Positions 1 through 64,000 of a DNA stretch of 64,000 nucleotides are shown here, in pieces. Position 1 is the first letter of the stretch, and each line of letters starts with the position of its first letter. The stretch is from Corallium rubrum. Its lineage: Eukaryota > Cnidaria > Anthozoa > Scleralcyonacea > Coralliidae. Position numbers and translations under genes: made by a program. The notes below the pieces were generated by a model. It was not told where the DNA came from and made no database searches. It worked only from the letters and a program-made list of their open reading frames with translations. Where the stretch lies: the NCBI GenBank assembly GCA_964035015.1, contig OZ036006.1, positions 14,301,690 to 14,365,689 on the forward strand, written 5' to 3'.

Positions 1-351
1 AGTCCGTAAAGTGTTGAAGTGGCTGGGTCCGATTCCTCCTCGGCTCAGTTTTTCGTTTTGTGCTGCGCTCGTTCATATGTTTTTATTTAGTTCGTTTTGG
101 TTTTCTTTCGGCTTTTTTCTTGTTATTTAATAATTTTCTAAGGTCCTGAGCTTACTAAGGCAATGTTTTCGTGTAATTCTTGCAATTTCTAGGCTTTTCT
201 ACTGCGTAAAACTGCCGCTCCTCTGCGCTAAAATATATTGCAGGTTGCGTTGAAGCCTGGGCGCAACTTGAGGGACCCAGAGGGATAATTTTGAGATTAC
301 CGTATACTACCGTACTTCCCGACTGGTAGCCGAGCAATCGGCGAGATTTTT

Positions 352-562
352 GGTGCTTACTTTGTGTTTCGCGCACGAATATTTTAGTCTCTGATCGGAC
401 TGATCCCGGCCCTGAAAACACCCTAATCCTCAAACCTAATCCTAATCTCAATTCTAATTCTACCCCAACCCCAACCCCAACCCTAACCCTAACCCTAATC
501 CTAACCCTAACTCTAACCCTAACCCTAATGCATATTCGTGCGCGAAACACAAAGTAATAACC
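352..562. mobile_element. MITE with telomere-like core, copy 1
   Basis: The ends are inverted repeats of about 33 bp sharing the core TTACTTTGTGTTTCGCGCAC; both ends start GGT when read inward. The element is flanked by a perfect 8-bp duplication AGATTTTT (344-351 and 563-570), which marks it as a transposed unit of 211 bp. The interior is almost entirely degenerate CCCTAA-type repeat and has no coding capacity. A second copy with a different 8-bp duplication lies at 30205-30411. Eight-base duplications with GG-starting ends fit Merlin-like elements and the duplication size also fits hAT; the superfamily is not settled. Confidence 0.85.
421..528. repeat. Interstitial telomere-like repeat (CCCTAA variants)
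   Basis: A run of CCCTAA, CCCCAA, TCCTAA and TTCTAA variants forms the core of the MITE at 352-562. It is degenerate at the left and nearly pure at the right. CCCTAA is the complement of the common metazoan telomere repeat TTAGGG. Because the run sits inside terminal repeats with a target duplication, it is a transposed internal array and not a chromosome end. Confidence 0.85.
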
Positions 563-570
563 AGATTTTT

Positions 571-794
571 GACGGCTGGCAGCCGTGGACAAGTGTGCGA
601 ATCGGGTGAAATGCTATACTGATATATTTTTTATTCATGATTGTATCTTTTTTAGTATAAATTTGCATCATTGCATGTCGTTCATCGTGTAAAAGTTCCA
701 ATGTTAGTGGTCTGGGGTCATTTATAAAAGAGACTATTAAAACCAGCAGTTGTGTTATTGATGGTAAAAGATTTCTGGCAGCTTTCATTGTTTA
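571..794. other. No gene recognised
   Basis: AT-rich sequence between two repeat elements. The open frames here are short and lack recognisable motifs. Bases 1-343 upstream are similar: nothing supported. Confidence 0.5.
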
Positions 795-811
795 ATACTG
801 CGCAGCATCTG

Positions 812-1877
812 TCTCCTCCGCAGAGGCTTTATATTACAGACGCATGAGGGAATATTACATGACGCATGAGGGAATATTAACCGCGGGGCGAAGGAACGCA
901 GGCGGAAAACGAAGGTGGGAGGAGAAAGGCGAGAAGCCTCTGCCAGATGTCAACCCAACATGGCGGTAAACCGGGGGGTGCCGAATATTTTACGAGGTAT
1001 GCAAACAAAACCCATTCAATATCACTTGCTACAACAAGCCCACAAAGAAATTATTTACTCGCTGTTCGAAATGAGAAAGTGTTATGCCCTGTTTGCGGCA
1101 AAGCGTCTGCCATATTTTCAAGCCAAGGTCTGCATCAGCACTACAAAACATTGCATAAAAACATCGTTTTTAGTGAACAGGTTTTGGCCGAAGGCGAGGC
1201 GTTGGTGCGCCAATATGCAAGCGAAGAAACCCTGTCCAATTTAATGGATTTGTTCGTTAAAAGAAGACAAGAAGTAAGTAAAATGTTGCTTGTGTAAATG
1301 CTTGTAAATAACCGGATCAATCTATATTAGATACTCCTCAATTTTTAACAGGGATCGTCTGAATACAAACCGTATAAATGCGAATCGTCCGAAAGAAACG
1401 AGTCGATCGAACTGTATAGTTCCAGCGACAAAGAAGCAGCGAAACTGTTTGGCATGTACTTGGACCATAAGCATCCGATGCCGAAATTGGAAGAATCAAA
1501 TAAAGGTTTTAAGGTTCAAGTTTCGGGAGAATGTTTAGTACATCGACATCGCTTTCTTCCCCAGAATCCGACATTGAATTTAAGAATATAATGCCAATGA
1601 ATAATAAAAATATCACCACCATCTAACTCCTGGCATAAAATAGACACACCATTGGGTTGTTCTTCACATATTCTTTTCGGATGGCCCAGATATTTAAGGA
1701 TTTTAAAGCTTGTAACACTTTGTCCCACTTTGTAATGGAAATCTGGCAGAGGCTTCTCGCCTTTCTCCTCCCACCTTCGTTTTCCGCCTGCGTTCCTTCG
1801 CCCCGCGGTTAATATTCCCTCATGCGTCATGTAATATTCCCTCATGCGTCTGTAATATAAAGCCTCTGCGGAGGAGA
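812..1877. mobile_element. Element with about 137-bp terminal inverted repeats
   Basis: The stretch 812-948 is repeated in inverted orientation at 1741-1877. Both arms hold the doubled block GACGCATGAGGGAATATTA and a purine-rich segment. The homology fades just outside 812 and 1877. No clear target duplication was found, so the exact ends are uncertain by a few bases. The arms enclose a two-exon reading frame on the plus strand (947-1591). It could be a non-autonomous DNA transposon that carries a gene, or a local inverted duplication flanking a gene. Confidence 0.6.
947..1591 (+). CDS. Two-exon protein with one C2H2-like zinc finger, function unknown
   Basis: Predicted from exon 1 (947-1273) and exon 2 (1352-1591), joined in phase 0 over a 78-bp intron with donor GTAAGT and an acceptor after a pyrimidine-rich TTTTTAACAG. 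The product would be 188 residues. Residues about 47-70 hold a C-P-V-C pair followed by histidines in H-x4-H spacing, compatible with a single C2H2 zinc finger. The second exon is charged and has no motif I recognise. The ATG lies at the inner edge of the left inverted repeat. Whether this is a transposon gene or a captured host fragment is open. A minus-strand frame overlaps exon 2 and the right arm but lacks comparable splice support. Confidence 0.5.
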
Positions 1878-2389
1878 GAGGCGCAGCATTGTCTTTGCAA
1901 TTTGATAAATTGGAAAATATTAAAATACGTCCTAAAATACGTCTTGATACTCTTGTTGTAATAGAATCCTCTGTGGAGTTGAAGGCCAACATTCCATAAC
2001 CATTTTACCGTTCTGCTGTATAGTAATATTCTGTGTTCTTTTCTGATTTATAGGAATTGAAATCTGATAATAAACAAAACTAGCTGTAACTACTTTAATA
2101 TTGTGGAATCATCATGTTAGTGATTTTCTATGATCAGGTAAGTAATCAATTTATATGCACACAATCCAACTCACACCCATGCAGCTGAATTTTGCTGGAT
2201 GAATAGCTATTTCACAATGATGTACAATGATTGCCTATTTGACTACATGTATGCAGGCATGTACAACTGCTGTACCTGTATTGTCTACAAAGCTTGACCA
2301 GCAACCAAGTTTCTTGACAAGTAAAATCATCTGGTATTAGCCAGATATTAACAAAGAATTTACTCCAGACTGGTAGTTGTACATAAATC

Positions 2390-2921
2390 CAGGGGTGGCA
2401 CCAAGAATTCCCCGACACAGGCTAAGGTCCCCGACAGGGGGACTAGTAGGGGGTCCGGAGGCATTTCCCCCCAGAACATTTTCAAAATTTGAACATTCAG
2501 AATAGCTTTTCCCATCTTTCCAGCATGAAATTATCGCAATATCCGACAAGTTACAGCATTTATTTTCAAGGTATCAATAAAGAAAAATCTGTTGAACACC
2601 TAGTGTGCTCATTAACCTTTGCCATTTTCGTCCAATATTGCCGACAGAAGATGGAATTTTGTGTGTTGTAATTATTACTGTTGGCTTCTACACAATATAT
2701 ACCATATCCTGTGTTTCTAAAGGAGTTTCATTTAACTATAGAAACATTAATTACTGGCGTGTTTGGCTTAATCTGTTAAAAAGTTCTTTGCCAATTGTTA
2801 AAAATACAATATTTCTTCCAGATCATTCCCCGACAAGTCTGTAAATTTTCCCCGATGAGGGGGCTAGTGTTCCCTGACAGGGGGCCTGTGGCCCCCTCTG
2901 GCCCCCCTCTGGCACCACCTG
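2390..2921. mobile_element. hAT-type MITE
   Basis: A perfect 8-bp duplication CATAAATC (2382-2389 and 2922-2929) flanks a 532-bp unit that starts CAGGGGTGGC and ends with the inverse, CAGGTGG when read from the other side. CAGGGGTGG-type ends with 8-bp duplications are the hAT signature. The subterminal parts are rich in CCCCGAC and GGGGG blocks and the middle is AT-rich. No transposase is present, so it would depend on an autonomous hAT elsewhere. Confidence 0.8.
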
Positions 2922-2929
2922 CATAAATC

Positions 2930-3954
2930 AGTCAAATCATGCAAATAGTCCATTGCATCATTATGTCCAATATAAAGAAATCACAGCTTTATAGTGCAAC
3001 TGCCATCTGATAATTTCTTCAATTGTTTTACTCAGGCAAACAATATTGATGGTTATGTTCTCAACTTTAGCCAAAAAAATAAGGTATTTTCCAACACTTT
3101 CAGAGACCATATTGGACTGATTTGGCCCATTTGAAGCACTTTATGACAGACTGGGGTACACCATCAAGAATGCATGAATCCAGTGGTCTTTCCAATGTCA
3201 CTACACTACTGTTTTTTAAACAAGTAAGCTTTTTACTTTTTTATTAGTCAAACTTATATTTTAATTAAAATATGTTTTTGCAGTTTCACAAAACAGTGAG
3301 CTATTGTTTCATTGATCAATCACACCTAACATTCTCTGATATATCAACCTCTATGTATTTTACATAATTATTAATTGTCTCTGATAAGTTTTAAATGCTT
3401 TATCTGATTGCAGACAAACGAGATTTTTATACTTGTCATTCCATTGGAGCAAGAAGTATATTCAATATAGTTCATCCCAAACAGTTTGATACATGTACAA
3501 ACTGAGGCAGTAGTAGAAATTCTGGTTACCATGCTATTCAATTTGAGGAATGTCATTTAGAAAAAATACAAATTTTATTGTTCTGTAGAAGGAAAATTAT
3601 GACCTGACAGTGCATGTTTAGTCATTGTAGTAATTTAAATAAATGTATATTATTTGAATAAGATCTGAATTGTTAAGGCTAAGCTTAATGATTTGATGTA
3701 AATTGATTTCATGAAAAATTGTAAATTAAAATTGATTAAAAGTCACAAATTTAAATATACTACAACTGATTTGAAAGAAATCAAGCGAGGATTCAAACTT
3801 GAAAATGCTGCCTTGCAAACTATGCAATACAACTTTTTATTAAATACAATATATTATCGGCTATTGGTGCATGTGTATTTTCCCATGGCATGTGGGCTCA
3901 GATTTAGATGGAAATATTAATTTGAAGATTCTGATGGCTACCGATCATTTCGGC
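2930..3954. other. AT-rich sequence without a recognised gene
   Basis: About 1 kb between the hAT MITE and the Harbinger-associated inverted repeat. Open frames are under 70 codons and show no recognisable domain or splice context. Nothing else is supported. Confidence 0.5.
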
Positions 3955-4150
3955 TATAAACAGAAGTCTATATACAATAAATTAAAGTAGAGTTATTCTC
4001 TAAAATGTCTTATTGACTCATTTCTATCCCAAATTTCAAATTACAAAAGGTTTTATCGGTTTATATTATTTCTGAATCCACAGTCTACAATGTAAACAAT
4101 ACAGCGGTAAAGACCATGGGAACCCCTAGCAACAGTGCTGAGTGCTTTTA

Positions 4151-5061
4151 TAATGGCGGACAAGAACCCAAAGTTATCAAGCAAATTTGGATTGTTTACG
4201 CTAATTTTGGTAATCATCTTGGTGTTTGATGGATTAAATTGCAGCTCTAAAACTGTATATTTTAAGTCATTTGGGAACCTGTTCTTAGATGTAGAAATGT
4301 CTTTAAAAGTTTGGCAAAACAAAGTATCCTTCTCGATCAATGTATTCAGACGTGCACATGGGAGACATATCTAAGCGATTTAACAGACGCCAATACACAG
4401 AGGTAAGAGATAAATATAAGCATCTAGAGAACTCGTCTAGGCTAGACGAGTTGTTGACGAGCTAGACGAGTTGTTACTTGAAAATGTATATTGTCAATTT
4501 TTCCCTATCAAATCTATTACAATCCGCCATCTTAAATTTAGTTTTTGTGAACCTTACTGTCCTCGATTTCTCGCCATGATGGTTTTATGATATTACTGTT
4601 AGGATTAGAGTTACAAGGTTATGCATATATATTTTATTAATAAAACCAATATTATGTTTGCCACAACATGCTATGACTGCGACGCGCGGGCGAGGGGGTT
4701 GCGTTCACGTATTTCTAGTAGATTTGATAGGGAAAAATTGACAATATACATTTTCAAGTAACAACTCGTCTAGCCTAAACGAGTTCTCTAGACGCTTATA
4801 TTTATCACTTACCTCTGTGTATTGGCGTCTGTTAAATCGCTTAGATATGTCTCCCATGTGCACGTCTGCATTGATCGAGAACGATACTTTGTTTTGTCAA
4901 ACTTTTAAAGACATTTCTACATCTAAGAACAGGTTCCCAAATGGCTTAAAATATACAGTTTTAGAGCTGCAATTCAATCCATCAAACACCAAGATGATTA
5001 CCAAAATTAGCGTAAACAATCCAAATTTTGCTTGATAACTTTGGGTTCTTGTCCGCCATTA
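4151..5061. repeat. Long inverted repeat (arms about 350 bp)
   Basis: The stretch 4151-4512 returns in inverted orientation at 4718-5061 with few substitutions and one extra block in the left arm, a repeat of CTAGACGAGTTGTT near 4440-4476. The spacer is about 205 bp. Each arm contains the same short reading frame (minus 4053-4340, plus 4817-5035). It differs by a handful of residues, but it is too short and too symmetrical to call a gene. It may be a separate fold-back insertion inside the Harbinger unit. Confidence 0.75.
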
Positions 5062-5665
5062 GGGACCTTAAGCATCGAGAACTTTGACGTCCCATAAATG
5101 TGACGTAATCTCAACGCAACGTAGCCAAGGTGTCGTCGAGGACGTAGCTTTGTGTTGTTTTACGTTTTGGAGCAAACGTAAAGAAAAACTTTGAAAAAAA
5201 GTTTAAAAATATGACCTTGCAACTTGTTCTGCCGGTCCTTCCAGAAAACCGTAAGTGGAATATCTATTTAATACTTTTAGTGTAATGTTGATCTTAGTTT
5301 CCATATTCTATATTTTAGTTTTTACGCATTTCAGTATAAAGTTCACAGTACACCGTAAACGTTTGTTACAGATCTTATAGTTGTAAACCATTTTCTGTAC
5401 ATATTTTATAATTTGTATTAGCTTAAAAAAGTTACAAAATGACAAAAATACGAGTTTTGATTTTGGAAAACACCGAAATTTATTTTGTTTTAGCGAAGCA
5501 AACACAAAAAATTGCATGAAAGTATTTTTGCTTGGTGCATTTCGCAGCATATACTAGTAAAAATTTGTGGATATTACAGTTCCGTTTAAAACCACTGATC
5601 CTAAACGTCTAAACTATTACAAAACCGCGTCAAATTTTATAAAATTATGTATTTGTAGAAGTAAA
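5062..5665. other. Probable 5' region of the Harbinger partner gene
   Basis: This stretch lies between the inverted repeat and the SANT-type reading frame. It contains CGTCA and TGACGT words near 5085-5110 and an AT-rich tract. No exon is clearly supported. A possible 3' splice site (TTTGTAG) just before 5660 may open the coding exon. Confidence 0.35.
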
Positions 5666-6430
5666 ATGGAGTGGAGTGAATACAAAAACATCCTCTTGTG
5701 CAGAGAGGTTTTGCAAGTAGAGCCTTACAAGTCAAAAGAAAGAACTGTACAGAGGGCACAAGCCTGGAAAACGGTAGCAGATAGTCTAAACAAGCTCCAG
5801 GATCCATGTTTTAGAGTTGACAAGAGGTCAGTGCGTGACCACCTTATGATCATCGTTGAAAAATGTAAAAAGAAAAATAATAAAGAGGAACGAGAAAGTG
5901 GCATTAGTCCAGAAATGACTGAGTTGGACACACTGTTAGAAGAGATAAAAGAAAGAATCGATGCAAATCTTGAAATGGTGCATCAAGAGGATGAGAACAT
6001 TAGAAAGAAGTTGGAGAAAGAAAAAAAAGCAGCAGAAGATATTCGGCTAAAGGCCATGGAATCATTTGCTGGAACAAAGAAGAGAGTAGAGAGTCAACAA
6101 GGATCTAGCCCAAAGAGTTCTAATTAAAGAGAAGATCAAATGGAACTGAGCTTGTGGCATTTCTAAGGGAAAGAGCTAATGAAGAAATTGATTTAAAGGA
6201 GAAAGAGGTTGAGTCTAAAGCAAAGCAGCATGATGCCTTCATGCAGATGTTAGTACAACAACAGCAACAACAACAGCAACAACAACAACAACAACAACAG
6301 TTTATGCAACTTCAGGCATTCCTTGCACAGCAGCAGCAACAGCAAAGTCAGATGCTTCTAGCATTGTTTGGACAAAAAAAACAACTTATTACTTCAATAA
6401 ATTTCAATTTTTTATTATTAATACAATATT
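5666..6430 (+). pseudogene. Harbinger-associated Myb/SANT-like DNA-binding protein, with frameshift
   Basis: From the ATG at 5666 the frame opens with a Myb/SANT-like (trihelix-type) domain: a W-S-E-Y start, then a conserved L-L-C-R-E helix and a W-K-T-V-A-D-S-L helix. A charged linker with a G-I-S-P-E-M-T-E-L-D motif and a coiled coil rich in K and E follow. The frame stops at 6127. The expected continuation (R-R-S-N-G-T-E-L, then a second coiled coil and a glutamine tract at about 6257-6350) sits in another frame from about 6130, so there is a frameshift or an unrecognised intron. In known Harbinger elements this protein binds the transposon ends and brings the transposase into the nucleus. 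The partner transposase lies on the opposite strand. Confidence 0.7.
6255..6350 (+). repeat. CAA/CAG trinucleotide tract (polyglutamine)
   Basis: Mixed CAA and CAG codons encode about 14 glutamines, then a short non-Q segment and a second Q run, in the Harbinger partner reading frame. Mixed codons suggest a selected or older tract and not a fresh slippage expansion. Confidence 0.8.
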
Positions 6431-7116
6431 AATTTTATTTATTGTACAGCAATATACAGTATACATTGTATTGTATTTTTTGACATTAAAATGAAAATGC
6501 CATTTTTAAAAATTTAACTTAATAAATATAATTGATATAAATCAATACATTATAACATTGTAAATAAAGTTTCAATCAATTCGATAAATAATGTTATTTG
6601 CATTCTTATTTCTCATTTCCTAGTATTTACATTATAACCAATTATAGTAGTATAATTTGATGTATCAACAACTAGAATAAGGGTAAGATAGGTAATCATT
6701 GATTTAGCCAAAATATTCTTCCACTGATGGTGGATCAATACCAAAGAACTTAGATGTACTGTTTCCATACATGCATGTTAAAGCATTTCGCAACAGTGTG
6801 CTAACAATATAGTGTTTCCCCACTGCGCTTAAGCCAATTTTAAGATTTTTCTTAAAATCCAGGAACTTGAATGTGCCAACAACATCCCCAAAAATCCACT
6901 CCACAGATGTCCGTACAGCACTCATTGACTTGTTAAACTCTACCATCTGCGGCGTGAGAGGTATGTTGCGGAATGGTGCTTGTAGGTGGATCCTGAGAGG
7001 GTATGCAGGGTCACCATAAATGCACATGGTGTTTCCTGTTGGAGAAAATGCATGCCTTTCAAGCTCCCCAAGCAGACCAGAATCTCTTAGCATTGCGGAG
7101 TCATGTTTTCTCCCCT

Positions 7117-8006
7117 CTGTGCAAAAAATACAAAAAATGGGTAAAATGTATTGCTTTAATACTGTGGATAGTAAAATTTACAGTACTGTACATGTACATG
7201 TACACCCATAAATTCATAATACTGTACTTGTACACCCATAAAATTGTTGGTTAAAATATTAAATCATTGGCTAAAAGAATCAAACATATATTGTCGAGTA
7301 ATAATTCAATGTAAAATTAACATTATTAACTTGATTCTATTAATTAAAGACAATGGACAAACAGAGACAATAATAGGTAATTGTTGTTATTAAAACCTCA
7401 CACATAGGCTGCAGTAAATGGGCTTATTGTTTAAGTAATTTGATGATGGCTGGGGTGCGGCCCATAATTATAGTCATAAGAAACTATGTAAGAGTTAGAT
7501 TGAGATTGTCATTCGAAGCCAGAACACTGCTACAGCAAAAGAGCTGTAAAAATTGTAGCTTTGCATTCCGAGTATTGGTTTCCATTACTCTTCTGAGGAT
7601 TTGCAGCAGTACTACATGGAAACTATATGTACAATACAGTAAGTGCTAAAACATGAAAGCAAACATTGAGGAGAAATTACTGAATGATCAAGATATGTTT
7701 ACACAAATTTATAACTGTCTGGAATATCCCTAATTTTTTTATTTAATGATTTGTTTTCTACACATAAAATTAAGGGCCAAAATAGTGATGACTTTTGACC
7801 AATATAGTGGGATAATTTTGAGCATAATTTTGACAACACTACCTGTACAAATTTAAAGTCATAATACAATGTAATGTTAAATGTGATGTAACATATGTAA
7901 CAATGTGAAAATAATTAAATGTAAAAATAATGGCCATGCCATGCCCATGGTTTGTGTCCTACTATCAAATTATTATTCAGCGTTCTACTATAATTTTTAC
8001 ACGTAC
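7117..8006 (-). other. Intron of the Harbinger transposase
   Basis: The intron is bounded by GTACGT at 8006-8001 and a TTTTTTGCACAG acceptor at 7128-7117 (minus strand). It is AT-rich with short GTACATGTACATGTAC runs near 7185-7204. The plus-strand frames within it have no recognisable content. Confidence 0.75.
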
Positions 8007-8081
8007 CTACAGGACCAAAAAGATGAGCAATGATTCCATTTGGAGCTGTCAAGGACTGAAACTTCAAGGCGTGTATTCGCT

Positions 8082-9626
8082 CGGTCATACTAATTACCGA
8101 CAAAAACCGACAAAAGCCGACAAAAACCGACAAAAGACAAACAACGTGTATATAACAACTGTTTAATGGCTAACGTTGATATGAAAAATATTCTAAACTA
8201 TAAAGAAATAAATTTGATTGATCGAGAATCGCGTTTGTTTAATAAAAAATATTTGATTATTCGTTTTTTTGCAACGTAACGCGCTGTCACCTACGCACAC
8301 GTTGGAAGCCGTGTGAAAAATATCCTATAAACAATGCCGCTAGAATAATAGTATGGTCACTCCCGACTCCCGTGCCATTTCAAGGCAGCACTCCCTTGCG
8401 ATAGTAACTTCTAGTTACTATGTCTATGAACTATTACGTATACTTTATTTCGTAAAAGTAGCCGCTAATATTAATTTCTATCTGACATTTATATATTGCG
8501 CCGTTTTTCCAAAGAAAAGTAAAAATATATTTTACTAGTGAGTAATGACTTATTATGCACCTATCAATGTTAAGCCCGAGGGGGCAGTGGGCGGACAAGG
8601 GGTGGGGATTTTGACATTTTCCATAAAAAATTATCAAAATCCACACCCTGTGGACACCACCATAAGTCAAAAAACAGTAATATTCCCCACCTGGGGAAAT
8701 TCATGTTGGTCAAATCACTGGTGCCGATTCCCAAAGCGTTAACCTGCAAGATGCTATATTTCAGTAAAAAGACTAATTCCTTGTGACAACAGTTTACACA
8801 GTAGCAACATTACACAAGCTGAGAGAACCATCACTTTCAGTCTCAACTTCCACTACTCCTTCATCCTTGGAAATACCAATTCGCACAAAACACTAGCAAA
8901 GAAAGTTTAATAATAAACCCTTTCAAATTGACATGGTTTACATCTCGGTTTACATATTTTAATTCCAAAGTATTATTTATGAATTACTGTATATGTATGG
9001 ATGCTAATACTTCAAGTCCAATACTGGCAAAGTCAGACAGAATAGTAAAGTAAAGTAAAAGGAAATTTCCTTACAAACTGTAAGTCAATGCATAAAAAAA
9101 TAAGGATTACTTCTTGAGATGCTGTAAATGCTTAAAATATACCTTTTCTTCTTCCAAAGAAGCCATCTGGCGATCGAATTAACTCGTTCCCATGCTTTTG
9201 CGTGTCTGTCAATTGCCCTGACTGGGTTTTGACCATTTCAAATATCCACACCCTGGGGTGACCTTGTGACATCAAAATCCTCACCGTCGGGACAGCAATG
9301 TTAGTCAAATACCCCCTGTTTGCCCGCCCCCTGCCCCCTCGGGCTTAACATTGATAGGTGCATTAATACAGCCAAAAACAGTGATGATTCGCAGTGATGA
9401 TTCATCAGTAATGCACGAATACCTCATAAGATTATAAAAATAAGTTCATATTTAGACAGAATATAGCCATAGACAGAATAGACAGTAGTTATTTGCACGT
9501 TGTTTTTCTTTTGTCGGTATTTGTTTTTCTTTTTGTCGGTTTTTGTCGGCTTTTGTCGGTATTTGTTTTTCTTTTTGTCGGTTTTTGTCGGCTTTTGTCG
9601 GTTTTTGTCGGTAATTAGTATGACCC
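8082..9626. mobile_element. TIR element inserted in the Harbinger transposase
   Basis: The unit is 1545 bp, flanked by the 9-bp duplication GTATTCGCT (8073-8081 and 9627-9635). Its ends are inverted repeats: GGTCATACTAATTACCGAC, continuing into tandem CCGACAAAA-type units. The units number about 5 on the left and about 8 on the right, where spacer words of AAAAACAAATA type intervene. The insertion interrupts the conserved N-G-H-K-R-I-H segment of the transposase, so it is younger than the Harbinger copy. It encodes no transposase of its own and hosts a further element at 8556-9362. The superfamily is not identified; 8-9 bp duplications and GG starts fit Merlin- or hAT-like families. Confidence 0.85.
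8556..9362. mobile_element. Nested MITE-like element with TTA duplication
   Basis: The ends are inverted copies: TGCACCTATCAATGTTAAGC, continuing into a CCCGAGGGGGCAG stretch, match the reverse of 9325-9362. The flanks are TTA on both sides (8553-8555 and 9363-9365). Three-base TWA duplications fit PIF/Harbinger MITEs. The interior is non-coding. It sits inside the 8082-9626 element, the third nesting level in this locus. Confidence 0.8.
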
Positions 9627-10401
9627 GTATTCGCTTGTGGCCGTTGTAGACAATTTTCTGATTTTCGCCAGGACGACAAATTGGGCGGACAGTACCGTCA
9701 GCAAAGCCAAAGCAGTTCGTCAAAGCAGCTCCTTTCTGTGCTATGGCATCAGCGTATTGCTGAAGAGCATCGTGATTTAGCAAGTCGGCATTCCATTCTG
9801 TTACTCTTGTGTGATGATGCTGATATATCCAGTTCTCTACAGTGCCATATATCATGCTCAGCTCTGGTACCGCGCGACCAAAACGATGAATAAGATCACT
9901 GTACCTACATGGATACGCCAGTCTCTTTAAAAGAATACAGAGTCCTTCTATTCGGTCTGTTTTCGTTCTCTGTGGAGATCTGAGACTGAGTGGGAGGCCA
10001 AGTGCATCAGCCAAGCGAGTTATATCCAGTTTACGTCCATATCTTCAAGGTTGAAGCGGCTGTATTCAGAGTGTGGAAAAACTGGATTTTTTGAGGAGTA
10101 CGCTTGGTACAACAACAGAAATTCATCCTCTGTGATATATTTATTTTGAAAGGATAGCAAAAGAATATTCCGAGCATCTTTAAAAGAACACATGGCTGTA
10201 TTAAAATGTTTGTTTACATTTTGTTCAACGTTCCCATGGTCTTTACCGCTGTATTGTTTACATTGTTGTAGACTGTGGATTCAGAAATAATATAAACCGA
10301 TTAAACATTTTGTAATTTGAAATTTGGGTAAGAAATGGGTCAATAAGACATTTTAGAGAATAACTCTACTTTAATTTATTGTATATAGACTTCTGTTTAT
10401 A

Positions 10402-12606
10402 CAGTACCGCTCGCGAGTAAGGTAACATCGACTCGCGAGTAGCGAGTACTCGCGCGTACTCGCGCGTCATAGCGAGTACTCGCTTCGGCTCGTTACGCGC
10501 GAGTACTCGCACTTCTAGCGAAAACAAACATTGGCAAATACTCGCTACTCGCGAGCATTGCGAGTCAGTATAACCTATAGATCAGGAAACTACTGGACAT
10601 TTATATGAAAGAACTAATCAAAGCAATCAACTTTACGAAATAAATTAAAACGACGAAGGCTTATACAACTTTCGTTAGACAGCATTTCAATACATTTCAG
10701 CGTCCGATGGCGACGGCTGTTATTGAAGTATATTAATATGCACTGTTATCGCGCTATGAACAATCTAAGTTTGACTTCAATTGATGGAAATGACAGAGCA
10801 ATCAAAGGCAAGTTATATGATGATATGATACCTAGAAACAATCATTAAAGGCACGGCATTTCAATATACATCCATATGTTAAAGAATACTCACAGCTTGT
10901 CGTTAACCGGGTCGCGCCGTCGCTGACATGCACGTCTTCCAAATTATAGATTTCGAATAATCACAAAACTTTACTTCCAGTGTAAACATCCATATTAATA
11001 TAATTTCCATAGTTGGCATTTAGTGTGCATCCAGGTGAACGTTTGCTATGAAGTTTTGCGGGAATTAACTACACCGTTGTATCGGCACTTGGTCTTGAGC
11101 AGTGTTTACGTTCTGCTTCGAAAATTATCGAAGCAACGGCGAATGAGGTCATCGTTTGCCTCGCGAAAAAAAAGCCAAAACAATTTCGAAATACATGGCA
11201 TTTTATATAAAAAGGCATTACGAAGGCCCGTTGATCAAAAGAAAAACGGACAACAACTCGTTTATAAACCACAAATATACAGTAGTGCAATAATTAAGTG
11301 CATGTCTAGTAAGTTTCTCCGCGGCTTTTTCCATGCGGCGCGGCTTTACCTCATTTGAATGGAGATGTGTCAAGTCGGCATGTAATGTATTCATAACGTA
11401 GCACGTTCATCACAACAGAATATCAAGCGATCAATTTCTTTTCAGAATTATAGCTGTGACCATCTTAAAGCGCGAGAATTCGGTAAAACAAAGACTCGGT
11501 GAATTTATCAAAATGTTGACGTGATATTGACGTGATTGCTTTGCGGCTTCAGCGTGATAAATTCACCTAGTCTTTGTTTTACCGAATGCTCGCGCTTTAA
11601 TACGGTCACAGCTATAATTCTGAAACGAAGTTGATCGCTTGGTATTCTGTTGTGATGAACGTGCTACGTTATGAATATATTACATGCCGACTTGACACAT
11701 CTCAATTCAAATGAGGTAAAGCCGCGCCGCATGGAAAAAGTCGCACTACTGTATATTTGTGGTTTATAAACGAGTTGTTGTCCGTTTTTCTTTCGATCGA
11801 TGGGCCAATTCATAATGCCTGTTTATATAAAATGCCATGTATTTCCAAATTGTTTTGGCTTACTTTTCGCGAGTCAAACGATGACCTCACTCGCCGTTGC
11901 TTCGATAATTTTTGAAGAAGAACGTAAACACTGCTCAAGAACAAGTGCGGATACAATTGTATCTGCAAAACTTCATAGCAAACGTTCATTTGGATACACA
12001 CTAAATGCCAACTATGGAAATTTAATATGGAGTTTAACTGGAAGTAAACTTTTGTGATTATTCGAAATCTATAATTTGCAACTGAAGACATGCATGTCAG
12101 CGACGGAGAAACGCCATTAACGACAAACTGTAAGTATTCTTTAACATATGGATGTATATTGAAATGCCGTGCCTTTAATTATTGTTTCTATGTATCATAT
12201 CATCATAAACTTGTCTTTGATTGCTCTATCATTTCCATCAATTGAAGTCAAACTTAGATAGTTCATCGCGCGATAACAGTGCATATTATACTTCAATAAC
12301 GGCGTCGCCATGTATTGAAATGCTGTCTAACAAAACTTGTATAAGCCTTCGTCGTTTTAATTTATTACAGTTAGTAAAGTTGATTGCTTTGATTAGTTCT
12401 TTCATATAAATGTCCCGTAGTTTCCTGATCCTATAGGTGATACTGACTCGCAATGCTCGCGAGTAGCGAGTTGCGAGTATTTGCCAATGTTTGTTTTCGC
12501 TAGAAGTGCGAGTACTCGCGCGTAACGAGCCGAAGCGAGTACTCGCTATGACGCGCGAGTACTCGCTACTCGCGAGTCGGTGTTACCTTACTCGCGAGCG
12601 GTACTG
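10402..12606. mobile_element. 2.2-kb palindromic (fold-back) element
   Basis: The two halves are inverted copies of each other over about 1.1 kb each, with the turn near 11505-11555. The outer ends read CAGTACCGCTCGCGAGTAAG on both sides and are flanked by TA (10400-10401 and 12607-12608), as in TA-targeting DNA transposons. The outer 170 bp of each arm is CpG-rich and built from GCGAGTACTCGC-type words. The rest is AT-rich. The arms differ by scattered substitutions and small indels, so this is not a perfect artefactual mirror. Mirror-image open frames (11023-11358, 11800-12057) follow from the symmetry and have no recognisable domain. Confidence 0.85.
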
Positions 12607-13706
12607 TACGTGAACGATCTACCTGAAAAGACCACTGCATCGTCCGTAGCACTGTTTGCTGATGACACCAAGTGTTATCGCGCCATAGGAACAACGGAGG
12701 ACGCTAAACATCTTCAATGCGATCTTGATGGAATCAACCAGTGGTGTCGAATGTGGCGTATGAACCTAAACCAATCCAAATGTGGTGTTCTTACGGTGAC
12801 ACGAAATCTAAACCCTCTGCAGTCATGTTACCACCTGACCAATGATGATCTTACCAACACCTCAGTCATTAGTAAGCGAGCTGTGCAAAAAGACCTCGGA
12901 GTTTTGATCACCCCGGATCTCAAATGGAACCACCAAGTTTCAGCTGTATGTGCGAAAGCCAACAGGATGCTGGGGTTTGTAAGAAGATCCTCCATCGACA
13001 TGCATGATCCTCGAGTCCGTTGCACACTATATAAGACGTTGGTACGAAGTCACTTCGCGTACAGCTCGCAAGTCTGGTCGCCTCAATCTGTTTCATCAAT
13101 CCTTGACATCGAAAAGGTTCAACGACGTGCAACAAGATTCATCCTGTCGCTGCCGTTTCGATCAGAAACCAGTTACAAAGACCGACTGTTAATAACGGGG
13201 TTACTTCCCTTGTGCTACTGGCATGAGTACGGAGTACCTGGACTTAGTGTACTTTTTCAAGGCAATGAAAAGAAACGATCAATATATAACTATAAAATCA
13301 AGTGATCGTGTCACCAGGCGTGACTCAAATAACAGTATTGCAATAAACGTACCGAGAGTAAATACTTTAACTTATCAAAATAGCTTTTACAACAGAACTC
13401 CAAGAATTTTCAATAGTTTACCATCACATACCCGTGAAGCTGATGTTTCCATTGGTCAATTTAAATCCTAGTTACTGAATTATTATCGTACCATAACTGA
13501 ACAAATATATGACATTGATGTCCCGCAAACGTTTAAAACTGTCTGTATTAAATGTCACTCGTGTCGTCCGTTGTCCAGTCTTCTAGATAAAATGTGTTGT
13601 AAATAATGTATATTTATATTTAGGGACCCTGTGAATGGAGCAATAAGCTCTGTAGGGATCACAGGTCATTTATGACAAAGCTTGTAAAAAAAAAAGAAAA
13701 AAAAAG
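12607..13706 (+). pseudogene. 3' part of a LINE reverse transcriptase with 3' UTR
   Basis: The coding part starts in mid-domain at Y-V-N-D-L-P, includes the catalytic F-A-D-D-T-K box at about 12655-12672 and the thumb and C-terminal region, then shifts frame near 13225. A second frame continues to S-L-P-S-H-T-R-E and meets a TAG at about 13471. Beyond it lie a recognisable C-terminal I-D-V-P-Q-T-F-K segment and a Cys-rich tail ending at 13606. The 3' UTR has a stem (GGGACC ... GGGATC) and an A-rich end at about 13689-13706. The 5' end is missing exactly at the TA border of the palindromic element. The family looks CR1/L2-like. It is inactive. Confidence 0.8.
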
Positions 13707-13712
13707 AATCAA

Positions 13713-14016
13713 GTGATAGTATCGTTTACTCAAATGTCATGCTGCAATGTGTATGTTCCATTGTTGTTGAGAATGGCAAATGATGTCGAAGAAAATCCTG
13801 GACCCACAGTATATGATGTGCTTGACCCAACTAAAACTATATGTGCTGATTTTAGCCAAGGTAATGCAAAGAAGTTTAGACTAAATGCTGGTAAACAATG
13901 TGTAGCCATGTCTTTGACTGCAGTAATACATAGTCAAATAACGAATATCAATGCATGGGATTCATCATGCTTGAATGACATATTGTGTGCTGGAAACAGC
14001 ATTTATACTTGTATTG
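13713..14016 (+). pseudogene. 2A-peptide-led protein fragment with a cysteine-protease-like start
   Basis: The frame contains D-V-E-E-N-P-G-P at 13782-13805, preceded by a short hydrophobic run. This is the core of a 2A ribosome-skipping peptide, which releases the upstream product after the glycine and restarts at the proline. It is followed by a conserved segment with I-C-A-D-F-S-Q and K-Q-C-V-A-M-S-L, whose cysteine context resembles the active-site helix of OTU/ULP-type proteases of transposons. The frame turns back on itself at 14017 because the DNA is palindromic, so only the N-terminal part survives. 2A peptides are known in animal LINE ORF1s and in some transposon polyproteins. Which element this belonged to is not settled. 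Confidence 0.65.
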
Positions 14017-14232
14017 CTTATACAAGTATAAATGCTGTTTCCAGCACACAATATGTCATTCAAGCATGATGAATCCCATGCATTGATATTCGTTATTTGA
14101 CTATGTATTACTGCAGTCAAAGACATGGCTACACATTGTTTACCAGCATTTAGTCTAAACTTCTTTGCATTACCTTGGCTAAAATCAGCACATATAGTTT
14201 TAGTTGGGTCAGCCACATCATATACTGTGGGT
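13802..14232. repeat. Near-perfect 430-bp palindrome
   Basis: The left arm 13802-14010 and right arm 14024-14232 are inverted copies with only a couple of mismatches (for example near 13823). The turn is at ATTGCTTATACAAG. Homology ends inside the Gly-Pro codons of the 2A peptide on the left and directly against the minisatellite on the right. Confidence 0.9.
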
Positions 14233-14235
14233 TCA

Positions 14236-15053
14236 GGACAAGATAGGACAAGACAGGACAAGACAGGACACGACGGGAAAAGACGGGACAAGACGGGACA
14301 AGGCGGGACAAGGCGGGACAAGCCAGGACAAGCCAGGACAAGCCAGGACAAGCCAGGACAAGCCAGGACAAGCCAGGACAAGCCAGGACAAGCCAGGACA
14401 AGCCAGGACAAGCCAGGACAAGACGGGACAAGACGGGACAAGACGGGACAAGGCGGGACAAGGCGGGACAAGGCGGGACAAGGCGGGACAAGGCGGGACA
14501 AGGCGGGATAAGGCGAGACGAGGCGGGACGAGGCGGGACGAGGCGGGACGAGGCGGGACGAGGCGGGACGAGGCGGGACGAGGCGGGACCAGGCGGGACG
14601 AGGCGGGACCAGGCGGGACGAGGCGGGACCAGGCGGGACGAGGCGGGACGAGGCGGGACGAGGCGGGACGAGGCGGGACGAGGCGGGACGAGGCGGGACG
14701 AGGCGGGACGAGGCGGGACGAGGCGGGACGAGGCGGGACGAGGCGGGACGAGGCGGGACGAGGCGGGACGAGGCGGGACGAGGCGGGACGAGGCGGGACG
14801 AGGCGGGACGAGGCGGGACGAGGCGGGACGAGGCGGGACGAGGCGGGACGAGGCGGGACGAGGCGGGACGAGGCGGGACGAGGCGGGACGAGGCGGGACG
14901 AGGCGGGACGAGGCGGGACGAGGCGGGACGAGGCGGGACGAGGCGGGACGAGGCGGGACGAGGCGGGACGAGGCGGGACGAGGCGGGACGAGGCGGGACG
15001 AGGCGGGACGAGGCGGGACGAGGCGGGACGAGGCGGGACGAGGCGGGACGAGG
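14236..15053. repeat. Decamer minisatellite (consensus AGGCGGGACG)
   Basis: There are about 80 head-to-tail units of 10 bp. Variants occur in blocks: AGGACAAGAC at the left, then AGCCAGGACA for about 12 units, GGCGGGACAA, a few GGCGGGACCA, then more than 40 units of GGCGGGACGA. The left units are pairs of the pentamers AGGAC and AAGAC. The array thus looks like a derivative of the same pentamer family as 42437-43797 read from the other strand. All frames are open only because the unit lacks stops. Confidence 0.95.
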
Positions 15054-15054
15054 C

Positions 15055-16335
15055 GTTTTTCAACAATTTAATCAGCGTTTTTCAACAATTATAAGCGTTT
15101 TTCAACAATTTGAAGATGGGAAAACTGCCAAAATAGAAAAGTTGGGGGAATCATTCCAAATGCGTTGTTTTGCTAGTTTTAGGTCAGAAACATCATTTTT
15201 ACCGATAATTTGCCATTTGGAGCTTATTTGAGAAAAAACCTTTTTTCGACTCAGAATGACGAGAAAAGCGTTTTTCAACATTTTGAAGGTGACAAACCTG
15301 CCAAAATAGAAAAGTTGAAGGAATCATTCCAAATGTGTAGTTTTGCAAGTTTTAGGTCAGAAACATCATTTTTACAGATAATTTCCCATTTGGAGCTTAT
15401 TTGAGAATAAAACTTTTTTCGACTCATTATGACGAGATAAGCGTTTTTTAACACTTTGAAGGTTGCGAAACTACCAAGATAGAAAAGTTGAGGGAATCAT
15501 TCCAAATGTGTTGTTTTGATAGTTTTATGTCAGAAACATCATTTTTCACGATAATTTGCCATTTGGAACTTATTTGAGAAAAAAACTTTTTTCGACTCAG
15601 AATTACGGGATAAGCCTTTTTCAACATTTTGAAGGTAGCAAAACTTCCAAAATAGAAAAGTCGAGGGAATCATTCCAAATGTGTTGTTTTGCTAGTTTAA
15701 GATCAGAAACATCATCTTTATCGATCATTCGCCATTTGGAGCTTATTTGAGAAAAAAAACTTTTTTCGACTCAGAATGACGAGATAAGCGTGAAGGTGGC
15801 AAAACTGCCAAAATAGAAAAGTTGTGGGAATCATTCCAAATGTGTTGTTTTGCTAGATTGAGGTCAGAAACATGATTTTTACCGATAATTTGGCATTTGG
15901 AGATTATTTGGGAAAAAAAATTTTTTCGACTCAGAATTACGAGATAAGTGTTTTTCAACATTTTGAAGGTGGAAATTATGCCAAAATAGAAAAGATGAAG
16001 GAATCATTCCAAATGTTTTGTCTTCTAGTGTTAGGTCAGAAACATCATTTTTACCGATAATTTGCCGTTGGGAGCTTACTTGAGAATAAAACTTTTTTCG
16101 ACTCAGAATTACGAGATAAGTGTTTTTCAACATTTTGAAGGTGGCAAAACTGCCAAAATAGAAAAGTTGAGGGAATCATTCCAAATGCTTTAGCTTGCCA
16201 GCTTTAGGTCAGAAACATCATTTTTACGGATAGTTTGCCATTTGGAGCTTATTTTAGAAAAAAACGTTTTTCGATTCAGAATGACGAGATAAGCGTTTTT
16301 CAACATTTTGAAGGTGGCAAAACAGCCAAAATAGA
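15055..16335 (+). repeat. 172-bp satellite, array 1
   Basis: There are about seven tandem copies of an AT-rich unit of about 172 bp, recognisable by GCGTTTTTCAACATTTTGAAG, TCATTCCAAATGTGTTG and TTTTTTCGACTCAGAATGAC. One unit near 15790 lacks about 14 bp. Copies diverge by 5-15%. The first 50 bp after the minisatellite contain three short GCGTTTTTCAACAATT starts. The same satellite, with CTCACAATG in place of CTCAGAATG, forms arrays at 30480-31473 and 34883-35985. The open frames within units are fortuitous. Confidence 0.92.
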
Positions 16336-16403
16336 ATATCACTGTATATTTGCACTAATTTTTAGCGTTATTTGGACAGTTTTTAATGCAGTTGTATAAT
16401 AAA

Positions 16404-16592
16404 GTACAGTACAGTACAGTACAGTACAGTACAGTACAGTACAGTACAGTACAGTACAGTACAGTACAGTACAGTACAGTACAGTACAGTACAGTACAGT
16501 ACAGTACAGTACAGTACAGTACAGTACAGTACAGTACAGTACAGTACAGTACAGTACAGTACAGTACAGTACAGTACAGTACAGTACAGTAC
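16404..16592. repeat. (TACAG)n microsatellite
   Basis: About 38 pure pentamers, followed by a short TGCAG variant block to about 16616. It lies inside repeat copy A. Confidence 0.97.
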
Positions 16593-16820
16593 AAATACAG
16601 TGCAGTGCAGTGCAGTACTAGTAAAGTATTAATTAGTACAATATTATAAAAATTATTTATTCAATTATAAATAGGTATTAAATAGGTATGAGACAAACAA
16701 CACTTAAAAGATAAATGTTTGAAAAGTTACAATATAATACAATACTACAATGCAATGCATTGCATTGCACTGCATTAAGCAATGCAATAAGCAATACAAT
16801 ACTATAAAGTGCAATGCCAT

Positions 16821-17035
16821 GCCATACCATACCATACCATATCATACCATATACCATACCATACCACACCACACCACACCACACCACACACCACACACCA
16901 TACCATACCATACCATACCATACCATACCATACCATACCATACCATACCATACCATACCATACCATACCATACCATACCATACCATACCATACCATACCA
17001 TACCATACCATACCATACCATACCATACCATACCA
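16821..17035. repeat. (CCATA)n microsatellite
   Basis: Pentamers CCATA with CCACA variants near 16862-16896, then a pure run to 17035. It changes abruptly into the ACAAT array. Confidence 0.95.
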
Positions 17036-17318
17036 CACAATACAATACAATACAATACAATACAATACAATACAATACAATACAATACAATACAATACAA
17101 TACAATACAATACAATACAATACAATACAATACAATACAATACAATACAATACAATACAATACAATACAATACAATACAATACAATACAATACAATACAA
17201 TACAATACAATACAATACAATACAATACAATACAATACAATACAATACAATACAATACAATACAATACAATACAATACAATACAATACAATACAATACAA
17301 TACAATACAATACAATAC
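17036..17318. repeat. (ATACA)n microsatellite
   Basis: About 56 pure ATACA pentamers following directly on the CCATA block in the same register. The much shorter equivalent in copy B (about 40500-40552) shows that this array expanded or contracted after duplication. Confidence 0.97.
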
Positions 17319-18617
17319 ATTAATGTACAATACAATATACAATACAATACAGCACTCTGCAATACAAATGCAAAGAGAATGTTTATACCTTTTAAGACAC
17401 TGTAAAACTATACAAAATAATAAAATAAATATTTACAATACTGCAACACATTCAAGCAAAACATTTGAATACAATGCAATACAGTACAATATTATAAATA
17501 TCATCTTAAATAATGCATCACCTATAAAAATTATTATTACTTATATAGATAGGTATGGGATTAACTACACTTAAAAATAAACAAATTGTTTCTTTCTACT
17601 TACTTGTCTTGTTTAGTTGGTAGAATATCTTTCTGTCTTTATGTTTGGTGTTCTATCGTTAAGCCCTGGCCCAAAGAAAGAATTGAAAAAAGCCTTTGAT
17701 ATATAAACTTTTATTTATAAAACAAAGAATTGCAAGGAGTAACCACAAAATGTTTTAACTTACAAAATACATTTATAAAATACAAAAAGTAGTGACGATT
17801 TAACTTGTTTTTACATGCCAAACTTAGATATTTTATGTATGGTCAAACACTGTCAAAATTTATATTTTTCGAAGATACAAACGCTATTTATCCCGCTGTA
17901 GAACACTGCAATTTAATCCAAGATACAGAATACTATTACTAATAGTTCACACTCCTTCAGTTTACTAACCTATTTTTATCAAAGTAACGCGATTTCTTCA
18001 ACTTTTTGGCGTCGTTTGTCGTGATCAATCGTTTCCAGTTTTTGTTTGTACAGTGCCGTCACTGCAGTGTTTAACAAGCTTTTTTGACGTCAAAAATCCA
18101 CATATTTAGACAGATAGCACTGGATAAACAAGAGGTTTCCCAAGCACCACTTTGATGACAAATTATGACGTTTTTTGTAGATGTTCACTGTAAAAAGATG
18201 GATTTTTTCCTTGTGTCCATTCAGACTAACCAACCCGCCATCTTCTTGCTTGATTACAGTATTTGTCCAATTATTTCATTTAATGCTTGGAGACCATCTA
18301 TCCACGGGCCGTCCAAACCCTGCTACAGCTGGGAAGACAACGGACGTTAAAATGCAACAACAACAAACAACAATTTATTTGTACCATACATACAAATTAC
18401 GTATATACATAAAAATAAGACACAGAATTAAGATGTTCCACATCTTACAATAGATTGGTACTAGCTGCCTGTAATAACCATATGGGCTAAAAAATACAAG
18501 CAGCTAATAAAATGAATTAAATAGTTATTTATATATAGTGACGGAACATTTCAAAATTGGCCTGGCATAATATTACAAATATTGAATTAAATATATTATA
18601 GTAAATCAGCCAAGCCA

Positions 18618-21600
18618 TCAATAATTATCAATAAATAAAGACAAAAGAGATCTTTTAAATTTAGTCAATGAAAATTGCCTCAATTGTTCATCAAGAGAAT
18701 TCCATATCTTGGGGCCTTGGTATTTTATACTGAAAAGACCATAATTTGTTCTTACCAAAGGAAGGGAATATGAAGACTTAGAGGAGTGTCTAGTATTGTA
18801 ATTGTGAATTTTATTAACTTGTTTTAAAAAAACTTTCAAAAGCTGGTGGTAGAGCTTTATTATGAAATTTGTACATAAAAACATTAATGTGGAAAGTAAT
18901 TAAATCAGTCAATTTAATTATCTTGGTTTTTCTAAATAACGGACTAGAATGCTCATCAAATTTAGAAAAAGTTATAATTCTCAATGCTTTTTTTTGTAAA
19001 ATAAAAAGGGCATTCAAATTTGTGGGTGACGCAGATCCCCAAGCAATTATACCATAAATTAAAAAAGGATAAATCAAAGCATAGTAAAGAGTAATTAAAG
19101 TGTTCAAATTTATAAAATAGCGAATTTTAGATAACAATCCAATATTTCTTCTTAATTTACTGCAAATATATCTAACATGATTTTTCCAATTAAGATTTGA
19201 GTCAATAAATATGCCAAGATATTTAACACAATCCTTATTTTCCAACTCCTGATTATTAATATTTAAAAAAATGGATTGGGTTAAACGCTTTTGTCTTGAG
19301 TGAAAAAGTACGAAGTTAGATTTTTCAATATTTAAGGAAAGTTTATTTGCACACAGCCAAATAAAAATTTTATCCAATTCCTCATTCAAAACCGCCTCCA
19401 ACGTTAGCAAATTTTTATTGGCATAAAATAGATTAGAATCATCAGCAAAAAGATGTACATCAAGTAGTGTACATCTATTGAAATCATTTATATAAAGTAA
19501 AAATAATAATGGGCCAAGGACTGATCCTTGGGGTACCCCACAAGTAATAAACTGACTGGTGGACAATTCACTACCAATAGATACAAATTGCTTTCGATTG
19601 CTCAGATAAGATACAAACCACTCTTTTGCAATTCCTCTGATTCCATAATTTTCAAGCTTATTTAGGAGAATTGTGTGATTTACAGTATCAAAAGCTTTTC
19701 TGAAGTCCAAAAAAATTCCACAAGAGAAACTGCTTTGATCTATGGCATTCTGTATCTTGTCGACTATACTAAGAATGGCGTGATCAGTAGAGTGATTTGT
19801 TCTAAATCCGAACTGTTTATCATACAAAACATTATTTTTTCCGATATAATTCATTAGCCGATTTTGCATCAGTTTTTCCAAAAGCTTATTGAACACTGAT
19901 AAGAGAGATATAGGTCTATAGTTACTTAGACATGTACGAGACCCATTTTTAAATATGGTAATGACTCTGGCTAATTTAAACTTATCTGGAACAATACCAC
20001 TACAGAATGAGGAATTAAATAAAATCTCCAGAGGCCTAGATACAAATGTTTTAATTAATTTTAAAATATTAGTTGGAACACTAAAAGGTCCTGTTGATTT
20101 TTTGTCATTTAATTTTAATATCTCACATTCAATTTCCAATGATGTTACTGGTGTCAAATAAAAGCTATTGGGTAATGAAGCAGGTAAATAACTGCCTGGG
20201 GACCTACCCACGCATGGAATTGATTGAGCAAGGTCAGAGCCAACTTGGATAAAATATTCATTAAATGCGTTAGCAATGAACTTTGTATCAGTTAGCTCAA
20301 TATCATTAGAGACTATCTTAGATGGAATGTTATTATTGTGGGATTTTAAGGTAATAATTTGTTTGATTCCATTCCACATTTTTTTGCTATCACTGATGTT
20401 ATATGTAAAATAATTGTTATAATAATTTTTTTTACTAATTTTACACAAATGATTGATTTTATTTCTATATAATTTAAATTTTGTATAATAATAAATTGTG
20501 CGGGATTTAATATATTTTTTGTATAAATTGTTTTTTATCTTTATGGACTTTCTTATACCTTGTGTTATCCAAGGTTTAGATCTAAATTTTAATTCTTGCT
20601 TTGAGAGTTGTTTTACAGGAATATGAAAGTCAATAATCTGAGATACCTTTTCATGAAACGAATCAAATATTATATTTGGATCATCTGTGGACGGTAAAAT
20701 TTCTTCCCAATTTAATGATTCAAAATCATTGATCATAGCTGATTGATTAAATTTAGAAAAATCTCTTTTGTAAATTTTAATATTTTTAGGTAAATGGGAA
20801 TATTTATTGATAATTAGAAAGTTAGGCAAATGATCCGTCAAGTCATAAACAATATTACCACTCATTGATAGGTGTACAGTAGAATTAAAAAAAATATTAT
20901 CTATTAAAGTAGATGAGTGGTCAGTAATCCTAGTAGGTTGTAAAATATGAGGTTGAAAGTGAGAAGACATGAGGTTATTAATAAAATTATCTGTATCTGG
21001 ATGTGATTCAAATTTTAAAAGATCAATATTGAAATCACCTATGATAGCACAGTATTTACACTCTTTATTTATTATATCAATAACCCCATTTATATGCTCC
21101 ATAAAACTATTCATACTTCCATTAGGATGTCTATAAACAACACCACAAATTATATTATGCTGAGATTTGTTTTCAATTTCAATCCATAACGATTCAAAGT
21201 CATCTTTAACCGATGTCGATAAATCAGATCGGACTGAATAACTGAGGTCATTCAAAATATAAAAACCTACTCCACCAGCATTAGTTAACGTACATTGTGA
21301 TAGAAAATAATATCCCGACAAATCACTATTTGTTAGTTGGTCCTGATTTAGTTTAAATTTAGTTTCAGACAAGCCAATAACAGAGAAAGGATGATTAATT
21401 TCATGAAGCATATTCACTAAATTATCATAATTTTTTGAAAGGCTACGTATGTTACAATGCAAAATCGAAAATGAACTATTAGATGATAAACACTTAGATA
21501 ATTCTTCATTGGTATGAAATTCACTGGTATTATAATAATTAAAATTTATATCAGAAGGCATATTTAGATCAACATCAGAAATTGTAAGATGTGGAATATC

Positions 21601-21705
21601 TGTGGTAGAAGACATAATATCTAAGCGTGGAAGAGAGTCAAAGTCACAGTCACTGAAACGCTCAGAGCTTATAGATATATTAATATTGTTAGTCATCGAA
21701 CACAT
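18618..21705 (-). CDS. LINE ORF2: endonuclease and reverse transcriptase (one frameshift)
   Basis: The protein is about 1030 residues if the frameshift is ignored. The N-terminal third is an APE-type endonuclease with N-I-R-S-L-S, L-S-E-T-K, G-D-F-N-I-D-L and T-D-H-L-P motifs. The middle is a reverse transcriptase with D-F-R-K-A-F-D-T-V-N-H, G-V-P-Q-G-S-V-L-G-P and F-A-D-D-S-N. The C-terminal domain ends I-W-N-S-L-D. The long frame stops at 18814. The homologous C-terminus continues in another frame to 18618, because of one extra base in the A/T homopolymers at about 18822-18832. All catalytic motifs are intact. The frame shift is either a recent inactivation or a homopolymer sequencing error. 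Confidence 0.88.
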
Positions 21706-21750
21706 GATAAGTTATACAAAGACAATAATAAAAAGTATATAGTACTTGAC

Positions 21751-22525
21751 TTAGCTTTCGAACACCTTTAAATCTTTTATTGATGCTATGTGCATAACAG
21801 AACTATGATCATCCTTTTTCATGTAAATCTTCCCCACATTTGTCCATAAAAACTTGAGTCCTTTAGCTTTCTTTACCTGAAGACATTTGTAAAATAAGTC
21901 CTTATTTCTTTGGGTGAGACTTTCATTGATGAAGATTTTATTGGAAGTGTTATATCCAAGGTTTTCTGAGGTAATATTCTTGAGCAATCTTCTAGCACGG
22001 TAGAACTTATCGCGTACTATGCGATTTGTAAATTTGACTATAATTGGAGTTGGAGAACCAGTATAAAGACTAGATGATCTTCTACTAGGTAGACGATGGC
22101 TGATTGAGATATCATACTCTTGTATAGTTACTCCAATTTTATCCCCAAGGCTTTGGACAATATCGTTCGTTTCTTCCACGGATTCGGATTCTTTCTCGGG
22201 AATTCCTTTGATTTCTAGGCAGTCCCTTCTTGAGTACTGTTCTAAATTATTCATGGCTTCCTTGAGTGAATTAATCTCATTCGCAGAGCCCAATACCTGT
22301 GTTTTAAGGCTCGTATTTTCTTTGACCAAGTCGTTATTCGCTACTTCAACTTTGCTTAATCTCTCGACAAATTCCTCAAATTTGGTATTGAGAAAAGATC
22401 TGACTACTGATCACCTCGGTAATCTTGTCGTCAAGCTCTTTGTAACGTGTCGTCAAAGACTCACTCAAGCTATGAATCAGATTCTCGATTTTATCAAATC
22501 TAGCATTGATTTTCTTGCTATCCAT
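21751..22525 (-). CDS. LINE ORF1 protein with coiled coil (one frameshift)
   Basis: The ATG at 22525 starts a helical, charged region (D-S-K-K-I-N-A-R-F-D-K-I). The frame changes near 22390 and then runs open to 21751. The second part has a coiled coil around L-E-Q-Y-S-R-R and a compact C-terminal region with I-S-H-R-L-P, I-V-K-F and R-N-K-D-L-F-Y. This order resembles L1-type ORF1 proteins and FP-like domains, which act as RNA-binding chaperones. It is about 258 residues once the shift is ignored. It lies just upstream of ORF2 on the same strand. Confidence 0.75.
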
Positions 22526-22849
22526 CGCGAATAATGTAGAATGGAATACGATAAACTTGTTATAGATACAAAATTATGATCTCTGCTGTCTTTAGTAATA
22601 TAATTAAGAAATTTTTATCTCGCTTACAATAAACACGTCCGCCATTACTGTACATTGCAATACATTTATTTTATGCTTTTAAATCAAATTGCTTTGCTAT
22701 ATATCATAAGACAATTCTACTATCTGCTCTCGTCGCATGTGAACGATAAAGTGCCTCATCTTTCATGAGCTCATATCTGACTTAAGGTGGCTCAATACAC
22801 TTTTTAGCCTAAGGGCTGGGAACGTGAGATTTTGATCTTTTAACTAATT

Positions 22850-25160
22850 TACAGTTTCCAAAATCTAACAAAAGTTTAGTATATGGAGTAAATGTTAAAA
22901 ATTAGTACAAATTTGAAAACATATAATGTTGTCAAGGCAATTATGACGAAAGCAATGTTGGCAAAATGGCGTCCATAATGACAGTTTTTTTGTTTTATTT
23001 CGAAAAAAACTTTGGTGACCCCCAATTTTTAAACGATGAATCATAATCTGTTGTTGCAACAGATGTTTTGGGTAAGTTTCAGAAAATTCTGTAGAAGCAA
23101 ACGATCAGAATTGAAAATCAGCATTTTTGAAATTTTCGTTCTACAGAATTTTTTAAAATTGTTTTCCTGAATGCTACATGTGTGTATCTATTTGCGTGCC
23201 AATTTTCAGGATACCTTACCAAAGTGGTTTTCGTGATATTTAATGTTTCATGCGCTTACTCCTCGCGCGGCCAAGATGTTTTTCTTCGCTTGCAAGAACA
23301 ATGACTTGACATGCGCGTACGCGTAATCGCAGGCGCAACTCACAATAAACACGCAGAAAACACGCATATAAATTCTAATTACTCGGGCTACCTGTGGTAG
23401 AACGAGTCTAGGTTTCGGTCCGGTTATTGGTATTTTTGGGGGTCGCGGTTATTAGTCCTCCGCGCGGCCGCTGGCGATATTGACCAATAAGCTTTGCGAA
23501 ACTGAGGCATGTGACTACGGCGGACCTTGGAATCTACTAGACATTGTAATGATTGTTTTACCAAAACTCGCCAGGATCTGTCAAGTAAAGGTAAGCTGTT
23601 TCGTTATTTCCATTGGTACAGTACGTAAGCTTATTTAGATAGCCGTTGTTTAAATTTAGTTTATAGAACAAAGTTTTTATACCATGTTTAAACGATTTTG
23701 TTTGAGCAGTTCGAAATCGCTTATCCGTGTATGAATTAAACATTTTGAAAAGTTGTTGAACACAATTAACTTAAGCTCATTTGGATAACCATAGTCACAT
23801 AGACATGGATACATGTAAACAAATCTCCTAAAAATTGACATTGTGATTACTATACTGGTATAGCTTCATGGGTTTGTTCATGTAATGACTCATGTAATCA
23901 CTCAAGATTTTGAGCCTTGGACCCTTAGGGTTGTCCACATTATGTCAACATGGTTTTGAGCATAATAGTGAGGCAAAAGTATAGATCCACTCTGTGTTCT
24001 TGAAAAAACTTTTGACAAAACTATATTAAAGATGGATTCCCACACAAGACACCAGTCTAGAGACCAAGGACCCAAGGCACACCACTTTCTCGATACATAA
24101 CATGCACAATGCAAACCGTAACCCATAACCATTTTGGTTGTGCATGTACTGTATTGAGAAAGAGCCCTAGGCACCTCATTTTAAGACCATTCCTGGTTAC
24201 AATGACTTCCAGACATACATCGCTTCCAGTATATCCAGTTCTAGATGACTACTGGTACAAGTTTTAATGCTTCAGTGTCAGCTGCCTCCTGTGTTTACTG
24301 TCATCTACTAATTCATTTTACCTGTCTTTATGCGAATCATAATGGAGCATAATAGATAGTGATGCTACAGTATTTGAGCAAGGTTTAAAACACATGTTCT
24401 CTTTAGTTCATCCACCTGATATTGATTGAAATTCCACTTTTATACCCTGGGCTAAATTACTGTAACTGTCACAAACCCATACCCATTGCCTTTTATGTAC
24501 CTAACATGTAGAATTAGTGGGTCAATCCCTTTTTATCTGCCACCATCATCAACTTTGGCTGATACTCATGAAAATCTTGGACCATGGCTCTATTTTCTCT
24601 TATACAGTACTTTTTTTGCTAATTTTTGTTAATTAATCTGTAGATCCAGGCCCAGAGCCTGGAAGTTAAATTTATTGTCACAGCTGTCAGCATGTACACA
24701 GAATGTTGGTGGAGCATGGTGATGCTATAACATGAGCAGTGCTGTTGATAATCCTGTTGCAGCCTTGAAAATGAATGACTTCAGATATCATTATGTGAGA
24801 TCTGTGAACACCATCTAAACAGTTTATTAACAATAACTAAAATATTACAGTGTAATATGTACACAAAATGTCACAATACTGTACATATAGTTCGAGATAT
24901 AGTTAAAGCAATGTCATGATGGCTTTCAGTATATGATTTCTATGTTGTCTCAATCTAGGTTGTCCATGCATGTAAGTTTATAATGGTAGTCAATAAAAAA
25001 ATCGTTCTTTGTAAAACAAGTGAGTGTGCTTTCTAACATGTCCTCCTCCACCAATCTCGTTGTCCACAGTCATCGCCATGCCCATTGCCCATGCCCAGTA
25101 GCCCGAGTTAACGCCTAGCGGGCGTCTTGTTTATCATCCTCTGAACAAGATTATTGTATT
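22850..25160. other. Non-coding left part of the Kolobok-like element
   Basis: The sequence is AT-rich with a CpG-rich stretch near 23400-23480. Short frames (for example 23558-23743 and 23902-24174) have no domains. Probably a long 3' untranslated or spacer region of the transposon. Nothing more is supported. Confidence 0.5.
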
Positions 25161-26273
25161 AAAACTATATAGCTCGACTGTTAGATCGAAAGTGCTTAAC
25201 AATGTTTTGGAGGATTCTTTTATTCTTGGTTACTCGTGGTTTACATACTTTATCTGGTCGCTGACACTCTGGATGATTCGGTGGCATGCTCAATATTCCA
25301 ACGACACCAACTTCACCAAAACTGTGGTACAAGGTAGAAAGATCGTTGTATGCCAATCCACTACCAGCAATTTTAAGAGCCATTCCTCGGCTGATCGGAC
25401 TTGGATCTTTGTTTGGATAATAAAGATTGCCAGTTACGAAGCTTTGAAGAACATTATGACGACGATCGATGTAATCCAAATCAGTTTTTGCATCACGAAC
25501 TGAATTAATCTGGCTGAAATTTACTATTGTCTCGACATCAATAGCCAGTTCAGAACTGAACAGGATCTTCTTTAGTGCAAGTACATCTTCCAGAGCATCG
25601 TGGTCATCGAAATCTTCGTCAAACAAGCATTTGTAAACGCTGCTCTGATTGGATTGACAGTACTCTCCGTTCGATTGCTTCAGTGGGGAATGATGGCGCA
25701 GAAGTAACGATCTTATAAGCGCTAAACTATCTCCAAAATACACATTCATTTCGTGAAGTTGTTTTTCGAATAATATACCAGCATTGCGAAGAAGTGTTGG
25801 GACATCGAAGGTGGCTGAATTATGTCCGACAAGAACTGTAGGCTGAATGCGAACTATTGTGTTGATCTTGAAGGAATTTGATGAACGATTCCAAGGCGGC
25901 ATCAAGGGAGACTGAATTTACAGGGTAAGAACTCTTACACAATGTTCTTGTTCCTTTTATGTATTCCACTGTAAGATTATTTACTCTTGATGCGCTGAAA
26001 CTAACACAACCTTTAGGAAGAATATATGTAGAATATGTTGCACCAGTTTGAGTGACTGCTGATAGCTGGCAAATCTCTGCGCTTCTACCTGTAGATGTTG
26101 TTTCCGTGTCAAATATTACAAATTGGTACGCTTTGCTTGGATTATATGTTATGTACAGTTTGGTTGGCCTCTCTGTACAACAAGGAACTAACTTCTCAAA
26201 TTCTTCACATTGCTTTTGTGTTATACCAACAACGATTTTATCAATATCTGTATCATCTGTATTAATTGTAGTA

Positions 26274-26936
26274 ATAATAATAATAATAATACAAAATTTC
26301 TATAGCGCCGTTTCCGTATAGCCCAATGGCGCTTTACAATTTTAAATGAGAAGACTTAATAAATATATAGCTAAATAATGTTTAAGGAATTCAAAACGTT
26401 CTAAAAATCGTGAAAAGTTAAGAAAAGTTGATAAAGAACTAAACTAAATTGTAGGCCTGATTAAAAAGATGCGTTTTTATGTTCGTCTTGAAACTGGTTA
26501 TAGATTCACAACGACGAATATCCTCAGGCAATAAATTCCACAACCTGGGTGCGATATATTGAAATGAACGTTCTCCATAGCGGACTAATCTTGCAGGTGG
26601 AGTACTTAAGAGCAGACGTGTAGATGATCGTAATTCTCTAATGGGCTTATAGGTCTCTAGCATATCACTAATATAGCCAGGTGTCAAGCCATGTAAAGCC
26701 TTATAGGTCAGGAGTAGTAATTTAAATATAATTCGTTGCCTGACAGGTAACCAATGCAGGTTTATAAGCACTGGGGTTATATGGTCATATTTCTTAGAAC
26801 GTGTTATAAGTCGTGCTGCAGAGTTCTGAACACTTTGAAGACGATCGAGTAAAAATTCCGTGATGCCATATAATAGCGAGTTGCAGTTGTCAAGTTTAGT
26901 GGTGATGAAGGCATGAACTAGGGTTTCAGACTGGGA
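26274..26936 (-). mobile_element. 5'-truncated LINE tail inserted in the Kolobok-like gene
   Basis: A 663-bp fragment on the minus strand is flanked by a 7-bp duplication TGTAGTA (26267-26273 and 26937-26943). It encodes the C-terminal reverse-transcriptase tail (L-D-N-C-N-S-L-L-Y-G, L-H-W-L-P-V-R-Q-R and P-R-L-W-N-L-L-P) ending at 26439. It closes with a (TAA/TTA)n tail at about 26274-26291, typical of CR1/L2 LINEs. By chance it is open in frame with the host transposase, creating an apparent 669-residue chimera. Confidence 0.9.
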
Positions 26937-28884
26937 TGTAGTATCTTCTAGTTGAAGATTGAGCCCAATGCCCGTTTCATAGGTTTTACCTTCTCTTGCT
27001 TCTTTTTTTGTGTTTTTTGAAATTCTTTGAGATAGCAGTTGATGACGTCTTGTTTTAAATTTTTTACAGGACTTGCGTATTTTGTCTTTTTCTTGTTTTT
27101 TGTCCATACTGGTGTTGTGTAGGATGCAAGTGTTTCCAGGATCTATATCAAGGGATTCCAATGTTTTGTTGATATAGGAGCATCCAATGTTTTTTTGGGC
27201 TACTGCACATGCAACACGAAAGTCATTGCTTTCACTTCCTCCATAAAACCTGATTTTAGGATTCTTACTTCCAATTGTACTATTCATTGATTCATTTCTC
27301 TGTGAGTTTGCAAATGGCACTAGTTTTGCTGCTACAAGGTCTGTTGCATATTCATCGAACAAACTGGTAAGTGATTGTTTTAACTCATTACTTTCCAAGT
27401 CTTTATTGTATGGAAGATCTCTATGTTTGTATGTCAAAGGATCTTTTTTGTAACCACACCACGAGGGACTACAGCCTTGATGGTCTCCAAAAGCATGAGG
27501 AACAATGCACTTCAAAGCTAATTTTAAACTAGTTACATTTGAATTTTGTGCTATGCAGTATGTAAAACATTTTCCTAAATAGTTAATGACTTTTTGGCTT
27601 AAAGTAGATGAATTTGGAAATTTACATCGAGTTGAAAGATTGTATAGCCTTGTTATTAGTGAACGTTTTGCATGTATAATATCTGACCACTTATCTACTC
27701 CGTAAGGAACATTTTGGTGAAGATGACTTTGTGTGGTTGTATCGTCATCTCCCACATAAATTGAAAATTTCACATTTTCCTTAGGGGCAGCATTCCATAG
27801 CTCACATGCAACAGTTGGTTCCATAGCTTTGGATGAGCCAACATGGTTTTTTCGGCAATCATGCTGTCGTGGTTGTTTCCCTTGCTTTTTGGCACCATCA
27901 CACACTCTGCAGAACTTACATTTAGTTGCATAAGCCAAAACATTCCCTGTTGTTAGTCCCATAACTGTCCCTTGTCCTGTCAATGAATTGTGTCCCTTTC
28001 CTCGCTTTTGCCATCCCATGTCATATGACACAGGAAATCCAACCAAACCATTTTCATCTGCAACTGCCCCATTTGATACAGCATTCTCCTTTTCAGTTTG
28101 CATGTTTTTCTTGCAGCTTGTTTGAACAAAACATTCAACAGCTTTTCCAACTTCCCGTTCCCGTGATTTGAAAGTGGCATTGTTCAATGTTGGAATGTTC
28201 ATTGTTGACAAGAGGTTGTTCAAATGTGTATTGCCTATACCAGCATGCAGTGAACCAAGTACAGCCCGAGAATTGATGTCAAATGTTAATCGCCCACGCT
28301 TTCCAGTTCTGTGTTCTGAAGATGTTTTCAGCTTGTTGATCCTTCCACATACATGGCATTTAATTTCAAAGATACTTGCAAGACCAACCATATCCTCTTT
28401 AATTACGTTGCTAAGTGACAGTGGACCTAGAAGTAATTTATAAGCCAAATATTATCTTATTATTTTTGCTGCACAAGCTGTGTTCAATTGTTAGTACTGT
28501 ACACAGAACCACCTCTGAACTATAGACAGGATTCAAGCTCACAACCTTCTGAGTGATAGCTAGATGTCTATATTGAGCTACTGGAACTCAGAGCAAGGTT
28601 AACTACCATATTTAAACCTGGTAATGAGTCATATTGTAACAGTAAATTTTCAGTCAGAGTACTAACAACTAAAGACAGCTTGTACAGCAAAAACAACAAC
28701 AATATACTAACATCAAGCTGAAATTTTTCAACTAAGCTAAACTAAAATATTATTTTGTAATAATGTTGTGGTTGACATTTATTACTGTATACTGTCTGAT
28801 ATTTTGGTGTTCCTGTCCGGTATGGCCTGCCTTCATTCTTTTACTCTGGCTGGACAATGTTAGAGTATTTATCAGTGATGGATT

Positions 28885-29165
28885 CACAGGGGGGTTGCAC
28901 CCCCCTGGCCTTGGCCAAGGGCGGGGGGGGGGGGTGTGCCAATTGCCTTGTCAAATCCAAGTACATTAATTAAAGAACGCATTCATTCAATTTCTGTGTA
29001 AACTTCATGCTATCATATGATTCATAGATATATGATTCATATATTTATTAGCTATCATATGATTCATAGGTATTAATAGGTATAAAAAAAAATTCTGGTT
29101 GGCTTTGCCCCCCTACCCCCCAGCCTCACAAACAGCTTGGAGAAGGGGCGGAGGTCGGGGTCAAC
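28885..29165. repeat. GC-rich inverted-repeat stretch, possible MITE
   Basis: The left part has GGGGGGTTGCACCCCCC and TTGGCCAAGG palindromes followed by a 12-G run. The right part has CCCCCCTACCCCCC. It resembles hAT-type MITE ends with a CAG-TGATGGATT start, but matching termini and duplications could not be found. It lies in an intron of the Kolobok-like gene. Confidence 0.35.
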
Positions 29166-29424
29166 AGGAATGGATTAAACTTGGATGCATGTAAAGCTTC
29201 TGGTATATGATAATATATACAAACCTGTAAGGCAATGACTGCAAGCAGTAAGACTCGTACTTAAAAGCTCCACATCAAAAATGCGGCACCCTTGTGGTGT
29301 TTGGGAAGCATTTTCGTGTTGTTGTCTCTGTAATTTAATTAGAGCAGAATATAAAGTATTAAAGTCAAATTAGGGTCGCATGAAATAATTAAGTGACTGA
29401 TTATTTTAAACAATTGCACTCACT

Positions 29425-30000
29425 TCTTTACTTCGTGTATTCCTTTTTTTTGTCGCACTCATATCATTGGTGTTTTCTACAAATTCAAGTTTTCGTTTTG
29501 CTTTTCGTAAGAGGTTCATTCGCTTCAACTTGTTTGCTTGCTTCTCCAAAGACTCTGGAGTAGTTTTCTTTACCTATCTGCCTTTGTCGCTCTTTATTTT
29601 CTCCACGTTGTTTGTATGCGGTGTTGCAAAGTCACTCGCTTCATATTTTCCTGCTTCCAGTTTCTGGAGAGAAAGAACTGTGAAAACACCTGCTAGGAAA
29701 CCGAGTTCAAGTGTTGGCCAAAATCGCTGCGGTTTTTCGTAGTTTTCGTTGCGGTCATCTTCGCGGTTTGGCAGCCAAATTTGACACGGTCTTGACTTTT
29801 CGCTGAAGAATTTTCCAGGCCAGAAAACAATTTCTGTTCTCTTAATGCCAAAACCTAATACTAGTATATCTGTATTTTCAATGTGGCATAGCATGCGAAA
29901 CCCTGAAGCCAAAGGACGAAAAAATCGGCAAAATGCAGCCATGTTTGTTTGTTTTCATAATTTCCCGCGGGACATTTAAATGCCGAAAAAATGCGCGCGT
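29425..30000 (-). other. Likely 5' region of the Kolobok-like gene
   Basis: A minus-strand frame from 29942 runs to a TAG at 29574. The same frame then continues with a basic K-Q-A-N-K-L-K-R-M-N-L-L-R segment to a GTGAGT donor at 29424. It could be the first coding exon with a stop, or an untranslated leader with coding from the ATG at 29519. The phase to the next exon does not match, so it is left uncertain. Confidence 0.35.
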
Positions 30001-30204
30001 GTAATTTCGCAATTACACGCGCAATAAAAAAGTAGTGCCCAGTCCCTTTAATGAAAAGTATATTGAGCCACCTTAAGCTCATACTTTAATTGTTAAATTC
30101 ATCATACCTGTATGTAAATAAATTATTCTCTATATCACTCTTACTTGTTTTTGAGATATTGTCTATTTTATTTTTAGATCATGTCCTGCCCTGGTGAAAA
30201 TCCT

Positions 30205-30411
30205 GGTGCTTACTTTGTGTTTCGCGCACGAATATTTTATTCTCTGATCCTGACCCTGAAAACACCCTAATCCTCAAACCTAATCCTAATCTCAATTCTA
30301 ATCCTACCCCAACCCAACCCCAACCCTAACCCTAATCCTAACCCTAACCCTAACTCTAACCCTAACCCTAACCCTAATGCATATTCGTGCGCGAAACACA
30401 AAGTAATAACC
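30205..30411. mobile_element. MITE with telomere-like core, copy 2
   Basis: A 207-bp copy of the 352-562 element with the same terminal repeats and the same CCCTAA-type interior. It is flanked by a different perfect 8-bp duplication, AAAATCCT (30197-30204 and 30412-30419). Two copies at unrelated sites with separate duplications show a mobile family and not a segmental duplication. Confidence 0.9.
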
Positions 30412-30416
30412 AAAAT

Positions 30417-30475
30417 CCTTGCAAGGATCCTTGAGGATCCTACAAGGATCCTTGCAAGGATCCTTAAAGATCCTG
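30417..30475. repeat. Clustered AAGGATCCTT palindromes
   Basis: About five overlapping AAGGATCC-type words, self-complementary and in both spacings, between the MITE and satellite array 2. Possibly a small fold-back or a degenerate tandem repeat. Confidence 0.6.
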
Positions 30476-30479
30476 TGCC

Positions 30480-31473
30480 AGAATTTTAGAAAAAAACTTT
30501 ATTCGACTGACAATGACAAGATAAGCGTTTTTCAACATTTTGAAGGTTGCAAAACTGCTAAAATAGAAAAGTTGAGGGAATCATTCCAATGTGTTGTTTT
30601 GCTAGTGTTAGGTCAGAAACATCATTTTTACGGATAGTTTGCCATTTAGAGCTTTTTTGAGAAAAAACTTTTTTCGACTCACAATGACGAGATAAGCGTT
30701 TTTCAACATTTTGAAGGTGGCAAAACTGCCAAAATAGAAAAGTTGTGTGAATCATTCCAAATGTGTTGTTTTGCTGGTTATAGGTGAGAAACATCATTTT
30801 TCCGATAATTTGCCATTTGGAGCATATTTCAGAGAAAAACTTTTTTCGACTCACAATGACGAGATAAGCGTTTTTCAACATTTTGAAGGTTGCAAAACTG
30901 CCAAAATAGAAAAGTTGAGGGAATCATTCCAAATGTGTTTTTTTGCTAGTTTTAAGCGAGAAACATCATTTTTACGGATAATTTGCCATTTGTAGCTTAT
31001 TTGAGAAAAAACTTTTTTCCACTCACAATGACGAGATAAGCGTGTTTCAACATTTTGAAGGTGGCAAAACTGCCAAAATAGAAAAGTTGAGGGAATCATT
31101 CCTATTGTGTTGTTTTGCTAGATTTAGGTCAGAAACATCATTTTTACGGATAATTTGCCATTTAGAGCTTATTTGAGAAAAAACTTTTTTCGACTCACAA
31201 TGACGAGATAAGCGTTTTTCAACATTTTGAAGGTGGCAAAAGTGCCAAAATAGAAAAGTTGTGGGAATCATTCCAAATGTGTTGTTTTGCTGGTTATAGG
31301 TGAGAAACGTCATTTTTTCAGATTATTTGCCATTTGGAGCATATTTCAGAGAAAAACGTTTTTCGACTCACAATGACGAGATAAGCGTTTTTCAACATTT
31401 TGAAGGTGGCAAAACTGCCAAAATAGAAAAGTTGAGGGAATCATTCCAATGTGTCGTTTTGCTTGTTTTAGGT
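30480..31473 (+). repeat. 172-bp satellite, array 2
   Basis: Just under six copies of the 172-bp unit in the CTCACAATGACGAG variant. The array is cut at GATAAACA by the hAT element and resumes at 34883. It was one array together with array 3 before that insertion. Confidence 0.92.
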
Positions 31474-31497
31474 GATAAACACAGCGACGGATTTTCA

Positions 31498-31552
31498 TAT
31501 TTTTGTTTGGGGGGGGTGGACAAATATCTGGGGGGGGTGCTACTGTTTGCTT
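31498..31552. repeat. G-rich subterminal repeat, left end of hAT
   Basis: Two tracts of seven to eight G (TTTGGGGGGGGTGG and CTGGGGGGGGTGC types) just inside the left terminus. They mirror the cluster at the right end, so they are probable transposase-binding or structural subterminal repeats. Confidence 0.7.
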
Positions 31553-31981
31553 TGGCATGGGTCTGGGGGAAACTGCAAGGTCAAGGAAAATTTTACAAGA
31601 ATGCGTTTACTAGGACGCATCTGTGATTCTGTGGCCATCATATCAGTAGAATAATCAAATCTACTTTTTTTATCTACATAATTATATAGTGTATTTCGCT
31701 ATCGCTACCATTATTACTTTCACTCGTAGCAGTTAATTTATATATTACTTTATAAAATACGCCTAACAGTGGCAATGTAAACTCGAAGAACGACCCGGTG
31801 AACTCGAAAGTCACAAATGTTAACACAACCTTTTCACTTAATTACAAATTCACAATTATTATGTATAGTGAGTTCAGTAATAGCACAGTTAACTGAGTTA
31901 AGCAGAACAGACTGAACAGTCAAACATCTTGAACGATCAAATCCAGCAGACGTCATTGCTCATTATCACATACTGCATTTT

Positions 31982-34409
31982 CTACACATTCACCCTTCTG
32001 TTTCCTTTTGAAGCCCAGCAATTAATGAGTACATCAATCTCGAGTTTCGGTACCAGATCTTTGTTTAGGGTTATGCATAGAAGGTCCCCGAATCTGCGTG
32101 GAGTTACCTTTGATCGTAACTTGGAACAGACTCTGTTCATTGCTGAAAAGCTCCGTTCCACAGTAGCCGTACTCATTGCAATGGTGTTCTTTAAGTTGAC
32201 GAGCTTCATTAGGTTAGCAGATCTCTTTTCACTAATCGGTAGCCCCCGTTGGAAATCTTCTCTGGCACGCAACAATTCCAGTTTGAGGATGGATCTGTTA
32301 ATGCCCAAGCAATCAAAGTGCTGAACAAGATAATCTAGAGTCTCGATGTCCAAGTAGCACGGTTTAGACGCATCCAAAGCTTCGAAAGCTTTCATTATTT
32401 TGATGTTTTTGCTGTCGAACCGGATTTGGAACTCTTCCTCGATCTTGCTTTTCATGTAAGAGTTGAGATCAGAGATGATGTTATTGATTGAATCTTCAGC
32501 AGTGGCTGATGATGATGATCTTGTTCGGTGTATTGGCATGGTGAGTTCAAGAGGTATGCCGGTCTTTTCAGAATACTCGTTTAGCTTCACTCTTATCTAA
32601 TCATCGTCTATTAGGGAAACCGATTTGCGGGTCCTTTCAACCTCATACTGAACATCTGTACAGTTCATGCTCTGACTCTGCAGCTCTTTGGACAGGAAGA
32701 ACATTCTAGCTAGGTATGCGTGGAGTGTGATCAGCCCAACAATCTGCTTCGCAGTTGTCAACTTATTGTAAAACCCACTCGCTTGCTCGACATGTTTTGG
32801 GTCATGCATTCTCGGGTTTTGTGTAACTCTGATCAAAGTTTCTAAAGTAACATGAGGTTTGTCCGTTATCAGATCAACTGCCTCAAACGTGCACCCCCAA
32901 CGTATGTCTATCTGCTGAGCCAGATGTTTAATTTGTGACTGAGGGTAAAGTTCGCTGTATACGGTATCATAGACATCTCTGACTTTTGGATGATTCAGAA
33001 ATGTATAGAGGGACTTGATTGTAGACATGATGTCAAGCGCAAGGTTGGAGCCTTTGATTAGATCGTTCACCAAAAGATTTAAACTGTGAGCAGTGCAATG
33101 TATGTATATTAACCAGTGAAAGTACTCAGAACGCAACAGCTCTGCAACCCTAGCAAATTCCCCTGACATAACACTTGCACCATCGGCTCCTAGACATACT
33201 ACCATTGAACTCCCTGAGGTGTGGATGATATGATCAATCAATTCTTTTGTAAATTTCTTGATTGTGTGGGCATCGAACTGATCTAGCTTCCGAAGTTCCA
33301 CAAACCTCTCCACTACTTTTCCTGCAGAATATCTTACAGCCAAAGCCAACTCTTCTCGTTTCGCGGCGTCTTTACTTTCATCGATGAGTGTTGAAAACAT
33401 GCCGGCATCTTTAATCTGAGCATAAATGATCTGACGAATATTCTCAGCTATTACTTCGTTGATGTCATTGACACTGGTTTTGCTGGTGAGGTATAGTCCA
33501 TGCTTTTTGCCGTGGTGAACTTGTCATGGAGCTGTCTGAACGAGGGATTTGTTTTCAGTTGGAGTTTGATGAAGGAAACCCATTTACCCGGGTTCTTGGA
33601 TTTCTCTGTCTCATCGTTAGCCCTCATTGGAACTTCATTACTTGCGAACCAGAGGATGTATTTGAATAGGCATCTGAGATACTCTCTGTTGTTGCTGGCT
33701 ACCTGTTCCCTTTCAGGACCTATCCTTTGAATTATATCCTTTTGTTTTCCCTCTTGAATCTTTTTTAGCTCCATCCACCTGGCATAACTGTTTTCATGGA
33801 GCTCAGATTTTTCATGCTGTTGGAACCCTTTACCGCTATCGAGGGCATTTGCCCAGTTGGTATATCCTGTCTGTGTGAACGTCAAAGCAGCACACGAGCT
33901 ACTCGTGATTGAAGAAAATTTTGTACAACAATAACAAAAAGCGGCGTATTTTTCAACATCATACTCGTCGAGCCAAGGAAATTGTAGATACCATGACACA
34001 TTGACACGTGGAAGCACTTAGTTTTCCTTGACTTAGGGTCACGTACTGGGAACTTCCAGAGCTTAGGCTGTCTTGGTCCTTCAAGCGTAGCTTCACGCGT
34101 GGTATGGGATTGGTAGGATGTTCTGGGCTCTATAGGCTTTTTATTTATGTCACTTGAAACAGATATTTCCCCAGTCTCATTTATTGCTTGGCTTTCTGAA
34201 TCTCTCGAAGACGGTTTTTCTTGATCCGAACCTTCGAAATCACCACTAGCAACAATTTGAGCGGCCTCAATACCTTCTCCACGGTTTTCTGGTTCGACTA
34301 TCTCATGGTCGATAATTGAAAAGTCTTCGCTTTCTTCACATACATCAATTATTTCTGCTGATCTGGAGTTTACCTGAATGCAAAAGTGCAATGAATTGTA
34401 GAATATCAA
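31982..34409 (-). pseudogene. hAT transposase (ZMYM1-like family), degraded
   Basis: Reading leftward: an acidic N-terminus, then P-K-L-W-K-F-P-V, then after a frame change at about 34020 a TTF-type zinc finger (F-P-W-L-D-E-Y with C-Y-C-C). After another frame change at about 33450 comes the catalytic core (L-I-D-E-S-K-D, C-L-G-A-D-G-A-S-V-M and H-C-T-A-H-S-L-N-L). An in-frame TAG follows at about 32600, and then the dimerisation domain with A-T-V-E-R-S-F-S-A-M-N-R. The order matches TTF-zinc-finger hAT transposases related to ZMYM1-type proteins. Two frameshifts and a stop make it inactive as assembled. The long leader before 34017 may include an intron. Confidence 0.88.
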
Positions 34410-34764
34410 TTTAGCAGAATGCTAAAAAAATGTAACCAAAATGTAATGTTACGTATTTTAGTTACCTGGGTGTTGGAGGGTTCATTTTTGTTCTTTTTCG
34501 TGAAGAAAGTCCCCAGTGTCCTTTGCCTTTTTTTTCCTCTTTGCATTAACGCATTCTACATAAGCTCGCGAGTTCAGATTCTGTTTTTTCAAGTTCGCAA
34601 GCAATGATCTTTAATAGTTTATTCATAATATTTCATATAATTTTCGAAAAGTGCTCAAAACTTTGTAACCTCGCAAAATCAACCCGCAAGTAAGGTGGTC
34701 ATATGTGCCTGAAATATATTCTATTCCAATTTCGGTCAATAGGCTGGTAATATATATTATTTGC

Positions 34765-34860
34765 AGGGGGGTGCAAAATATTTTTTGGGGGGGTGCCAAA
34801 CGTCTTTGGGGGGGTGCAAAAATATTTTGGGGGGGTGCGCACCCCACCGCACCCCCCCAG
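34765..34860. repeat. G-rich subterminal repeats, right end of hAT
   Basis: Four tracts of the form TTTTGGGGGGGTGC within about 80 bp, followed by a C-rich GCACCCCACCGCACCCCCC stretch at the terminus. They could form a four-stranded G structure and are candidate transposase-binding repeats. Confidence 0.75.
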
Positions 34861-34882
34861 AAAATCCGTCCTTGGATAAACA

Positions 34883-35985
34883 TCATTTTTACCGATAATT
34901 CTCCATTTGGAGCTTATTTGAGAAAAAAACTTTTTTCGACTCACAATGACGGGATAAGCGTTTTTCAACATTTTGAAGGTGGCAAAACTGCCAAAATAGA
35001 AAAGTTGAGGGAATCATCCTATTGTGTTGTTTTGCTAGATTTAGGTCAGAAACATCATTTTTACGGATAATTTGCCATTTAGAGCTTATTTGAGAAAAAA
35101 CTTTTTTCGACTCACAATGACGAGATAAGCGTTTTTCAACATTTTGAAGGTGGCAAAACTGCCAAAATAGAAAAGTTGAGGGAATCATTCCAATGTGTCG
35201 TTTTGCTTGTTTTAGGTGATAAACATCATTTTTACCGATAATTTTCCATTTGGAGCTTCTTTGAGGAAAAAACTTTTTTCGACTCACAATGACGAGATAA
35301 GCGTTTTTCAACATTTTGAAGGTGGCAAAACTGCCAAAATAGAAAAGTTGAGGGAATCATTCCTATTGTGTTGTTTTGCTAGATTTAGGTCAGAAACATC
35401 ATTTTTACGGATAATTTGCCATTTAGAGCTTATTTGAGAAAAAACTTTTTTCGACTCACAATGACGAGATAAGCGTTTTTCAACATTTTGAAGGTGGCAA
35501 AAGTGCCAAAATAGAAAAGTTGTGGGAATCATTCCAAATGTGTTGTTTTGCTGGATATAGGTGAGAAACATTATTTTTACGGATAATTTGCCATTTGTAG
35601 CTTTTTTGAGAAAAAACTTTTTTTGACTCACAATGACGAGATAAGCGTTTTTCAACATTTTGAAGGTGGCAAAACTGCCAAAATTGAAAAGTTGAGGGAA
35701 TCATTCCAAATGTGTTGTTTTGCTAGTTTTAGGTGATCAATATCATTTTTTCCGAAAATTTTCCAGTTGGAGCTTATTTGAGAAAAAAACTTTTTTCGAC
35801 TCACAATGACGAGATAAGCGTTTTTCAACATTTTGAAGGTGGCAAAACTGCCAAAATAGAAAAGCTGAGGGAATCATTCCAATGTGTGGTTTTGCTTGTT
35901 TTAGGTGATAAACATCATTTTTACCGATAATTTTCCATTTGGAACTTATTTGAGAAAAAAACTTTTTTCGACTCACAATGACGAG
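34883..35985 (+). repeat. 172-bp satellite, array 3
   Basis: About six and a half copies that continue array 2 after the hAT insertion. The spacing of CGACTCACAATGACG is 171-173 bp. The array ends inside a unit at about 35985 (ACGAGAGTAGCG). Copies within arrays 2 and 3 are more alike than either is to array 1. Confidence 0.92.
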
Positions 35986-36194
35986 AGTAGCGATACAAGC
36001 GCTAATTTCTCAGATATTTTATTATTAAAAGCAGCACAAGAAATTTTAAAAAATTTTAATAAAGTAGCTACTCATAATTAATCTTCTAAATGTTTTACTG
36101 CAATATAATACGTTAATTATTTTTCATATTATGTAAATATTTATACCTACCCGGGGTTTTTTACGGGACTCTCCAGCACTGGAGGTAATAAAGT
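35986..36194. other. AT-rich junction, no gene
   Basis: Short non-repetitive sequence between satellite array 3 and the octamer array. Nothing recognised. Confidence 0.5.
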
Positions 36195-36301
36195 CTATCG
36201 ATGTATCGATGTATCGATGTATCGATGTATCGATGTATCGATGTATCGATGTATCGATGTATCGATGTATCGATGTATCGATGTATCGATGTATCGATGT
36301 A
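36195..36301. repeat. (TATCGATG)n octamer array
   Basis: About 13 perfect units of 8 bp. The unit holds the palindrome ATCGAT, so the array is partly self-complementary. Confidence 0.97.
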
Positions 36302-36388
36302 TTGATTATTATCATTGTTGCGACAACGAAAACGTCTTTCGTTGTCGCAACAATGATAATAATCAATACATCGATACATCGATACATC
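36280..36388. repeat. Palindrome P1 around 36334
   Basis: The inverted arms start GTTGCGACAACGAAA (36317-36331) and TTTCGTTGTCGCAAC (36337-36351) with a 5-base turn. They extend outward into the octamer repeats on both sides. The right side carries only about two octamer units and then joins palindrome P2. Confidence 0.9.
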
Positions 36389-36628
36389 TGTACATATCCA
36401 ACTGTAGTGTTCGGCACGACTTCAATATCAAAAAGCGTTACACCACGGTTATTATTCACAGAGATTTTCATTATTAGATCTGGTTAGAACGGAGCTCACT
36501 TAAACACGTCGTTTAAGTGAGCTCCGTTCTAACCAGATCTAATAATGAAAATCTCTGTGAATAATAACCGTGGTGTAACGCTTTTTGATATTGAAGTCGT
36601 GCCGAACACTACAGTTGGATATGTACAG
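36388..36628. repeat. Perfect 241-bp palindrome P2 over the ORF1 start
   Basis: The arms are 118 bp, apparently without mismatch, with a 5-base turn at 36508. The right arm contains the ATG and first 28 codons of the ubiquitin-like ORF at 36545. The left arm is its exact mirror. Together with P1 it forms a chain of fold-back duplications. Confidence 0.95.
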
Positions 36629-36971
36629 AACAAAATTCAAGAGAGGTTAGAGATTTCCTCTGAACAGCAGCGACTTTCTTTCACTGACAGAGTACTCGAC
36701 GTGGAGAAAACGTTAGATGAGTATGAAATTTGTAATGGGTCGTCCATCAAGCTGGATTTTAACTCGATGCCCACAATCGATGAAGCTACATCATCTGGGG
36801 ATGGATTAAAGATTACAGAAAAGGGAACCCTGAAGTGGTTTGGTGACTTCGAGAATCTAAGAGATTTTGTTGAGGGATTGCAATTACCGAAAGCGAAGTG
36901 GGTGTCACCCGTCGGTGGTTCGAAGTTATATGAAGGCGACGAAGTTTCGATTCGCTGGTATTCAGCAAATG
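36545..36971 (+). pseudogene. LINE ORF1, 5' part: ubiquitin-like domain
   Basis: Residues 1-75 (M-K-I-S-V-N-N start, V-G-Y-V-Q-N-K-I-Q-E-R, Q-Q-R-L-S-F-T-D-R-V-L, then I-C-N-G-S-S-I-K-L-D) follow the ubiquitin fold pattern: a beta hairpin, a helix beginning V-G-Y-V, and the Q-Q-R-L-x-F strand. There is no C-terminal di-glycine. A second small module follows, with G-T-L-K-W-F-G, W-V-S-P-V-G-G and V-S-I-R-W-Y, seen in ORF1 proteins of some invertebrate LINEs. The apparent stop after A-N-A-L comes from the terminal CACTG of the CACTA insertion. The role of a ubiquitin-like domain here is unknown. Confidence 0.72.
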
Positions 36972-36984
36972 CACTGTAAATTTC

Positions 36985-37205
36985 AGGGAGTAAAAATTAC
37001 CCCACTTTAGGTGTAAAATTTCCAAAGTGGATGGGGTGACTTTTCAAAGGGTAAAAACTACTCCTGGATTTGGGGCAATGTGGCCAAATGTTTACCCCTC
37101 TGTCGAGAGTAATGGCGGACCTAGCGGTATTTACCCTTTCAACTGGGGTGAATTTTTATTGGGATTTACGGGGGGTGAAATTTACTCCATACGTTTGGGG
37201 TAAGT
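36985..37205. repeat. CACTA subterminal repeats, left
   Basis: Multiple GGGGTGA, TTTACCC and TTACCCC words in both orientations. Equivalent but denser words occur at 45140-45440. Such subterminal repeats are transposase-binding sites in known CACTA elements. Confidence 0.75.
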
Positions 37206-37209
37206 GGGA

Positions 37210-38330
37210 CGGTGCCAAAATATTTTCAAAATGGCGGATTCTTTGAAAGAGGAGTGAAGTTGGTAGTTTCATTTACAATTGTACGTGTTTTTCAATCTCA
37301 ATGGAAAAATCGCCGGGAAGAAGTGTTTGAATTTTCTACGGTTAGTACATTAAATTACATTTCAGTGTTATTTGAGAAATTTATTGACATGTATCGGTAT
37401 TAAACTATTCATCATCTATTCGCTTTGTTTGCTCTTAACCGTCAAGATAGTTGTCGATTACAGCAATTTATTAAGCGTAACACTCTACATACGTTGCAAG
37501 CACCTGAGATCCTGTCCTGAAGACCGTATAAGCTCACGCTTCATCTCACTATTCTGACACAAACAAAATTGCCCTAAAATTGCATGAAACGCCACAATTA
37601 CGGTTTTAAATTATCTAAAAACACAAAAGAGATACTAGAAAACTGCACAGAAGTACTGATGAAGACTAGTTAAGGTCAATTTGTGTGAAATTGGTCTTGA
37701 TGTCCAGACATTCTCCTGAATCAATGTACAATTTTAATTCTGAAGTTTTCAACAAAAGAATTTGAATATATAAAGACAGTTTTGGCTAAAAATAACATGA
37801 CATAAACCTTTTATAGTATTGTATTCGTATTTATATACTGCCTATGGCCCTATACCGCACAACACTATATGTAGAATTTTCAAAACAAATGATGACTGCA
37901 CCATTGATTAATTATACATATATATATATATATACATGTATTATTAAAGAATGTTTTTTGTGATTGCCCTTGGATTATGAGCAACATAGGTCTTAGTTTG
38001 GTTGCAACTTTTTCCTACCTATTTCAGGCCATGAGGCTATATATTGTCCACCTCAGTGAATCGAATATTAATTTTTGTATACATCACCGATTGAAAAAAA
38101 ATTTACATGGTTTAAAGGTCCAGCCATGAAAAATTTTACACTTGTTTGGACAGGCTTTCCTGCCTGATAGAGTGGGTCATAAAAAATGTTGAACAAATAA
38201 TGACCAGTCCCCAAGACCCGCACATCAATTCCATGCTCCCTGGTAAAAGCAGGGTGACCATGAGATAAATCACAAGATAATTCACAACTACCACAAGACA
38301 AAAAAATGAAGTTGCACTAAATTTGCACAT
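37210..38330. other. Non-coding interior of the CACTA element
   Basis: AT-rich sequence with a short (AT)n run at 37918-37933. A possible small exon near 37230-37340 (around CAAAATGGCGG) has no verified continuation. Nothing else recognised. Confidence 0.4.
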
Positions 38331-38960
38331 TTGCAAATAACTTGCAAATTTGTTAAACTAAATTTGCATGTAATTTGCTAATGGTGTGTTATAAATTTGC
38401 ACTCAAATACATTTGCAACAATTTTGCATATGAATTTGCCCCTTTGCAAATTAGTTACCAAATTTGCAATAAATTTGCCTATGAAGGTAAATTTATAGCA
38501 AATTTGAAAAGAAATTTGCATGACTTTGCCCAATAGTTTATTCAACTTTGCTGTTTTTAACTTTGCAAAATTTTGCTAATGGCTTTGCTCAAGTCAATTT
38601 TTAATGCAAATTCGTCATTAAATTTCCCAACTTTGACGCTATTGCAAATTTATTGTAAAACTGAACGTTGCGAGTGCCTTCTATAAAAATACAATTTTTT
38701 TGATGTTTTGATCAAAGCTTGGCAAACTTAGTAAATTATCAGAATCTGATTAGGCTGAGTTAATATACTTGGTACTCTTGAAAAAAATTAAGAACCTATA
38801 AATAGGTCTGGTAGTTTTAAAATATGTGCACGGCCAATTTTTATTGGCCATTATAAGTGCTAATTACATTTTGCGGTTTTGTAACTTTGCAAAATTTTAC
38901 TAATAAATTTGCTCATGTCAATTTAAAAAGCAAATTTGTCGTTAAATTTGCACAACTTTC
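38330..38960. repeat. Degenerate AAATTTGCA repeat region
   Basis: The words AATTTGCAA, TTTGCAAAT and AATTTGCTAAT recur dozens of times at irregular spacing of about 10-25 bp on both strands. This gives a quasi-periodic TTTGCAAATT landscape. No reading frame or clear unit length. Confidence 0.75.
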
Positions 38961-39004
38961 CAACCGTTGCAAATATATAGCGTAAAACTGAATAAAATTG
39001 AGTA

Positions 39005-39008
39005 AAAC

Positions 39009-39053
<45 letters not shown>

Positions 39054-39190
39054 CATTCATTCAAACAATCAATCAATTAATTAATAAATAATTAGTCAAT
39101 CAATCAATCAATCGACCAATCAATCATCGATCAATCAAATTAATTAATTAATTAATTAATTAATTAATTAATTAATTAATTAATTAATCA
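39005..39190. repeat. (AATC)n and (AATT)n tetranucleotide tracts
   Basis: About 11 AATC units, then ATTC and mixed units, then about 13 ATTA units. The repeat type changes in blocks, as in the larger tract at 55299-55850. Confidence 0.95.
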
Positions 39191-39563
39191 ATAACAATTA
39201 AACAACGGTGCCTTGTTTATTCAAAACATGCTTTTTGTTCCACAAAAAAAAATATAACCCTATGTTTGAGACTTAGAATGACAAAAATTGTACCATATCC
39301 TTCCAACAGGATATCCTATATAGCCTGTATCCTAGAGCACCCGCGGTCAACAAGAAACAACACGAATGCTTAAAATAATATGCTTATACACAACAAGCTT
39401 CTACAGAAAGGCATTTGCCTAAATATGAAAAAGTATGCTCAAAAAAACATAAATACTTTTTGCGATCGATATGCGTCATCGGAAGTCGTCGGATTAAAGT
39501 CGGAGGCTTTGTTCATAGTTTTATTGGCCAATCATATCTCAAGAAATTTCCCGCTAAAACACA

Positions 39564-41031
39564 CTTATTCAAGCAAGAAGATGGCGGGTTGGTTTAGTCT
39601 GAATGGACACAACGAAAAAATCCATCTTTTTTACAGTGAACATCTACAAAAAACGTAATAATTTGTCATCAAAGTGGTGCCTTAGGAAACCTCTTGTTTA
39701 TCCAGTGCTATCTGTCTAAATATGTGGATTTTTGACGTCAAAAAAGCTTGTTAAACACTGCAGTGACGGCACTGTACAAACAAAACTGGAAACGATTGAT
39801 CACGACAAACGACGCCAAAAAGTTGAAGATTAAATCGCGTTAGTTTGATAAAAAGAGGTTAGTAAACTGAAGGAGTGTGAACTATTAGTAATAGTATTCT
39901 GTATCTTGGATTAAATTGCAGTGTTCTGCAGCGGGATAAATAGCGTTTGTATCTTCGAAAAATATAAATTTTGACAGTGTTTGACCATACATAAAATATC
40001 TAAGTTTGGCATGTAAAAACAAGTTAAATCGTCACTAGTTTTTGTATTTTATAAATGTACTGTATTTTGTAAGTTAAAACATTTTGTGGTTACTCTTTGC
40101 AATTCTTTGTTTTATAAATAAAAGTTTATATATCAAAGGCTTTTTTCAATTCTTTCTTTGGGCCAGAGGTTAACGATAGAACACCAAACACAAAGACAGA
40201 AAGATATTCTACCAACTAAACAAGACAAGTAAGTAGAAAGAAACAATTTGTTTATTTTTAAGTGTAGCTAATCCCATACCTATATAAGTAATAATAATTT
40301 TTATAGGTGATGCATTATTTAAGATGATATTTATTGTTTTGTACTGTATTGCATTGTATTCAAATGTTTTGCTTGAATGTGTTGCAGTATTGTAAATATT
40401 TCTTTTATTATTTTGTATAGTTTTACAGTGTCTTAAAAGGTATAAATTTTCTCTTTGCATTTGTATTGCAGAGTGCTGTATTGTATATTGTATTGTACAT
40501 TAATGTATTGTATTGTATTGTATTGTATCGTATTGTATTGTATTGTATTGTATGGTGTGGTGTGGTGTGTGGTGTGGTGTGGTATGGTATGGTATATGGT
40601 ATGGCATGGCATTGCATTTTATAGTATTGTATTGCTTATTGCATTGCTTAATGCAGTGCAATGCAATGCATTGCATTGTAGTATTTATAATTGAATAAAT
40701 AATTTTTATAATATTGTACGAACTAATACTTTACTAGTACTGCACTGCACTGTATTTGTACTGTACTGTACTGTACTGTACTGTACTGTACTGTACTGTA
40801 CTGTACTGTACTGTACTGTACTGTACTGTACTGTACTGTACTGTACTGTACTGTACTGTACTGTACTGTACTGTACTGTACTCTGTACTGTATACTGTAT
40901 ACTGTACTGTATACTGTACTGTATACTGTACTGTATACTGTACTGTACTGTACTGTACTGTACTTTATTATACAACTGCATTAAAAACTGTCCAAATCAC
41001 GCTAAAAATTAGTGCAAATATACAGTGATAT
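39564..41031 (+). repeat. Dispersed repeat, copy B
   Basis: An inverted counterpart of 16336-18252, matching in the unique flanks (39564-40460, 40600-40755 and 40967-41031). Its pentamer arrays are shorter and include CTGTATA variants. It lies inside the CACTA element, whereas copy A adjoins the satellite. An AAGATGGCGG word at the left start resembles an initiator/YY1-type promoter motif, but no transcript can be inferred. Confidence 0.85.
40484..40966. repeat. (TTGTA)n, (TGGTA/TGGTG)n and (CTGTA)n pentamer arrays
   Basis: Three short arrays: TTGTA at about 40484-40552, TGGTG/TGGTA at about 40553-40600 and CTGTA at about 40756-40966. The last contains interruptions CTGTATA in its right part. 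They correspond one to one to the longer arrays of copy A. Confidence 0.93.
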
Positions 41032-41214
41032 TTGCATAGTTAGGTATTTGCACTGGTTATTTGGATTGTTAGCAAATGAAAGTTATCACATGGGAGACTA
41101 CTTCATGTATGCTTATTATTTTGTCCTGGTGCAAGTCACGCCACTTCTCTGGCCTTTTTAGAGTTTTCTCTTTCCATAAAAATTTGTTTATCAGAGCAGT
41201 TGTATAGTAAATAT

Positions 41215-41455
41215 CTTATTAGATGTTTTGGTGTGTAGTATTGCTGTATATTTTTACTCGTTGTTTGTATTTTGACTCACCCTGTTTTGGTGTGTAGTAA
41301 CGCTGTATATTTTTACTCATTGTTTGTATTTTGATGAGCCTGCGGGCTCGTCAAAATATAAACAACGAGAAAAAATATACAGCGATACGCAGGCTCATCA
41401 AAATACAAACAACGAGTAAAAATATACAGCGATACTACACACCAAAACATCTAAT
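41215..41455. repeat. Inverted and direct duplication around 41343
   Basis: The segment TTTTGGTGTGTAGTA...TTTGTATTTTGA occurs twice directly (about 41228-41277 and 41286-41333) and twice inverted (about 41351-41390 and 41396-41452). The turn is at GAGCCTGCGGGCTC. Confidence 0.85.
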
Positions 41456-41460
41456 AATAT

Positions 41461-41730
41461 ATATGTACTGTATTGCACTGCACTGTAATGTACTGCACTG
41501 TATTGTACTGTTTTTGTATTGTTATTGCATATTGTATTGTATTGGAGTGTTGTAAAGTCTTGTATTGTATAGTTTTGCAGTGTATTAACATTTATTGCAT
41601 TGTAATGAGGACTGTGTCACATTGCATTGTATTGCGTTGCATTGTTTTGCATTGTTTTGCATTACATTGCATTGTATTACATGCATTAATTGTATTGGAG
41701 TCCATTGCATTGAGATACAATATTTTGAAA
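41461..41730. repeat. Degenerate TTGTA/TTGCA pentamer stretch
   Basis: Imperfect pentamers of the form ATTGCATTGT recur through the stretch. It looks like an older, decayed member of the pentamer arrays. Confidence 0.75.
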
Positions 41731-42436
41731 ATATTACTGTAACTTTGCAAGTCTATCTATTTCAATATTTTAAATTTTCATGTATTTTTTAGGCTCGAGT
41801 ATAATCTAGAAAACCAAACAAAAGACAGAAAGATATAATTTTATTCTACTAACTATTTAATAAGTAAGTAGAAAAATATGTTTATTTTTAATGTGGCTTA
41901 TTTATAAATTATTAAAGATGATATTTATATAATGTTGTTCTGTATAAGTATTGTAAAGTTTTTAGAGATGTGCCAGATCTGGGTATTGGTGCCCTGTGGG
42001 CAGTATCCAGTAAAATTTTGCTATCTGGCAGTGTCTGGTATTTGGTAAAACATTTTACAGTTTTAAAGGACTGCCTTCCCTTCTCTTGCCTTAATTGTTT
42101 TGTCTTACCTCACTTTGCCTTGGCACTTACCTTGCAGGTTGCCTGCGAGGCTGCCTCACTTTGCCTAATTTACATCTCAGGTATTGTTATGCATTTGCAT
42201 TGTAATTTGGATTTATTCGAATTACTGCATTGTAAATTTGCAAGTATATTTATTTTTTATCATCAATTTTCGTGTGTTATTTCTAGGCCAGAGTTTAACT
42301 ATATATAGACGACCAAACATAGAGACAGAAAGATATTTACAAGTATAGACAAGTAAGTAGAAAACAACAATTATATCTATATTATGCACTGTTATATCCT
42401 ATACCTATTTATAAATAGATGATATCTATATATTGC
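41731..42436. other. Non-coding spacer between pentamer arrays
   Basis: Contains repeated phrases such as AAACAGACAGAAAGATAT-like and AAGTAAGTAGAAA words (near 41825-41875 and 42320-42365) also present beside repeat copies A and B. These suggest several diverged copies of one repeat family in tandem. No gene. Confidence 0.5.
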
Positions 42437-44040
42437 CTTGTCTTGCATCTTGTCTTGTCTTGTCTTGTCTTGTCTTGTCTTGTCTTGTCTTGTCTTGTCT
42501 TGTCTTGTCTTGTCTTGTCTTGTCTTGTCTTGTCTTGTCTTGTCTTGTCTTGTCTTGTCTTGTCTTGTCTTGTCTTGTCTTGTCTTGTCTTGTCTTGTCT
42601 TGTCTTGTCTTGTCTTGTCTTGTCTTGTCTTGTCTTGTCTTGTCTTGTCTTGTCTTGTCTTGTCTCTTGTCTTGTCTTGTCTTGTCTTGTCTTGTCTTGT
42701 CTTGTCTTGTCTTGTCTTGTCTTGTCTTGTCTTGTCTTGTCTTGTCTTGTCTTGTCTTGTCTTGTCTTGTCTTGTCTTGTCTTGTCTTGTCTTGTCTTGT
42801 CTTGTCTTGTCTTGTCTTGTCTTGTCTTGTCTTGTCTTGTCTTGTCTTGTCTTGTCTTGTCTTGTCTTGTCTTGTCTTGTCTTGTCTTGTCTTGTCTTGT
42901 CTTGTCTTGTCTTGTCTTGTCTTGTCTTGTCTTGTCTTGTCTTGTCTTGTCTTGTCTTGTCTTGTCTTGCATCTTGTCTTGCATCTTGTCTTGTCTTGTC
43001 TTGTCCTGTCCTGTCCTGTCCTGTCCTGTCCTGTCCTGTCCTGTCCTGTCCTGTCCTGTCCTGTCCTGTCCTGTCCTGTCCTGTCCTGTCCTGTCCTGTC
43101 CTGTCCTGTCCTGTCCTGTCCTGTCCTGTCCTGTCCTGTCCTGTCCTGTCCTGTCCTGTCCTGTCCTGTCCTGTCCTGTCCTGTCCTGTCCTGTCCTGTC
43201 CTGTCCTGTCCTGTCCTGTCCTGTCCTGTCCTGTCCTGTCCTGTCCTGTCCTGTCCTGTCCTGTCCTGTCCTGTCCTGTCCTGTCCTGTCCTGTCCTGTC
43301 CTGTCCTGTCCTGTCCTGTCCTGTCCTGTCCTGTCCTGTCCTGTCCTGTCCTGTCCTGTCCTGTCCTGTCCTGTCCTGTCCTGTCCTGTCCTGTCCTGTC
43401 CTGTCCTGTCCTGTCCTGTCCTGTCCTGTCCTGTCCTGTCCTGTCCTGTCCTGTCCTGTCCTGTCCTGTCCTGTCCTGTCCTGTCCTGTCCTGTCCTGTC
43501 CTGTCCTGTCCTGTCCTGTCCTGTCCTGTCCTGTCCTGTCCTGTCCTGTCCTGTCCTGTCCTGTCCTGTCCTGTCCTGTCCTGTCCTGTCCTGTCCTGTC
43601 CTGTCCTGTCCTGTCCTGTCCTGTCCTGTCCTGTCCTGTCCTGTCCTGTCCTGTCCTGTCCTGTCCTGTCCTGTCCTGTCCTGTCCTGTCCTGTCCTGTC
43701 CTGTCCTGTCCTGTCCTGTCCTGTCCTGTCTTGTCTTGTCTTGTCTTGTCTTGTCTTGTCTTGTCTTGTCTTGTCTTGTCTTGTCTTGTCTTGTCTTACG
43801 TCTTACGTCTTACGTCTTGCGTCTTGTCTTACGTCTTACGTCTTACGTCTTGCGTCTTGTCTTGTCTTACGTCTTACGTCTTACGTCTTGCGTCTTGTCT
43901 TACGTCTTACGTCTTGCGTCTTGTCTTACGTCTTGCGTCTTGCGTCTTGTCTTGCGTCTTGCGTCTTGTCTTACGTCTTGTCTTACGTCTTGTCTTACGT
44001 CTTGTCTTACGTCTTGTCCTGTGACTTGTCTTGCGTCTTG
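42437..44040. repeat. 1.6-kb pentanucleotide array, TGTCT / TGTCC
   Basis: (CTTGT)n covers about 42450-42995 with three small interruptions. A nearly pure run of over 140 CCTGT units spans 43003-43725. CTTGT returns to 43797, and a CpG-bearing mixture of TTACGTC, TTGCGTC and TTGTC words closes the array to 44040. The three very long open frames here exist only because the 5-bp unit has no stop codon in any frame. They are not genes. Confidence 0.97.
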
Positions 44041-44715
44041 TCATGGCATGAGAAAGGCTAACTGATTAACACCCACAATCTATATTGTTTGTAGAACCAT
44101 TAAATCCCTTATTCATCTGATTGTATGCATGCATGTGATACATACATAATATAACTATTCAAAAAGATGTCCAGATAACAACTTATCCTACTACGTACTG
44201 TACAGTATAGCACACTAGAGGCTAGTTTACATAATACAGAAAAGCCAGAATGAATGCTGCCAGTACTGTAATGATCAGTAAAAGTTGAACAAAGCTCAAC
44301 TTTTACAGTCTTTGCGGTAACGTTACATCATTCGTTATAACAGATGCATGTGGCTTAAATTAAAGTGTTTTCCCTCAGTAAATTTGATAAAATACACAAT
44401 TTAATTTGTTAGTGAGTACGAGATTAGATGGTTTACCATTAATGGTCACTCGATCATGTTATTAAAGGATTGGAACATCATTCATGAAGCTTAAAGTTAA
44501 GATTCCAAGTTAAGATTCGGAATAATAAGTGACATTCAAATCAGAATCCAATCTGTATGATAGGAATTCCTAGCTTTAATACGATTGACATCGGTGTAGG
44601 AGAAACATCTCAATAAGTAATTTGGAACAGTATGAAATTACCCTTATTTTCCACGCATTGCCCATTTCCTTATATCCATATCAATGGCGTTTGCAACACT
44701 TTATATTTTAATAGG
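44041..44715. other. No gene recognised
   Basis: AT-rich CACTA interior between the pentamer array and the accessory exon. A small inverted AAAGTTGAAC/GCTCAACTTTT pair lies at about 44279-44306. Possibly an intron of the accessory gene. Confidence 0.4.
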
Positions 44716-45034
44716 AAGACGACGATTTTAACGACGCTGTACGGAAAGCAACTTTCCAAAAGTAATTGGAGTTGGAGATGACATCTTCTGCTTGGATCGA
44801 CTGGTGATCTGTGCAGAGGAAAACGAATTGGTGGATGTCACGGACATCCCAATCAAAACTGTGTTGTTGTCTCTACATGCGATGACTAACGTATTCTCAA
44901 TCCAGTATCCACCAGAGTTCCAAGATATGTTCTTGTTCATGGATTCTCATGTGCTTCTTGGATTGCAGCACATTGCGTCAAACAAAATTGCTGTCCAAAA
45001 ATTTGTCAAAGATCTTGATCGCAAGCTTCTGTAA
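44716..45034 (+). CDS. Terminal exon of a CACTA-associated accessory protein (partial)
   Basis: The open stretch follows an AATAG acceptor-like site near 44715 and ends with TAA at 45034. The encoded part contains D-I-P-I-K-T-V-L-L-S-L-H and V-F-S-I-Q-Y-P-P-E-F-Q-D, then a short helical end. The word order (a leucine-rich helix, then Y-P, then a hydrophobic helix) resembles the C-terminus of uncharacterised proteins that accompany animal EnSpm elements. Upstream exons are missing. Its place just inside the right CACTA end supports the assignment; the function is unknown. Confidence 0.5.
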
Positions 45035-45139
45035 ACCCTGATGCACAATATCATGCATATTCTTTGATCGTTGATTTATAGTAAAAGTTGAACGCATGTG
45101 AAATAGTACTGTCTTTCAATTAGTCTATATAGCATTTGA

Positions 45140-45440
45140 ATACCCAGTGGGGGGTGGGGGATTTTACCCTGGGTAGCAGAGTAATTTTTACCCCCTGTTG
45201 AAGTTTTTCCTATTTTACCCCCCAAAAACGGGGCATTCTGTGGAAATCGAATTTACCCCACATTTGGGGTAACTTTACCCCTAGAATTTCTCCCCTTAGG
45301 GGTAACTATTACCCTCATATTTTACCCTGTTAGCGCGGGTAGTTTTTACCCTCCTTTTATTCTATTAAATTTTGCCCCGAAAAAACGGGGCATTCTGTGG
45401 AAAATAAACTACCCCTACTATTCGGGGTGATTTTTACTCC
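45140..45440. repeat. CACTA subterminal repeats, right
   Basis: A dense set of TTTTACCC, TTACCCC and GGGGTAA words and two copies of AACGGGGCATTCTGTGGAAA (near 45225 and 45384). Confidence 0.8.
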
Positions 45441-45457
45441 TTAAAATTTACAGTGTG

Positions 45458-46769
45458 GGACAATAACTCTTAAAGGAAATAAAGCCAGCGAAATTAAAGT
45501 TGATTTCCATCATCGAAAACAAAGTAGAAGTAGAAGAGGTTAGTCCAAATCAAGATGGAGTTAACGAAGCTCACGATTTGGATAAAGATGCACGTACTGC
45601 TAATCGACTGACCAATAGCTATCCCATGTGTGGTTCAACTTATAATAACGTAGAACAAAATCTACTAATAAGCGATCTTATATGCAAATTTAACAGCATA
45701 AATGACAAGGTTGAAGTGATTTCACAAGAAGTAAACAACCTAAAGACCAGTAAGAACCAGCCAGACCAAACTGATATGATCAATAACTTTAAACGGGTAA
45801 TTTACGAGCTTAAACAAGAAAACATGGAGCTACGTGAAAGAAATACGACCCTATCTTATGTTATGGCAGACTTACAAACAAAGGTCAAAGACACCGAGAA
45901 TGAAAAAAACAGTTTAATCACGGCAATTAAATTATTACAACAAGATCTAATTCAACCTAGTGGTAACCAAGAACAAGTTGATACTTGGCAAACTGTTTAA
46001 AGAAAGAAAACAAATGTCATAAAACCTGCCACGAATGTCACACGGAAAACTAGTGACACGAAAGTTACAAACAACTACGTTAACAGGTATGAAGTTCTCA
46101 GTGACAGTGACCTCGAAGCTTTGAACGTAAATGAAGAAAACGAAGAACCAAACTCACCTCAAGTGCTACCGACCACGAAGCAGGAGAGACCCAGTAGGAA
46201 AACAATTCATGGTAAGCCCCCTACTATTAAATCACCAAACAAACAACAACGGAACCAAAATGGAAGATCTAGAGCAGTGGAAGGCACGATAACAATATTA
46301 GGAGATTCCATGGTAAAAATGCTCAAACCACTAAAACTGAGTCGTTCAATTGGTGCAAGGGTAACGTTAAAACATTTCCCGGAGCTACAATTAACGACAT
46401 AGCCATTATGTATAACCAACATTGAAGAAGCAACCCAAACTTGTCGTTTTACACGTCGGGACCAATGACATTCAACACAGAGAACCTGAAGAAATCGCAG
46501 CTGAAATGAAATCTCTATGTCAAGGTATCGTGTCTCAGAGTTTATCAGAAATAGTTATTTCCGAAATAATTAAGAGGCAGGACCCGACCATAAACATTAA
46601 GATAGAAAAAACTAACTTGTTATTAGTAAATCTTTGCCATAAATTCAAGTGGCAGTTTATTCGTCAAGCTAACATAGACACTTCGAACTTAAATGCATCT
46701 GGAGTACACTTAAACACTCAGGGCACTGCAATGCTAGCAAAGAACTGCATCGAATTCTTGAAGAATTGA
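45458..46769 (+). pseudogene. LINE ORF1, 3' part: coiled coil and SGNH esterase domain
   Basis: After the restored junction (G-T-I-T-L-K-G-N-K-A-S-E-I-K), a one-base insertion near 45497 shifts the frame. The next stretch is acidic and then a coiled coil (V-I-Y-E-L-K-Q-E-N-M-E-L-R). A TAA occurs in frame at 45998. An SGNH hydrolase domain follows: block I G-D-S-M-V in 46300-46320, a frameshift at about 46400, block III G-T-N-D at about 46456 and the C-terminal block G-V-H-L-N near 46700. Esterase domains in ORF1 are known from CR1/L2-clade LINEs. The protein is inactive as assembled. Confidence 0.8.
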
Positions 46770-46856
46770 CTTGATGAACTCCAGCCCAGAGACATTGACT
46801 ATTATTATGAAATCACTAAACTAATTAACATAGACATTAATAATAATTTAACCATA

Positions 46857-48270
46857 ATGCCCGAAAACACAAAGCCAACCCCATCCTGTGAGCACAATTG
46901 TAATGACACTAACAATAAACATGACCGGTTAATTCCAGCAATTCGGGGCTTTAAAATAGCCTCTTTAAACATAACAAGCCTATCAAAACATATTGATGAA
47001 CTAAGGATCAGCATGAATAATAAAGAAATCGATGTTCTTGCAATTAATGAATCCCGGATGGACGATAGTGTACCAATCCAGTCAATAGTTATTAAGGGTT
47101 ATGATTGGATTTCTAAACACAGAAATAGATCTGGTGGTGGTATTGGCTTTTTCATTAAAGATTCATTAATCTTTCGTTGCCGACCAGACCTAAATGATAT
47201 TGACATTGAAATCCTTACAATACAAATTAGTAAACAAAATGTCAAACCGTTTTTAATCACAACGTGGTATCGGCCACCAAATGACCCAGTTGACACTCTC
47301 TATAGATTTGAAAACTGTTTACAACTAATCGATAATGATAACAAAGAAAGCATTATTTTAGGCGACGTAAATTATGACTTTCTACCAAGAAGTCTTTCTC
47401 CCCAGGCTTCGGAACTTAATTTTATTACTAAACTATATCAATACGAACAGCTGATAAAAGAACCTACACGAGTTACAAAAGATAGTCAGACGTTAATCGA
47501 CCACTTTTACAAAACAAATCCTAATAATATTATTTTCAGTGGAGTGTCAACTGTTACTATAAGTGACCACTACCTTATTTACGGAATTAGAAAATTTAAG
47601 GTCGTCAAGGAAAATGCAAAAATAATTGAATATCGTGACTATAAACATTTCAATGAACAAACATTTCTGTACGATTTGCGAAATTCTTTGTATTATTTTG
47701 ACCTGGACCAACACAATCATAATGTATCATGGCAGATTTGGAAGAACAGATTATTTAAAATCTGGAACAATCATGCTCCGGTCAAACGACGGAAGGTCTC
47801 CAATAAACGCCTTGGCTAACAAGTGACTTAATTTACAAAAAACGTTATATTAACTTTCTAAATAGAAAAGCTAGGACAACTAATACACCTGACAGCTGGG
47901 CTGTCTACAAAAGGGAAAAAAACCAATACAATAGACAGATAAAAGATACAAAACGTTCGTATTATCGAGAGAAACTACTCAGCAATTCCGGAAACTTAAA
48001 ACAGACCTGGAAAACAATCAATGAACTAATTAATAAACCATCAACAAAGAACAAAACTACAGAAATAAAAGGTGATGATGGTGAGATAATTGATGGAACG
48101 ATGATCCCTGATGCTTTCAACAAATATTTTGTTGAATTAGGAGAAAAACTTGCGAAAAACATTTCTCGATCGAGTGTATCACCTATTAGCTTTCTCAGTG
48201 ATGTAGAGTATCCAGCTAATGGACTTTTTCGCTTTCATGAAATCTTAGAAAATGATGTTTTAAAATTACT
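46857..48270 (+). pseudogene. LINE ORF2: endonuclease and start of reverse transcriptase, truncated
   Basis: The frame from 46857 holds an APE-type endonuclease: L-N-I-T-S-L-S, I-N-E-S-R-M-D, G-G-I-G-F-F-I, T-W-Y-R-P-P, G-D-V-N-Y-D and S-D-H-Y-L-I. It ends at 47819. The linker and the start of the RT region (W-A-V-Y-K-R-E-K-N-Q-Y, A-F-N-K-Y-F-V-E-L-G) continue in another frame to 48270. There the homology stops before the polymerase motifs. Inactive by truncation and frameshift. Confidence 0.85.
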
Positions 48271-48713
48271 CCACGGGCTGGGACCCTTCATTTATATTCA
48301 GCCATTTTGAATGCGGTATATATCATTAGCGTATCGCAGGCGCGGGTTACGGCGCCAAAGGAAACACGAGCGCGTTCCGAAAATTAAACAACAGTCGGAA
48401 GGAAGATAAATAGAAGGGGAATGAAATGCCAGAGATTTTGTAAGATGATGCTGGTTGACCGTTGCTAGGAACATTTCCGTTGCTAGGAACATTTCTAATT
48501 ATGGTCGACATACATGTATGATGTCACTATCCATCCAAAATGAGATTAGGGTTGGGAGGTCCCAAAGGAGCCTGTGAATAAATAAAAATTGAATATTTAA
48601 TGAGGCGGCATCCCTTTGTGGTCTGGAGTGGGGGGTATCACTACTGTCGCGCGATAGCAAAACTCGCCCCTTTCCCATTTCCTTGCTTTGCGCAGGAAAT
48701 ATATTATATATGT
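48271..48713. other. Unrecognised sequence after the LINE truncation
   Basis: Contains a direct repeat CGTTGCTAGGAACATTTC at 48460-48495 and moderately GC-rich segments. No reading frame with a known domain. The junction at 48270 may be a deletion or insertion boundary. Confidence 0.45.
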
Positions 48714-49107
48714 CATCATCATCATCATCATCATTATCATCATGCTGTCGGTCGCAATGCTAAAAAGACTGCTTTCATTACTTGACCGCCGTTGTCCATT
48801 CAGCTCTCTGCTGTGAGAGTGATGTCCATGAGCCTGTCTTGATGTTTCTCAGCTTCAGGATTCTCTTGATGGTATCCTTGAACCGGAGAAGAGGGCGTCC
48901 TCTCTTTCTGTGATGAGAAGGCAGTTTCAAGTAGATCTGTTTTAGTAGCCTGTCTGACGACATCCTCATGAGGTGTCCAGTCCACTGGAGATTCTTTTTG
49001 ATCAAAAGATTAGTTTTAATAAGCTTTCGTATACAATAAATTGATACGCGGAGTTGAACAACATAGCAAGCTCCAATCACGACTCTTCCACAGCAAGCTC
49101 CAATCAT
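48714..49107 (-). mobile_element. 3' fragment of an RTE-like LINE
   Basis: The minus-strand frame ending near 48778 contains L-Q-W-T-G-H-L-M-R-M-S, R-G-R-P-L-L-R-F-K-D and W-T-S-L-S, the typical tail of the LINE reverse-transcriptase ORF in RTE-related elements. Downstream is a (ATG/GAT)n tail, seen as ATCATCATCATC at 48714-48742. It is 5'-truncated upstream of about 49107. Confidence 0.75.
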
Positions 49108-49188
49108 GGATCTTCCATAGAGGGCAGCCCTGTCCGATCGAGTATTTCCTTGTTCATCATTTTATATGTATTCTTTATAATAATGGAC

Positions 49189-49735
49189 AAGGTTTGCGAG
49201 TAATTATTCACTATTTAAAAAAAAACACCCCTCAACAAATACAAAGAAACCGGTTTTGAAAACTGTAAAGAGAACTGATAAAAACCCCAACATATTAAAC
49301 ACAGATAACTTTACTAACTTGTCACAAATAAACTGTTTTAAAACGACCGGGGAAAGACGAGAAACGGACAAAAAACCGAAAATCTCTCTCTCTCCCCAGT
49401 CTGCAACAAAAAATGGAATTTCTCTCGAAAACAAACCAATAGCATCGACGGCAGCATCAAAGCTTGAAAACATTTTAAGACGAGACGGACACAAATCAAA
49501 AAGTGATTATTACCTTGTTAGCAAAATCATGTAGTCTTTCTCGAGTTTTACGGAGAATTGTGAACGTTTCAATGACAATGTAGTAAAATTATCTGTGTTT
49601 GATGTTATTTTTTACAAACAAACTTTGTTAAAACATACAAACAAACTTTGAAAACTGTAAAGAGTTACACTTTTCAAAGTTTGTTTGTATTTGTTGAGGG
49701 GTTTGTTTTTAAATAGTGAATTACTCGCCAACCTT
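49189..49735. mobile_element. 547-bp TIR element
   Basis: Inverted ends of about 55 bp: AAGGTTTGCGAGTAATTATT on the left and AAGGTTGGCGAGTAATTCAC read from the right. They continue into a shared CCCCTCAACAAATACAAA. There is also an inner repeat AAAACTGTAAAGAG at both sides. No target duplication was recognised. The enclosed frame (49256-49534) has no known domain. Confidence 0.65.
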
Positions 49736-50035
49736 ATGTATTATTACAACGTATGCATAGAGTATATTTACGGCGAAAGAAAAGTGAAAGGGAATGGGGA
49801 GAGGTTTGTTATCTCTCGACGTTCGGCAAAAGTCCGGCAACTTCAAGACGTTTCTTTGGGCAGCCTTTAAGGTATAATTTGCTTTCAATAGTCATTTCGC
49901 AATAAATTTGATATTTTGTTGATGTTTTGATAGCAAAATTATAGGAGAGTTATCCTAAATTTAATTATTTTGGTAAACCGTTGGGCCGAAATGACCGAAC
50001 AAGTGCAAATTTGAATAGCTTGATCAAAGGCAATA
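49736..50035. other. No gene recognised
   Basis: About 300 bp between two short elements. A small frame (49685-49870) overlaps the right end of the 547-bp element and has no support. Confidence 0.4.
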
Positions 50036-50188
50036 GGCCATTTGCACGATGCCGTAAAATAGCGTTGGGTGACTACAACTACCATAATGCTTTGCCAGTG
50101 TCCTCAATTTATCAGCACTAGGATGCTAGTAAAGCATTCTGGTAGTTGTAGTCATCCGACGCTATTTTACGTCATCGTGCAAGTGGCT
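50036..50188. mobile_element. 153-bp MITE with TA duplication
   Basis: The arms of about 60 bp form a hairpin: GGCCATTTGCACGATGCCGT at the left and, read from the right, AGCCACTTGCACGATGACGT, both continuing into GACTACAACTACCA. It is flanked by TA (50034-50035 and 50189-50190), so a Tc1/mariner-type MITE is likely. Confidence 0.82.
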
Positions 50189-50506
50189 TATTCTAATGAT
50201 ATATTTATACTCAATTGTTTTGGTGATATAATGCATTTTTAATAACATATTTGTGAGACCACCTGAAATATGAGTATGAAACTCAGCGGCTATACAAACA
50301 ACAAGTGCAGCAGTTCTTATCACAACTATTCCAAAAAAATTTACTACAAACTGTTTGGGAAACCTTTAAAAGATCTTTTATTGCGTAATCAAAAAACCCC
50401 ATGCCCAATCAAATTCAGTTAAGCATCCTATACTGTAAGGATGGCATAAACTAAGTATAAACTACAAGACTATTTTGTTAATTACAAATGTATATTAAGG
50501 CTCCGC

Positions 50507-50867
50507 TAACTCTATACCGGATATGCCTGCTGTTCACGCAGAAAACGCCTATTGCGGTACATGCATTCTTGGGCACGACACAGTGACACACCGCTTCGAT
50601 TTTGAAAGACATCTTCATCGGATAGCCTTTTGTGCCGTCCTGCACTAGTGTAAACAGAGTTCGGAATTGTTCTAGACCTTAATCAACGGTTTCGGAAGAA
50701 AAATTTGCCGAAACAGGCGTTTTATGTGTGAATAAAAGGCCTATATATTCGCTGTGGTTTTATGCCGACACAAAAACTATTCGGTTTTTGTGCTTCGTGC
50801 CGAATCTGTTCACACTATACCAAACAGGTTTTCTTGGCGGAAAAAAATGTGATCCGGTATAGTGTTA
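50507..50867. mobile_element. MITE-like element with CTATACCGGAT ends
   Basis: The left end TAACTCTATACCGGAT and right end ATCCGGTATAGTGTTA are inverted repeats around a 360-bp, moderately GC-rich interior. The TTA/TAA at the borders fits Harbinger-type MITEs. The duplication is ambiguous because it is part of the inverted repeat. Confidence 0.6.
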
Positions 50868-51992
50868 AAGATCTAATAGATAGCTTAGTATTAAAAAGTT
50901 TACATGCGTGATACACTCGTATCATATAAGATAGTTTATCCTAGTGATATACTATATCTACCACTATCATATAAGATAGTTTATCCAATTAACAAAACTA
51001 GAACTACAAAAATATCAATGCTGCATGTGCGAGGTCCTGAACAATGGAAAAAGTTTACAGATTTTTTCGAGTTTTTTAGGGCAACTGATGTACTGTAACT
51101 GATGTCGAAACTTTGTTATTGGGCAATAATACATAAAATACGCTAAACTTAGCAACTACAAAACTAAAAATAAAGTTAATACATGCAACATTTCATTAAC
51201 TTTAGTAAAACGTTTACGAAAACTCCTACTTTTTAGCGTTGTTTATGATAACATTGATTATAAGGTTTATTATGGGACACGCCTTTAAAATATATGAATG
51301 TGCATGCCTCACTGATAAACTAACAAATCACAAGGAAAATTATAGTCTGCTTGCAAGCTTGTGGGAGATTAAAGAAAGGGAAGAGGGAGCCTGTGCGGAC
51401 TTCATATAAATTTGAACATCGATATCCGTCCCAATTTAAGATAAAGCTAATTAACACATTACTACACGCCATTATGTGTAACGAAGAAATCAAATAAAAT
51501 TCGATGGCGATCGTAAAATTTTCATTGTGCATATCATTTTGTCATTGTCATTGTTAGCATACCGGTACTTTTGGAGATTTTCATATTCTTAGCCAATTTA
51601 TTGAATTATGTACTCTGTTTGTTTGTTTGTTTGTTTCACCTCAAATCTAGATGAAACTTTGATTGTATATTTTTATATTTTAACCACAGTTTCGAATACA
51701 TTATGAATAAGTGAACAACGCACTTTAAGATTTGCATTTATCGTTGGCATCAAAAAGCAAACCGACCAATGCGAATTCTGCATTACGATTCACGACGCCA
51801 ATGCCTTAAATTCTATAGCATCTGTGCAGGCTCTCTCTCGCCTGCATTTCCCTTTCGTCTATCCTTCCACAACAGTTTCGCAGGCTAGCTAGGCAAAAAA
51901 CCCAACAAAACAAACAAAAATAATATAGCTGAAAAGTCCTTTAGACAGATTGTAGTATTATCTTTCTATTCCATACATCTCTTTACGGAATT
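50868..51992. other. Intergenic or 3' flank of the cadherin gene
   Basis: AT-rich. It contains a twice-repeated ATCATATAAGATAGTTTATCC near 50920-50985 and a (GTTT)n run at 51618-51636. No coding region. It probably includes the 3' UTR of the minus-strand gene. Confidence 0.4.
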
Positions 51993-61569
<9,577 letters not shown>

Positions 61570-61901
61570 CTGAAAACACATGCATGTTTCGTCAATGACA
61601 AGTTGATTATACTACACCTGAGTATACTTCCACTGTGTGAACCGAGTTCCCGGCCGGTGTGGCGGTCTCACATTTTATGATCAAGCGCTTATAAACTCCC
61701 AGAGCTTTTGGGGTTAAACAATAAATTGTTGACTGATAAAACACCCCATCGAATTTTGCTAGTAGTAGTAAATTTGTCGCAACATATTACTGCAAGGGTA
61801 TTTGCTGAAAAAGTTGAGATGAACAAATACGATCACACCCGAACTGAAACAAAATGATGAGTTGCTACCGTTTACCGGTTTTTATCACAGATGATCAAAC
61901 C

Positions 61902-62013
61902 GGTTGCTCAATGGTTAGGGCGCCAAACCGGTAATTAGAAGGTTGCAGCTTCGAAACATGTCTGGGGCTCAGAAATATTTTCTGAGTAATTGAGCTTGAC
62001 GAACGTCCACCAA
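61902..62013 (+). ncRNA. tRNA-derived SINE-like copy, plus strand
   Basis: The start resembles a tRNA A box (GTTGCTCAATGGTTAGG) and 25 bases later a B-box-like GGTTGCAGCTTCGAAAC. A tail ending GACGAACGTCCACCA follows. A second copy of the same unit lies inverted at 62033-62150, separated by (AT)n. A tRNA-like head followed by an unrelated tail is the layout of SINEs transcribed by RNA polymerase III. Confidence 0.65.
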
Positions 62014-62032
62014 TATATATATATATACACGT

Positions 62033-62150
62033 TTGGTGGACGTTCGTCAAGTTCAATTACTCAGAAAAGATTTCTGAGCCCCAGATATGGTTCAAACCTG
62101 CAACCTTCTAATGACTGGTTAGGCGCCCTAACCATTGAGCCACTGAGGCT
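62033..62150 (-). ncRNA. tRNA-derived SINE-like copy, minus strand
   Basis: The mirror partner of 61902-62013: GTGGCTCAATGGTTAGGGCG, then GGTTGCAGGTTTGAACC, then the same tail. The B box is closer to consensus than in the other copy. The two are joined tail to tail. Confidence 0.7.
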
Positions 62151-63290
62151 TAGATGGAAAGCTAAGATTGCCAATTAATAGTCACGTGTGCTCCTAAGTG
62201 GTAGCGTTTGCATATGACATGTAGCTAAAGAGATATAATGATATAAATTGTATGTATAGATGTAGTAGTGCATGTGGTACGTTTTTGAGCTTGGTGCAAA
62301 TGTAAGAGGTTTGGTCACAGAATAAAGAACTGAGCAGAAGGGCCACTTGGGTCGGAACCTTTGACGTTTTTGTCCCCGCGCTGGTTACCGGGAAACCACT
62401 TCCGGAAAATCTCGCAGCCAGTAAATCTCAGCCAGGCAACAAAGAGGGCAATGGCGAAATACGGAGTTGGATCACTAAAATCGCTACATCTCACAAACTA
62501 GTGGCTCGATTTTTACGCTACAACCAGTAGTAATAGAGGAGAGGTAGATGACAATATTTTTGCCGTTAAGAAGGTATGAAAAACATTTGAAAGTGAAAAT
62601 TTACGGAATTAAAACGAACTCGAACCGCCACTGTGTGAAGCTATTTAAAGCATTACCGTCTTCTTTAAACTTGCATTTGCGAGCGAAAATAAGAGCAGAC
62701 AATCTTCGAAAACAGCTTAAACGTTAAGTATAAAGATTAAACTGCACATATTTCCTGTTATTTATGGAATGGAACGCGTAATTTTGAAGAACGAAGCAAT
62801 TCTATTAGGTGACGTTTTGCCGTTTTACAGTTATTAAATATATTTTGAAATTTAATAAGGCTAGTTGTTTACTGTTGTTATATTTTTTTCAAATTTCATA
62901 AAACTAACATGCAGGAATTAAAGTTGTGATAGAGGTAACTTATGTTTAAATTAAATTACTGCTTCTTGTCACCACCTGTGAGTTTGCTGTCTTGTTGTTT
63001 GACACCAGTGACTAGGGCTATTTGTATGTTTTAATAACCATATTTGCAGTTAAAAAACTGAATTACAAAATATGCAAAATTTCTATTAAAATACATGATA
63101 CTGGACAGTGGTAGAATTCCTTTTTCCTCTGTTTTGCATAACTGCCGAGTACTTAGGTGAAAGCAGTTTTTTAGAACAATCATCGTCAAATTCAGATAAT
63201 TCTAAAAATGTCTCATCGGCTGTGGCGTCTGCAGAAAACTCCTTCACGCGAAGACAAATTAGTAAATATCCATAGTGACGCGAAGACTAA
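62151..63290. other. No gene recognised; possible 5' region of the LINE at 63291
   Basis: The stretch 62390-62560 is GC-richer and contains a short ATG frame, perhaps the LINE 5' leader. The rest is AT-rich. Upstream exons of the EGF-cadherin gene were not found here. Confidence 0.4.
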
Positions 63291-63972
63291 ATGAAACCAG
63301 TACAAAGATTTTATCATGTTCCAAGCTTAATTGTCGCAAACGTTATGTCTCTTGTACCAAAAATAGATGAGGTGAAAGAGTTTGTTTTTCGCAATAACGT
63401 CAGTCTTGCGTTTATCACCGAAACCTGGTTAAGGGAATCGGTCGCTGATTCAGTTGTCAGTATTCCCGGGTACGAAATTAAACGCCGGAACAGAACTGTA
63501 AACAGTCATGGCGGGGTATGTCTGTATATAAAAGATGACATTAAATACAAATCCCTCGAAGATCTGACTTGTTGTAAAGACCACGAAGTATTTGGCTGCA
63601 CTTGAGACCTAATCACCTTCCGAGGGGCCTCTCATGTGTTGTTATAACTGTAGTGTACCACCCTCCAGGCGCCGACGACAATTACATACGCGATCATCTG
63701 TTCGATTCTTCCACCCGTGTAGATTCAACGTACCCGAACTGTTTACCAACATGGGGGATTATTACACCAAGCCACAAACCTTTCCACCTTTTTGCCTATC
63801 AGATCACAATACAGTAATGGTCACTCCCAATAACAGCAATACTAACTCTAGTACAAAGAAATACATCTTAAGACGGGATCGGCGAGCCAGCCGGAAAGTA
63901 TCAATGGGAAGACATCTAGCCTTCTTAGATTGGAAAGTCCTGTTTACATCACTGAAGAGCTGTGAAATATGA
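63291..63972 (+). pseudogene. LINE endonuclease domain, frameshifted, running toward the window end
   Basis: The frame starts M-K-P-V-Q-R and contains V-A-N-V-M-S-L-V-P-K-I-D-E, I-T-E-T-W-L-R-E and G-G-V-C-L-Y-I-K-D, the APE-type endonuclease start. It stops at 63605. V-V-Y-H-P-P-G-A-D-D follows in another frame. A deletion removes the usual G-D-F-N region. L-S-D-H-N-T-V appears at about 63800 in a third frame. Typical of CR1-like LINEs. The rest would lie beyond the window. Confidence 0.75.
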
Positions 63973-64000
63973 TGCAAGTGTTTCAGGAAGTGGTGGTACC

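Follow-up and report, generated by a model that had tools for sequence, protein, structure and literature searches.

The window (i.e., the whole 64,000-nucleotide stretch of DNA that was analyzed) carries a Kolobok-like transposase and a DEDDh exonuclease on the same strand, interrupted at the place where they meet. The question raised by this locus is whether the two parts belong to one gene of one transposon or are neighbors by accident. We conclude that positions 22786-30072 are very probably a decayed copy of a low-copy cut-and-paste transposon of the KolobokD lineage, with TTAA as the target and with the exonuclease fused in the same frame to the transposase. A probability of roughly 85% applies jointly to this fusion and to the membership, which was assigned by comparing features with the published description of the lineage.

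Transposase and exonuclease in one frame

In the window copy, the two parts are separated by a fragment at 26274..26928 (reverse strand, i.e., the strand of the gene; approximate boundaries, with one ambiguous base), which we take to be the 3' end of a LINE because of the C-terminal protein sequence that it encodes and which has no database match. Three other genomic copies (L009, L010, and L011) have an empty site at this place, and their native join is LEDTTSQSTTINTDDT. The sequence-only reading had removed the LINE and one TGTAGTA to obtain the junction L-E-D-T-T-I-N-T-D-D-T. The frame is indeed the same, but the native junction (LEDTT-SQST-TINTDDT) is four residues longer, and TGTAGTA was rejected as a target-site duplication because the empty site of each of the three genomic copies already contains it twice.

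Among the other copies, five retain sequence on both sides of the join, and three of these (L009, L010, and L036) are open straight across it. This bears out the proposal that one exon encodes a Kolobok-like transposase and, in the same frame, a DEDDh exonuclease. In L011, the DNA of the join is intact and a frameshift lies just upstream of it; in L013, the join is affected by a small deletion. The profile search that had been suggested for the joined region gave a positive result in L010, where a natural 779-codon (779-aa) frame spans positions 125-357 of PF20700 (i.e., most of the core) and nearly all of the exonuclease, with matches to PF20700 (E = 3.3e-60), RNase_T (2.8e-5), and PML_C (2.5e-6) that are all above the curated cut-offs. 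Neither an exonuclease standing as a separate, unrelated gene in other copies nor a junction frame that is not conserved was found among the copies examined. A chance juxtaposition of two unrelated genes, produced by decay and a LINE insertion and confined to the window, is so improbable that it can be dismissed: the window copy is broken precisely at the join, but the three open copies, the single natural frame of L010, and the empty-site DNA of L009, L010, and L011 refute both this accident and the idea that the join is a LINE artefact. The transposase and the DEDDh exonuclease share one frame and one exon, and the protein would be made as one chain.

Extent and gene structure of the element

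The interval originally outlined (25165..29327) contains both the transposase and the exonuclease, but the element itself is larger (22786..30072, reverse strand; 7287 bp in the window copy) and holds a second nested insertion. Its ends are exact 12-bp terminal inverted repeats (GGTGGCTCAATA) at 22786..22797 (forward strand; beyond the 3' side of the gene) and 30061..30072 (reverse strand; before the 5' side of the gene). They adjoin TTAA target-site copies at 22782..22785 and 30073..30076, respectively, in agreement with the TTAA-flanked ends that had been expected. The 4-bp TTAA duplication is found at both ends in the window copy, L009, and L036; the single remaining ends of L011 and L013 each adjoin TTAA, while that of L010 adjoins TTGA, not TTAA. 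The termini are of the 5'-RR ... YY-3' type (GG...CC in the window copy, L009, and L036). The L009 copy (positions 2286-7222; 4937 bp) is flanked by TTAA and contains neither nested insertion. The second of these insertions, an element with terminal inverted repeats at 23381..25129 (ACTCGGGCTAC at 23381; GTAGCCCGAGT ending at 25108), is likewise absent from L036. A repeat related to it occurs in L015 and L016.

On the basis of splice phases, we predict three exons on the reverse strand: exon 1 at 29424..29942 (173 codons; donor GTGAGT), exon 2 at 29225..29327 (acceptor TTACAG, donor GTTTGT; phases fitting exons 1 and 3), and exon 3 at 28426-25165. The one-exon fusion that had been proposed thus holds for the transposase core and the exonuclease, both of which lie in exon 3, but not for the gene as a whole. 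The product would be a single long protein consisting of an N-terminal region, a DDE transposase core, a DEDDh 3'-5' exonuclease, and PML_C.

The first part of exon 3 (26929..28426, reverse strand) encodes the transposase core and its tail, and the open reading frame (ORF) that covers it (28451..26439, reverse strand) matches the Mutator profile PF20700 with an E value of 1.2e-92. The translation has the features of a DDD/E transposase with a C/DxxH motif between the second D and the E (DMGW, GDDD, DIIH, and NESMN; catalytic residues assigned by eye). Zinc-finger-like patterns (CKFC...HDC and C..H..GC...WC) were also picked by eye, with no reference alignment to fix their register. The second part of exon 3 (25165..26273, reverse strand) encodes the exonuclease and the PML_C domain. 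The full DEDDh set described from the window is on the transposase strand as claimed (FDTETT, GHNSATFD, and HDALED), but it is divided between two overlapping ORFs (26299..25820 and 25917..25165) by a frameshift within the overlap (25820-25917) that had gone unmentioned; L009, L010, L013, and L035 are open at that place. The complete set (D-x-E, D, and H-x4-D) is found in L009 and L010. RNase_T scores above its cut-off in L010, L009, and the window read-through and below it in the truncated L013. PML_C (PF25244), a Pfam domain familiar from vertebrate PML isoform I, matches at 25183..25395 (reverse strand; residues 175-245 of ORF 25917..25165) with an E value of 3.2e-7 (30.9 bits versus a cut-off of 27.1). 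In L009, the PML_C match has an E value of 4.5e-7 and scores above the cut-off, as it does in L010.

Comparison with published Kolobok lineages

The KolobokD lineage was named by Kojima and Bao in 2022 (PMC9587614), and this type of arrangement is already known from that publication. According to their description, KolobokD elements have a TTAA target, RR/YY ends, a DDE transposase with DxxH and zinc-finger motifs (i.e., a CCHC finger after the first D and another finger between DxxH and E), and an encoded DEDDh exonuclease with similarity to Exu, TREX, and ERI1; they were reported from molluscs, arthropods, and cnidarians (PMC9587614). The element described here has the same target, the same type of ends, a DDE transposase with DxxH, and a DEDDh exonuclease, along with the zinc-finger-like patterns noted above; the exonuclease is in the same frame as the transposase, which is not stated in the portions of that paper drawn on here (PMC9587614). 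The word PML appears nowhere in its text (PMC9587614), whereas our element has a PML_C tail. KolobokE and KolobokH are similar in that a nuclease or helicase lies downstream of a Kolobok transposase, but the protein concerned is a PD-(D/E)XK nuclease or a RecQ helicase instead of a DEDDh exonuclease (PMC9587614).

Copies, decay, and distribution

An open frame running the whole way from exon 1 through exon 3 was seen in none of the copies examined. Damage to the window copy consists of the LINE fragment at the join, the exonuclease frameshift, the nested element with terminal inverted repeats, and one in-frame TAG stop in exon 1 (a place that is open in L009, L010, and L036). In L010, a frameshift lies in the early part of exon 3 and the far end of the element is missing; the L009 transposase is interrupted by frameshifts, and the L036 exonuclease contains an insertion as well as frame breaks. 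Among copies that are few, young, partly decayed, and not independent, dN/dS was <1 in 15 of 15 pairs for the exonuclease (0.21 to 0.66) and in 15 of 15 for the transposase (0.16 to 0.76), with 6 of the 21 pairs in each set left out for having <90 shared codons. A synonymous excess (p < 0.05) was seen in 10 exonuclease pairs and 8 transposase pairs, and no significant excess was seen in the other 5 and 7, respectively. A second family (L037) is represented by an element with TTAA-flanked GGAGGCTCCATA ends that retains a PML_C tail, which is 46 to 52% identical. Comparison of this tail with L009 gave dN/dS values of 0.15 and 0.30 over trimmed pieces of 30 and 44 codons (an earlier value of 0.19 was dropped because the first piece contained exon-1-like sequence).

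A whole-genome search with the exonuclease returned only nine loci, and PML_C is found at six places in the genome: five are in copies of the element, and the sixth is in a free-standing exonuclease gene with two exons. PF20700 matches number at least 126 (114 of 295 candidates scored), and the exonuclease is absent from 15 other PF20700 loci (L002 to L008 with 1.5-kb flanks, L012, and L014 to L020; tblastn, E ≤ 1e-3). The exonuclease is thus not common to the Mutator/Kolobok elements of this genome. No relative was found in the viral contigs and genome contigs scanned and no match in the plasmids searched; the phages searched gave two places at an E value of 0.08.

Relationship to Plex9, PML, Exu, and TREX1

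By sequence comparison, the best matches of the transposon exonuclease in the Protein Data Bank (PDB) are Plex9-type chains (9mrd, 9mrc, 9l8b, and 9l85; E = 5.3e-15 to 9.5e-10), followed at a distance by chains of DNA polymerase delta (0.089) and, just below these, TREX1 (0.19). A profile built from L009, L010, and the free-standing gene gave 5.7e-26 to 9.9e-23 for the Plex9-type chains, 0.11 for TREX1, and 4.1e-7 for Exu, the last match requiring the inclusion of the free-standing gene. TREX1 is also a 3'-5' DNA exonuclease of the DEDD fold, but it is far more distant in sequence and is not known to end with PML_C. Among solved structures, the EXO domain therefore appears closest to Plex9, and the exonuclease probably belongs with Plex9, PML exon 9, and Exu. 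AlphaFold models from a single sequence and from a three-row alignment were of poor quality, with mean pLDDT values of 32.6 and 43.6, respectively.

Plex9 and the exon-9 domain of PML isoform I (PXL) likewise combine a DEDD-type exonuclease fold with a further domain on its C-terminal side, and 9MRC is zebrafish Plex9.1 (PMC12934764). In humans, PXL belongs to a nuclear-body protein and no longer has a functional active site (PMC12934764), whereas in our element the DEDDh set is intact and follows a transposase. Drosophila Exuperantia (5l7z and 5l80) has an EXO + SAM arrangement (PMC12934764), with the profile match falling on its EXO part, but it is a pseudo-nuclease that regulates mRNA localization (PMC12934764) and has no transposase. 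The SAM-like portion of PXL is probably what the Pfam PML_C model describes. Any homology to PML itself depends on this model, because the PML_C piece alone matches no PDB chain at E ≤ 10. What appears to be new here is that a KolobokD exonuclease carries PML_C and has Plex9-type proteins as its closest solved relatives; no link between PML and KolobokD, or between PML and a transposase, was found in the literature searched.

Possible role of the exonuclease

The transposase would cut at TTAA, and the fused nuclease would be carried to the excision complex, where it could degrade or trim the 3' ends of donor breaks or of failed excision products. The role proposed by Kojima and Bao is close to such trimming of ends and donor breaks (PMC9587614). 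We advance this local action at the element's breaks tentatively, at somewhat less than even odds. The nuclease might instead act on stray DNA (i.e., retroelement cDNA or extrachromosomal DNA) in the manner of TREX1 or Plex9 and thereby shield the transposon against DNA sensing or rival elements. Plex9-type exonucleases are its closest solved relatives and the PXL region of PML-1 binds nucleic acid (PMC12934764), but the one-frame fusion argues for action at the site of the transposase, and we regard the stray-DNA role as unlikely. By combining a proofreading-type nuclease with a cut-and-paste transposase, the element offers a natural experiment on how transposons deal with breaks of their own making.

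Origin of the exonuclease-PML_C module

We lean toward an ancient animal origin for the exonuclease-PML_C module of vertebrate PML isoform I, Plex9, and insect Exu, with transfers of the module between host genes and KolobokD transposons. This genome, probably that of a non-bilaterian, carries a free-standing version whose active site is intact alongside transposon-borne versions. Its mitochondrial COX1 frame has AGA at 4 of the 8 arginine motifs checked, and the 14 Arg codons of a 575-codon stop-to-stop frame extending beyond COX1 include 8 AGA and 1 AGG. This usage argues against the vertebrate, bilaterian-invertebrate, echinoderm, and ascidian codes and, taken alone, would also be compatible with a protist; ARAGORN with bacterial settings gave no tRNA in 10 kb of that region. 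As to direction, acquisition of the exonuclease by capture of a host gene resembling the free-standing one seems more likely than the reverse. In the reverse case, PML exon 9, Plex9, and insect Exu would descend by domestication from an ancient KolobokD exonuclease, and the free-standing gene would be a domesticated transposon fragment. This is a doubtful but not negligible scenario: five of the six PML_C places are element copies, and the free-standing gene has the full DEDDh set across two exons with no transposase match in the 19.5 kb around it, but that gene scores far better than the transposon exonuclease against both PML_C (2.3e-20 versus 7.1e-7) and Plex9-type chains (2.6e-26 versus 5.3e-15). 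Copying of a host gene by the transposon would produce such scores, but so would faster evolution of the transposon.

If the module is indeed ancient and shared, the nuclease half of PML would predate the vertebrates and be common to a selfish element, and the anti-transposon exonuclease of PML and the transposon's own exonuclease would be relatives. The PML_C link provides a concrete relative outside vertebrates for the PML/Plex9 nuclease domain and may help explain the origin of those proteins.

The element, its ends, and the transposase/exonuclease join

The name KolobokD dates from 2022 and denotes Kolobok elements of molluscs, arthropods, and cnidarians that encode a DEDDh exonuclease, which is described as similar to Exu, TREX, and ERI1 (Kojima and Bao; available part of PMC9587614). 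The damaged element at window positions 22786-30072 (minus strand) exhibited the KolobokD features that were tested, its zinc-finger motifs being putative. The GGTGGCTCAATA ends with TTAA proposed from the sequence alone held up, since exact 12-bp copies lie at 22786 (plus strand) and 30061-30072 (minus strand), both adjoining TTAA. The pattern itself is not rare (9 occurrences with ≤2 mismatches; shuffle mean, 4.2; at least 9 in 6 of 100 shuffles). The ends are not attributable to chance because the two perfect copies are in inverted order, adjoin TTAA, and recur at other loci: another copy (L036) carries identical ends, and a further one (L009) carries GGTGGCTCCATA ends, each with TTAA at both sides. 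The 303-bp gene-side end was found at six places in the whole genome (95 to 100% identity), which points to a family of low copy number; other parts of the element are retained at a seventh locus (L035).

The sequence-only reading had joined the transposase and the exonuclease in frame on one strand by removing a LINE tail and one TGTAGTA. The shared frame stands, and the TGTAGTA removal does not. The LINE fragment (about 26274-26928) is absent from L009, L010, and L011, in which the sequence is continuous; both TGTAGTA copies are already present in this empty site, which rules out a target-site duplication. The native join thus encodes LEDTTSQSTTINTDDT, four residues longer than first read, with the frame unchanged. 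The join is open in three of the five other copies that keep both sides (frames of 471, 779, and 177 aa in L009, L010, and L036, respectively). L011 has a frameshift immediately upstream and retains about the first 42 exonuclease residues, and in L013 a small stretch is deleted at the join, with the exonuclease open for ~300 residues beyond it. No full-length open copy was seen among these, the three join-open copies all being incomplete: the L009 transposase carries frameshifts, L010 has an early exon 3 frameshift and passes into flanking DNA after exonuclease residue 361, and the L036 exonuclease is broken by a ~1-kb insertion and a frame break.

Predicted gene structure

The minus-strand transposase ORF matched the Pfam Mutator transposase PF20700 (E = 1.2e-92) from profile position 27, and the modeled gene could start with two upstream exons. 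Predicted exons 1 (519 bp) and 2 (103 bp) end at donors GTGAGT and GTTTGT, and the acceptors of exons 2 and 3 are TTACAG and TTCTAG; exon 3, which holds the transposase core and the exonuclease together, begins with the other two bases of a codon, so that the phases fit. The four splice sites had exact 13-base matches in L009 and L010 (4/4), L011 and L036 (3/4), and L013 (2/4). In the window copy, exon 1 is interrupted by a stop at a place that is open in L009, L010, and L036. The intron preceding exon 3 contains 42-bp inverted arms (28457-28498 and 28658-28699; 86% complementary), which match in other copies and therefore probably belong to the element family or to an old nested element. A nested 1.7-kb insertion with inverted ends (ACTCGGGCTAC / GTAGCCCGAGT) occupies 23381-25129; a related repeat occurs in L015 and L016, loci that also contain other Mutator-type transposases.

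Relatives of the exonuclease

The window exonuclease is split into two halves by a frameshift, and the halves were searched separately and then as one read-through of the broken protein. The read-through exceeded the cut-offs for PML_C (PF25244; 7.1e-7) and RNase_T (4.6e-6); Rv2179c-like (3.3e-5), Exu_RNase_H_like (3e-4), and DNA_pol_B_exo1 (0.022) fell under theirs. Without read-through, L009 matched PML_C (4.5e-7) and RNase_T (1.4e-5), and L010 matched PML_C (2.5e-6), RNase_T (2.8e-5), and PF20700 (3.3e-60; positions 125-357) in a single frame; both carry the complete D-x-E, D, H-x4-D set. L013, which ends ahead of most of PML_C, gave RNase_T under its cut-off and no PML_C match.

The solved structures nearest to the window exonuclease were 9mrd (5.3e-15), 9mrc (1e-14), 9l8b (1.1e-11), and 9l85 (9.5e-10), followed by DNA polymerase delta (0.089) and TREX1 (0.19); for L009, the matches listed were the same four (1e-13 to 1.6e-8). 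9MRC is zebrafish Plex9.1 (available part of the PXL preprint, PMC12934764), and the label Plex9-type for the other three reflects only their kinship and PDB name. When L009, L010, and a free-standing gene were combined into one profile, it matched the four at 5.7e-26 to 9.9e-23, a strength due partly to the free-standing gene (2.6e-26 by itself), Exu at 4.1e-7, and TREX1 at 0.11. With such relatives, the exonuclease might perform TREX1/Plex9-like clean-up, a role that we regard as unlikely. Kinship to PML itself is based on Pfam's PML_C model, which we infer to be the SAM-like subdomain of PXL, the PML isoform I exon-9 domain. "PML" has no occurrence in the available text of the KolobokD paper (PMC9587614), and neither the PML_C tail nor the Plex9 kinship of the KolobokD exonuclease was found there or among the other literature matches listed.

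Constraint

Seven copies gave 21 pairs, 15 of which shared ≥90 codons in each half. All 15 had dN/dS values of <1 for the exonuclease (0.21 to 0.66) and for the transposase (0.16 to 0.76); the excess of synonymous changes reached P < 0.05 in 10 exonuclease and 8 transposase pairs. These ratios support maintenance of the exonuclease together with the transposase; they fall short of proof because stop codons were excluded, the pairs are nonindependent through common history, and changes are few.

Other occurrences in the genome

The exonuclease protein had 12 matches in the 474-Mb genome at nine loci (seven of the element family, one of a second family, and one free-standing gene), and PML_C (E ≤ 0.01) was found at six places (five element copies and the free-standing gene). 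The second-family locus (L037; contig C1:34,397,500-34,407,490) has GGAGGCTCCATA ends adjoining TTAA and a stretch resembling exon 1 (38% over 50; E = 0.001, two-sequence BLAST) that leads into a PML_C tail (46 to 52% identical). This locus probably represents a second KolobokD-like family, in a form that has lost internal sequence; its tail gave dN/dS values of 0.15 (30 codons) and 0.30 (44 codons) against L009, with synonymous sites near saturation.

The free-standing DEDDh gene (L033:8127-8415 and 9581-9991 with L034:1-862; contig C15:10,963,626-10,965,861) has two exons. Its first frame ends VVIDLETSSRG at a GT donor, the next exon opens DDAEICQIAA after TTTTAG, and together they contain the full DEDDh set. 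It has the strongest PML_C match in the genome (2.3e-20), an RNase_T match (4.1e-10), and the closest match in the genome to Plex9-type structures (best solved relative, 9l8b at 2.6e-26). The 19.5 kb of sequence surrounding this gene contained no transposase match.

Other Kolobok/Mutator transposases are present genome-wide in many open copies with equal scores (e.g., L005 to L008, which have an identical 674-aa frame, and 531-aa PF20700 copies), suggesting recent activity of those families. The window also contains a minus-strand LINE at 18814-22410 (endonuclease and reverse transcriptase, RVT_1 4.1e-35; second ORF upstream), a minus-strand DDE_Tnp_4 transposase fragment at 6704-7177 (8.1e-14), and minus-strand transposase remnants in several frames at 31982-34421 (DUF4371, 1.2e-6, under its cut-off), which we take to be hAT-like. 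Long short-period repeats with several open frames lie at 42392-44065, 14101-15231, and 16678-17574. Cadherin domains (1.7e-33) at 53699-55648 (minus strand), with weaker EGF/teneurin-like and SEA matches and an adjoining LTHS-type tandem repeat, likely mark an animal-type host gene exon. Elsewhere, a 97-kb mitochondrial-type contig (C129; L044/L047) matches COX1 at several places, in full or broken form and in either orientation, with AGA at conserved Arg motifs.

Possible function and origin

The copies show a single frame through the join, active-site motifs, and dN/dS values of <1. Cutting and pasting by the transposase would take place at TTAA, and the 3'-5' nuclease fused to it would act where the transposase does and may trim or degrade the 3' ends of donor breaks or of abandoned excision DNA. 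We tentatively assign this local processing a probability of about 0.4. Kojima and Bao proposed that DNA intermediates are degraded from the 3' end (available part of PMC9587614).

The free-standing gene may be a domesticated piece of the element. Capture of a host exonuclease by the transposon is slightly favored because the free-standing gene is nearer to Plex9 and PML_C. The mitochondrial code and animal-type genes such as the cadherin/EGF exon indicate that the host is probably a non-bilaterian animal, in which case the EXO-PML_C module would be far older than vertebrates.
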